This document shows positions 1-64,000 of a stretch of DNA of 64,000 bases, in pieces (within the stretch, counting starts at the first letter, position 1; the number at the start of each line of letters is the position of its first letter). A program made the position numbers and the translations under genes. Below the pieces are notes generated by a model. That model had not been told where the DNA came from, searched no databases, and worked only from the letters and a program-made list of their open reading frames with translations. The DNA is taken from contig CAIIXF020000002.1 in NCBI GenBank assembly GCA_903813345.2, positions 26,302,455-26,366,454 on the forward strand. Reading direction: 5' to 3'. The stretch is from Owenia fusiformis. Its lineage: Eukaryota; Annelida; Polychaeta; Sabellida; Oweniidae.

Positions 1-38
1 ATAAATGCATATTTTTAATATATTTTGTTTTATTTCAG

Positions 39-2525
39 TTTGTATCGTTCTATTAATTGGTATATTGTACAGTACCCTGCGATATGTCATACCAGGAGCC
101 TTTACTCCAGTAGCGTAAGTTTCATATAAATATAATTAGTGGGCCCTGTTTTGATGCATTTTTCTATCAACCGTACAAAATGATTTCCTAACTAAAACTA
201 TATAATCAAGCCGAGATAAATCAGTTAAAGGTTTTTTGAGCAGTACCAAAATATGGAATTGAGATAAAATAAGCCGAATGGAAATCAAAGGCATTTGACT
301 TCAGACTTGACATTAGCAGTTTTGAGGAACTCTTAAATTATGGAAATTAAGATAGAAAAAGATTTTTTTATGTCATGGCAATTGCAGGATAAATTGTTAT
401 AATGTCATTTTACAATCTGTATCAATTTCTCCCCTCAGCATGTAAATCTTTTGAAATTAGAGCATTTGTATCTTTACTTTCCGGACACCCTGTATAATAG
501 TAAATCCTGGGCAAGGTATTATGTACATTTTTGCTTTTAGGAAGATTCGAGATCGTGCTGCTCAAATTATTCTCCAGCTAGCGTTGTCGCAATGCTTTGA
601 CGGCATGCAGGTACGTTAGAAGTTTTTCCCTTGACATGTTGCCCATCCGTATTTTCTTTGTGTATCCCTTTATTGCTCTTCCTAGTCTTAATTGTTCATG
701 AATAGTGGGTATACTTCAATTATTGATCGAGGAAGAAGGCACATTTTGTATTACTATATTTAGTATTACTCAGTTCAATCGTCTTACCGTCTATCACATC
801 TCATATCCGTTTGTTTCGTTGCTACGTTTACCAATCTTATAGTCTATAATGTTCAATGGTATTTCAGCAAGTATGTGGAGGCATTCTCAGAGGGTGCGGC
901 CGACAGACACTGGGCGCATGCGTCAACTTTATAGGGTTCTATATCATTGGAATGCCAGTTGGACTTCCTCTTATGTTCAAAACAAAGCTTGGAATCGCGG
1001 GTAAGTAAGAACAATTATTTACTAATAATGAAGGGCGCTCCGCAATATAGAAGAAGCTTTGAAATCTCGTGAAGTCTCGTTTTAATGAGATCACCGTAAG
1101 GAGAGATAGTCTAATCTAGCCGAATAGGGTAGTATTAGGGTGATATTATTTTCGATTATTTTTATTATTTGCCAGAATTTTTATATGATTTGAAAGTTGC
1201 AAACGATATTAAGAAAATTTAACCACCAAGAAGAAAAATATATTTAATAGTTGAGTAAATGAATGATTGTGATATTTTGAATACGATTCACATATAGGGA
1301 ATTTTAATAATATAAACGGTGTACCCAGTTAAGAAAATGTTTAACCATTATCACCTCTTCCAGGTCATTGGTGGGGAAATGTTCTGGCTTCCGCATTCCA
1401 AGCAATAGTGTTCAACATTGTCATTTACAAAACTGATTGGAAAAAGTTTTCGGATTCGGCACAAGTTAGAGCTGGTGTGAAGTTTGATGAAAAGAAAGTG
1501 AGACCAGATGACGAAGGTGAAGCAACAGAAGAGAAGAAAGAAGAGCCGGTTAAAGGTATAATCATGAGCGAATAGAGAGATTTCGCTCATACGTGATAGC
1601 ACATCTTATGTTTACGCGTTGCTGACGTTTCACAAAAATATGTGTTGATATGTTCCATAAAATGTGTATTTCATCGATCAATTCGAATGTTCTTTTCACC
1701 AAAAAAAGTTTTCTACTAATTCTAACAGGATAGCAATATGAATCTGAGCCAAATATCTCCATGATTCTCATCCAAACTATGAGATAAGTATTCACTCACT
1801 TATAAATAGCGTTTTAAACTATTGCTTTGCAACACAACTCTTTATTTCTAGATGACAAGTTGAACGAAAAGGGCATGGTGGCAAACGGTATATCAGGAAA
1901 GATAGAAGACGATGGTACGTACTTCGCTATGGAGCTTGAGGAAGAGAAACCCAGCCTAATCACTCTTGATACTCTTTCCACCAAGCAATTAATTCTTTAT
2001 CGTGGAGGGGCTGTTGCAGCCGCTTTCCTCATTCTCATCATCGGAATCATATTGTCCGTCACTATCAAGGTCCAAGGTCGACCCCCTGCCTGCCAACAGG
2101 ACGACTTGTCATGTAATGGCTGTACACTTACATCCGAAAGTGTTAAGTGTATGGAGTGTAACCTATTGGCAGATGTTGATGTCGACTCTGGGTATTATTA
2201 CGCCGGTCACCAATTTGCAAAGTATTACTCAAAGTGGCACTCTTTGGACGACAACCATATTAATTACCATGACAACGGATTACAAGGAGAGAGTTATGAT
2301 TGGCTACCGGATTTACCTGATTTTTCATGCGGGAATTGCGTCAAGCAAACGGTTGCGACAACATCCGGTCAAAACCGGAAGTCAAGTTTAACATTAGACT
2401 GTGGAACATGCGCAACTGTTAGAAATGGAATGGGAAACGCATGTAATGTAACATTGAAAAGTGAAAGCTGCAGAGCTAGCAAAATACTAAACGGAGTCTG
2501 TGGTGGATTCTCATTTTTGATTTGA
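39..2525 (+). CDS. MATE-family multidrug/organic cation efflux transporter (SLC47-like), C-terminal five exons
   Basis: Exons read at 39-114, 541-610, 868-1000, 1364-1555 and 1852-2525, each with AG acceptor and GT donor and with matching phases; the 5' part lies before the window. The third exon reads GGILRGCGRQTLGACVNF and continues through IIGMPVGLPLMF, the conserved MATE/SLC47 region near the end of the transport core. The fourth carries WKKFSDSAQVRAGVK, matching the cytoplasmic stretch after TM12 in vertebrate MATE proteins. The last exon has TLSTKQLILYRGG followed by a hydrophobic segment ending in VTIKVQ, the terminal TM13 of animal MATE1. The family exchanges organic cations for protons at the plasma membrane. 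Vertebrate MATE1 ends just after TM13; here about 145 residues follow with 12 cysteines, several as CxxC (CNGC, CMEC, CGNC, CGTC), expected outside the cell. The stop at 2523-2525 may be a frameshift artefact (see next entry). The family call is firm; the exact C-terminus is not. Confidence 0.9.
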
Positions 2526-2679
2526 AGCGTGTAATAGTTTGATAAATAAAGATCCAAATTGGTCACCGGGATTTGATAAAGGGCATAACACAATTTGGAT
2601 GTTTGATATATCATGTTGCAATGGGGCAGCAAAGTGCAATTTCGAGGTCCATTCATTCAATATACAGTGTGTCCCATAA
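2521..2679 (+). other. Out-of-frame continuation of the MATE tail with a Ly6-type CC...CN ending
   Basis: Immediately after the transporter stop, the +1-shifted frame stays open from 2521 to a TAA at 2677. It encodes a peptide containing ISCCNGAAKCN (CC codons at 2614-2619, final N at 2638-2640). CC-x4-5-CN is the hallmark end of Ly6/uPAR three-finger domains, and the in-frame tail upstream supplies the other cysteines. A single-base difference between 2518 and 2525, in a T-rich stretch, would join the two. This could be a sequencing or assembly error, an allelic lesion or a decayed end; I cannot tell which. The last five codons lie in the adjacent MITE, which supplies the stop. Confidence 0.5.
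2545..2550 (+). other. AATAAA polyadenylation signal for the MATE gene
   Basis: AATAAA lies 20 bases after the stop codon of the transporter's last exon. If the out-of-frame continuation is really coding, this hexamer would be inside coding sequence and another signal would be needed downstream. Confidence 0.4.
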
Positions 2680-3470
2680 AAAACGCAACAAACAAAAACA
2701 TTGTAAAATCACAAAACCATTGATGATAACATCAATTTGATTTAGTTTACCAGGAAGCCACATGTCTCCTCTTTCCAATGGTATGTCAGTTATTCATATA
2801 AAACCATGGACCACTGAATAATCATTCCTTTTGCACAACGTGCCGAAATCTGCTCTGGGCCAAGTTTTAGACATTGCAACAAAGAGTCACCAATGAGGTT
2901 GCTGCCCTCCGCCAGAACCCCAGATGATTCAAAGAGGTGTGCGACATGGACACAAAAGCCAGTCTCAGTGTTAAATAGTGGTCATGTGAAAGGGCATGGA
3001 ATGTAATCTTTCATAAGTAATCTTTCATAAGATGACAGACAACGACTGTCTATGCCACTTTTTTCCACATGTCTTGCATTTTGTTACCTGAACCAACAAG
3101 AATACTGATAAATACTTAAAGTTAAATTTTCTTTTCATTTTTTCTTACTAAATCTAAATCAGAAACTTGTGTTATGTAAATCTTGTGACCAAAATATTAT
3201 CCCCAGTACCAATAACATAATGATTTACCTGATTGCACAATTAAGGATCAGTTGATTGATATTTCATTACTTGGCACAAAGGCCTTTTCACCCATGTACG
3301 AAAAAAACAATGATTTTTCAGTGGTCCATGATCAGATATGAACAAATAACATACCATTGTAAAGGGGAGACACGTGGCTTCATGATAAACTAAATGAAAT
3401 TGATGTAATCATCACTGGTTTTGTGATTTTACAATGTTTTTGTTTGTTGCGTTTTTTATGGGACACACTG
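2665..3470. mobile_element. Mariner-type MITE with ~180-bp terminal inverted repeats
   Basis: The ends are CAGTGTGTCCCATAAAAAAC and its reverse complement, flanked on both sides by TA (2663-2664 and 3471-3472), the target duplication typical of Tc1/mariner elements. The arms remain alignable for about 180 bp, through the GGACCACTGAA stretch. No transposase reading frame is visible between them, so this is non-autonomous. It sits about 140 bp downstream of the MATE stop codon. Confidence 0.85.
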
Positions 3471-3472
3471 TA

Positions 3473-4543
3473 TTGCATAATCAATGGATTTTATTTCTAT
3501 TTTCTTGAAACTAAAATGAATACTCAATTTATATTTTCCTACGGTGGTTTTGCATATGTGTAGTAGGTAAATGTTTTTTCTAACAATGGATGAATTAGAG
3601 TTACGACAATATGAATTCGAACGACTTAATTTAAGATGCATAAGTACATAGTCGATTGTCGATATCATTTAAATAAATCATTCTATTGTATAACAACTAA
3701 TCGAAATTGTTATCAGTTGATTCCATGCTTATAGCCTTGCCTAAGTCGGTGTCTTTTTATTCCCTTTTTACCAAAGATATAAAATACTGACTCAAGGCTA
3801 CATGCAATCTGTACACATTAAAGTAATCATTAGGTGATTACTTTAGAGGAAAAGTGTACAGGATACATCATTTTCTTTTTACACCATGTATACTTTTTGG
3901 ATAAGTTATTTTCAATTATTTAAACTTTATGTGGTTGATCGAGATATCATGTGATATTTACTTCGTCAATATACAGTATAGTATATACAATTCAACCAAT
4001 TTCTTGTATGTCTTCTATTGACTGACTCATAGGTTTTAGGATGATAGAAAAAATTATTCTCTCAGTGCTCCATTGGAGTAGATGTAACCGTTACTTGTCC
4101 TTTGCTTTTCTCCGTGTACTCATTTATGTTTAATGCGCTGACTAGAATTTGTTGCCATCTCTATGAAATATTTATTTTTTCTGTTTCTGTCTATTAACAT
4201 ATTTTGTAAACTCGCAAAATATTTGGTGACGGCACAAAAAAAGTCACCTCCGATGGTCACATTTGACTGTCTCAAAAGTGTTACATTTGATGCAACAATC
4301 ACATGCTCAAGATGAGGAGTGCAATATGCAAATATTAACAGTACCTGTATAACATACAGTCCTCTAAAGGTTATAGCTCCCCTAAACTCCCCTATTTGAT
4401 AACATGTTAAAACCTGCATGTTTTAAGTCATTAAAGTAAACCAACATAAAAGGAAAAAACATAATAGATTTATCCCGTATCCAATCGGAAGTCGGTATGG
4501 ACAGTTTTTAAAGAGGGGGGTATACTTGAAGTTTTAAAATGTC
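3473..4543. other. Intergenic stretch, no gene seen
   Basis: AT-rich DNA between the MITE and the GPCR stop codon. Short open frames on either strand have no recognisable domain or splice context. TTTATT around 4168 could serve as a minus-strand AATAAA for the GPCR but is about 370 bp past its stop. Confidence 0.4.
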
Positions 4544-5503
4544 CTAATACCGTGATAGCACATTAATCTCTACCCCCGCCTGACTGGAATCAGATCTCTT
4601 ACAGAATAAGCCTAAGAATGCAGTCCTGTATTCTTTGTACACGATACCATAAATTATGGAGCTGATCACAAGAGAGCTAAATGCAATCGTGAACACAATC
4701 AATAACGATAATTGGTTCGAGGTAACATTGAGATACGATAGTAAAAGAACAATGTGTACCGGTGTCCATGATATCGTGTAGTACACAACCATGAAAGAAA
4801 TGATCAGCGTTGTTTTTGTTTTTTGTTTCGTCATTGATGCTACTTCCACACTATCCTTGCGTCCAGTGGCTTTTAGAATGGAAGTCATCTTTTCAATATG
4901 GACTCGAGCTACCAATAGTAGCCGAACATTCATTCCTGTTATCAGCGCAAGTGCTAACAGTCCGACACACGTCATAAAAACGGCATATATTACAGGGGAG
5001 ACTTCTCCTAAGTTGCAGCTCATAAGATGGCTCGAGCCTGCCGATCCTCTTGATTCAATTATCGAAAGTTTGATGACGGGATACGCTCCAAAAATCACAC
5101 AAATTATAACAGATGTAAGAATGACGACTGCAAACATTTTTTTGGTGACCCACTTTCGATAAAAGAATGGGTGGATAACGGCCGTGTAACGCTCTAACGT
5201 CATCATAAGGATACAATTCACGTGGAAATAAGCAAAGATCAGTAATGTTGAATGGGCTAGAAGACAACCACTCGAGGTTTGGGGTCGTTTAACCAAGATT
5301 TGTACAGAAACAAGTATTCCCAGCGCGATGTTTGAAAGTGATAAAGACACTGCTACAAAGTTCCTTGGATTCCGCAATCGTTTTGTGAAGACCACTGCAA
5401 TAATGATAACCATATTAACGATGATGATAATGATGGAGAGAGTGACAACAAGTGAAGTGAAGACTTTCATCTCTGTTGCGTTGACGACAGTTTCATTATG
5501 CAT
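4544..5503 (-). CDS. Rhodopsin-class (class A) G-protein-coupled receptor, divergent orphan, single exon
   Basis: From the Met at 5503-5501 the frame encodes 319 aa with seven hydrophobic segments. The frame is open for 44 codons further upstream, but this Met is followed by MHNETVVNAT, a short extracellular N-terminus with two N-glycosylation sites, so I prefer it. Class A landmarks (residues from this Met): N30 in TM1; C80 before TM3 and C163 in loop 2 as the usual disulfide; ERY at 104-106 (DRY variant) followed by TAVIHPF; SWTP at 245-248 in TM6; Y285 ending TM7; C301 as a possible palmitoylation site after helix 8. Several near-universal residues are changed: TM2 has SLSN where Asp is usual, TM4 lacks the conserved Trp, TM5 lacks Pro, and TM7 has SSIIY in place of NPxxY. 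The ligand cannot be inferred. The short third intracellular loop (about 30 residues) argues against a large amine receptor. Confidence 0.88.
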   Translation of the reverse strand: MHNETVVNATEMKVFTSLVVTLSIIIIIVNMVIIIAVVFTKRLRNPRNFVAVSLSLSNIALGILVSVQILVKRPQTSSGCLLAHSTLLIFAYFHVNCILMMTLERYTAVIHPFFYRKWVTKKMFAVVILTSVIICVIFGAYPVIKLSIIESRGSAGSSHLMSCNLGEVSPVIYAVFMTCVGLLALALITGMNVRLLLVARVHIEKMTSILKATGRKDSVEVASMTKQKTKTTLIISFMVVYYTISWTPVHIVLLLSYLNVTSNQLSLLIVFTIAFSSLVISSIIYGIVYKEYRTAFLGLFCKRSDSSQAGVEINVLSRY

Positions 5504-6248
5504 TGCGTATCGGATCCGTATTGCTCTTGGGATGATGAAGATATTCCTGAAAAAGTACATGTAGGTTTTCAATAAGAAGTGCAAATGTTGGTCAAAAACT
5601 TTTATATTTTGCCATGTCTCGGCCAAAATTTGCATTTCTGATCAGTAGTTATTACAAAAACATCGAAAACTAACAAAAACCTCAATGAAACTAGTGCGAA
5701 AATAGAATCAGAACATGACTTATGCCATTAACAACGATGGATGACATAACCAAAATAGAACAAATTAAATTAACTAAAACAAATGAAATTGACAAATGTA
5801 TGGTCATTAATCATTCTAACAATTGTTATCAGACATACCAATCACAGCTGATAAGAGATGTGGACTCTTCTAGGAGGGACAAAGCAATGGTGATTTCATT
5901 TGAAAATATCAATACACTTGTAGGATGTTTCATGTTACATTAACAATGGCTACAGCCCCTGTGATCCTTCCCCTCTCTTTACTTGACCACATTCTCAACA
6001 GTTATTGTAGATGGGGCAAGATTCACAAGGGCTTGTAGCTAGACTTTATTGTGAAATATATGACTTCTGATACATATGGCATGCTAGTGAAGTGTGCAAT
6101 GTTTAGTTTCTTATGTACAATTTGAGTAAATTAATACAAAATAATAGGTAAAAACAAAAGTTTTAGAGCAAAAATAGCTTTTTAGCTAAAAATCACAATT
6201 GGACGGAACCAGCATTTATTTTTGTACCTTAAACGTCGTGAGGTTAAT

Positions 6249-6390
6249 AGGGAGTTTAAGCTTGCAATGTTTTTTTTACTAAACGTGAATGGAAAATATT
6301 TAAGCGATGCATTTGTATGGACGATTGGTCATACGTTTAGCCATACGTATAGGTTGGCGTTTCGATTTTATATGCAAGCTTAAACTCCCT
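6249..6390. repeat. Small MITE, 142 bp, 18-bp inverted ends
   Basis: AGGGAGTTTAAGCTTGCA at 6249-6266 is exactly inverted at 6373-6390. The interior contains a second short inverted pair around CATACGT/ACGTATG. No coding content. Confidence 0.75.
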
Positions 6391-7774
6391 TGTATCAGTC
6401 TATTACCTCTTAGTTTGCGTCAATCCTACGGGACCAGTTTGCAGTCGCTTTTCGTTGGTTTTGATTGCTGAGATGATAAGCAAGTTTGATTTTACAGCCA
6501 TGAATGGGACGCATTTAAACAAATGGTTGCTTTTCTAAATCAAACTTTAAACTCGTGCTAGATGATGTGATTTATCCATATGTTTTCAATTATTAAAATG
6601 TATCACGATGTCACGTTTACCCGAAGCGTCTTGGCATTATTTGTTTTTGAATTGTTCGTCGGACTCCAAATACAGTTTGATAAATGCGTTTCACTTTAAA
6701 ATGCATTTTATTAACTGCATTCTTTATATGTATTCCTATTGTTTAATAACGATCACTCTTCGACATATCCAAATTAAGCATTTACCTGTTGACTTCCATC
6801 GAGAAGTATTTAGACCCGTGTGCTTCTGATGAATACCAAATTTTTGAGAGTAGAATCGTTACCATTTCGGTCTGTACATCCCTGGAGCTGTTCTTGAAAT
6901 CTTACGTTCATTCTTATTCGATTCTTCAGCCTGGATATAGTCAACAGGCTTTTCATGCCACCAATTTATCACTCTTGTAGTTCTATTTATATAAAATATT
7001 GAAAGTCAAGTTCACGTCTTATCCTGTGCTTCGAGTATTTCCGTATTATGTTGAGTGGTAGTGCTAGCTATATTAATGACTACCGCACGCTATATTAAGT
7101 TCTCTAATTTGTTTTTATTCAATTAAGGTTTTTACTTTTTAGCCGTCTTCGTATATCAAAGTTCAGGCGACTTACACTTTTATGGTCCTTGTATATGCTC
7201 CGCTGTATTCAAGATAACTTAAATGGAACTAAATCTATCGTATCACATATTATGATCACATTGATCTTCAAATTCCTTATTCTCCGAGATTTTTGTATGT
7301 CATTATTTACAGTTTCAAATCGTTTTGATAATGTTATGCGCAAGCGTAAATTCTTCAAAATATTTTGAGAGCAAAATCCTCTTTAAAAATTTTCTTTACA
7401 ATTTAATACTCATCATAAATAAGTTATAAAGTATCACTTTTTGAAATAACACGACTTTATTAACAGTCTGACATGTGTCTATGTCTTCGCGATCCTACTG
7501 TAAATGTTAAGAACGCAATTAATTAAGTTAATTAATAATTGATAAAAATTAATTGTAGAAGTTTATATTGTAGAAATCCATCAAATTACACTCAAAGCAT
7601 GACATATTCTTATAAGCCTCGATAAAGAAGCTCAAATATACACGATCGATGAACTATGCTTCAGATTTTTAATCCATATTAAACCAAGCATGAAGGTCCT
7701 TGATTTTGCGTTTATTAAAATCAATTATAATCCGAAGCTAAATGTTCAAAAAAATCGAAGAACGCTTAAAAGAG

Positions 7775-8160
7775 AATTCAAAGTTAGGCAAGGTGTGTCC
7801 AATTCTAGCCAATCAGAACCCGCTATTTCATGTAACTGCATTCTGTTATATAACCGATAACGAATTCAAGGTCACTAGTTTCACGGTTGTCATGATGATG
7901 GCTGGAATATACAGATTGAAATTAATACTTTGCCAGCTTGACCCTTGCAAAATGTTTCATTGAAAATATGTTAAATTTAGTGATTTCATATATTTTAGAT
8001 GATTTTCTAAAAACATTTTTACCATTCCTTTCAAGTGTTGTTTCCTAATACTTATTAACACTCGATGGTCCGCACCTCGTGCAAAATTTGGAAAGCTACA
8101 CCTTCAAGGAATGGTCATTCCACATTGCACAGAGTCAAGAGTTTAAATCCTGAATTTAAG
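7775..8160 (+). repeat. Dispersed repeat, copy 1 (partner at 40265-40650)
   Basis: The order of shared words is the same in both copies: a CAATCA stretch followed by AAGGTGACA/AAGGTCACT, then CTTGACCCTTGCAAAA, then a CATTCCTTTCA segment, then GGAATGGTCATTCCAC, then GAGTCAAGAG followed by TTAAATCC. It is not tRNA-like and has no clear terminal repeats. The copies differ by many substitutions and small gaps, so the element is old. Confidence 0.6.
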
Positions 8161-8828
8161 AATCACAAGAACTACGATATCAATTGAACATAACAATTGG
8201 TAAATTTTGCAAAATGTGATCAGAAGTAATCGTTATTACTTCATCATTCAGTGAATAGTTTATTGCAGAACATTCAGTACATACCCAAATGCCATGCCAT
8301 CGAATCATTGAAACGTAGCTTTTATACTTTGACTTAAATAGATGGAACTTAGAAGAAAACTAGAATCAAAATAGTTTTTCCAGCCGAATATTCATAATTC
8401 AGTGTGATAAAATATATATTATGACATGAGTACGACATTTAGATAAGTCCTCATTCGATTTAATCAATGTTCATGGAACTCATTGGACACAATAAAAACT
8501 GTTCGTATAATCGTTCCTCACATATATGTGTCATTTAAAACTCACAATATTTGACAATTTGACATGTTTGACATTTTATTTTCATATGGTTATAATTATG
8601 CAGTTGCATAGTCGTTTTATTTATCAATTTTATCATTCAATTCAATGTTCAGTGTAGAGGCAATTGGCACTCATACGGGTGTTTATAGTTACATGTACAT
8701 ATGATTATATTACATTGATTGTTTTAATCACGAGATGACAAGACAGAAAACTGTTTTTAAAATAAAGTTAAGAAGGTGAAAAGTAACAAAAGAGAAAGAG
8801 ATAGATAATTATACTTATACCATAACAA

Positions 8829-8895
8829 ATATCAATTCAATTAAAATTAAATGTCAATCAATTAAAATTAAATATCAATTCAATTAAAATTAAAC
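8829..8895. repeat. Short AT-rich tandem repeat (~22-24 bp, 3 copies)
   Basis: Three successive units of the form TCAATTAAAATTAAA with ATATCAATTCA or ATGTCAA spacers. Confidence 0.7.
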
Positions 8896-9084
8896 TTTTT
8901 CACGTCATAAATTGCCCTGCATGACCAAAACCATAAAAACATAAACATAAAAAACATAAAAAAGAGAAGGTTACTGCATGAACTTATTGAACGACCTGGT
9001 ACAAGTACATGTTTTCTAATTAATCCTTTTTGCTATTGTATCTGTAAATTGGTAAAAAATGGCATCACTGAACTTATAAAAGAA

Positions 9085-9480
9085 TAAGTACATATGATAA
9101 TGCAAGATGAGGGATAGGACATGTTATTAAAATTAGTAAAATAGTTAAAACAACTAAAGAGTATATCATTTATCAATGAAAATGAATTACGGAATGCAGT
9201 TTGGCGTTTCCTACATCCACATGTTAATTACCGCTACATAACGCCATATCTAACATTAGATTTAGGTATTAATGAACTAGTTAAAAAATAAGCATAATAT
9301 GCTAATGCAAGATGAGGGATAAAAATTAATATAGCTAACTGAATTTATGACTAGAATAGTAGATATCAGTTTAAATGAATTGTGTGTATTAAATACACTT
9401 TGGCATTTCCTACATCTAACAGGTTCTATACGTCATTAATCTCCGCTACTTAAACGCCGTATCTAAGATTAGATTCAGAA
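9085..9480. repeat. Two-copy tandem repeat, ~207-bp unit
   Basis: Unit 1 starts near 9085 and unit 2 near 9290. Both carry TGCAAGATGAGGGATA, then TTGGCGTTTCCTACATC or TTGGCATTTCCTACATC, then a CCGCTAC stretch, then CGCC(A/G)TATCTAA. No protein is implied. Confidence 0.65.
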
Positions 9481-9856
9481 TCAGCAACTCATGGACCTAA
9501 AATGTGAAACATCTCAAATTCTGTTAAATCTTGATGAGGAAAAGCAACACGATCGGATGATGTAAAGTAACGGAACTCACGAGACATTTATGTCGAGTTA
9601 TTGTAACCTTTATGCACTTACGAAAGCGTTTCTCATAAAATCAAAGCATAGAAAGCAACACTGTAAAAACACACACTATCTATAGTACCTTAACAATGGT
9701 GTTATTGTATTTTTTCAAGTCTAATATGACCCTGCTCTTCCGTCTTAGTTAATCGGGGTCAGCAAGGGTCATAAAGAGAGGAGAGAACATACTCATCGGG
9801 GAATCATATATTCTTTCTCCCCATAGTGATAAATACCTTGAACGCAAAATCAAGAT

Positions 9857-10053
9857 GTACATCCCCCATAAGTTCGGCAACTGGAGGTCTCCTTTTGGAT
9901 AATTTAACAAAGCTTTTTTAATTTTGCCGATTCAAAATAATTCATCCAAGTCATTTTCCGAACTATTGCAACTTGGGAACAACTTTAAGATGCATGTCCT
10001 GAAAGGCATCCAATTAAAACGTCCGCTTTCCAAATTTATGGAGGGGACTGTAC
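9857..10053. repeat. Short inverted-repeat element of the CCTCCATAAGTTTGGCAAC family
   Basis: The left end GTACATCCCCCATAAGTTC and right end AATTTATGGAGGGGACTGTAC are imperfect inverted repeats. They resemble the ends of the larger elements at 52131 and 60025 (ACACTCCCCTCCATAAG). It is probably a diverged, internally deleted relative. Confidence 0.55.
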
Positions 10054-10682
10054 ATGTAAAGGAAAAGTACTTATAATTAATTTGGGAGTCACTCTTATCT
10101 ACGTTTTTAGTCTGTAGTTACTTGATTATATTTCACTTAAACAAAATTTCGATAACTTTTATTTTGAGGTCAGAAGTTTTCCCTAACATCATATTGGGTT
10201 TCCAAGGATTAAACATAATACACCAGATCATGATAGTGGCCCGATACTTGCTAAGATTCCATGATTGCCACCTAGCAGGCACTGAGCCCGATGGGCTTTT
10301 ATTTTTGACGAGACTAAATGCTATCACCATTAACACATTTTAACAGAAGCACAGTAATATTTCATATAATAAAAACAACAACAATGGGAACAAGATTCAG
10401 CTATGATTGATAAGTTTGACTTAACGTTAGGTCATGAAATTTAAGACCACATCTATATGCAACATATACATTGAAGAATTGTTGCATAGTTACAAAATGT
10501 AAACCTTTGGCAGCTATAACCACGGTCAGCATGTACTTGTCTCTAAGTGCTCTTTTCTGGTTTCAAGGAACCTTGTTGTTCCGATACCATTCATGATAAG
10601 GACAAATTACACACGGAAGCAAATATACATTCGGTTAAGGATTAGTAGGCGAATGCATCATCAGATCCATTCAATTTTTGGA

Positions 10683-10690
10683 TATATAAT
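10683..10690 (+). promoter_or_regulatory. Possible TATA box for the Ly6/uPAR gene
   Basis: TATATAAT lies about 90 bp before the putative start codon at 10778. In such AT-rich DNA a match like this is common by chance, so this is only a candidate. Confidence 0.2.
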
Positions 10691-10777
10691 CTATACTTTT
10701 GGCGGAATTTTGTCTGTTGCCGATATACGCTTTGTGAGACCTGAGAGCATTTGACACATTTATCAACTTCGTGAACA

Positions 10778-10855
10778 ATGAATATGATTGTGTCAAGATT
10801 TCATTTATCATTTTTATTTGTTCTGTTTTCTCACCAATCTACAGGACGGAGATCA
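10778..10855 (+). CDS. Ly6/uPAR gene exon 1: signal peptide
   Basis: Twenty-six codons beginning MNMIVSRFHLSFLFVLFSHQ and ending STGRRS before a GTAAG donor. It shows a short basic n-region, a hydrophobic core FHLSFLFVLF and a polar c-region, with cleavage plausible near STG. An in-frame Met two codons later (10784) could also start. Confidence 0.7.
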
Positions 10856-13800
10856 GTAAGTACATAAACATTGTATCTTAACTTACATTTTTATGTTTGT
10901 TTTTGACTGTTTCGGTAAAAATCTACTTTAAGTTTGAAGAATCATATAAGCCTGTAGCCTATTGTTTTTATACCGAAAAGTCTCCTCTGTAGGCCAGGCT
11001 GGAGGAATACTAGTGTGATGGGTCTCGTTACAAAACAAGCTTACATACAAATGGGGTCGATATTGCCCACTGCCTGACCTACTTCAGGGTTAAGACTGAA
11101 CGGTCTTGTAGATATTTAATAATATAACCGTACATTTAATCACTAGTGCTTCCAAGGGACAACGAGGCGAACGAGTCCAATTAGGCCAGGGGATTGTCCA
11201 GCGGGGTCATCGTTTGGATGTGTACGATTCTATTTCCAAAGACAAGTGCATCACTCGTGCTACAACAAAGATGAAATCCCATGTCCAGGAAGTTTTATGG
11301 TAACTTTAATTTAAAATCACCTTCCATTTCATTTCATTTCCATAAACCTACCCTAGTATACATCAATTGAGCAATTACTGGCTTACGTTATCGAAAATTG
11401 TTTTTATATTCCTGTCCCCAAAAATTCTAAATCCACTTTTAGGCATTCGGAGGTTCTCAGGTTGTGTGTTGTGAAGAGGACGATTGTAATAGTCCACCAG
11501 AGGGAGGATGGGAACGCCACCCCCCACCAGGGGGTTTGGGGCCAGGTGTATTTATACCAACATCCCCGACGCTTACAACAAAGAAACCCAATTTATATGT
11601 AAGTAAAGCAAATCGAGTCTTGGCTGCTAAAAGTCTGAGGGGCAATTCGGAACAAGAACAAATTGCGATTGATTGAAATACCTATTGTTGGACCCCTTGG
11701 GTCAGTCCAATGGATTGTTAAAATTACCTAATTTTGTAAGGAAAGAAACAACAAGTCGATTCCTTAATACTAAATTTATTTAATAATTTTGAAGTCTTGG
11801 ATCGAAAACATTACAGAATAATATGTGTTTACTGATAAAAACCTAGCCGAAAAAGTGCTACAAATTCTTTACAACTGCCTTTTATAGTAAGACAGAAGGA
11901 AGAAAACTATAAAATACAATGCAATTAATCATTTATAAACATCTCACAATAAAGAAACAGGAATATTCTCAAAGAATATTCTCTTAGGAATAAAGAATAT
12001 TCACAAGGAATATTCTCCATCATTTATAAACATCTCACAAATAAGGAATAAAGAGATAGGAATATTCTCAAAGAATATTCTCTAAGGAATAAAGAATATT
12101 CACAAGGAATATTCTCGATCATTTATAAACATCTCACAAATAAGGAATAAAGAAATAAGAATATTCTCAACTGTCAACAACATGACATAGTGTGAAGAAG
12201 TCAAGGAATAATGTATCTTTGGCAAGAAGCCAAAAATGAAGAAACTAATAAATCAATCAGTCCTAATATGAACTAAAAACCCTAAAATAAAATGTCCAAC
12301 ACTATACTAAACACTGACGGATCCAGAAGCTAACAAGGGGGGGGGGGGATTTCAAATCAGGGCCCAGATTTTGAAAATTTAAGGTCCATTTGTGATAAGT
12401 TTGCCAAAAAGGCCCAAAAAGGCCAAGCAATGACTTAAAAAGGCCCATTCATTAAGGCCCTTCGAAATCTTTGGGCCCCAAACTTTTTTGGCTCACTTAT
12501 TTCTGGTCCATCCATGGGGGAGGGGGGTATGGATCCGCCAGTGCTATACATACATTATTAACAGTGAATACATACGTACATGTATAACAAAATCCAGGAG
12601 TGATCAGAACTCTCTTATCTGCAAAAAATGCTACACTGTCACCTAATTAATGTTTCACTGCTAATCTTGCCTACACTCCATCATTTTTTATTAATCAACA
12701 GCATAGCGGGTGTTTAGATAAACACATCAATACATTCATCTGTGTGTATTTTAGTGTTTTGGTTCTGCCAGCGATGGCTCTGATAACCTACAGAGTACAC
12801 AGTGTGGCTCAGATACAGGGACATGTGTGAGGTTTGCATCGCAGAAAGGCATGATATACACCTGTCTTCCATCGGACTCTATGGGAGGATTGTCGTGCGA
12901 GGAACACATACAAGTAAGTTTATTGAGGACGTCGGTGTTTCGTAAATACTGTGCAAAATCACGTCGAATGTGGATTTTGGAATCCATATGAAAGGAGACG
13001 TATATAAACTAGATATTAGGCCCAATCTGAACATTTGCTATGAACATGAACACGTCCACAACAAAATAGTTCTAAATTATCATACTCATTTCAATGAGCC
13101 CGCCTCCAAGCTAAACCAGGGGTCCCCTCCGATCCATTGCAATTTGATTTATTATGGTTCTGGCAAGGAGGATTGGCTCCCAGGGTACAACATCGGTATT
13201 CTGTTCTATATCGGGTGTCCCAAAAAAATGAGACACTTTTTGCCAAGTATTTTCTCGGCAACTGATGAACCAAATTTTTTGAAAATTTGTACAAAGTAGC
13301 CCAGGAAAATTGTTAGTAAGGTGCAGAAATATGACAAAGATCAGATAATTTTTATGCGAGTATTAAGAAATTCAAGATAGCATGTCAAAATGTCCCATAC
13401 CGGAGCAATACAATGAGAATTTTTATCGCGTTTGTACCAAAAATGGGAAGAAATTAGACAAGTGATTTCTCAGCAATAGATGAGCCAAATTATTTGAAAA
13501 CTTTACTTGAGGCACTTAAGGGTATTTTCTGCTCGTGCTATAAATATGTAAGAGATTGGCTTCATATTATGTGTGTATTGTTGAATTAAAAACAGTATGT
13601 AAAAATAACCAATATCGATGTAAATCTCACTTATTAATCCTTTTCATGCAAATTACCTTTCCGTATTTATTCTTAACAATATCACCTCAAATGAATTTTG
13701 AGAATGAATGGATTTTGGATATTTGGGAAGAATGAAATGAATTAAGTAGACATGACACACAGACAAGCTATTTTGACTTATTTACAAATGCTATCACCTG

Positions 13801-16800
13801 ATAGCTGGTAGAAACACTGTAGAGGTCTCATCGCAGAGCTCCGGTATGGGGATATCTGACATGCTATTTTGAATCTCTTATAACTCGGAGAATATTTACT
13901 TGATTTGTTTAATATTTGTACAACTTGCTAATGATACTCTCAGGCTAATTTGTACAAATTCTCAGTGAATTTGGTTTATTAGTTGCCGAGAAAATACTTG
14001 GCAAAAAGTGTCTCATTTTTTTGGGACACCCGATATATGGACGTTTCGTTCACTTCGACATTAGAATCGTGAATTTTTGTCTTATTTTTCTAACGAAAAA
14101 TTCCAAAAACTCACAAGAAATGATCGAGATATTGGTTCAGATCGTTTAAACTGTTTATTTTGAATTAATAGACGGTTATAATTTCAGAATTCGAAAATAA
14201 CGGCATTTCGAAGTTTTCATTGTTGGAAAATATCGAGTTTCGATCCTGGGACTCAATCCGCCTTGTCTTCTGGAGTGTTAGTTAGTTAGTTAGAGTGGTT
14301 GGAATTCTTTGAAATTTTTAGTTATACTGTCTTGTAAAAAGCGGGAATACACATATCAAATAGTGTAGAACATGAATATGAATAATCACAAATTAAAAGG
14401 GGTATTTTAGTATTCTCTCAGCTTTAAATGAAAATGGAATTAAATGTGAGCGAAAAAGAAAACATCATTGTACAGCCAGAATAAAATAATTTTATTTCAT
14501 TATTATTTGAAGTCGTCAAACGAATCTTTGAAATTGGACCAAATTGCCGTTAAATAATGACTGGTCACTCCTTAAAACATGTAAATACAATATCAACAAG
14601 TTCATAACATAGTGAGGTCCAGAATGTTATTAAAGCCCGCGTCTCTGCTGTTGTGATTCGCTTTGTTCATCAATCCACCGTTGTTTCTTTCACCATTTTT
14701 AATTCTATCATACTTGTCATCCGCAACCGGATTAGCGTTTCCATCGCTTGTGAAACCATCGTTCACTGACCCAAGGCCACTCGTCGAACTATTTCTGACC
14801 GCTGCTTGTCCGCTATCGATATTCTCACCCATCTTTTTAGTACCAAATAGTTCTGCCTCTTCGAAAGTCTCTGGCAGTCGTTTATTTTTAGTTTCTGGCA
14901 GGAGGAAAGCCAGTCCACCAGCAATCAAAGGGAAAAATCCCAAAATCAAATATGGTAACCCGTACCATATGCTTCCTAGTAAAGGTATGTTTGGACTAAT
15001 TAAGCCTCCTATTCTACCGAAACTGGAACCGCTACCAAGACCGACATTCCTAGCAGGGGTAGGAAATATTTCACCACTGTATAAGTACATTACTCTAAAA
15101 ACGGTGTTTATTAGCAATGCTCCGCACATTGCTATCGTTGTAGTCAAAGCCATGATCTTTGTTGGCAACAGTCCAATCAAGGACAAAGCTAAAACCCCAT
15201 TCACAATAAAGAACGTAATGATTATGGACTTTCTACCCATTTTAAATAATACAACCAACAATAGTATTGGAGAAAGAAGATCAGCAACTCCATTGATGAT
15301 TAAATTGTTCAGGTAAACATTCCCGGGAATCAAAGTACCGACGTTAAGTGCCATAGCATAAGCGCCAAACACAACAGCAAACCATTGGACCCATATCACC
15401 AATGTTCGCCTCCTCATGTTCGGAGTACGGAATAAGTCGAGGACTAGAACTTTATTCACAGGTCCTTCATTTTGGTGTTCCTCTTTTGTTGTGACGTCAT
15501 CTTTCAAGGTAAAATTATCAGGAAGAGTTACTTTATTTATTTTAGCGATTCTCCTGCTTATATCTTCAGCTTCTTGATATCGTCCTTTTGCAATTAACCA
15601 TCGAGGCGACTCTGACAGGAAAAACACACCAATGAGTCCGGGAATGGTTACCAAAGCTGATATAATCTGAAGCCATTTATGACCTCTTACGAAGAATGCC
15701 GTTAGAGTTAATAACGCTCTGAGTATACGCAATATGGAGCTATAAAGTGTAGCGTGTGTCCTATGGACAGGCTGCATCATTTCAAGAGAAAGGACCCAAA
15801 GACTCGTGTATGCTCCGATTGACGCCAATAGAGAAAGCCAGCGCATTGCTAAAAAGAGAATGAAGTTATCAGAGAAAGCTCCACCAGTAATGGCTCCAAT
15901 TGCACAGACCATCATTCCTAATGTCGTTGGCTTTCTACCAAACTTGTCTGATATAAGTCCAGCGAGGAAAGCTCCAAATAGCAGTCCTAACATTTGGAAA
16001 GTAGCCGGTAGGGTATACATCCAGTTATTTTCACAGACAAGTCCATATTGGCTCACAGCGGTTGAGTAACGCTCAGATTGATCAAACACCCACCCACTGT
16101 TGCAAGCAATTTCAGAAATCGTTTCATTCCTCATCCATGTATCTATGATATTGGGATCGGTGAAGTTGATAGCGCTGTAGTTATAATTGAACATACTACA
16201 TTGTTTGAATACCGTATCCCCCAATTGGCCAGTTGTCTTGGGGATAGCAATGTGCTTCTGCATGGTTTCATTAAAGTGCTGCAACTCAGGTACCTTACAC
16301 CAATGGTCCATCCTACCAGCGATAAACACAGTAAGGATATACTGCCAACCGTTCCCTGCTGAGAACACGTTCCATACTACCATTACCAATAGTTGGTATC
16401 GCCCAAATCCTCCAAGCAATCCCAAAGCATCGTCAAACTTCATCTTGGTGTATCTGATGGAGTCCGTAATGAACACCACTTTTGGAGAAATGGCAATCAT
16501 AAAACAAATTATCAATGATAGTATCTCTTTTATTTACATCTTGATGTTTGGTATTGTATTTAAGGATAAGACCGTTAAACTTTAACAGTGATTATTTTTA
16601 CAAGTATTTAGATGTCTTTTATTGAATAAAATTTTGAATGGCCCTCTTGAATGATCAAGATCGGGCGTCTTGTGACACGTTACCATGATTGATTGTGTGT
16701 GTTTAGTACACTTGAACATGTTTGTTATCTGTCATGTTTTTATTGAGTTAGCACTCTCCACAGTTGTCTTCTTTTGTCAGAGGAGCATACCAAGTCCAAT

Positions 16801-19800
16801 GCCAAGAGTAAAAGGCGGTTGACATTGTAAGTGAAGAGACTGTGAATTGTGAATCCTGCAAATTACAAACACTGTAAAAGAATTGTAGACCGTATATTGG
16901 TAACTAATAATGTTAAACAAATAATCATATATTTTGTCCTTACATCACTACCACGCCTTACCATCGCGTAAGCAGGCGTCACCGTACAGCGTCAAAAATA
17001 CAGTAGTACCGTTTTCTGTACGGTGACGAAAATAAATTGAGTTGAAGCAAAAACTATAATGAGGGTTTTAAAAAAATGAATTAGCTGAAAATAAATACGA
17101 TTTCGGGTGTAATAAAAATAGCATTCTCTTACGAATGGTTTTAACTTTCTAATTATGGTAAAAGTTTTTCGAGCACTGCTCGGATTTTTTCTGACTGGAT
17201 CGGCCCACATAATCGACTCGAGGGAAAAATGTTGCTTTTTCACTTTTCGTTTGGTTATTATCTTCCCTGTCGTCTGAGAGTATGGATTATTTTTATGAGA
17301 ATGTGTATTTGTTATCTACACATTTTAGAACAGATGAATATTCGGCAAATAATCATTCAGTATATTTATTTAAAAAATATCAGATCTGTACGATGACGCA
17401 TCAGCTGTGCGGTGACGATTCCTTAGATTTTATGAAGTGTAATATATGACCTCAGTATTAACTTAAGATTCCATAAGTTTTTGTGTGGAAATTCAAATGA
17501 TGTATCCCAGTCAACATTGAAAAAGATCAATTCTTATGTTACCATTAATTTCTGATAACAAGGATTAAATACTGAAACACATTCAACTCTAGGCTTACTG
17601 TTCGAACAAGAGGTAAAGAAGCGTCAGATCTACAAGTACATTATCACTGGTAAGAATCAAGCGAAGGTTACAGCCGTCACATTCGCATTTAAGATGGCGG
17701 ACAGGAAGTATTAATTTCGATATTTTTAGTTTTCATGGAATTAACTATGTGAAAGTTGACGTAATGCTTTGATATCATTTGAACTAAACCAGGCTTTTCT
17801 CATATGACTAACAAAGATAGCCTACACAGCCATCTTTACGCCATGCAAGATATTGCATCGTTCATCCTAAAAAGTCACTCGTGAAAGATGAGATTTACTT
17901 GTGACATCCCTTGTTTTAAAACAGCAATAACATAGCAACAAATATACTGAGTTTTTGGTTTCATGATCCTTACCGTATCACACATTTCCAGTAACCTTCC
18001 ATTAAGCGGTGGAAGATGTCGTTAAACTGTAGCGCCCATGTACTATAATGAACAAATGATCATACTCCAGAGTTTCCATTTCATATAAGCTTAGTCTCAT
18101 TAAGTTCATCAAAGCATAGCGCCGACTATAAAGAAGTTTAATTCGATGAAAACTAAAAATGTCGAAATCGACACTTCCTGTCCGCCATCTTAAATGCAAA
18201 AGAGACTGCAGTAACTTTCACTTGATACTGATCAGTTTGACAACATTTATACGATGGATACTTGATTGAATCCATATTTGAACTTCCACACCAAAACTTA
18301 TGCGATTTGAAGTAATAAATAATGAATTCTTTATATTACTTCTCACAGATTATAATGAATCGTCACCGTACAGCTGATGCGTCACCGTACAAATTTGATC
18401 TTTTTCAAATATACATAATGAATGGTTGATTGCTGAATCTTCGCCCGTTCTAAAATGTGAAGTCAACAAATACATATTCTCATAAAAATAATCCATACTC
18501 TCAGACGGCAGGGAAAATAATAACCAAACGAAATGTGAAAAAAAACTTTTTTCACTTGCGTCGATTATGTTGGCCGATTCACACAGAAAAAATCCGAACA
18601 GAGCTCGTAAAACGCTTATCATAATTAGAAAGTTAAAACCATTTCTAAGAGAACACGGTCTTTATTTCACATGAAATCGTATTAGTTTTCATCAAATTAA
18701 TTTTTTTAAACCCTAGTCATAGTTTTTGCTTCAAACCAGTTAATTTGCGTCACCGTACAGAAAACTGTACTCCGCTAATTTTGGACGCTGTACGGTGACG
18801 CCTGCTTACGCGATGGTTAGGCGTGACTACATACGGTACAAAGCCTAAATCCCCTAGCACACCGTTGCTGTAGTATTATAGTATTATCTCCGGAACCCTC
18901 AGGCGTCATTTGGACACCCGTGTATTAGAACGTAACGTAACATTTCTGCTCTGAAAATGAAATCAGATTTGCCGCCCTGACTTGATATCCAAGATATTTT
19001 GATAACATTTTGGAAGTGTTGGTGGTCCACCATCTTAAAATGTGGCTTGAACACGGTAAGGAGGATACATATAATCTCAGTTGAGTATTATGAGCTGTTT
19101 AGTACATTTTTAATATGTTCGGTCAAATTCCGAATACTAGGATTAGATATTTTTGAGTGAAATCGGGATATCAGATATTGGGATATGTTTGACGGTATTA
19201 AGAAAAACAGCCCTTATAGAAATGCATTTAACGTCCGTCGACACTTTAACAGTCCCGTAATTTGGATCAATTTTCTCCTTGCACCCCTTACCCTCCAGAC
19301 ACCTCATTGACTCTCATATAATGATTATACACGCAACTATATTGAGTGCAGAGGTTTACTGAAAAGAAACGCATAACCCTTAAGGTGTAATGACCTTAGC
19401 AGGTCGCTACTACAGTCCCATCTGTAGTGGCTAGCCTTTATGGCTCAGGGGTAGAGTGTCTGCCTCGAGAGCGGAAGGTCCTGGGTTCGATTCATGAATT
19501 GAATTTAGCACAATCTCTTTGAATCTAGTATCTGACTCGGTACACTACAGCTCCCGACGGGCGTGCCCAAGGGTCGTTACAAGGCTAAGGGTATGTTATA
19601 GCACATATCCTGATAATAGCACTATATCATTGTTGTTTAAGGATGATGCCGTGGCACGTAAAATTCAATTACAGATTATTATTTTTTTCAAATTAACTAT
19701 AAAACAAACATCATGTGTGTGCTCATTGAGTTATCAGGTTCTAAATGGACCTTTAAATGGTAATCACACATTTCAAACATAAACTTCAAGATAAGCATGG

Positions 19801-22800
19801 GGTTAATTCGCCATTTTCTGTCAGAATGTTGCATTTAATTAGAAAACTTCTTAATTTTCTCAAGTAGGTCAAAATACCGTTAAAACATGTAATCCTTGAA
19901 CCTGAATTGCTGTTTTCTTAACAACTTAATCGTTTCCTATCATTTTTAAATTCATGGATAGATTGATACAGAACTTATTTAAATGAATAAACGATAGTAA
20001 ACCATACACTCCAGTATCTACACGAGTTGAGTTCAATTGTTTAATGTTTTATATGTCTCTGAAAAGAGTAAGCACATTTGACATTGAGTTAAAATATAAA
20101 ATGTTTACATGATTTGGCCTTGGTGTACGATTTGCATTAAAACATTAATATGTTACATTCAAAATATAACTTTTATTGACATTAGTCTTTAATAAAATGC
20201 CTAATTATTTGTGAGATAATATGGATTTGATTATATTGAACAATATAATTCTAATAATATTTGAGATTATCAGATTATATGGCGGTTCTGCAAATAGCCT
20301 TATCTATCTCTTATTTATATCTACAGGGTGTCCCGAAAGTATGGCCCCCCTAGGCAGACATATTCCAGTGTCCTCATAGTATGTGTCATATCTCATTTTA
20401 AAGCTTATCCGAAGTTACATTGATTTGCCAAGTATCATGGTTTAACTTCAAATGGTAAAAAGTTACAGTCATTTTAAAAGTTAGTGTTTTGTCAAAATAA
20501 AGTTCAATTTTACACCACATTACTAGTCAATGAGTCCCCACTTGGCCATGTTAACATCCGCAATTCTTTTCAGATATGACCTTAAAAGCCCTTCAAATAG
20601 CGGTGTGGAATTTTATAACCTTCTTAAAACCTGTTTAGGCACTTTAGAGGAGTTTCCTTAGAGTTTCTACCCTCATCGTTCTCTTTTTCCAACTCAATAT
20701 CCATCCGACCCGAAAAAGATTGCTGCTGTTATAGATGGCCCAGGAGGACACATTGACTAGTGATTTGGTGTAAAATTGAACTTAATTTTGACCAAACACT
20801 AAATTTCGAAATGCCTGTAATTTTTTTCACATTTGAGAGTTGAACCATGATACTTGGCGAATCAATGTAACTTTGGATAAGCTTTAAAATGATATATGAC
20901 ACATACTATGACGACACTGGTATATGTCTGCCTAGGGGGCCCCATACTTTCGGGACACCCTGTATATTATGTGTTTATTTCTTTTTATGATTCTACTCTC
21001 TTCTGTTTGATAGCGTTTGGGAGGATTCGACCCACTGTGCTGCCGAACCAACTATTGCAACGAGCCACCACAAATAGTAAGTCAAACACATTTATCCTTA
21101 CATTTGAAAACGTTAGTCTATTCAGAAGTGTTCCAGATGCCAGCATATGCTTTAGTTGCAACCATAGGCCGATATAAAGATGGCAGCACGATTACCATGC
21201 CATCTTTATTTAAAAATTATTTTTATTTATCTCAGCCTATTGCCAGTTGCAACATTTGAAATGACGCAGGTATTAAAGTTCCGATATCCATTTAGTATTT
21301 CTTCGTCAAGACTGTGGACACTTATCTACTTCACAAACAAAATAAAGTAGTTATGCTTGGGGAGGGGGGGCACAGGGGCTTGTAGCTTACCCATCATTTA
21401 GTCCCCTAGCTAGCTGGTAAGAAAGGTGCACTCGATGATTCAGTGTGACATGTACTGAAGAGTGTGGGGGGAAGAATTAGATATTTTACATTTATGTGCG
21501 TTTGAGTGCAGCGATATTAGCTCATAAATGTTTTCTTAGGCGTCGTGTAAATGGAACTGGTGTTCGGTGATTGAGTGTGTTTATTCAAGCGTGAACTTCG
21601 TTGTAGTGTAATGCCTTGGTCACATTTGCTCCGATTTCCACTACGGCGCCCGGCCGATTGAGTATTTTGTTCAAAATTGAATACAATATTGAACAAAACA
21701 CTCAATCGGCCGGGCGCCGGCCGATGGATCGGAGCATATGTGACCAAGGCATTAATGTGATGATATCGTGTTGCTTCATTTCTGAGCTTAGTCACTGAAC
21801 CATACTCATAAAATTTTTGAAAAATGTATTTCTGTATTTTTAGTATGTAGTATTGATATATATTGTAAAACATTTACATGTCTTTGATTAATCGCGTACC
21901 TTTTCTGTTGCATCTTTTAAATGTGCGCTTGGCTTTCAAGGTTCAAACATCGACTTTGAATCTACCTTCATGCATATTTCGAAAAATAGATTCATCAGAG
22001 AAGGTTTTAGACCAGGCAATCACATCTATAGTCGGCAAAACCTTATTTCTAATCATTTTATCCTCTCTATATCGCCGTGTCACTTATAGAACAAAAGTCG
22101 ATTAAAACACTTAAATGGGATTGAGTCGCATGCATCACTCGCAATACAATTTGTGATTTATAGATGGCAGGACAGTAGTCACTTAGGTATTTGTAGCATT
22201 TACATATCAAGGAGGATTAGCTCACAAAGTGCAACAACGATATTTTTGCGATAAATGGGCATGTCATGATTACAAAATCTAATTCAAATAGCCGCCATTT
22301 TGTTCACTTCAACATTTGAATCGTGAATTTTGACCGAGATATTGGTTCCAATCTTTTGGACTGTTTATTTTGAATTTATAGTTGGTTATAATTTCAGAAA
22401 CTTCGACGTTTTCATTGTTGGAAAATATCGAGTTTCGATCTCAGGAGCTAATTTTCCTTGAATACATATAATGGAATTTATTTATACTTTATATAGATGG
22501 CATGATCGAGGCGGTAGCATCGAGGCTAAATGAAATCTAGAATCGGGAAACTTGTTGATTAAAATGGTGAGAGGCTGTAGGTGTTTTCAGTATTATAATA
22601 GGTCGCAATGTGATATTCATATTTGGCCCTTTTCAAAATTAAAGGCCCATTTTTGATAATTTGGCGTAAAACTAAAAAATGCCAATTGAAGCGGCCCATT
22701 GCCCTGCTCCAGACGCGCCAATGTTATCACTTGAATTGTTGTGGTTTAATCTAACAATGCAATTTTTAGCTCTTATTTTTAGTTTAACGAATACCAATGA

Positions 22801-25800
22801 CAAATTACTTTACCGAAACACAAATCGCATTTAAAGTGAGGATGCTTACTTTGGTTGCATGAAATGAAGTGAAAATTGGTTGAGTCTCAAATGAAGGATG
22901 CATAATTGCCCCTATTCACATCATGTAGATTAATCGTTACACAATACAATTTAGAAAAAAGGTTCCTTTAATTGTCGAAGGTGACGCCTGGATTGCAACC
23001 TGATAAATCAGTTGCTCGAGAAGTGTGTAATAACGTAGAGATTTATTGCGTACTTGCTAAGCAATGTTACTGTGATTTTGAATTTGTTGCCTGGCAAAAC
23101 GGCTGGTTTATTACAAACTGTCCATATTTATCGAGTAACCCTCTTGTACCCGTCACCATGGGTTAAAGAAGTGTCGTGTCTGATTGCTCTGTTTTACTAT
23201 ATCGATCCAACAGTGCAGAACCGTAGAGTTTTTCAATCCATCGGGAGTCAGGTATCGGTAAGTTTACATTGAATCTAAAAACTATAGGTACTGCTTTTAG
23301 AGGAATATGGTTATTTTTGTGAAAGGGTCTCAAATCAATTAAATGACTATACTATTTAATGCAAATTAAAACATTCGAGGAACAATAACATATCAATGGC
23401 ATTTGATTGCTTTGCTACAGAACATGTATCAAGTGAATAAAGCTAGTAGAGTCAAAGGACGTCAAAAATTGCACCTGAAAGCAATGTCACTCCATCCTCG
23501 TTAACTGAACGTAAAGAACGAACCATTGAGGATGTTGATCCTATAGACCACTCTAAATATACTTTCCCGGAGAAGTCCATGAGCAAACTTTGAACTAATG
23601 CATTTAACATTTAACTACAAATGTTTAAAGCACTTAATCAACTTAAACTGAGACTAACATAAAAAAAAATTTTATGATGGTCTCAAGGCTTATATAAGAA
23701 GCACCAAATCATTAATTACCCCCGGACAGTAACCGGTAACGTATTTAATCTGAACAACATGTTCAAAATCTAAGATCACCAAGAATTTGATCTCAAGTTC
23801 TAATAGGGTCAATGTAAGATGGGATTACCAATCTACATCCTCGGTATATTATATATATGGGGTTCTTCGTTCATCTTCTTTACTACTTTTACCATTTGTC
23901 AATGAGGTTTATTGTCGGGATACTTGTACAGTACTGCGCGCAGAGTCTAGTTATAAACGAAGCTTTTTTAAGAAGTGAAGTCGAACGAATGCAAAGGGTA
24001 AGATACTTGCGACAATGGAAAATAAAGCAAAGCACTTAAATATGCATGATATCGTATTGCACTTTCGACAGTCTCCTACACAGGGGTTATCAAGTGTATA
24101 ATGTAACGTATGTCTCTATGGGACGCAATCTTAGAAAGACCAATCAATGATTGAGTTTTATTCAGTCCAGATGAATGGATGTCTTCACTTAATTAGTGGC
24201 TAACTAATTGCGTTAGTGCCAAGAGACTACCGTATACATGTATATATTATACGCTTAAATCAGACTCGAATATCACATATTCGAAGTTCATCTAATTCTT
24301 GCAGGCCGTATATCCAGCTTTTGCCAGCTCTCACAAAAAGGTTTGAAGGGGTTCACATTTGCCAATTTTCCTCCAAAATCACCCAAAAACTGTATGATTT
24401 GGGATATCCATGCATTATATATCATTACAGCTGAATCGGACAGTCCGAACGGGCATTTCATGATCTATTACATTTTCAATTTCAGTATATTTTTATTTCA
24501 ACTTTTCTTGTCAACTATATATACTTGTCACCATAATCCAAATTGAAATCATCCTAGGCGGAATATCATATAGCTAAACTGAAATATCACATCCAATAAC
24601 AATTACATTGAAACTGAAATGTAATTTAACCTAAATACTTGTAAAACAACAGTATCTATACAAATTGAATTAAAATCTGTAATTGAATTACATTCAAATT
24701 GAAATATCATTATTTGCAAATTGAAATATCTAAAATATTTCATACGTTGCTATATTTAATGCGCTGAAAATTAGATTTTAAGATGTAACTCACTAGCATT
24801 ATATTTATACAAGAAGTTAAGAAACAAGTGTGTCATGGATTATTAGATTCACACGCACATGGAACTATATTCATTTGATGGAAGTCTAAGCGTATGGATT
24901 CCGGATTTTCCAGAGCTTTTGGTTTGGGGCTATTTGTGATAATATGAAATCCATTGACTCGACCTTTATGAAGCATAAATAATTGATATGTCCATTTGTT
25001 TAATGATATAAAAGATCTAGGTTGTATGTAAGAATATACTTATTTATAGTCTTCGGTATTTCACGCTGAGAGCTCGCTTATGTGTTTTTTCTCCGGGGTC
25101 TCAGTTATAGCCAGAAATAGCTTGAATACCATATATCGGAGTTCCAAAATAATATATAACCATTGCAGAATTGAATATAATTGGTCATGGTATACCGTAC
25201 ATACCCCGGGGATTTAGGTCGATTACATTATATAGCACTGTACGAATCTCCCTTTTGAGCAACATCAAACAATTAGAAAGTGCACACTGTTCAAGATGAA
25301 CACACACCAAAAAAAAAGCTTTATATGAAACGAAAAAAGATAAATAAATAAAAAGCAAATAAAAATCAAGTGTACAAACACAATCTTGTGTGCATAACAA
25401 TTTTACATGAATGCTCATAAAAATCACTAAAATAAACCTAAAGAAAACACTCGACGTGAACTGAACGATATTGAATATGAAAACATTTACATTAACAACA
25501 ATCGAGAGGTTAGTGTATATTACCAACTTTATGTACATATTGACTCAGTCGGCATGATGTTGACCTTACCGCAGAAAATTACGATACGCAATAAAATGGA
25601 CCGTATAATATAATAGACATGGTTCACATTAAGGCAAGAGGAATCTGAGCCAATACAATTGCTAATTATATTAGAGCATATAGAAGTGAAGTCCATATTG
25701 AGCAAGATCAACGTCTATTGGGGAATTGGTCTACGTTCATTAAGTGGAATACATCATTACAGCGACGCTCGGGGCTCTCCCAGAGCGCTCCCTTGGATTA

Positions 25801-28800
25801 TATACTGCTGTGTACATACATCTGATATCAGGAAACATCGTTTTTTCACAACTGGGATTTCACAAGAGATATCATGATCATTATATAACACAATCATGTG
25901 AGAATATTTGTAGGATTTTATGTAATTAATTAATGCGTGCTACATGGTGATGACACGTCGCTACGTGTGATTTAAAGAGGAACGTAAGATTTGCACTTTT
26001 CACCTCAGTAGTTCTACGAAGATTAGATGCTGATAATAAATACTATAGCAGGTATTTGTTCGGTTACGGCATTCCACTACATGATTTGATATTTTCAGTA
26101 ATTAGCTGGCCGACTATTGAAAGACATTTAAGTGAAAAATTGCATAAAACACCTGGGTTCCGAGATATTTCGATCTTCCTTTTGTACCTGGATCTGCTAT
26201 AATTAAATATTCTATACCTGGTTTAAAAGAAAGTAGATACTATATCCTAATGGTTGCAAATTGAATTATGAAACTTGCATTAAGTTAACCATCCCCTCTG
26301 TGAAAGTAAACGAGGGTCCGGGATGTATGGTTAGCCTGACATGTACCAATCCTGTTGCTGTCGATAGAGACATCGGAGAAACGGAGGAATAAAATAACAA
26401 GAAAGAGTCTGACATTTCACTTAACTCTCACGCAAGTTGGCAACAGAATAAGAATCATTACTTGTGTAGTGGTCATACTGCCATAGGCGATAAATATGTG
26501 GATAGAAGGCATGATGATGATGGAAACGATGCAGCTTCTCGCGATGATAATTATATCACAGATTCAGGTATGGGTATTTGTGTCGTGATAACATATCCGT
26601 GTCGATTCGACGTCAGAGTAAAAAATGCAATCGCGCATTGAAACAACATAGTTTATATTTGAAACAATGTTTTCCCACCCGATCTTATTTTATCAAATAC
26701 ACCAAATGGCAACTTACAAATTCTGCAATTTAGATACTAGCTTGATTAAACAGTACTTTTCTGATAAATACATATAATGTTTATATTGAGAATGTTTATG
26801 AGAACAAAACAATATACTAGGTCGTTCAATAAGTTCGCGGAAAATGCTCTCGTCGAAATACAAAAGGGCTAATCTGATGATCTATGTATTAGACTACGGC
26901 CCACTCTGATAATTGTAACTCCTTCCTTACATGAAAGGTTACACATTCCAACCTATTTCAAACCATCTGTATGATGATACTAGACACTTTCTGGGTAGTT
27001 GGACTTTCTATAGGGGTGGCAGACGTCCCTCAGAACAATTTATACCCCTACCCCCAAAAAACCATGGGGGTACTTTAATACCACCCAATAAAAAGAATAC
27101 TAATGCATGTCAGATATTCATTGTTTTATATTATGTAGGGCATGTTATGGTTAGTAAGTGCCAGAAATCTCCAATCTCTAACTGATATGGTTACCATAGA
27201 AACAGTATTTATATCTTGAAATATTCTCAATTTGACCCCCTCCCAAATGTGTCCTTTTGATCTCAAAGTGAAATATTTGCAAATCTGTTTGGATTTTATG
27301 GCTGCTACTTTGTCAAAAATTGTATCAATATGTATATTTTAACATTTAAATGCTGAAAAGTGTTCATAATGATCCTATAAATCAATAATATTTATCAAAT
27401 ATAGTCACACATAGCTCCTTTTAGGGAAAAGTGGGCGTGGCACTTTTTGGTACGTGTGTACTTGTTGCAGCATTAAATGAAAAATACATATTATACTAAC
27501 AACAATTGACATTTAATTAGCATCTACTTATGTTATGTAACATTGTAATATGTTCATTATCATTATAAGACACTTTAAATATTTTATATAAGTGTTATCC
27601 TGACCCTTCCCTTTATCCCTACACCCTTCAAGGTGGGCATTGCCAATCGTGTCAAGTTAACATTTCTGTTTGATTTATTTTTACCATAGACAAGGTACAA
27701 AAGCTTTACTATGAGTACTGACCTTATTAGGTGCTAAACTGATGAATGGATAGGTAGATGGCAGCACTTGTGCTGGTTGGACTACACGCTAGCATCTACC
27801 ATAGACACATATTGATTTACCATATTTGTTATTTTGGATTAAAGTAAAACTGCTTTCGCATCAAACTCAATGAGATTCAGATTGTGTTTGAAACTAGATG
27901 ATCTTCAGATTTTGTGTGAACCTTAAATTCATGACAATCAAAAGAATTCAACATTTAGGAAGTCAACATTAAGATTTTTAACATCGTCTCAATGAGAATT
28001 TAGCCCGACCTTTTTCAGAAAGTTAAAGATCATAGAAAATTGAACATAATCAAAGTTCCTCAGTAGAACATTTAATCTCCTAAAATCACATTAAAACTAT
28101 ATCAGCAATATTTCCAAGCTAAATAGTATAAAAACTTCTATCACATCATTTGCAACGTTTTCATTATTCGATAGTTCAACCCTATATGAATTATTGATGA
28201 TTTTAAAAGTGCAAGGAATCTAAATGAATCAGGGAAGCCAGTGATATGTATTTGCCTTATTAATTGTTGACTTATACAATGAAATAGACCTAGATGCAAG
28301 TAGAAATAATCTTGCTTTACATCATTAAAAATTCAAAATTCAGTCAAATAAGTGATATCATATTTGAAATCTTCATGTATAATTACATTTCTTCATGCAA
28401 TAAGTTAACCTTTTAGTGAGTAGTTGTGACTAATGTAATCATGTACTTATACAATTTGTCAGTAAAAGTTATTTATCCTATACTTAGTGTTATAGGTAAA
28501 TAAAACGCATGAATATAATTGATACCTTAGGTCAGTGGGGATATACATGTACTGCATATCCCGCTTTATCCCATACTTGGTCGTGTTTCAGGTACATAAA
28601 GCAGGTTTGTAAAAACTTATATTTTCATCAGCAGGCAGATATAGCTTTATGTCCCGTTGCGAGTGGGCAGATATAGTATATCTGCCCACTCCGTCATAAT
28701 CGCCCTCGGGCAGATATATTATATTTGCCTCGGGATAGTCTCAATATCCTGAACCTCATATAGGATAATCTCTATGTATCGCCAGGTTAATCACCCGCTC

Positions 28801-31800
28801 AGTAATCCCCTGCAGGAATTTCATTCTGTGCAATTTTTCATATTTTCGTATTTTAGTATATGATAAATAATTTTGGGTACAAGGTATAACCCTTGGGAAA
28901 TACAATATTCTACCCTCAACCCCTCGGGGAGGTATATTGTATTTCCCTCAGATATATTGTATTTCCCTGTATTAAAAACTTACCATTAATTAAACCTCAT
29001 ATATAATGCACACGATTTTAAATTAGAATCAAAACTATGAATTAGTGATATCCATGTTTCTAACGAAAGCATGAATTTGAAAGAAACAAACATTCTACTC
29101 ATATGGTATAAAGATATTACCAGTTGTGTCCATTTTAGATTTGATTGAAGAACTTCATTAGAGGCAATTTTGAAATTACAATATATTAAAAGAGGCTCTG
29201 TTGCTTAGATGGGAGAATCAATTAGCTGCATTGTTCAGTTTATGACAAAACTGATGTTTAGTGTTACTTTCATGAACACCCATCCTGTAAAATAGCATTT
29301 GGAATCTAGTAGTTTGTATATAGATGAATTAGATAAGGCATTGTCGAGGGAAAATATCCAACAAGATCCAACTTAGAGTTTGGTTTTTCTTACTAAGTTC
29401 CATTACAACTTTTGGTCCTTTCCCTTTGGCACTAGTGCTTATACTGTATATTTACTAGTTTGCTCATGAAATTAGGTATACTTTAACTTGAAACAATTTG
29501 TAACACTCAATTTTTGGGGTTTGGAGATCGAAGTAATAATGATGAAAAACAAGTAATTTTAAAATATTTATGTTTTACCCAAATTTTTAAAGATTTTTGT
29601 TAGCCTTTGTTTTGTTTGTTTTATTCTCAAATAAATCATGGTCATCAATTCTATTGTGACATAATCATCATTTACCAAATTTAAAATTAAATATTACTAG
29701 TTAGAGAATGTGATTTCTTACTTTAGGTTATATTTATATCCCGATTTATATGTATAATAATAATTGATGAAGACGAATAGAGATTATCCTCTATGAGGTT
29801 CAGGGTATTAGAATTATCCCGAGGCCAATATAATATATCTGGCCTAGGGTCGTTGGTCCCGAGAGAAGATATTTTCTATTGGCCAAAGGCCTTAGGTCCT
29901 GAGGGAAGATATATTATATTCGCCAAGGGATAATCCTAATAACATGAACTGACTATAGGATGATCTGTTTATCCCATATCAATCTTTCTTATCTGGTTCA
30001 CATTGTTCAATAACCCAGATGCGAGTAGAAATAATCTTGATTTACGTCATTAAAAATTCAAAATTCAGTCAAAGTAATATCGTATTTGAAATCTACATGT
30101 AAAATTACATCTAGAAATGTGGTTTTAAAAAGTGTTTATCAACTTTGAAAAATTACTTTTCTTCGAATATGTGACTTCTAGCTCGGGGAGATTCCCCATA
30201 GACCCCATGCTATAAAATCACAAAAATGAAATATCTTTTCTTTTAGTGGACAGATTGTATTGTATTGTTGTATTTTGTTTACCACCAATGAAGGTGAGCA
30301 ATACCTCTTGGGTATGTCCCGTATATATACGGTCGTAATTTACGTAATTAGCATGGAAGATAGACCCAGAAACCCCTCCTTGAAGGAGCCCTGTGTTCTT
30401 TTATGTGCACATATACATAGACATATAAGTACACACCACAGCCTTTTTGTACGAGTTGCGGACCACTCAGTCAAACACCCTGAAGTACTTCACGCAAACA
30501 AGCAAATTTAGTCTTGCCTGAACCGGGGATCGAATCCGGGACCTATTGCGTAAGAGGTACCTGCGCTACCGCTGAGCTACACGGGTGGACTATAATATTT
30601 TGCTTTACTGGACATATTTTCATTAGTATAAGTATTAGACACATAAGGGTTATATAAACATTGAGTCACTTAAATTGATAATATTCAAGTTTAAGGGAAC
30701 TTTCTTATATACCTGCCATGTTAATTGACCCGAATCAGCCACCTGGTGGTGAAACTGGTAACTACCTACTCGCATTTGGGTAATTGGCCAGAGTTAGAAA
30801 GAATTCAACCATATGAATGTATTCATGTCTAATTTTGTTTTCTTGGCCTTAGGAGGATTCTCCTGTTTTTTAAGTATTCATCCACATATTCTCGAATCAT
30901 TGATTATTAACATATGTATTAAGTATGCTACTTCCCTCATTGCTAATCATACACAAATGATGATTATGACTTAGTGGCCAGGTGTAATATATCTGCCCTC
31001 TCAGGCCGGGACATTAGCTATATCTGCCCGCTGATAAAAATATAAGTATTTATAAACCTGCTATATGTATCTGAAACATGTCCAAGTATGGGACAAATGT
31101 ATCTACTTTTTTTGATTTCATACACTAAACAGATTTGTTTAGGAATAATTTGAAGTATTTCAAAAACATATACTGAACCACTATTGAAGGAATCATTGAA
31201 AATACAGCATATCAGAAACATGTGTAAATTGTTTATCTTGCAATTATTTTGCTAAATACTAATAGAAATTATACTGTACCTTCCAGAGAATAGCTTTTTT
31301 GTTGTTAACTATGAGCCAATGAATGAATGGATGCATTTTATTAACTGCAAAATGATGCTCTATGCAATTGATACGAAAAATTAATTTTGCCATATTAGAA
31401 TCAAGTATAATCTTTAATCCATTGGATAGATCATGCATTGCCTGATGTTGAGGTATTGATAAAAGAATCAGCAAGTGTCTGACAAAATAGATTTTAGTGT
31501 TATGTATTAGGCAAAATATTAGGAAGGGTATAAATGGTCTCCAATCTTTCTAGTTTTGAGTATTACGTCTTCTTGCTTTGATTCAAACTTTCCTCGGTCA
31601 CTATTTGTAACCCCTCCCTCCTTCCCCATTTAGGCCATGGATATGAAGATGATTTAGAGGTTATGTGAAGGATACTAGGGAAGGGTTAATAGCCATAGTT
31701 ATATTAGTTCATTTAAGTTTAATCATAAATGTTATACAATTCACACTAGCAACAAATATCATACCAAAAGGATCGAACTGTTCATTACTTTTCAATTACA

Positions 31801-34800
31801 GTAAACATGGTAAAATGGTTCTAAATATTGAAGCCTGTTGAACAAGCATATTAATTAATTGTAACTCATAGCTCTAGATGACTTGAACTTATCCATTCAT
31901 ATTCTAGGAACAAGTCAATGAATAAGTAAGACTTGACTCTTGACAGACTTAAAAGACCGAGGACCCTATAAGACTTAAACTAAAAGTTAATTTGACCATT
32001 GATGACCTATGATAGGGAAGGGTCAGGATAACACTTATATAAAATATTTAAAGTGTCTAATAATGATAATGAACATATTACAATGTTACACAACATTAGT
32101 AGATGCTAATTAAATGTCAATTATTGTTAGTGTAATCTGAATCTTTCATTTAATGCTGCAACAAGCGCACAAGTACCAAAAAGTGCCACGCCCACTTTTC
32201 CCTGAAAGCAGCTATGTGTGACTATATTTGATAAATATTATTGATTTATAGGATCATTATATCAACTTTTAAGTGTTTTAGTGTTAATATAGACATAATA
32301 TTACAAATTTTGACAAAGTAGCAGCCATAAAATCTAAACAGATTTTGAAATATTTCACTTTGAGAACAAAGGGACACATTTGGGAGGGGGTCAAATTGAG
32401 AATATTTCGAGATATAAATACTGTTTCTATGGTAACCATATAAGTTAGAGATTGGAAATTTCTGGCACTTATTAACCATAACATGCTCTACCCAATATAA
32501 AACAATGAATATCTGACATGCATTAGTATTCTTTTTATTGGGTGGTATTAAAGTACCCCCATGGTTTTTTGGGGGTAGGGGTATATATTGGTCTGAGGGC
32601 CGTCTGCCACCCCTATGGAAACTCCAACTACCCAGAAAGTGTCCAGTATAGTCATACAGATGGTTTGAAATAGGTTGGAATGTGTAACCTTTCATGTAAG
32701 GAAGGTTGCATTTCTAGAGCACTTCTACAGAATGGGTTACAGTCTATATTGTTTGCTTATTACTTTGTTGACATACCAGGCGGTACCCTTTGGCCTTCGC
32801 AAAGACGAATTCATGTGCAGAACAGTATATATGTCTCAGTATACCTCATAAACCAAACGTCGATACTATTTGTCATTCATTTTATTAGTCCGGCTCCTGG
32901 TTGTATTGTAATTTAATTTTACTTGATTCCCACGCGGGATTAGAATGTATTCTGATGCATAGTAATTTGCTGTATTATTGCTCATGGAAGTGCGACTTCT
33001 GCGGAAAAGATTTCCCAAACCTTTCAGGACTATAGTATTCTAAAGAATATAATTTGATTATTTGAAGGTTATGTAAATATAGATATATAACTGTGAAAAG
33101 AATACATCATATGCTAAAATATTGAAAATAAGCGTTAAGAGTGGTTATTTGTAGGTTTCCCTCATCCCAACGCAGGGGTTATAATCCACTCTGTTCCCTA
33201 AAAAGTGGACGATACCTGGACCCCTTCGTTTGGAAGATGGAGGTCTCGAGTTCAATTCCAATTTTTATTGCATATATTTTTCTCATTAGCGTGATCATGG
33301 GATCTGTTTCCGTATTTAAACAATACCTCATATTAGTATGTGAAATTATGGTGCATCAAAGCCTTGTATTGTATTCAGAGGCACAGTCCACTTTACGTTG
33401 TTCATCTATCTGTTCGGAATATGTTCTTATCTGAAACGCTATACTTACCATTGTAGAAAATCAATGATTTCCGTATTCTGCCTACAAAATAGACAAACAG
33501 CGAACCCCGTTAGCATATAAACCCAATTTCCTCTCAAATCGGGATCTTTGACTTGGCGCCTGAATTCATGTTTTTATAAGTTCATAGAATACGAGTTAAT
33601 ATACACAGACCAATACATCATCTTTTTATTGAATAAGTTAGTCTTAATTTGCAGATGCAAGGAAATTAAAATTTTGACAATTGAGTAGTTTGTCTCGAAT
33701 TTGAAATCACACTAAACTAAACAAAATTATTATGAATGAAGAAGATACTAAAAAGGACCGCGTTGGATAATTTACATCAAATGATCAGCAGTTAGAGCGT
33801 GTTATCCATCCCCAAACGCAGGGCTGCGAAACTCGTTCCTCCTTTTTTGGATATTGGAGCCCTGCAGTCGGAGGATGATGTTCTCAAATATATCATTTTA
33901 TTGGGATACGGTTATTAATAAGCAGATGCTAGGCAAAGGACATCGAGTATGTTATTAGGGTTCCTAATAGATTCTGTCAAAACTAGTCCATGGGGATACA
34001 CTGAATTAACCAGTTTATTGATAGGACGGTCGGGTCGAATCCTGCAATCTGTTGAGCATAATCTAAACTAAGTTAGCAATGCGTTTACACTGCACGCATT
34101 GAAGCTATGAAGCTCTCTTTTAAGAAGCGAATTCGAACGAATGCAAAGGGTATAATAATGCACTTACACCCCAGTCACATTTCCTACGGCGACCTTGCGG
34201 TCTATCATTTCTGCGGCCAGTAGCTTTTCTACGCTCGCCGCAGAATTTCTGCGCTCTCATACTTTTGCAGTCACATTTCCCACGGCAGCCACACGGTGAA
34301 TTTAAGATTTCTGTTGATAAATAATACTTTTTTTTATTTTATTTACCGTGGGTTAGGTAACTCCCCAGTCACATTTGTCGCAATGTGACTGCAAAAGTAT
34401 GAGAGCGCAGAAATTCCACGGCGAGCGTAGAAATGTTACTGGCCGCAGAAATGATAGACCGCAAGGTCGCCGTAGGAAATGGGACTGGGGTGTAGTGTAT
34501 CGCAAAAATGTTGTATTATTGGTATTAAAAATGGATAGGATATTTTTTTACAATTTGTAAGTAATTATCCCTAAAACTCTATTAACCCAACGCCGCTGCA
34601 GGCAAATCTCTTAGGAAATCAAGTAGAAAGGGCAAGTTACTGAATCGGCCTTGAGATTACAGTGGCAAACCTTTAAGACGTTTTAAATATGTTTTTGGCC
34701 TATATTTGATATGCTGGCGCTGAATTCCTTAAAAATAAATTATTTTTCGAGAAAAGCAGATGACTTAGAAAGACAAAATTCAGGACAAAAGAATATCTGC

Positions 34801-37800
34801 AAGTGATTAAATGGAAAACATAGTCTGAGTGAATATGTCACGAGAAACATATTCCGGGTGATGGTCAAATTTTAAGTCGGCATGATCGCCTTTAAGAAAA
34901 AAACATGACTAGGATAAAAAGGTCCATGATTCCTCTCAGAATATTCAATATCTGTACCAAAGAATTTAATTAGACCGGATGTAGTTCATGTTTCTTCCTG
35001 CAACATATCGACAAGTGTCTGATCACTTGCCTGTCTTAAAACCATTAGGCCATTTCGCCAGTTATTAATAATTCCTCAAATCCCCGCAATGTTCCTGTCA
35101 AAGACCCTGTGGAGCCTGTTCAGTTCTTAGAGTAGTCGCATCAAAGAGGTTTATCGACTAGTATGTTAATAATGTCTTTAACTTCGTTTCTACTTGCCAA
35201 TACCCATGCTACCTCCGCATTATGTCTTATTTAATATTATTCATAAATGCAAACCTAATACATTGTCTAGTACGATGTGCAGTTAATGCCCACGTGGTCC
35301 CCAATGGACTCATCTGAAGATATATCTGCACGATGAAAATTGTTATGTTATTTCCATATTTTAGTTGTTTACATACAACTTATGATTGTGAAATATTTAA
35401 TTCAAAATCAAATTATTCTAAGACTTATTAAAATGTCCCCAAAATAAATTTGATCGGAGGGCAAGTCTCAAAAATTACTCTGAAGAAAAAAATCGTATAC
35501 ATCTTTTAGTACCATATATACGATACGAAGTGAATGCAATTGACTTGACTCATGCATTAGGTGTAATCCTATTCCAGGATATAAAGCACTAAGGCATTTA
35601 ATCCTCCTTGAATGTTAAACATCTACTAATGATGTCCAATCTACATGTCAACCTGAACCTTCACTGCCTTTCTTGGGAATTGAACGCCGATTTAAACAAA
35701 GATGTTTTCAGGCTACATATCATGTTGTCTCTGTTGAATAATTCCAATCGCTAACTGTGTAGGTATAAAGCATTTTAAAATTTGAAAATTCGGGAATACA
35801 TTTTATTCCCGAATTTTCACTCTACACTCAATGTAGAAAAACACCCATACGAGGGCGTTCGGTAAACTCCTCGCTGCTTTCGAACATTCAATGTTAATCA
35901 TAACTTCAATATAAATAGATTTCCATGGTTTTGCAGAAATGAAGGGTTAGACATTGTTTAATCCTAGTGCGTTAAATACTTTTTGGGATATTAGGGGTTT
36001 GTTTTTTCTTAAAACTGTTGGCGTGGTGTTGAATGTTTCTTTTCATGCCATGTGTGGGTCTAACGTGAGAAATAGTAATCCAAATTATATTATTTTGATT
36101 ACTTAGACTATAATGAACGGAGATTATTAATCTATTCATTTTTATAAATGGTGTATATTGTCGTTAATCCCCCAGTCACATTTGATCTACGGCAAACGTA
36201 AGGTGGCAGTAGCTTCCAAAAATGTGCAGTATGAAATATAGGGATTTGTAGTACGATGTCGATTTTCTGTAACGATTTTTCGTGAAGCTACGGTCGCCGT
36301 ACGCCCTGCCGTAGAGCAAATATGATTGGGGCAAGTAAACCATCGCATTCCCCCACAAGATATACACCTGCGAAAAAAATCTAAACATACACATTAAACA
36401 GATATGGCAAATAAATACATGTAAATCAATCTCACTTTTTCAACTTTACCTGATCGATGATAACAAAGGAGGTTCTGTATGTTCAACCTATTATGTACCA
36501 GTTTTGTTAATGACATATCTTAATTGATCTTGATCATGGAGTATACAGGGTGGGCCAAAAACGATACACAAGTCTAAAGATGAATATTTATGAATATTTA
36601 TGATATATGTTAAATCACATGCCATGTTTTATATTTATTGTTAAGACATGTTATCTTTAAAATGATATACGTATAGCATGGTTTAACATGTATCATATGA
36701 TATTCATCTTTAAACTTAAGCATTGTTTTTGTCCCACTCTTATATATAAACAAATCTTTTTTATTGTCCACATAATAATGCATTACACTCATTTATAATC
36801 AACACCATGTGATTGCATTAACAACAGAGTATGTAGGTTTGCATTTTAAAAATTATCTTTATTTACAGGTCGTCGAGTCATGATATATAAATGGTAAATT
36901 CTCATCGATAGCAAATTTTGGTTTTTTAATATAAATGTTTTTTAAAAGTCTATAAACTTTATTCATCGGTTTATTTTGCACCGATGTCTTATTCTTACAT
37001 AGCACACAGTATAACGATATATATTCATACAATTATATTTTATTGCCAATTGTCAGTACATAATACTTCTATTTTTCAGATCGCTGAGACTTTGAAGGTA
37101 AGCAATATTTAAACAACTTCATGTAGCCTGCACTGTATATAATAGTAACATTTTTTAAAATGAAACACATTTTGTATCTGTGAATAGGAAAGCAAGGTAA
37201 AAACTATTAAAGGGTGACGCATATCGTTTAGCAAATCGAACGCTCGTTTCTGGTGTTGCTCACCGTTTAGTATAAAAGGCCCGATCCCGGAATAATACTC
37301 AAGGGTTCACAGGTTTGAGGTCGTTGTGTCAACAGTCAACACCTCTAACTGTTATATAGCATAAGTATATTATAGATCGTCACACATTTATAAAAGGGTG
37401 ATTTTTATTTTGACAAATCAATTCCACATTTATGGGCGAAGTTTCAGGATCATCTATTTGTGTATAATAAGGAAATATTGGCATCTAAATTTCTCCATAA
37501 CGTAATAGCACACAACTTGGCATATGAAATATCCTACAAATGAAACAAAGCAAGACAATCCGGTTTCTAATGCAAGGATTTATATTAGCTGTTGTACATG
37601 TATTCTTTGAACGCAATCACTCTTTGGATAACGTTTTCAAAATCATTATAAACGGATTACTTTATCTCAAAGACAATTTCAATAAAAACTGGATTTTACA
37701 GAACTCCCCTTATTTCTTAAAAATGGACTGATCCAGTTGATTCGCCTAGAGCCGCCATATTGTTTTTATACGGGATGCTAATCGGAACCCTTTAACAAGT

Positions 37801-40800
37801 TCAAGTTCACAGATACATGTAGATAAAATGTAGAAAATGAAAGAAGATACGTTATATTCAGACTATATAAGAATGGAGAACAGTAAAACCTGTGTATAGT
37901 GAACATTTTTTTGCCAAGAAGGTGTTCACTACAGTAAGGCTTTGATTTCGCGGCATCTTGCCGCATTTTTAACATGGGAGTCAATGGGTGGAAAACGATT
38001 TTGCCGAAAAAATGTTCACTGTGGATAGGTGTTCACTAGGTGTTCACTAGAGACACAGGTTTTACTGTATATGGGCTTAAACAGTTTGAATCCTAAATAA
38101 AGAAACATCTTAATGTCATCACATCATCTTACATATTAAGATGTATCTGATGGTTGTAATATTTTTACTTGGCAAATATATGAATTAGAAACAAACTGAT
38201 GCTAATCAATAACCCAATATCTTATATATTAGTGCTACCAACAAAACATCGACCTGACCATAGGTCTCCAGGATTGCGGCCCGAACGATACGAGTGTATG
38301 TGTATCGTATACGAACAACCAGGGAGAAAAACATTATTTGTGCACATCTCTGCACTCGGTTGATGAGTGTGTCAATACCTTCCAGGTGATCTCTGCAATT
38401 TGTTAGCATCTTGCGAATGGCCTGGCTTGGAATGGGAAATACACAATGCTTTGTATATTCCTAACCGTTCATCCACATGCACGTGTTTTTATCCATTACC
38501 ACTACAAACAATACTTTGAATTGATACTTTGGAAGATCTAACCTTGGATATTGATAGCATGAATTGTGTTACGATTAAACGATCGAACACCCCCTCCCCA
38601 ACTAAAATACCTTAATTTCAATGTGTGATGATGCATGTAAACTAAAACAACTAACACACTATCTTGCAGTGCCATGAAGGAAAACGGAGAGAAGCGAATG
38701 AAGAAACAGGTTACCCTCTTGTTGAATGTCAGCCAGACGACGACACATGCGCCGCCTATCGAGCGCCATCACAAACAACAACATATTATCTTTGTTTCAA
38801 TGACCGAACCATGGAAAATAAGTGTCGTATTTTCTTGGAGGTAAAAAATGATCTTAAATAAACTAATTTGATAAGAAAGTTCATATTAAGTTCACTTAAC
38901 AAACATGTAGAAATTATTTAATCTTATTTTTTCATACTGTTAAGAATGGCCTATATATGTATTGGAAAGAGAAACACGAGTAATCGAAATATGACATATA
39001 TAAACAATAAACACTAGCAAACAGATAGATGGCATGCAAAACGCAAATTTTAAAAGATGTTTACTTTTAATGTTGACAATAGAATACAAATTTTTCTAAA
39101 AAACAATAGAATTATAATAGCAAATAGAAAGATAGCATGTAAAACGCAACTTTCACCAGATATTTACTTTAAACATTGACTATCAGAATACAATATTATA
39201 CAGAAAAATGGCATGTAAAACGCAACTTTTAAGATATATTTACTTTTAACGTTGACAATCAGAAACAATATAATCTGAAAAAACGATAGCAAATAGAAAG
39301 ATGGCATGCAAAACGCAACTTTCAGCAAAAATTTACTTTCAACGTTGATAACATGATAGCATATGTATTGCATGTGTATTGCATTTATTGCTTATTGATT
39401 AGTTGATTAATTAGAATGTGATCCACAAGTCATGTATGTTGCCGCATTCTAATGCTTTGAAGTCGATCTCATCTAAAGGGTAGTTAAGCCCAATATAGCC
39501 TACCAGCTAAAAACAATTTAATATGCTAGTTAATAGAATATTTCTAAGGCATTGCAAACTCTTTTGAAAATTGTAAAATACATTATGAAAACGACTCAAT
39601 TCACTATGTTGAGAGTCCGGCATGCACATTTTATTTTGGTCGTCCAGAGGTTGCTTCTCCTCTTTGTAATATTAACTTGCCACGTTCACGCAAGCAAGTA
39701 CAAATGCGAAGATAAACATACCTAGTATATTGTAAAATAGGCGTGTTCTTGATGTATACAAAAACATTATGTACATTATCTATTTCAAGACCCACCCAGC
39801 TGAACTGACCATGAACTATGATAAACGTAATTTCATATGTCTAATATTTCATTATAGATTAATATACAGTTACTCGAAAAAAGATAATTATGAATTACGA
39901 TAATTGCTTACTCGCTTCTTCGAAATCATAATGATATCTCAGTTAAAGATATGAGGTCACCTTATTGTGGACAGAAATATGTAAACATGATACGAGGACA
40001 CTTGCACCTATTCCTTCTCAGCATTTTTATAACTTTACTCAATAGGCTCTAATTTACTGGCTAGACGGTGTAAAATTTATGACTCGGTTAAGGTTCATTA
40101 TTTATATTGAATATGCTACGTTTTCAGTCTCAGGGTCTTCTGGACGTTGTATGCTGCAAGAGTGATGGGTGTAACGGCCCAGGTGGCGGTACTGGGGATA
40201 TAGTCTACCCGAAATCAACATCAGAGCCATCTATATCTATTAATGTAAGGTTTAAATTGTATTCACACATAGCTAGGCGAACTGTGTCCGATTCGAGACG
40301 GTCCAAACACAGTATTCCATATAACTGCAGTGAATTATATAACCAATCACCTTCTTATGTTGTTGTCAAGGTGACACCTTGACTCTACAGAAATAATACT
40401 TTGCAAACTTGACCCTTGCAAAACGTCACATTAAAAGAATGTTCTTTTAATGATTTTGCAATGTGTAAAAATAATTTAAGCCCAAGATTAAATTTATTTT
40501 GGAATGACCATTCCTTTCAGACGTTGTTCTGTAAAATGAACACTTGATGCTGCGCAATTTGTGGATAGCAACACCTCAAGGGAATGGTCAATCCACGTTG
40601 CACCGAGTCAAGAGCTTAAATCCTTAACCATTGTCTGAACTGTATGCCAACCATTCATTCGAAGAATTTATAAGATTAATTATCTGAACGTGCACTGTCA
40701 TGCACAAATATGGTATATGAAGGTCAAAGACATTAAAATATTTCTGTCACAAATCATTTTATCTAATTTGATTGTGAGGATATCAGCAATTCAACAACAT

Positions 40801-42437
40801 GTATTATTTATAATTAAATTAGGCATACGTATTGTTTGAACAGAGTAATCAAAGTACAGTTTGAAAATGAAACATGATAATATAGGGTGTTTCAAAAATG
40901 TAATCAACTGACGATGTACATCTTTTTAATATGAAAAGTATTCCAAATCTTGTACGGCATCACTAAAGCTGGTTCAGTGTTCCTCAAGTTGATAATGTGA
41001 GAAAAAATCAAAAACATTGGTTCAGGCTCTATTGGTTAAAAAATATATGCATTGTTAGGTATATGAGTTGCATTTTTCTGAAATGCATGCTTGTATATCA
41101 TACTAGGTATCATCATTGTAGTGTCCATTGGTGTTTAACGTCATGTATTTCATTTTTAAGAAAGGTTTAGACATAAAAGTGATGCTATTCAAAACCCCAG
41201 TTTTCTGTTACCAGCCTTTCATTTATTGCTAATAGTCTAACATTGTTTCAGTGCTATTCGGGTGTCGAGGGCTCTGGAATGCCTATAATTCCTACTGAAT
41301 GCTCAAACAGTGATACATGTATCCGGTTCATACATCAGGGTCAGAAGCACTATACATGCGCAAATTCTATGTCCGTAGATTGCCCCGAATATTACCAGGT
41401 ATGTATAATGCTTCAGTCATATTTCTACGGCAACCGTACGGCGACCGTACTTCCCAAAATTACACCTACTGTAGAGCAAATGTGACTGAGGCTCAAGCAA
41501 CAATGTAACAATCAAGAAAGTATGATTATATTGTAATATTTATTTAGAATATTAAAATCATATTAGGGTCAAAGATGCAGGAAGTGACCATGGTTTCCCT
41601 GAAATCAGGTAACTTAAATATCTAAATTGGTTTCAGGCAATTGGTAGAACTGACGTCCATTGTTGCAGCGAGGACAACTGCAATGTACCCCATGATGGTA
41701 CAGTTCCAGAAGGAAATAGCAAACAAAAGGTACTCTAATTAAGTTAAAGATTTTTGATTTAACATTTAAGAATTATTTGTAAAGTGTTACCTTTATCTTC
41801 AATTTCATACTATGATTGTTTTTAGTGCTACTCTGGTAGTTCTGATGATCTTCAGAATCCTGTACGTGTGATTGCATGTAACAGTCTGACAGGAACACCC
41901 CTAGCTGATGCAGACAGTTGTGTCAAGGGAAGGAGGGGTGATACACTGTTCTATGGATGTGCCACCTCAACAGAATGTCCAGAAATGTTTTTAGTAAGTG
42001 GTCACCAAATGATTAAATAACAGTTATTTGTTTCATATTTGAAGGAAATATATGGTATATGCAGATATGTCTAAATTTACGTTTATGATTATTGAACTTG
42101 TAAAATGGGGCTCCCAACTTTTTTTCACAGTGTGCTGTGTCAAGCTATTATACACCAGAAAATTCAATGAAATGTATCGAATGTTTTGTTTCAGCAAATG
42201 GAAGCCACTGATGTAGAATGTTGTGCTGAAAATAATTGCAATATACCGCCCGACATGACAACACAGACTTCTTATAAAACAACTAAAAATCCCGAATATG
42301 AAATAAAAACTGAAAAACCTGATAATGGATCAAAAGATACAAGTTCGTCGACGAATATTCAGCTGATATTTAGTGCAAAAACATACACAATCGTATTACT
42401 GCTTGTTTCAAGAGTTGTAAATATGTGCATATTGTAA
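10778..42437 (+). CDS. Secreted, probably GPI-anchored protein with five Ly6/uPAR domains (11 coding exons)
   Basis: Exons: 10778-10855, 11147-11299, 11443-11598, 12755-12913, 21014-21076, 38670-38840, 40128-40244, 41252-41398, 41637-41729, 41826-41993, 42195-42437. Every junction is AG/GT and phase 0, and all exon lengths are multiples of three, giving about 515 aa. Exon 1 encodes a signal peptide; exons 2-11 alternate strictly between a first-half exon starting with Cys (CFQG, CFGS, CHEG, CYSG, CYSG) and a second-half exon carrying CC-x4-CN (CCEEDDCN, CCRTNYCN, CCKSDGCN, CCSEDNCN, CCAENNCN). This is the disulfide plan of Ly6/uPAR three-finger domains, which act in cell-surface recognition. 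The last exon ends in a hydrophobic segment (YTIVLLLVSRVVNMCIL) like a GPI signal. Introns are large (8.1 kb and 17.6 kb), so two separate genes are conceivable, but one signal peptide and one anchor favour a single gene. Ligand unknown. Confidence 0.8.
11147..11598 (+). CDS. Ly6/uPAR domain 1 (exons 2 and 3)
   Basis: Exon 2 (11147-11299, 51 codons) has Cys at its first codon, then GDC, GCVRF, HSCYN and IPCPGSF. Exon 3 (11443-11598, 52 codons) has VVCCEEDDCN, then a long Pro/Gly linker (PPEGG, HPPPGGLGPG) and Thr-rich SPTLTTKKPN. That linker could be O-glycosylated as a spacer between domain 1 and domain 2. Confidence 0.82.
11930..12170. repeat. Tandem repeat of ~95 bp, about 2.5 copies
   Basis: Units contain CATTTATAAACATCTCACAA followed by several AATATTC/GAATATT palindromic words (AGGAATATTCTC, AAAGAATATTC). 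It lies in intron 3 of the Ly6/uPAR gene. Confidence 0.7.
12312..12543. repeat. Small inverted-repeat element with G-rich interior
   Basis: CACTGACGGATCC at 12312 pairs with GGATCCGCCAGTG ending at 12543. The interior has a G run near 12340 and repeated AAAGGCCCA words. A diverged piece of similar AAGGCCCAT sequence is at 22620-22720, and another may be at 54245-54320. Confidence 0.6.
12755..12913 (+). CDS. Ly6/uPAR domain 2, first half (exon 4)
   Basis: Fifty-three codons from CFGSASDG, with TQC, GTCVRF, IYTCLPSD and LSCEEHIQ, closed by a GTAAGT donor. The C-V-R-F motif recurs in exon 2 (GCVRF) and as TCIRF in exon 8, tying it to the same domain family. The partner half is exon 5, 8.1 kb downstream. 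Confidence 0.8.
13165..14266. mobile_element. Inverted-repeat element, AAGGAGGATTGGCTCCCAGG family (copy 1), split by a later insertion
   Basis: The left end at 13165 (AAGGAGGATTGGCTCCCAGG) pairs with the right end CCTGGGACTCAATCCGCCTT near 14245-14265. Its right part (14040-14260) aligns with the copies at 22208-22460 and 51549-51855 through TTGTTGGAAAATATCGAGTT and the GAGATATTGGTTC words. The middle is occupied by the MITE at 13211-14033. Confidence 0.75.
13211..14033. mobile_element. Mariner-type MITE nested in the preceding element
   Basis: The ends TCGGGTGTCCCAAAAAAATG and the inverse (CATTTTTTTGGGACACCCGA) are flanked by TATA on both sides (13207-13210, 14034-14037). Subterminal arms match through TTGCCAAGTATTTTCTCGGC. 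No transposase frame is visible. It lies in intron 4 of the Ly6/uPAR gene. Confidence 0.8.
14491..14496 (-). other. AATAAA polyadenylation signal of the SLC22 gene
   Basis: TTTATT on the plus strand reads AATAAA on the minus strand, about 105 bases past the SLC22 stop codon at 14602-14604, a normal spacing. Confidence 0.5.
14602..16443 (-). CDS. SLC22-family organic ion transporter (OCT/OCTN-like), intronless, nested in the Ly6/uPAR gene
   Basis: From the Met at 16443 the frame encodes 613 aa; 24 more codons are open upstream, but MKFDDALGLLGGFGRYQ is the classic SLC22 start. SLC22 proteins are 12-TM major facilitator carriers of organic cations, anions or carnitine at the plasma membrane. 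Seen: a large TM1-TM2 extracellular loop (about residues 43-145) with Cys residues and N-glycosylation sites; the MFS motif LISDKFGRKP (163-172); SESPRWLIAKGRYQEAE (277-293), the SLC22 signature after TM6; GEIFPTPARNVGLGSGSSFG (457-476) in TM10-11; LPETKNKRLPETFEEAE (515-531) after TM12. A longer hydrophilic tail of about 80 residues follows, rich in Ser, Asn and Gly. The substrate cannot be assigned from sequence alone. The gene has no introns and lies antisense within intron 4 of the Ly6/uPAR gene. All motifs are intact, so it looks functional. Confidence 0.93.
   Translation of the reverse strand: MKFDDALGLLGGFGRYQLLVMVVWNVFSAGNGWQYILTVFIAGRMDHWCKVPELQHFNETMQKHIAIPKTTGQLGDTVFKQCSMFNYNYSAINFTDPNIIDTWMRNETISEIACNSGWVFDQSERYSTAVSQYGLVCENNWMYTLPATFQMLGLLFGAFLAGLISDKFGRKPTTLGMMVCAIGAITGGAFSDNFILFLAMRWLSLLASIGAYTSLWVLSLEMMQPVHRTHATLYSSILRILRALLTLTAFFVRGHKWLQIISALVTIPGLIGVFFLSESPRWLIAKGRYQEAEDISRRIAKINKVTLPDNFTLKDDVTTKEEHQNEGPVNKVLVLDLFRTPNMRRRTLVIWVQWFAVVFGAYAMALNVGTLIPGNVYLNNLIINGVADLLSPILLLVVLFKMGRKSIIITFFIVNGVLALSLIGLLPTKIMALTTTIAMCGALLINTVFRVMYLYSGEIFPTPARNVGLGSGSSFGRIGGLISPNIPLLGSIWYGLPYLILGFFPLIAGGLAFLLPETKNKRLPETFEEAELFGTKKMGENIDSGQAAVRNSSTSGLGSVNDGFTSDGNANPVADDKYDRIKNGERNNGGLMNKANHNSRDAGFNNILDLTML
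16951..18826. mobile_element. 1.9-kb foldback (near-complete palindrome) with CACCGTACAG motifs
   Basis: The left arm starts CCACGCCTTACCATCGCGTA and the right arm ends with its inverse (TACGCGATGGTTAGGCGTGA). Inner landmarks also pair: GTTTGGTTATTATCTTCCCT with AGGGAAAATAATAACCAAAC, and AAGATGGCGGACAGGAAGT with ACTTCCTGTCCGCCATCTT, with the centre near 17890. CACCGTACAG or its inverse recurs near both outer ends and at the inner arm ends. No transposase frame. Its left end is about 500 bp upstream of the SLC22 start codon. Confidence 0.8.
19434..19505 (+). tRNA. tRNA-like sequence, probably a pseudo-tRNA or SINE head
   Basis: An A-box-like TGGCTCAGGGGTAGA and a B-box-like GGTTCGATTC have tRNA spacing. 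The anticodon arm TCTGC-CTCGAGA-GCGGA can pair and would give anticodon CGA. The T-stem 3' side is degraded, the acceptor stem does not pair, and there is no long variable arm as a Ser tRNA should have. Probably not a working tRNA. Confidence 0.35.
20324..20962. mobile_element. Mariner-type MITE, 639 bp, TA target duplication
   Basis: The ends CAGGGTGTCCCGAAAGTATG and inverse are flanked by TA (20322-20323 and 20963-20964). The arms also share AAGCTTATCC(G/A)AAGTTACAT and CCATGATACTTGGC. No transposase frame. It ends about 50 bp before exon 5 of the Ly6/uPAR gene. Confidence 0.85.
21014..21076 (+). CDS. Ly6/uPAR domain 2, second half (exon 5)
   Basis: Twenty-one codons reading RLGGFDPLCCRTNYCNEPPQ then Ile, between a GATAG acceptor and a GTAAGT donor, phase 0 on both sides. 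The CCRTNYCN motif fits the CC-x4-CN end of the domain begun in exon 4. It is short, with almost no linker. Without the domain context it would be easy to miss. Confidence 0.72.
21610..21753. repeat. Hairpin MITE, 144 bp, GC-rich arms
   Basis: AATGCCTTGGTCACATTTGC at 21610 pairs with GCATATGTGACCAAGGCATT ending 21753. Inner arms CGGCGCCCGGCCGATTGAGT and ACTCAATCGGCCGGGCGCCG pair almost perfectly around an AT-rich centre (CAAAATTGAATACAATATTG). Much more GC-rich than its surroundings. Confidence 0.8.
22208..22460. repeat. Element of the AAGGAGGATTGGCTCC family (copy 2)
   Basis: It starts CAAGGAGGATTAGCTCA and ends TGAGACC-type inverse (CTCAGGAGCTAATTTTCCTTG). The interior shares TTCATTGTTGGAAAATATCG and GAGATATTGGTTCCAATC with the copies at 13165 and 51549. 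It lies in intron 5. Confidence 0.65.
22461..26816. other. Intron 5 interior, no gene seen
   Basis: AT-rich DNA. I searched the plus strand for further CC-x4-CN exons and found none with splice signals. It contains a fragment similar to the 12.3-kb element (22620-22720) and an AATTGAAATATC-rich stretch near 24590-24730. GAACGAATGCAAAGGGTA near 23984 recurs near 34133 (short dispersed repeat). Confidence 0.4.
26817..26850. repeat. Possible mariner terminal repeat remnant
   Basis: TAGGTCGTTCAATAAGTTCG resembles the terminal repeat style of some mariner-family transposons. I found no opposite end or transposase nearby, so this is at best a remnant. Confidence 0.25.
28283..28395 (+). repeat. Direct repeat inside the foldback (partner 30012-30122)
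   Basis: GTAGAAATAATCTTG and CATTAAAAATTCAAAATTCA, then TCGTATTTGAAATCT/TCATATTTGAAATCT occur in the same order and orientation in both places. Direct orientation is unexpected in a palindrome and points to an internal duplication or rearrangement. Confidence 0.7.
30515..30592 (-). tRNA. tRNA-like sequence, probably pseudo-tRNA or SINE head
   Basis: On the minus strand GTAGCTCAGCGGTAGCGC (A box) and a T arm with GATTCGATCCCCGG (B box) are well preserved. The anticodon region CTCTTACGC does not form a proper 5-bp stem and the acceptor ends do not pair. It sits within the foldback at 26921-32705. Confidence 0.4.
32706..34164. other. Intron 5 continuation, no gene seen
   Basis: AT-rich sequence. 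A B-box-like GAGTTCAATTCC near 33250 is the only weak hint of another tRNA-derived repeat. No exon with splice signals and Ly6 cysteines was found. Confidence 0.35.
34165..34494. mobile_element. Foldback MITE of the CAGTCACATTT family, 330 bp
   Basis: The arms TACACCCCAGTCACATTTCC and inverse pair through CTACGGCGACCTTGCGGTCT, then TTTCTGCG and CGCTCTCATACTTTTGCAGT; an AT-rich centre separates them. Related elements are at 36170, 41411, 48262 and 61100. Confidence 0.82.
34495..36169. other. Intron 5 continuation, nothing recognised
   Basis: No coding exon, RNA gene or clear element. A short inverted pair, GAAAATTCGGGAATA with TATTCCCGAATTTTC near 35782-35820, forms a small hairpin. Confidence 0.35.
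36170..36331. mobile_element. MITE of the CAGTCACATTT family, 162 bp
   Basis: CCCCAGTCACATTTGATCTA pairs with TAGAGCAAATATGATTGGGG. The interior has AGTACGATGTCGATTTTCTG and GAAGCTACGGTCGCCGTACG, which recur in the element at 48262-48375. Confidence 0.8.
36332..37880. other. Intron 5 continuation, nothing recognised
   Basis: AT-rich, with a partial terminal-repeat-like TACAGGGTGGGCCAAAAACG at 36544 that resembles a mariner-type end without a visible partner. No exon candidates. Confidence 0.35.
37881..38067. mobile_element. Small MITE, 187 bp, ends CAGTAAAACCTGTGT
   Basis: CAGTAAAACCTGTGT at 37881 pairs with ACACAGGTTTTACTG ending 38067, flanked by A-rich/TA-like sequence. The interior repeats GTGTTCACTA and AATGTTCACT words. 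It lies about 600 bp upstream of exon 6. Confidence 0.8.
38670..40244 (+). CDS. Ly6/uPAR domain 3 (exons 6 and 7)
   Basis: Exon 6 (38670-38840, 57 codons) starts CHEGKRREANEETG and has VEC, DTCAAY, YYLCFND and NKCRIFLE before a GTAAAA donor. Exon 7 (40128-40244, 39 codons) has LLDVVCCKSDGCNGPGGG, then a Ser/Pro linker (KSTSEPSIS) and a GTAAGG donor. The 1.3-kb intron holds the tandem repeat at 39010-39350. This domain begins after the 17.6-kb intron 5. Confidence 0.82.
39010..39350. repeat. Tandem repeat of ~90-100 bp, about four copies
   Basis: Units share AGATGGCATGCAAAACGCAA (or a close variant), then TTTACTTTTAACGTTGACAA. They lie in intron 6. Units differ by substitutions and short gaps. 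Confidence 0.65.
40265..40650 (+). repeat. Dispersed repeat, copy 2 (partner at 7775-8160)
   Basis: Same word order as the copy at 7775, including CTTGACCCTTGCAAAA, GGAATGGTCAATCCACG and CGAGTCAAGAGCTTAAATCC. It lies in intron 7. Confidence 0.6.
41252..41729 (+). CDS. Ly6/uPAR domain 4 (exons 8 and 9)
   Basis: Exon 8 (41252-41398, 49 codons) begins CYSGVEGSG and has TEC, DTCIRF, YTCANS and DCPEYYQ. Exon 9 (41637-41729, 31 codons) has VHCCSEDNCNVPHDG and a short linker. Cysteine spacing matches domains 2 and 5. Twelve bases past the exon 8 end a MITE (41411-41492) begins, leaving the GTATGT donor intact. Confidence 0.85.
41411..41492. mobile_element. MITE of the CAGTCACATTT family, internally deleted, 82 bp
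   Basis: CTTCAGTCATATTTCTACGG pairs with GTAGAGCAAATGTGACTGAG. The interior keeps CAACCGTACGGCGACCGTAC but lacks the AGTACGATGTCG segment seen at 36170 and 48262. Confidence 0.75.
41826..42437 (+). CDS. Ly6/uPAR domain 5 and GPI-type tail (exons 10 and 11)
   Basis: Exon 10 (41826-41993, 56 codons) begins CYSGSSDDLQ and has IAC, DSCVKGRRGD, YGC and TECPEMFL, then a GTAAGT donor. Exon 11 (42195-42437) has VECCAENNCNIPPDMTTQTS, a hydrophilic Thr/Lys-rich stalk, a small-residue stretch KDTSSSTN as a plausible anchor site, and the hydrophobic end YTIVLLLVSRVVNMCIL with TAA. The intron between them is 201 bp. This exon pair is duplicated as a pseudogene at 48516-49100. Confidence 0.85.
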
Positions 42438-45400
42438 ATAATGTAAAACTGTTAAATAATATTAATGTAAATATGTAAATATTATATATTCATATTCGTT
42501 TGATTGTTATTGTTTGCGGATAAAGTGAGAATTAACACGCAGTTTTTGTGGGTTTGACCTACGCATTTGATATTTCATATAAATATCATAAAATATATTC
42601 TAAGTGATGGAAGAATCACGTCTTCAATGGATTCTTATAATGGTATAAATTCATTTCGAGAATTTCTAGATAAAAAACTAGTTACCATACACCCCGATTT
42701 TATACAGTCCTTCAGGGAGGTGCATGGGTTAGGGAACATGGTACAACCCGGTGTAAAAGGGTAGGAGGTCCTCTCAAAGTATGGTCCTACTCTCCATTGA
42801 TTTATATGGTGACCTAAATACAACTCTCCCTCATTATCTTATACGCAATCAGGGCCAGTAAGGGCCGTTAAGAAATTGGACCATAATCCCTGGGGGACCA
42901 TCATTTCTTTCACACCGGAATCATTTCCAAATAGCAAGGCACAATACAAAACTGAGAGCATCATGTTTATGTTGAACCAGTCCGTCTAATGTAGGATGAA
43001 GACAACAATGATATGTATAACTCTCCACCGCGTCCATGTCAAGTACATTTTTGATTTGAGAGATTGAGATTGAGATTTTTGGAAAAAACAAAACTGCCAA
43101 AATTGCGACACCCTTCTTTCGATTTTAGACTACGTCAAATTGAATTTTAAGATCAGCTTTTAACATTAACTGACACAGCATTTAATAAGAAATCATATTT
43201 GCTTCATCTCAGATCTGATAAACCTTTCTGGTCTATGTACACGCACTATGTTTTTATTTGTTAGTTAGAAATATAAATTAGAATTAGTGTAGGACAGTAA
43301 TGTATGGTACTACACGAATTCTATAATGCTTATTTCAAATACATAATCAACGTTTTGCCTCTACATGGTACTTATACCATTATCTCTGGAATGACTGGAA
43401 GTATTAAGAATCCCTTTGTCCTTGTATACATATATAGGCCTAGGGTGTCTCAAAAATGTACCAAAAAGTATATCAATAGCAAAAGTAAACCAATCGATGT
43501 GTTCAGGTATTTTTACATGGTCATGTTGCCAATGAATGTAAGTTTTCTCCCCAATACAAATTCTTTAGTTCAAACTTGCCTTTTAAGTGCTTTAAAACTT
43601 TTTATACTACATGTTCAATGCAACCTCCTCATATTTCGATGACAGCCTACATCCTTACTGCTATTGTCCGTCACATTAAATAATGATTCTGGTGGAATGT
43701 TTTGAAATTCTCTTTGGATGTTGGCCTTAAATTAGTCTTGGTCTCTCGGCTTGGAATTAGCATAAACTCGGTTCTTTAAGTTACCCAAGAATAAAAGTCT
43801 GGGGTGTCAATACTGTTGAATAGGGAGGGCCTCATAATGTATTTATAAGAGAGATCGAACATTGAAGAAACTGCTTTCATTAGAATTCTCGCGTAGCCCT
43901 TGCTGAATTGCCAGCTAAGAGGGGCTCAATCATTTTGAAACCACTGTGTTTTCATTTGGATATCATTTGGTTTTTGGAAGTTGGAATTCCAATATCAACT
44001 CCTTAATCAATTAAATTAAATAAAAATTGAAATGGTTCTCTGTGATTTTCCTGTCATCTTCATCCTCGAATATCTTACTCTTGGGCTATTTGAAGGGGCA
44101 TTTTAAGTTAATCCCAATTTAAGGCAGAATCTGATCTATAGGGGTGACAAAATTACAAGCAACATTGTATAATTGACCTAACAATCTTTTACTTACAATA
44201 TCAAATACAATATCTCCCAAAGATTCACAATATGTTATAAATTGGTGAAGGTATTATGATTCAAAGTGTAAAAATGAGTGAAAAATGTTTAAATTCTCCC
44301 AAATAATGAGAATGGTTACCATTCTTATAGAAAAAGAATACATTATTGTAAAAATCGTTAGTTTTCCTGGAATAAGTAAAGTATGCACTTTTGTGATTCT
44401 TAGAAAATAGACATGACAGGGAATGAAATGAGCCAAAAATATTCTACAATTGAAATCATTTTTAGTTTAGCCTGCTCACTATATCTGATTCTCTCTTTAA
44501 GCCAAACGACCTACGTAACGTAAAGCCAACATCCAAAGAGAAATGCAAAACATTCCACCCAAAACATTTTCAAATGGGATCAACACTGTAGCACTAAGGG
44601 TGCAGGCTATCATCGAAAATAAAATAAAAAGTAAAGGGTTAAAACGTCAAAAAGGCAAATCTGAACTCAAAACTGCGTTCACCATTGTTACTTCAGAGTT
44701 TAGCTTCTTCACCTTTTTTTCGACCAAGTTATTATTGCAAAAAACTACATTTAACATGCTATGAAGGCTTAGGTATATCTCCCCCCTATCATCAAATATT
44801 ACTTTGATATCTATTGAATGATTCATTTCTGCATAGCTAGCGTGAGATCAGTGCATGCATTAATATCAAATCATCAACAGGCAAAATACCACCACCTGCA
44901 ATGTGATACGGATTCCAACCGCCGAACACCATCCACAGTTGGAGACTAAAACAGTATGTCACCTCTTTGGGCAGTGACATAAAATGATAGTGGAATTAAA
45001 AAATACAACAGCCTGTGTATTGAGAGAACAGGGACAGGGGGCTATATCAAGAGATCCGATGTATGTGTGTGTGTATGGTAAGTCGAAAATGGAATAATGG
45101 GTTCCGCTACTTAATAAGTATTGGATGGGGAAACCAAATGAGGCGAATCATTTATGTTCCCTGCATTAGGGTTAAAAACCATCGAGACAGCATTGTGTTT
45201 ATGAGAACACGTCAATCACTTACGGTAGTGATAAATAGAAACTCACCCAAGGTCATCAACCTATGATGTCGTCATGCCTAAAGCTATGGATAAACCGTCT
45301 TGAGATATTCTCTGTATTTCAAAATTGATTTGATAGAACGAATAGTTTCGTTTTGAATGTTTTATTTGTAACGCTGTCAGCTCTCACTCTGAACACTAAG

Positions 45401-46109
45401 TGGCCCTTTGGTCTATTTGTCAATCTTCAATTTTAACATTATAGTTTCAAAAATGAGACAAATATGGCATCCATGATTTACTTTTTATCGTAACATAATC
45501 TGCCAAAGTACCGTATCGTTGACACGTTTAACAGTCTTTTTATTTGATATATTGTTAAAGAAGTAAAAAAAGTGTCATTTATGTAATACTATGAATTTAT
45601 ATCTACTTCGAAAAAACCTTGACTAATCAAGCACTAGATAAAATAAAGTCAAGTGTTAAAAACGAATAACATATTTTTGATAATTCTTAACCCGATCAGA
45701 GATACGTGCATTGATTTGGTTTCATTTTGTTTTTGTCAAATTCCCCACCCATGCCCGCGTGGGGGGAGGGGTCTCACGCAAACTTTTAAATGGTCCAGTA
45801 TATCTAGCAGTTTCAAGTTTTAGTGGCAGTGCCCGTTCTGAGTTTAGCTAGATTGGAGCGTTCATATCTATTAAGGCTAATGCGAAGATGGTGTTCGGGT
45901 TCTGTTCTGGGGTATCTTATGGAGTCGGTATGTCTTCAGTCTATTTCCGTTTTCCTGGTTCCTAGAGTCGTTCCATATGGAGTTGTGCCAAGCCATATAC
46001 TGTATTGAGATTAGGTCCAATTTATACTTCTTAATTTCATGTTTTACTGATGTTATGTAGTCATCTGTTATGAAGTGGTCTGCCTTTTCAGGCTGCAATT
46101 CGATGCATT
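42438..46109. repeat. Downstream part of the segmental duplication, copy A, no gene
   Basis: Sequence after exon 11 has a counterpart after the pseudogene: 42440-43850 aligns with 49100-50175 (shared GATGGAAGAATCACGTCTTC, ACAGTAATGTATGGTACTAC) and 45340-45720 with 50177-50560 (GAACGAATAGTTTCGTTTT, CCCGATCAGAGATACGTGCA). The blocks 43860-45330 and about 45735-46105 have no counterpart in copy B. No coding region seen. Confidence 0.7.
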
Positions 46110-46856
46110 CGTGTCGGGGCCTCTTTGTAAAGGAGCACATAGGTTATCACAAACAATTCCAAACGATTCTAACTGGAATTATGAATATTTTCTTATAATG
46201 AACATGGGTGTGTCTTTCAGAGCCATTCATTATCTTCAAGAAATGTATATGTTTAATGATAATTTAGTTAATCAGACCTAAGTGATATTGAAGGGGCAAT
46301 GGACCAATCAACATACTTTTTCAAAAATGCTGACCAAATTTTCACCAAAAATGCAACCTTAATTTTATTATATTGTCGAATGCATAATTATAATGTGCTT
46401 TGACACATGTTCTACTAGGAAAATTGGATTGCTCTAGGCACTTTAAAGACTGAAGGGACTGAATTTGGATGAACAAATAAACTGAAACCAATGGATACCA
46501 GGAGATTTTCAATGGAGAAATAGCATGGGGAGCACTTATCTCAAAGCAATTACGTTTTTCTTTCAATAAATATTTGATACATTAAAATAAAGAATAACAA
46601 TGCAAGAAACGATGTAAAAAATTATTGCATTTTTGATGAAAATGAGGTCAACATATTTGAAAAGTGTTGATGGGTTAATTGCTAGTTGAATATCTCCGAG
46701 TTTGTTTGACTTTATTATTACTGTATATATTTTTCTTTGAGATAAAGAATGGATCTAAAAGATATACCTGTCTTCATTGTCAGAAAATAGTCGTTATCCA
46801 AGATATAACCGTCTGAAATTGTTTGCGATAACCCACGTGCTCCTTTGGCCACGATA
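46110..46856. mobile_element. Foldback element with ~240-bp arms, copy A
   Basis: The left arm (GGAGCACATAGGTTATCACA ... TTAATGATAATTTAG ... CAATGGACCAATCAACATAC) pairs with the right arm ending TGCGATAACCCACGTGCTCC. The centre 46376-46575 contains TGCTCTAGGCACTTTAAAGA and AGCAATTACGTTTTTCTTTC. A second copy is at 50579-51185. No coding content. Confidence 0.75.
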
Positions 46857-46858
46857 TG

Positions 46859-47785
46859 CTTATAAGGGTTTTCGGACAACTCGGACCCAGGACAACTCGG
46901 ACCCTGGACAACTCGGACCCAAGACATCTCGGACCCAAGACAAGTCGGACCCAAGACAACTCGGACCACTTTTTGAAATGATGATTTTTATCATTACATT
47001 TGGTTTTAATTATTTTTTATGTTTATTTTCACATAAATTATATATTGTGAATTCATATATTATGTTAATTTGATGAAATTGTTTGAAATTAATGTTTTGA
47101 TGAGAGTTAAGAAGTAAGAAATTATTGGAGCTAAAGACCCAAGACAACTTGGACCACTTTTTGAAATGATGGTTTTTATCTTTGTATGGTGTTCTAATTT
47201 TTTTGTTTAATGTTTTTTATGACATATATTATATATTGTGAATTCATATATTGTGTTAATGCAATGAAATTGTATTAAATTAAATTAACTATAATTTCAA
47301 AAAGTGGCCCGAGTTGTCTTGGGTCTTCAGCTTCAATATTCTCTTACTGCTCTTACTTCTTAACTTTCATCAAATAAGTTAATTGAAAGCTTACCGACTG
47401 AAAGATCTTCATCAAATAAATACTAACAATATATAAACTCACAATATGTCATGCTAAACATTAAACAAATAATCCCCTATTACAACAACCAAAAATATAA
47501 TTTCAGAAAGTGGTCCGTATTGTCTTGGGTTTTCAGCTTCAATATCTTCTACTTAATTTTCATCAAAAAAGTCAAATTAAAACATTTTCATCAAATTAAT
47601 ACAGAATATGAAGTCCCAATATATATGTATTAATTTTCATGAATGAAAAAATCAAACCACACATAATGATAAAAATTATAATTTTAAAAAGTGGTCCGAG
47701 TTGTCTTGGGTCCGAGATGTCTTGGGTCCGAGTTGTCCAGGGTCCGAGTTGTCCTGGGTCCGAGTTGTCCAATTACCCTTATAAG
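46859..47785. mobile_element. Foldback element with minisatellite arms (ACAACTCGGACCCAAG units)
   Basis: The ends CTTATAAGGGT and ACCCTTATAAG are inverted. The left arm (46873-46970) is a tandem array of about six 16-17-bp units such as GACAACTCGGACCCAAGA; the right arm (47688-47770) is the same array inverted. Unit remnants joined to CCACTTTTTGAAATGATG recur inside at 47140, and in the other orientation at 47300 and 47500. No coding region. Confidence 0.82.
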
Positions 47786-48212
47786 TAGCCGTAAATGTTA
47801 TGCATATCTGAAGATTATTAAAAATTAAACGTCTTTTAGAATTTCAAAATAGCTGCTTAAGTGTACGACTAATTTATATTTTCATTTTGCGAATATTTAT
47901 GTTGAGTTCCAACCGGAAAGTGTTCACCGGTTTAATAGCTACATTATGTATTTTAAATTCATTCTCGAACTCGAATACCTAAAGGAGTGGTATCGATATG
48001 GAGAACTGAATTCAACAATGTTTTTCTCTTAACCAATCATTGAAAACATTCTTTAAAAAACACGGTATTTTATGACTGTAATGTTGACTGATTGACAACA
48101 ATTTAATTCGAAAATTATTTAGAAATATTTGATATAACTGTTTTTGTTAACATCTTTTGTTTTTTTAGTGCAATTTTCTTTTCTCCTTTCTACCAATTCT
48201 TGAGAATAAATT

Positions 48213-49100
48213 AAAATTCTATGTACCTAGATTGCTCCAAATATTACCAGATGTGTAAAAGCTTCAATCATGTTTTATGCTTCCCAAAATTGAGAAAAAT
48301 CTGCAGCATAAAATCTTGGGATAAGTAGTACGACGTCGATTTTGTATATTGCTTTTGTGAAGTTACGGCCGCCGTAAAACTACATTAGAAACTGCTACTT
48401 GGAACACCTCTGTAAGTGGAAGACCTTGCAAGTGGAAAACTTTTTTTTGTGGTCCCAAGTGCACTATCGTAACAATTGTCTTTAATAGTATATTTTTTCA
48501 CATTGCTTTTTTTAGTGTTACTCTGGTAGTTCTGATGATCCTCAGAATTCTGTACATGTGATTGCTTGTAACACTCTGACAGGAACAACCCTAGCTGATG
48601 CAGATAGTTGTGTTAAGGGAAGGAGGGGTGACGCACTGTTCTATGGATGTTCAATCTCAAAAGAATGCCCAGACATGTTTTAGTAAGTGGTCACCCAATG
48701 ATTAGGTAGCAGTTATTTGTTTCATATTTGAAGGAAATATATGGTATATGCAGATATGTCTTTTATATAATTACCAGACTTGTAAAATGGGGCTCTCAAC
48801 TTTCAAATTTTTACCTTTTCACATTTTCAAAGTGTGCTGTGTCAAGCTATTATACACCAGAAAATTCACTTCAATGTATCGAATGCTTTGTTTCAGCAAA
48901 TGGAAGCCACTGATGTTGAATGTTGCGCTGAAAATAATTGCAATATACCGCCCGACATGACAACACAGACTTCTTATAAAACAACTAAAAATCCCGAATA
49001 TGAAATAAAAACTGAAAAACCTGATAATGGATCAAAAGATACAAGTTCGGCGACGAATATTCAACTGATCTTTGGTGCAAAAACATACACAATCGTATAA
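48213..49100 (+). pseudogene. Truncated, disabled duplicate of Ly6/uPAR exons 8, 10 and 11
   Basis: The end of exon 8 is recognisable at 48213-48250 (ATTGCTCCAAATATTACCAG) but its donor is changed from GT to AT. Exon 9 is missing. Exon 10 is at 48516-48682, 167 nt instead of 168: one T is lost in the run before the donor, giving an in-frame TAG at the junction and a frameshift if spliced. Exon 11 is at 48897-49100; a T-to-A change turns the first Leu codon of the hydrophobic tail into TAA, removing the anchor signal. By eye only seven substitutions separate the first 204 bases of exon 11 from the parent, so the duplication is fairly recent. No signal peptide exon is present. Residual splice signals could still give a non-coding transcript. 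Confidence 0.85.
48262..48375. mobile_element. Remnant MITE of the CAGTCACATTT family, in the duplicate
   Basis: It starts CTTCAATCATG, 12 bases past the dead exon 8 donor, as in the parent copy. It retains AGTACGACGTCGATTTTGTA and GAAGTTACGGCCGCCGTA, the interior missing from the parent's 82-bp version. Confidence 0.7.
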
Positions 49101-50578
49101 CTGCTTGTTTCAAGAGTTGTAAATATGTGCATATTGTAAATAATGTAAAACTGTTAAATAATGTAAATATGTAAATATTATATATTCATATTAGTTTTAT
49201 TGTTATTGTTTGCGGATAAAGAATGAACACGCAGTTTTTGTGGGTTTGACCAACGCATTTGATATTTCATATCCTAATACATTGAATATCGATTCGCAAA
49301 ATATAGCATACACCGTAAGTGATGGAAGAATCACGTCTTCAATGGATTCTTATAATGGTATAAATTCATTTCTAGAATTTCTAGATTATAAAGGTTATCA
49401 TACACTTATAGTCTAAAATTAAATTTAATCACTACACTGATTTTTAGCCATGTCTTAAATTATATCAAGCCCGATTGCATACAGTCATTCAGAGAGGTGC
49501 ATGGGTTAGGGAACATGGTACAACCCGGAATCATTTCCAAATAACAAAGCACAATACAAAACTCTGAGAGCATCATGTTTATGTTGAACCAGTCTGTTTA
49601 ATCTAGGATGAAGACAACAATGATAAATTGAGTCAAATTGAGACAGTAATGTATGGTACTACACTAATTCTATATAATTATGGTTATTGCAATACATACA
49701 GCAACGTTAACGTTTTGCCTCTACATGGTAGGCCTACTTATACCATTATCTCAGAATGACTGGCCATGGAAATATTAAAAATCTCTTTGCCCTTGTATAC
49801 AGTATATAGGCCGAGGGTGTCTAAAAATGTACCAAAAAGTATATCAATAGCAAAAATAAACCAATCAATATTTTCAGGTATTTTTGCTTGGTCATGTAGC
49901 CAAAAAAATGTTTTCTACCAAATACCAATTTTTCAAATTCAAACTTGCATTTTTATACTACATGTTCATTGCAACCTCGTCATATTTCGATGACAGCCTA
50001 CATCCTTGCTGCTATATTGTCCATCACATCAAATAATGATTCCGGTTGAATGTTTTGAATTTCTCTTAAATTATTCTTGGTCTCTCGGCTTGGAACTAGC
50101 ATACACTTGGTTCTTTAAGTTACCCCAGAATAAAAGTCTAAGGTGTCAAATCTGTTGAATAGGGAAGGCCTCACACAGAACGAATAGTTTCGTTTTAAAT
50201 GTTTTATTGGTAACGCTATCAGCTTTTACTAGCCTCCTTATCACTCTTCAATTTTAAACATTTATAGTTTTTCTCAAAAATGTGACAAAGTATGGCATCC
50301 GTGATTTATTATTCATCGTAACATAATCTGACAAAGTATTGTAGGCTATTGTTGACACGTTTAACAATCTTTTTGTTAACATATTGTTACAGAAATCAAC
50401 AAAGTGGCATTTATATAATACTTATGTATGTCATCTTCGAAGAAACCTTGACTAATCAAGCACTAGATAAAATGAAGTCAAGTTTAAAAAACGAATGATA
50501 TATATTTTTGATACTTCTTAACCCGATCAGAGATACGTGCATTGATTTGGTTTAATTTTGTTTTTATGCCTTTGTACT
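49101..50578. repeat. Downstream part of the segmental duplication, copy B, no gene
   Basis: Counterpart of 42438-46109 with large deletions. Junctions near 50175 and 50565 join sequences that are 1.5 kb and about 0.4 kb apart in copy A. Confidence 0.7.
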
Positions 50579-51185
50579 CGTGTCGGGGCCTCTTTGCAAA
50601 GGAGCACGTAGGTTATCGCAAACAATTTCGAACGATTCTAACTTGGATTATAAATATTTTCTGATTATGGGCGTATCTCTTAGATTCATTCATTATCTTA
50701 ATGATAATTTAGTTAATCGGACCTAAGTGATATTGAAGGGACAATGGACCAATCAACATACTTTTTCAAAAATGTTGACCCAATTTTACCAAAAATGCAA
50801 TCATTTTACATTGTTTAATGCATTACTATTCTTTATTTTAGTGCATCAAATAGTTCTTGAAAGAAAAACTTAATTGCTTTGAGACAAGTGTTCCCCATGT
50901 TATTTCTCCATTGAAAAAGCTCATGCTTTCCATCGGTTTCAGTTCATTTTGGTCATCCAAATTCAGTATCTTTAAAGTCCCTGGAGCAATCCACTTTTCC
51001 TCTTCGAAAATAGAACACGTCTCAAAGCACATTCTAATTATTCATTCAACAATATATTAAAAGATATAAAAATTAGGTAAACATTTTTGAAGTATGTTTA
51101 TTGGTCCATTGTCCCTTCAATATCACTTAGGTCTGATTAACTAAATTATCATTATATATACTTTTCTTGAAGATAAAATGAAGAA
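50579..51185. mobile_element. Foldback element, copy B, centre inverted relative to copy A
   Basis: The left arm begins TGTCGGGGCCTCTTTGCAAAGG and runs to TACCAAAAATGCAATC. The inner right arm starts near 51080 (TTTATTGGTCCATTGTCCCT). The centre 50850-51045 has GAAAGAAAAACTTAATTGCT and TTTAAAGTCCCTGGAGCAAT, the reverse complement of the copy A centre. The outer right arm is cut short near 51185. Confidence 0.7.
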
Positions 51186-51548
51186 TATGCAAATGTACAA
51201 CACCTATACTTTCAGTTATCACACGTCTCAGCGTGTGATATGGGAACTCTTCCACAAAAGTAAAATTTATCACCACGAAAGCGAAGCTTCTACCCGAGTG
51301 AGAGATTTCCTGTATCACACAAATTGTAACGCGTGATACCTCTCATTTAACGTTTAATTTATAATTTAACCTATTCCTTTCCAACGTTAACAGTGTAAGT
51401 AGTAATTTATCCGAACATTTATCAGTCCTTTACTGTGTAATAATTTATCTGAACAGAGCAGTTAGATATGTGGGGCTGAAATTGAAATTCATATCTACCA
51501 AAAATATTACACTATTATGTCGTGAACCCATTTATTCCTCGTGTACCC

Positions 51549-51855
51549 CAAAGAGGATTGGCTCCGAGGATCGAAACTCGATATTTTCCAACAATAAAAA
51601 CCTCAAAACGTCGTTATTTCCTGAAATTTAAACCGACAATAAATTTAAAACAAACAGTTCAAAAGATTTGAACCAATATCTGAACCATTTCTTGCGAGTG
51701 TCGGAATTTTTCGTTAGTATATAAGACCAAAATTCATGATTCAAATGTTGAAGTAAACAAAACGGCGGCTGTTTGAATTTGAATTTTTTTATCACGACAT
51801 GCACATTCGTGGGACAGAATATCGATGTTGCACTCTGGGAGCCAATCCTCCTTGG
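51549..51855. mobile_element. Element of the AAGGAGGATTGGCTCC family (copy 3) with ~8-bp target duplication
   Basis: Ends AAAGAGGATTGGCTCCGAGG and GGGAGCCAATCCTCCTT, flanked by GTGTACCC on both sides, an 8-bp duplication as in hAT-type elements. The interior is the reverse orientation of copies 1 and 2 (CGATATTTTCCAACAATAAA). Confidence 0.75.
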
Positions 51856-52130
51856 TGTACCCGTTCAATTTAGTAATGATGTCATCAGCAGAATACAGGG
51901 GAAAAAGATATAATCGTCATCACGTTATCAAGTCATCACGTCATCAAACGTCATCATCTTGTTTACTGCATTTGGTGTTACATTCTGAGTAATATTCATG
52001 AGCCATAATCCAAGCATCATGTTGACCTGTCTTCTTCTGTCTGGCTAACATTTCATTCACATACAGGTTGTACCATTCTAATCCAGGGGTTCCATCGGCA
52101 ACAGAGCAAATACATCTCTACATGGAACAT

Positions 52131-52805
52131 ACACTCCCCTCCATAAGTTTGGCAACCTTAGCTCCCCCATTGAAATATGTGTTAAAGCCTATTTACGTTT
52201 GAATATTTATTTACTTAACCTGCGATGAAATAACTTATAATATTGATGGAAACGTAGCATGACTTTATTTCCAATACCTCCAAATTTTCTCAATTTTTTC
52301 CTCAATTACAATAGGTCGAAAATTGATGATAAATTTGAGGACTTTTTCAAAATCGACATTCCCATGTTAACCAATGGGAAATGGAAGGTTTGCCGCAAGT
52401 CATATGACAGAATATCCATCCATCCGAGTTCTTGCAAAAATACGAATCGGGTAGGTAATTGAATTTGCTAACTTTATTTAACAAAAAATTGAAACGTTTC
52501 TTCAGGTTCAACACAGTTATAGGGCTTTAAAGTCAAAATTGTTTTTCAAAAAACCTCTCCCATTGAAATAACACAGGAGGCGAAAAATGATTTTCAAAAA
52601 TGACTTTGAAGCTCCGTAACTTTGGTATTCATCAAGTAAACTAAACACTTTGTGTACAAAAAGTTAGACAATTCAATTTCTTATATAATACTATTTCTTA
52701 CTGAATCTTTCACTGAATAGATATCCTGGTTTCTGATTTGCCCCGAACCCACCATTTCCCATCGGTTTACATGGGAATGACGATTTTCAAAAATTCAACA
52801 AATTT
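52131..52805. mobile_element. Truncated copy of the ACACTCCCCTCCATAAG palindromic element
   Basis: The left end (ACACTCCCCTCCATAAGTTT) matches the complete copy at 60025. Sequence is shared through AGGTCGAAAATTGATGATAA and GTATTCATCAAGTAAAC. The right end is missing; the sequence stops near 52805, where the retroelement fragment begins. Confidence 0.75.
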
Positions 52806-54223
52806 AAAAAACCTGCAGGGAACCATATTGGATGTTGGCTTTACTAGCCAAAATATAATCCGACCCCAATATCCCATCCTGGCCAATCTCTGCAATCGTT
52901 ATGTCTAGGGGAGTGATTCTTCCATCCAAATCTACTTCCAATTTACATGATCCATATGATGCTAGTGGATAACTATCTGCTTGAAGCAACACATCTTTTG
53001 CTGGTTTCAACTTTGGTCTATCTGTGTAGTAAATCCGGTTAAAGCTATGCAAACTCATGAGAGACACCGCAGCTCCTGTATCTACCAATCCATAGTTATT
53101 CCACATATTTTCACCATGGCCGCTACCTTTCCAACATTATCTGCTCTTCCAGCGTTTGTGACTTCTTGACCACTCCGAACGGGGTTAACTGTTGAGCTAC
53201 TCTTGGCCCAAGAATGGTCAATATCCCGCTCTCTTTTTCTTTTTTTCTTTTGTCTCCCGCACTCAATTGCCACGTGTCCTGCCTCAGAGCAGCTAAAACA
53301 AATGATCGAGGGGCATCTCCTCAACAGACATGGGACAACTTAGCAGTCTCTGGCACCTTCCACCTCTCTGTAGTCTTAATCTCTGGAAAGGAAACGTTAC
53401 TCCTTGGGTCCTCGGCATGTGTCCCTTGGATGCGCTGCCATATTTCCCTCTCTGGCATCTCTGGTCTAGGGAGAGGGGGCATTTCCTCTCTCCATGACTG
53501 TATTGGTTCTTGAAGGCGAGGTGGACTTCTGGTTGCAGGCATAGGTAATTGGTCCTGCCATCTTCCTGTTGATAGTTGAGGATTATCTTCACGAGTAATC
53601 GAACTCAAATTCCTTGTAGTCTCTTGCAGCTGTTTCTGAGAATCACCTTCACCCAGTATGTGTGCCTCAAACTCTTTCTCCCTTAAGTCTATGTGACTCT
53701 TACTCGATATTCTACGTGGAGTTGAGCATCGAGAGGAAGCAATTGAAGGTGCTAATTTTACCAAGGTGTCATGTAAGTGGCACATCTGCCGTGTCACTTC
53801 AAACGTCACATCTTCCTGTCCTTGACTCATTTCGAGTCTCATTGCATCTTGACTCTGTCTCAGTTCATCTTGCCCTTGTCGAATTTCAAGCTTCATTCCT
53901 TCTTGAGTCTGTCTTAATTTTTCTTCTTGATGGCGAAGCTGCTGTCTCGTCTGAAAGGTCTGGGAAAGAAATTCGTCTTTGATACCCAAAACGTCCTGCT
54001 TTAAAGACTCCACTTCTTCTCCCAATCTTGAGAGTTCCAGTTTGGTCCTCATTTGAGCATCTTCACTTGATTCGGGCTTCCTTGATAGTACAGGGTCACT
54101 TTTGATCTCTTTGGAAGTAATCGGAAATATACAGCAGGTGAGTGTGGCATATTCACCTGTATCACAAAACTCACATCGATCATTTTCTACAAGCACTGTT
54201 TGCATAGGGAGAATATAAGGCAT
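52804..54223 (-). pseudogene. Degraded LTR-retroelement-like gag/protease fragment
   Basis: Three frames in order on the minus strand. First, 54223-53321 (300 aa): a coiled-coil-like region with repeated RQ/EL/GQ units (for example LRQSQDAMRLEMSQGQ), then a Pro/Arg-rich region. Second, 53324-53082: a CCHC zinc knuckle, CFSCSEAGHVAIEC, followed by a basic stretch KKKRKRERD. Third, 53106-52804: an aspartic protease start, LVDTGAAVSLMS, with a later GILGSDYI motif. This order is that of gag-pro in Ty3/Gypsy-like elements. Each junction is a frameshift, reverse transcriptase and integrase are absent, and the protease end runs into the MITE at 52805. No LTRs were found. It is a dead fragment; the exact retroelement clade is not determined. 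Confidence 0.72.
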
Positions 54224-55250
54224 AACAAGAGGGCAAAAATTATCAAATATGGCCTTAAATTAGAAAAGGCTCAGTAATGCTCAAAAGGCCCATCTTAGGG
54301 ATGGGGGGGGGGGGGGCTCCAAATCATATCTTATCATACCGTACCAATTGACCTCTTGCCTGCATTAGGATTAAATCGAAAACCAGCAATTTTTTTCCGA
54401 TTGTACATACCGATTTGTACATGTCGATAGTTAACGGGGGAGGGAGGATTCTAATTTTATTTTGATAAATGTAATCACCTGAGAATGGGAAGTAACCAAT
54501 TTCAACCTTAATTACATACATGTATGTCTGATTCAAAATATGACATCCATGATTTGTCTTTCATTTAACACGTTAGCGTGTGTTACTGACACAAGTAAGA
54601 GCCTTATTTGTTGAGAATATAATAAAATGTTTCTAATATGTAGAAAACATTTATATTTAGATCATCTTCGAAATAACCTATACCCTTTGGTCAGCGAGTC
54701 ACATAATCAATCAAACTCAAGTGTTGATGACACGAACCACTTTTTATAAGATCGAGGACCAATTGATCAAGATTTCAAGTGTAACTAGGATTGACGTCAT
54801 ATTGAAATTATCTTGTATTTTGGATTTTGATCCTATTACAAGAAATTTTTAAGGATAAAACTGAAATCTAATTTCTATATTGGCGAGATGGTTTTACATG
54901 TGCAAATTTTGAGAAGTAGAGGTAAGAGGTTTATAGAGATATCAGGTGCCGAATTAGGGCCCATTTTATGCCCATCCGGTATAATACTGGTTTTTACATA
55001 CACATTTGAGTTGGATTAACTCATCTTTCATTGTATGTACAGAGAACAGAAATTGATAAAATATTGACGGAGAGACCCAACGTTTAGAAATTTTTAGAAC
55101 GTTTCATCAAGTGTAATTAATCTGGGACCGACCTTAATTCAATTACAATAACATTGCCAATTTTTGGCTTATTTCTTCAAAGCATCATACCCTATTATTA
55201 TCATATATTGATAGTTATAACGAATATATTGACATATCATAGAATATACA
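54224..55250. other. Intergenic stretch, no gene seen
   Basis: Contains a G run at about 54304-54317 next to AAAGGCCCAT, possibly related to the 12.3-kb element. Otherwise AT-rich and featureless. Confidence 0.4.
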
Positions 55251-55715
55251 TAAGGGTTATGTACTGGGAGGTTTTGGATATGGGGTTTATCCAGAGGGAG
55301 ATATGCATATCTACCTGAGGGACCGTAGGGACCGAAGGTAGATGTGCATATCTCACGAGGGATGAACCCAATATCCAAACCGACCGTACATAACTGCTTT
55401 ATCCTATACCAAGTAGAGTTTTCTAATTTTCTTTCGATTTTTTTCAATTTTTTTTTATTTTTTCAATTTTTTCACATTTTTCTAATTTTTTCGATTTTTT
55501 CGATTTTTTCAAATTTTCATTTTTTTTATTTTTTTCACATTTTTTTTTCAATTTTTTAAAATTAAATTTTTTTTTCGAAGCGGGAAGATATGCCCTGGAG
55601 CGGGAGATATGGCGGGAGATATGGAGGTTCAGGATATGGAAACCTCAAAATCAGGATACGGGATATATCTTACCAACTTATCTCCCTAAAACTCTACTTG
55701 GCATAGGATAATATA
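55250..55715. repeat. Compound palindromic element with T-rich tract
   Basis: The first hairpin is 55255-55397: GGTTTTGGATATGGGGTTTA pairs with GAACCCAATATCCAAACC, and inside it AGATATGCATATCT (55299-55312) is itself a perfect palindrome, inverted again near 55340. Then TATACCAAGTAGAGTTTT (about 55403) pairs with AAAACTCTACTTGGCATA (about 55688) across a T-rich tract (55430-55575) and GGGAGATATG words. The style and words such as GAGGTTCAGGATAT match the inside of the 26921-32705 foldback. Confidence 0.6.
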
Positions 55716-57500
55716 AGCGAATGCCAAAGGGAAGGGTGACTAAAAAGAAACCCAACAAGAAAAGCAAACTGTAAGTGTAAATCTGTCATAAGAAAAGTAG
55801 ACCCTATATATCCCAAAACCACGATCTAACGTGAAAAGAAACAATGTCTAACATCCCCCTTCCCCCTCCAATCGAAAACCAATATCCCAATCCAGGACCA
55901 GAACACCAAGGGACATTTCATTCATACTGAAGTCATTACAATACATGTTGAAGAAAAATTGAAAAAAATTGATAGCCAATACTCATAACATCAAAACAAG
56001 TTGTAGATTCTTGTACTCATAAAAGATCCGTTCGCAAAGCCGTCATCATAATCCATAAAACACAACAATTCACAATGGTCATCGGGAGAAAACTATGCCT
56101 GCTTTGGATCCCTATTTCTCAACCATTAATGCCATAGCGGGGATCCACCTCAAAAGGTAGAACAAAGAAATAAAAAAAATAAAATAAAGCCTAGTTAGAG
56201 CTAACTTTGGGAGTCCATCATGGGCTTGCCCAGCTATCGTTGTTATGGAAATGTCGTCACATAAGTGCAGGCCATGAATACTAAGTCATCGCTATGTGTG
56301 TGTTTACTGGTATGGAGGACGTGGTGTTTCTACTATTTTTATAATGTTGGCACCATACCTATAACAGATTTGTTTGTTTTCTGTTATTACCATTTGGCGA
56401 AACGTCAAGACTCTTTTAATGCAGGTCCGGAATTAGCTTTAAACGAAGGTAGCTCTTAAATCGAGCTCAATTTGCTAGGAATCAAAGAAGTTGTTGTTGG
56501 AGAATGATTTCTCATGAATATTAATTTCATTCAGCATTTCAAAGAATTAGACCTCTACTCGAACTTATCATTTACTAACGCTTTTGAATGATATCTGACT
56601 TTACTGTTTAAAATGAAGCCTGGGTATAACCTACGAGTACAACATGAATAGTTTCGTTATGCTTAGAGTGGGCTAATAATTTTAACCAATAAAACGCCTC
56701 TGTTGTGAAATATTAACCATTCACTCTAATGCAACATTTGGGTTCATTTGAATTTCTACTTTTGCAAGGAGCAGAAAGGCACCACATTTTAACAGATATG
56801 TTTGTAATCATTTTGTCGTAGGTATGTATCATATTTGTATTAATCAATAAATCACAATAGATTTTGATATTCATATCTATATATTTAAGAACAAGCAAAG
56901 TCCAATAGAATGTAGAAAATAAATCATTCAATTTATGAGTATTCAATATTTTGGAATGAAAATCACTACATACTAAAAATTGTTGAAGGCATATCTTGTC
57001 GAGTGCTTGATTGATACTGTTAGACATTAAAACATAGTTGCAGAACGACGGTTACTTGCTAATGAAAGGTGCTTTTTGGTCTATCAAGTAAGATCATTTT
57101 ATATCATTTTACTGAGGGACGTCATAAATTACATTGTTGATATAAGCTAATATGCAAAACAATATCCTTCATAACTTATTTTGCAACTACGTGCTTCCCT
57201 TAATATAGTACAATTAGTTAGATTTTGTGCTTGGTATTTCTTTAGTTTAGAAGGGGTGGTAATGTTGTGAAACGAAAAAGTTTTTTAATCGCAGACTAAA
57301 CCAATATTCTTAAAACAAATAATAATTACCCGGGGAAATCCCTAAATAATATTTATCGACGGAAATACCCGCGCAAGATCATCACCTACTATAATGTCAC
57401 ACCTTGCAGCAAACATGTATTCTTCACAATAAACATTACATACATACAAACGAAAATGTCAGTTAATAATATAAACATGGATATAGAGGTTCTTATATGA
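55716..57500. other. Intergenic stretch, nothing recognised
   Basis: No exon, RNA gene or clear element on either strand. Confidence 0.35.
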
Positions 57501-57620
57501 GTACCTGTGCAAGATCGTCCATTCTTGATGAGCTTTGATAATTCTTCTTTATTGAGTCGCAGACGAGATAAAGAAACATTATCAAAGCGAGTCAAGAATG
57601 GACGATATTGCACAGGTACG
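57501..57620. repeat. 120-bp hairpin element
   Basis: TACCTGTGCAAGATCGTCCA and TTCTTGATGAGCTTTGATAA are inverted at 57579-57619 with few mismatches, leaving a loop of about 35 bases. Confidence 0.75.
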
Positions 57621-57849
57621 AGTACAAGAAAGTTTTTCTCATATGACTCTGTATTATGCTTTATTTTCACGTTTTCATGACAAAACTGGGTGCAAAATAG
57701 CTTCAGATTAAAGCAGATATGAAATGGTATTTTTAACCTAAAGGAATCAATATAATTTTTTGATAAATTTATTTGGACATGTTTTCTCATCAGTAGTGTG
57801 AAAATTATTTCACTCTAACGATCGTTATAGCTGCTTAATAAGCAATATT

Positions 57850-58075
57850 CGAATTGGTTGTGACGTTATTGGCCCCCCACATGATCTCTCACTGGTCCCC
57901 ACGTGGCCTGGTTTTGGTCCATTAGATCATGACGTCATAATGCCAAAATGTATTGTTATTTGTTTACACAACAATCATATGGTTGCCGTGACGTTGTGAT
58001 TACTAAGGAACCAATAAACCAAAGCTATATTTTGTATATGACGTTACTAATCACGTGGGGGCCAATTTGATTGAT
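57850..58075. repeat. Possible small inverted-repeat element
   Basis: GACGTTATTGGCCCCCCAC near 57860 and GTGGGGGCCAATTTG near 58055 are partly inverted. Arms are short and the interior is unremarkable. Confidence 0.35.
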
Positions 58076-58399
58076 CAGTTAGTTTTATTTCGTTATCTAT
58101 GACCGTTAGCAGTTATCTAACATTTATTTTATAATGGCTATCGCAAGAACTCTACGTTGGGCTTACAATGGAGAAAATCGCATTTTTGTAGCTGCAAGTT
58201 GAGAAAAGCTATTTCAGTTGTCCTTTAATGGAACTTCATTTTTTTTCAATTGTTATGACGTCATAACAATATTGTAGAAAATACATGGATACATGAGGCA
58301 ACAAAACTCCATTGTTATGACGTCACAGCTTAGTTTTGTAGAATGAGCATGGATACTCTTGGCAACGGTGTATTTGTTGCTATGTTGTTGATGTTTATA

Positions 58400-58560
58400 G
58401 ACCAGTGATGTCACAAGTAAATCTCATCTTACACGTGTGACTTTTAAGGATGAAAGATGGCAATATCTTGCATGGGGTAAAGATGGCTGTATCTTGTTTA
58501 GTCATATGAGAAAATGTAAGAATGTTCATTATGATTTCTCATTTTTCAGGTGCTGGAAAT
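58400..58560. repeat. Fragment of the 16951-18826 foldback family
   Basis: ATGTCACAAGTAAATCTCAT, CAATATCTTGCATGG and GTCATATGAGAAAA match, in reverse orientation, the region 17795-17915 near the centre of the 1.9-kb palindrome. Confidence 0.65.
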
Positions 58561-58631
58561 AGAAATAGTTGCAAAATTTGATATATACGAACACAGGAAA
58601 GACAATTTTTCTAAAAGGCGAGATTGTATAT

Positions 58632-59540
58632 ACACGTCGCACGAAACTGGGGACAATTAGAGTAACATTATGGCGTCAAAATACCAAAATAATACAATGG
58701 GCAGTATAGGGCGCAATCAGCATTATAACGTCAAAAACGACAAGCGTTACATTTTGTCAAGTTTAGTCAACATAAAAATAAGATGCTTTATTCTTATTCA
58801 ATCCTGGTAAAATTAACAGAGTAACAAGATCTCGAGGACAATATTTCTAAAATGTTTTTGATTTTTGAAAAACGGTCAGGAAGTCCACTCGGGGCGTTAG
58901 TAAAAATTGATGTGTATGGGATTTGTGGTAAATAATCGATGCGTTACATTTTTCAAGTCTCTAAAAGCAACTCTTATTCTCTTATTATTTGAAAAATAAA
59001 GAAATCGGTTATTGTTTTGTAAATTTCGCCATGACAATATTGTGCAGTTAAATTTTTTTTGAAATCAGACCTAAATTAGAAGGTTAAATAAAGGTAAACT
59101 TATTGCTAGTCTCCTTCGCCTTCAAAACCTTACACAATTTTGAAAATCTTAAAAGCGTTCATATAAGACGATTTGAACTGTAGCCGCTAGGCAATTGTGA
59201 CGTCATAAAAGCACATGTTTCAATGAATAAAATGTAAAATTTTAGTAAAATTCTGATCAGTATTACAAAAGTTATCCCGATTTCAACGAACCGTGCAAGC
59301 GTGAAATGTTACGTCTTACAGCGTATTTGACGATGTCGGAGTACATTTAACTTCAAAATTATGGTAGATCCTATCACACTTTCTATTGAAAAATAATTTC
59401 AGTGAAATGCGAATAAAAAATACTTCAAAATGATATATAATGCACATAGTTAGCTTTTTAAATAAGGCAGATATTAACGCTTAAAGCTGAGATTACCCCG
59501 TATTTCCCGAATTGTCCCCAGGTCCGTGCACGTCATACTA
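58632..59540. repeat. Possible inverted-repeat element, ~0.9 kb
   Basis: ACACGTCGCACGAAACTGGG plus GACAATT near 58632 is roughly inverted at 59503-59535 (AATTGTCCCCAGG, then GTGCACGTCA). Only the ends pair. No coding frame inside. Confidence 0.4.
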
Positions 59541-60024
59541 ACGTGTCCTTATAGTGGTAATCAGGGATTTTAGCCAACATTTGATCCAAAAAGGTATCTT
59601 CAAATCTCTTTTTAATATAATAGTTGTAATAATTGCTAGATCATTACTATTATTAGATTAATTACGCCAGAAACGACACTTTATTGGTCAAAGCGTATTT
59701 TCAAACTTCCACCATATTCTTGGAAGGTGTTTTAGCAGAAATCGTATTAGTTCATCCAAGCTTACAGTATTCAACCAGACATGAATCTGAAAACCAATGT
59801 TGCGATGTCGAAACGCCCATCCCATTCTCTAGCAATCGACGCCCACTGATAATAATCGCAATACTCAAAAACACGAAACAATTGTACTATTCAGTGATAT
59901 CAAAATATCGCATGGTTAAACGATACCAGAAAACCGATCAAGAAGTATAATCCCCGATCTAAAATTAAGTTTAGCTATTAGATTAAAAAAAACATTTGAA
60001 ATGGCATGATCAACAGCATGACAT

Positions 60025-60831
60025 ACACTCCCCTCCATAAGTTTGGCAACCTTAGTTCCCCCATTGGACTACGTGTTATAGCCCCTTTATGTTTGAATTT
60101 TTATTTACTTAACCTGCGATCAAATAACTTATAATATTGATGGAAACGTAACTTGACTTTATTTCAAATACCTCCGAATTTTTCCATTTTTTCCTCCTTT
60201 ACAATAGGTCGAAAATTTATGATAAATTTGATGAATTTTTGAAAATCGTCACTCCCATGTAAACCAAAGGGGAAATGGTGGGTGGGTTCGGGGCAAATCA
60301 GAAATCGGGATATCTATAAGTGTTTAGTTTACTTGATGAATACGAAAGTTACAGAGTTTCAAAGTCATTTTTGAAAATCATTTTTCGCCTCCTGTGTTAT
60401 TTCAATGTGAGAGATATTTTGAAACAACAATCTTGACTTTAAAGCCCTATAACTTTGTTGAACCTGAAGAAACGTATCAATCTTTTGTAAAATAAAGTTA
60501 CCAAATTCAGTTGCCTGCTTAACTTATATTTGTAAGACTCGGGAAGATGGATATTCTGTCATATGACTTGCGGCAAACCTACCATTTCCCTTTGGTTAAC
60601 ATTGGAATGTCGATTTTCAAAAATTCATCACAATCATCAATTTTCGACCTATTGTAATTGAGGGGAAAATTTAGAAAATTTGGAGGTATTGGAAATAAAG
60701 TCAAAATACGTTTCCATCAATAGTATAAGTATTTTCATCGTAAGTTAAGTAAATAAAAATTCAAAGGGAAGGAGGATTTAACGCGCAGTTCAATGGGGAG
60801 CTAAGGTTCCCAAACTAATGGAGGGGAGTGT
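60025..60831. mobile_element. 0.8-kb near-complete palindrome, ACACTCCCCTCCATAAG family
   Basis: ACACTCCCCTCCATAAGTTT at 60025 is inverted at the right end (GGAGGGGAGTGT, 60820-60831). Arms stay alignable almost to the centre, via AACTTATAATATTGATGGAA, AATAGGTCGAAAATTTATGA and CCCATGTAAACCAAAGG. No coding frame. Confidence 0.82.
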
Positions 60832-61099
60832 AAGTCCTCCACATTACAATGTTAACGATATGTGTGCTTTTCATATGGTCAATGCCAATGTCTTTGAAAG
60901 ACACACACCACACTCTAGTTGTTTGAATGTGATAAATTAGTCATTGAAAAAGTTGACAACACCGGCCTTAAACCGTCGATAATTTTTGTTTGAAAACAAA
61001 GTACACGACCAATATAATATAAATCAATATAGACTACTGATTACGTACCGTAATATCGTAAATTTGCATTCCGTATCACCTTGACTTTTAGATGGAGGT

Positions 61100-61145
61100 G
61101 CCCGAGTCGCATTTGCTGTACGGCGACCGTACGACGACCGTAGTT
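61100..61145. repeat. Solo end of the CAGTCACATTT MITE family
   Basis: CCCGAGTCGCATTTGCTGTA followed by CGGCGACCGTACGACGACCG matches the family end. No opposite end is found, so this is a truncated copy. Confidence 0.55.
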
Positions 61146-61884
61146 CTCTTAAATGAACAAAAAGCGTAAATGAAGTCTCGCTTTTAATCTTAAAGTATTT
61201 TCAATGGATTAATAAGTACCAGATCTTTTATTTGACACCGAAAACAGCTCAAACAGATCACATCAGAGTTGACACTAGATCATGAAAAATATTTTCGATA
61301 TATCAATTTATATATTTCAAGTTTTTAGCAATGCCATTGAACACGGTCCCGTCTACACCGTTCCGTATTAGTGGTTTTGTTGACATTAATACTGAATAAA
61401 TCATACCATATCATGAAAAATGGTGACATTGTCCTACGGAAATTGAGATTATTGTTCAAAGCAAGTTCGCACGGCGATACTGTATAACACATGCTCTAGG
61501 GAATTGATTCTACTTTCTCTAGACACCAAATACATCTTTGTCGATAGAATAATGAAAAAGCCTTAGGGTCCCAACCTCCTTTGTTTACATTTACAAAAAA
61601 ACGTGAAAAATGACAATAGTTGTCATAACTTTTTAAATCTAAAACTCTTGAAACCGATTTCACTTGCCAACGACATATACTTTAGTCTTTCACGAACCGA
61701 ACATGTCAATTTGGTTCGGAATATCTCCAAATAAACGATTTTAACAATTGAAAAAACTCGATGCTTTTCCACGTGCTAATAAGGAATTGGTCGACTCAAT
61801 ATGTAAAGTCAATGAAAGAAACGGTGCACTCGTGAATGAAATGAAGCAATTAAGATAATACGTAGTGTTATCACGGGTAATATC

Positions 61885-62360
61885 TAAAGCCCCGCTATGA
61901 TTGAAAAATCGCGAGCAAGTCCCCGCTGAAATCGCGAGCATAGTCCTGTTTATTTGTATCACTTTGGAAAATGAACCAAAAGGATGAAAATACTTATTAC
62001 CGTTCTTTGATACTCCAGCAAAACTTTGAAAACAGATATATTTGACAAAAAATGACATGAAAAATGATTATTTTGTACTTGCATGAAGGAAAGGGGCGTC
62101 AACATGCACGTTTGCATAATTTACTGTTCATATATTACCGTTATCGTTAAAATAAAGGCAATAAATACGATTTACATACTCCATAATAAATATCGGATCA
62201 AGATGGTCTGTATTGATAAGTTACTGGACAATGACACCTGTCATGGGGGTCGAAATACATCATTAAAGGTGTTCCAGTGGCCCCGCTGAAAAAATGAGGA
62301 GGCCCCGCTGAAAACATGAGGCGACCCCGCTGAAAACACGAGCAAATTTCACGACTACCC
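61885..62360. repeat. Scattered CCCCGCTGAAAA(CAT)GAG repeats
   Basis: GCCCCGCT followed by TGAAAAATCGCGAGCA occurs near 61890, CCCCGCTGAAATCGCGAGCA near 61921, and three tandem GCCCCGCTGAAAA units of about 19-21 bp near 62280-62345. Function unknown. Confidence 0.5.
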
Positions 62361-62654
62361 GCTTCGATCACGAGGAAAGCTTCATCATTATTCCATGAAT
62401 ATAGTGAGTTTCTTTATATGAACGTACACGAATGTGCAAAAAACGTATTAATGACAATCACATAACATATCATTCTATGGCAACATCAAAAATATTTCTT
62501 CTTCAACTTCAGGCAGTCTAATCCATCTGTCAGCGGCATGATCAATTTTTTATATGTAAATAGACTTTGTACATTTCGGAGTTAAATGTACATTCTACAT
62601 AATTAACTATTCCAAGGATTATACTTCTGAGGACAAATATATTTCATTGGTTTC

Positions 62655-63245
62655 TTTGTCCGACCGTTCATCCGTGCGTGCATTCGACCGACCGTTCGTT
62701 CGTGCGTGCGTTCGTCCGACGGTCCGTTCGTTCATGCGTACGTTCATCCTACAGATTGATCGTTCGTGCGTGCGTGCATCGCCCAATCATGCGTTCGTGG
62801 CAGCGTTCGTCCGACCGTCCATTCGTTCGTTCGTGCGTGCATCCGTGATATTGTCCGTCCGTTTGTGTGCGCATGCGTTCGTCTGACCGTCCGTTTGTGC
62901 TTGCTTTCGTCTGACTGCCCTTTCGTTCGTGGGTTCGTCCGTCTAGCCGTCCGTTCGTCCGTGCGTGCTTTCGTTCAACCGTCCATTCATGCGTGCGTTC
63001 GTCTGTTCGTTCTTTTTGCGTTCGTTTATGTGTTCGTTCGTTCGTGCGTTCATTCGTGCGTTCGTTTGTAACTACGTTCTTGCGTGCGTGGGTTCGATCT
63101 TTTGTAAATTGTTTTCTTCTATCTTTCCTTCATGCGTTCTTTTGGCCGCCTATCCATCCGTTTGTTCATTCATTGTTTTTTCGGCTGTTCTTCTGTCCAT
63201 CCTTGCGTTCTTTCCTCGTTCGTTTGTTCCTTTGCAGGTTTTCAT
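62655..63245 (+). repeat. CG-rich degenerate tetranucleotide repeat (GTTC/GTGC/GTCC)n
   Basis: About 590 bp of four-base words such as GTTCGTGCGTGCGTTCGTCC. A 4-bp period is 12 nt over three words, so the three forward frames give similar Val-Arg-Ala/Pro/Ser peptides; these open frames are artefacts. Much richer in CpG than its surroundings. Confidence 0.85.
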
Positions 63246-63280
63246 CAAAATTTGTCTTTCCACTGCCATATGAAAGAATG

Positions 63281-64000
63281 TAAATAATCAAGAAAGCAAG
63301 CAAGGATGTGAGGAAGTAAACAAGCAACGAAGTAAGTAATTGAGTTAGCAAGCAAGTAAAGAAGGGATGGAGGAAGTAAATCGAAGAAGTGAAGGTGGGA
63401 GTAATATAAGTAAGCAAGGAAGGAAAAAGGTAGGAAGGAGGGAAGGAAAGAAGCAATGAAGCAAGGAAGGAAGGAAGAAAGGAAGGAAGTGAGGAAGAAA
63501 TTTGTGAAGGAAGTGAGGAAGCAAAGAAGGGGGAAAGAAGGGAGCGAGGAAGGAAAAAAGCAAGGAAGGAAAGAGGGAAACGAGGAAAGAAGGAAGCGAG
63601 GAAGCAAGGTAGGAAGTGAGGAAGGAAAGATTCCGAGGAAGGAAGGACGCAAGGAAGCAAAGAAGGAAGGAAGGAAGCAAGGAAGCAAGGAAACGAGAAA
63701 GCAAGGAGGGAAGAAAGTGAGGAAGCAAGGAAGGAAGGAACTGAGGAAGAAAGAAAGGACGGAAGCGAGGGAACAAGGAAGGAACGATGCGAGGAAGGAA
63801 GGAAGGAACTGAGGAAGCAAGGAAGGGAACGAGGAAGAAAGGAAGCCAGGAAGCAAAGAAGGAAGGAAACGATGAATCAAGGAAGGAAGGAAGCAAGCAA
63901 AGACGCAAGAAAGGAAGGAAGGAAAAAAGCAGGGAAGGAAGTAAATAAGGAAAGAAGGCGAGAAAGCAAGGAGGGAAGGAAGCAAGGAAGGAATGAAGCG
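63281..64000 (+). repeat. GGAA-type polypurine repeat reaching the window end
   Basis: About 720 bp, almost pure A/G on the plus strand with GGAAGGAAGCAAGGAAGG-type words. Minus-strand Phe-Leu-Pro-Ser frames and the plus-strand Lys/Glu frame are consequences of the repeat. The array continues past the window. Confidence 0.9.

Follow-up and report, generated by a model that had tools for sequence, protein, structure and literature searches.

The window analysed here, a stretch of 64,000 nucleotides from the annelid Owenia fusiformis, opens inside a MATE transporter gene whose last exon runs on well past the final membrane segment, which raises the question of whether this efflux pump carries a cysteine-rich extracellular domain and, if so, whether that domain is of the Ly6/uPAR type, as an earlier reading of the sequence alone had proposed. 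We consider it reasonably probable that the locus holds the 3' part of an animal gene for an SLC47/MATE proton/organic-cation antiporter, with a last exon that specifies a cysteine-rich extension ending at an in-frame TGA, because homology to human MATE1 extends to membrane segment 13 (TM13), the frame beyond it is unbroken, its codon use is weakly coding-like and its cysteine pairing is non-random.

The last five exons of one plus-strand gene occupy the first 2.5 kb of the window (Table 1). All five lie in one joined frame, with AG before each exon, GT after all but the last, and a good acceptor directly 5' of the last exon (start 1852). When the exons were joined as far as TM13, the resulting 231-residue query aligned to human MATE1 (PDB 9r10) over residues 18-231 of 231 (E 2.4e-31), and the alignment continued through residue 570, where the human chain ends. 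The joined exons also matched Pfam MatE above the cut-off (E 4.1e-9) and TIGR00797 below its cut-off (7.1e-13), and the frame 850-1008, which contains exon 868-1000, came just below the MatE cut-off when searched alone. By its alignments with human MATE1 and Pfam MatE, the gene is the 3' part of an SLC47/MATE transporter with its 5' part outside the window, which bears out the MATE call of the sequence-only reading. Homology to the transport core covers the C-terminal part that the window holds, and the extra C-terminal membrane segment 13 of animal-type MATEs is seen both in the alignment and as a hydropathy peak. The alignment with SLC47A1 takes in the helices of the core, the long charged loop and TM13 and reaches the very end of human MATE1; however, the human chain stops at TM13, just as that reading had held, whereas here 149 more residues with 12 cysteines follow.

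Table 1. Positions of the features discussed, numbered from the first letter of the window
Feature	Position	Strand	Basis or description
MATE exon, fifth from the end	39-114	+	AG/GT borders, joined frame
MATE exon	541-610	+	AG/GT borders, joined frame
MATE exon	868-1000	+	AG/GT borders, joined frame
MATE exon, end of core and start of charged loop ahead of TM13	1364-1555	+	Splice sites, human MATE1 alignment
Last MATE exon, with charged loop, TM13, cysteine-rich tail and TGA (2523-2525)	1852-2525	+	Splice sites, human MATE1 alignment
Predicted membrane segment 13	about 2004-2066	+	Hydropathy maximum
C-terminal tail	2076-2522	+	149 residues with 12 Cys and four CxxC pairs; single N-glycosylation sequon (2445)
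Adjacent shifted frame, coding doubtful	2521-2661	+	Four Cys, including CCNGAAKCN
AATAAA, nearest behind the TGA	2545-2550	+	
Non-coding transposon-like element	2665-3470	+	806 bp, long terminal inverted repeats, flanked by TA
Intronless GPCR frame (rhodopsin family), convergent with the MATE gene	4544-5641	-	7tm_1 3.2e-22
Three-finger (Ly6/uPAR-like) module cluster	10778-11676, 21014-21078, 38233-40240, 41252-42437, 48516-49100	+	
Intronless transporter frame, 643 codons	14602-16533	-	Pfam Sugar_tr 3.4e-28

Elsewhere in the window, retroelement pieces at 52804-54259 on the minus strand include a zinc knuckle (Pfam zf-CCHC 0.0033, below cut-off) and a frame that we take, from its motif, to be retropepsin-like, and a long simple-repeat stretch (62749-64000) keeps several frames open on both strands. 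A tRNA scan and an Rfam scan at the gathering threshold returned no hits in the window. The intronless transporter frame is one that we read, presumptively, as SLC22-like; PMC7404265 describes organic cation transporter 2 as working in series with MATEs in the kidney. Together with the GPCR frame and the introns, this transporter points to an animal source for the DNA.

The tail shares exon and frame with TM13 and reaches the TGA without an intron, with all 12 cysteines (an even number) at or beyond 2085; these features, with the 149 codons of our recount, agree with the roughly 145 codons, 12 cysteines and CxxC pairs first noted past the last membrane segment. Four CxxC pairs compare with 0.89 expected by shuffling (p 0.006). 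A stop-free run of 145 codons occurred in only 2 of 20,000 first-order random sequences with matching dinucleotide make-up, and in 11 of 70,000 overlapping windows from 17-52 kb, a largely non-coding region scanned on both strands. The tail frame is the only stop-free frame of the six and also has the best codon score of the six, at +0.025 per codon, or +0.014 when training excludes the MATE exons. Under this codon-use model, whose training set was just three genes for membrane proteins in the window, the tail scores about as high as the held-out GPCR frame (+0.031) and well below the held-out MATE exons (+0.181), and a score so slightly positive counts against the reading that we prefer. With this fair, if inconclusive, support, the tail is probably a real coding extension, although the gene model may instead splice off ahead of it.

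Relatives of the tail were sought in Pfam, in solved structures and in viral and prokaryote contigs, collections that hold no animal genomes, and none was found; nor did the 64-kb window hold a second copy, the right-frame search matching only itself at E up to 1. Both count among the points against our preferred reading. A pattern search of the viral and prokaryote contigs matched 3 and 40 stretches, respectively, with 0 confirmed as tail relatives. The structure search, without a match for the tail, is an insensitive one, as a local three-finger module found its only three-finger match there at E 1. A single-sequence structure model, made for the tail frame with the shifted piece left out, was uninformative (pLDDT 32). 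A zinc-ribbon interpretation of the four CxxC pairs was set aside, as the NCBIfam Elf1-like model matched the tail at E 0.0096 with 15.8 against a cut-off of 109 bits, which we take as cysteine-driven chance.

Behind the TGA, the adjacent frame does carry ISCCNGAAKCN (2608-2640), as the sequence-only reading had pointed out, and its CCNGAAKCN (2614-2640), the one Ly6-like feature here, is out of frame with the tail. The two frames overlap by 5 bases only (2521-2525), and therefore any simple shift between them would fall at the TGA itself. Most properties of the shifted frame are ordinary: it stays open for 47 codons before the transposon-like element, as did 1749 of 20,000 random sequences; at least four cysteines in 46 residues were found in 371 of 4,392 stop-free windows; and its codon score of -0.080 was equalled or exceeded by 69% of 4,392 stop-free 46-codon windows from 17-52 kb. 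Its CC-x5-CN ending is rare. The chance of CC-x(3-6)-CN per 47 codons ranges from 1.7e-4 (window composition) to 7.2e-4 (local composition), and the pattern occurs seven times on the plus strand of the window, once as this CC-x5-CN and six times as CC-x4-CN, and 0 times on the minus strand. A chance of only 2e-4 to 7e-4 behind a cysteine-rich frame argues that the shifted frame was once coding, and this coincidence is a further point against our preferred reading.

The nearest AATAAA starts 20 bases past the TGA, which speaks against a coding role for the shifted frame; with 79 such hexamers on the plus strand in 64,000 nucleotides, one would fall within 30 bases by chance about 4% of the time. 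The transposon-like element begins 139 bases behind the TGA, and its inverted arms are 171 nt long and 89% complementary. With terminal inverted repeats, flanking TA, a longest frame of 63 codons and no transposase frame, it has the features of a non-autonomous element, presumably of the Tc1/mariner-type superfamily judging from the TA and the terminal sequence. An exact-match search with the element's end returned nothing in two sequence collections. As the element begins before 2679, the last codons of the shifted frame and its stop there derive from the element or its TA, so the gene end at 2679 that had been suggested does not hold: the element starts earlier, at 2665. Another long inverted-repeat element (20319-20967), with arms about 88% alike, ends some 50 bases before the three-finger exon at 21014.

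The same strand also carries, at 11-49 kb, a cluster of three-finger modules with CC-x4-CN endings. Each of the four complete modules has two exons, eight cysteines and an intron after the cysteine preceding CC, and the spacing ahead of CC is 13 residues in 4 of 4. Read by eye, the first module begins with a signal-peptide-like exon, and the 42-kb module has a hydrophobic, GPI-type C-terminal end; at 21 kb, only the second exon of a module was found. A recent duplication links 41819-42692 and 48509-49405 (88% identical over 917 aligned columns), and the 48-kb copy may be decaying, since its frame meets a stop where the 42-kb copy has its first-exon end.

PMC6600238 describes a Ly6/uPAR domain as 60-90 residues long, with ten cysteines bonded 1-5, 2-3, 4-6, 7-8 and 9-10, the tenth followed by Asn; two exons typically encode it, and the intron lies inside the domain. 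The tail in its own frame does not fit this description. When an X bridges the tail and the shifted piece, nine cysteines fall within the final 84 residues; their order is consistent with the eight-cysteine pattern of the local modules with one cysteine added, and this joined reading agrees with the description only in length and, roughly, in cysteine order. The joined reading ends in CC-x5-C followed by N, an ending that the actual tail frame lacks, and has 27 residues ahead of CC against 13 in the four complete local modules. The tail lies within a single exon, and the introns compatible with a two-exon structure score poorly.

An HMM search for a Ly6/uPAR fold, which had been put forward as a check, returned no Pfam three-finger family for the tail or the shifted piece searched apart, a result that proves little because single unspliced module exons were likewise without a three-finger match. 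Joined by X, the pair gave nothing in Pfam up to E 10; this is the fair comparison with the spliced modules, whose best three-finger matches were weak (E 0.59, 0.0036, 0.02 and 0.001 for four modules and 1.3e-4 for a tandem pair), none reaching the curated cut-off. The Pfam control is independent of the kinship among modules, but weak. We also built a profile of the local modules, which was tested by leaving out four modules in turn and against which the tail was scored with all five included. The 48-kb exon, recently duplicated from its 42-kb counterpart, was omitted from both flank and profile models; the module with a first exon only (38233) entered the profiles but was not itself a left-out test; and the 21-kb exon, whose first exon was not found, served only in the model of the flank before CC. 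Left-out modules scored 30-68 bits, a level that 0 of 500 shuffles reached in each case, whereas the Ly6-like 84 residues scored -0.7 bits, equalled or exceeded by 173 of 500 cysteine-fixed shuffles, and the tail as a whole -7.7 bits (259 of 500). By hhalign, the left-out modules reached probabilities of 94-99% and the MATE tail 0.2-0.3%, a control that is generous because the modules are tandem relatives of one another. The eight residues ahead of the shifted-frame CC rank only 5th among 79 non-module CC pairs; the five module exons, each left out in turn, had flank scores above all 79.

The evidence upholds one half of the proposed Ly6/uPAR ectodomain, the long cysteine-rich extension behind TM13, and not the other, its Ly6 type, which profile searching left unproven, with no Pfam match and a shuffle-like score against the local profile. 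The locus resembles a Ly6/uPAR domain in its out-of-frame CC...CN ending, its many cysteines and its probably extracellular position, but differs in lacking a profile match and an intron within the domain, and in having CC-x5-CN in an ending that is out of frame. Similarly, it shares strand, neighborhood and CC...CN ending with the local modules, but these have two exons, eight cysteines, CC-x4-CN and the shorter spacing before CC. Since CC-x5-CN seldom arises by chance and the order of the cysteines lends itself to a Ly6-like reading, the Ly6 idea is weakened rather than dismissed: the Ly6 label for the tail is unsupported, and a strongly diverged domain is possible.

The alternative that fares best takes tail and shifted frame together as one cysteine-rich ectodomain, present now or until recently, whose C-terminal domain would be a divergent three-finger (Ly6/uPAR) one; a single-base mutation, polymorphism or assembly error would interrupt the ectodomain here, and the transposon would have landed at its very end. 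The rarity of the CC-x5-CN ending, the module-compatible order of the nine cysteines and the three-finger gene cluster on the same strand speak for it. We nonetheless regard it as unlikely, given that the joined pair found nothing in Pfam where spliced local modules gave weak matches, that it scored no better than many shuffles while left-out modules far exceeded theirs, that the flank of the CC gives no support and the shifted piece is not coding-like, and that the putative domain has no intron, x5 rather than x4 and a spacing about twice that of the complete modules. A more specific history, in which a fusion of a MATE with a three-finger ectodomain arose beside the expanding three-finger cluster and was cut here by the shift and the transposon, seems distinctly doubtful.

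Also rather unlikely is that the tail has no function, being either untranslated sequence that is translated by read-through or a piece of a gene copy in decay. Consistent with this are the lack of relatives in collections without animal genomes, a codon score well below that of the MATE exons and a transposon so close behind the stop; yet the upstream exons and their splice sites are intact, and both the openness of the frame and its cysteine pattern exceed chance. A short, unrecognized intron linking the cysteine-rich frame to the shifted frame is improbable. Frame-compatible GT-AG pairs exist, and the best of them (2368/2527, 160 bases) has a donor of 3.5 bits, within the 0.5-10.3 of known donors, but its acceptor of 1.4 bits falls below 14 of the 15 window acceptors scored by a leave-one-out procedure, and the best eight pairs share that acceptor or use a worse one, each removing tail cysteines. 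A programmed +1 frameshift at the TGA, like that of antizyme genes, which would extend some of the protein molecules by the shifted frame, is highly improbable, since the 5-base overlap does put a shift at or next to the TGA but the shifted piece is not coding-like and no relative shows conservation.

Returning to the cysteine-rich extension as our preferred reading, the C terminus of MATE1 lies outside the cell, and by homology the tail is therefore probably extracellular; a literature description allows MATE C termini to be intracellular or extracellular. The 12 tail cysteines would then pair as disulfides outside the cell, and the tail could form a small, compact ectodomain that stabilizes the pump or binds a surface partner and takes no part in transport. 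Stabilization or partner binding would be likelier than a transport role because an ectodomain behind TM13 would be far from the transport path. CCNGAAKCN, in the other frame behind the stop and close to a transposon and a potential poly(A) signal, is most likely either untranslated or a relic of an older tail that was longer.

MATE proteins are given as 400-600 residues with 12-13 membrane segments, and animals with MATEs include the acorn worm and lancelet, with none found in the sea urchin, according to PMC4928094. Literature on MATEs with Ly6, cysteine-rich or extended C termini described no such tail in the titles and abstract openings of the matches listed, and such tails may be common among invertebrate MATEs. 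At present, the tail is a feature of one gene in one assembly. A three-finger fusion, if true, would make this a drug pump with its own surface recognition domain. More generally, a disulfide-rich ectodomain on a MATE, if true, would point to regulation or docking from the cell exterior; should relatives share the tail, one could test for a conserved extracellular handle on an exporter of organic cations.
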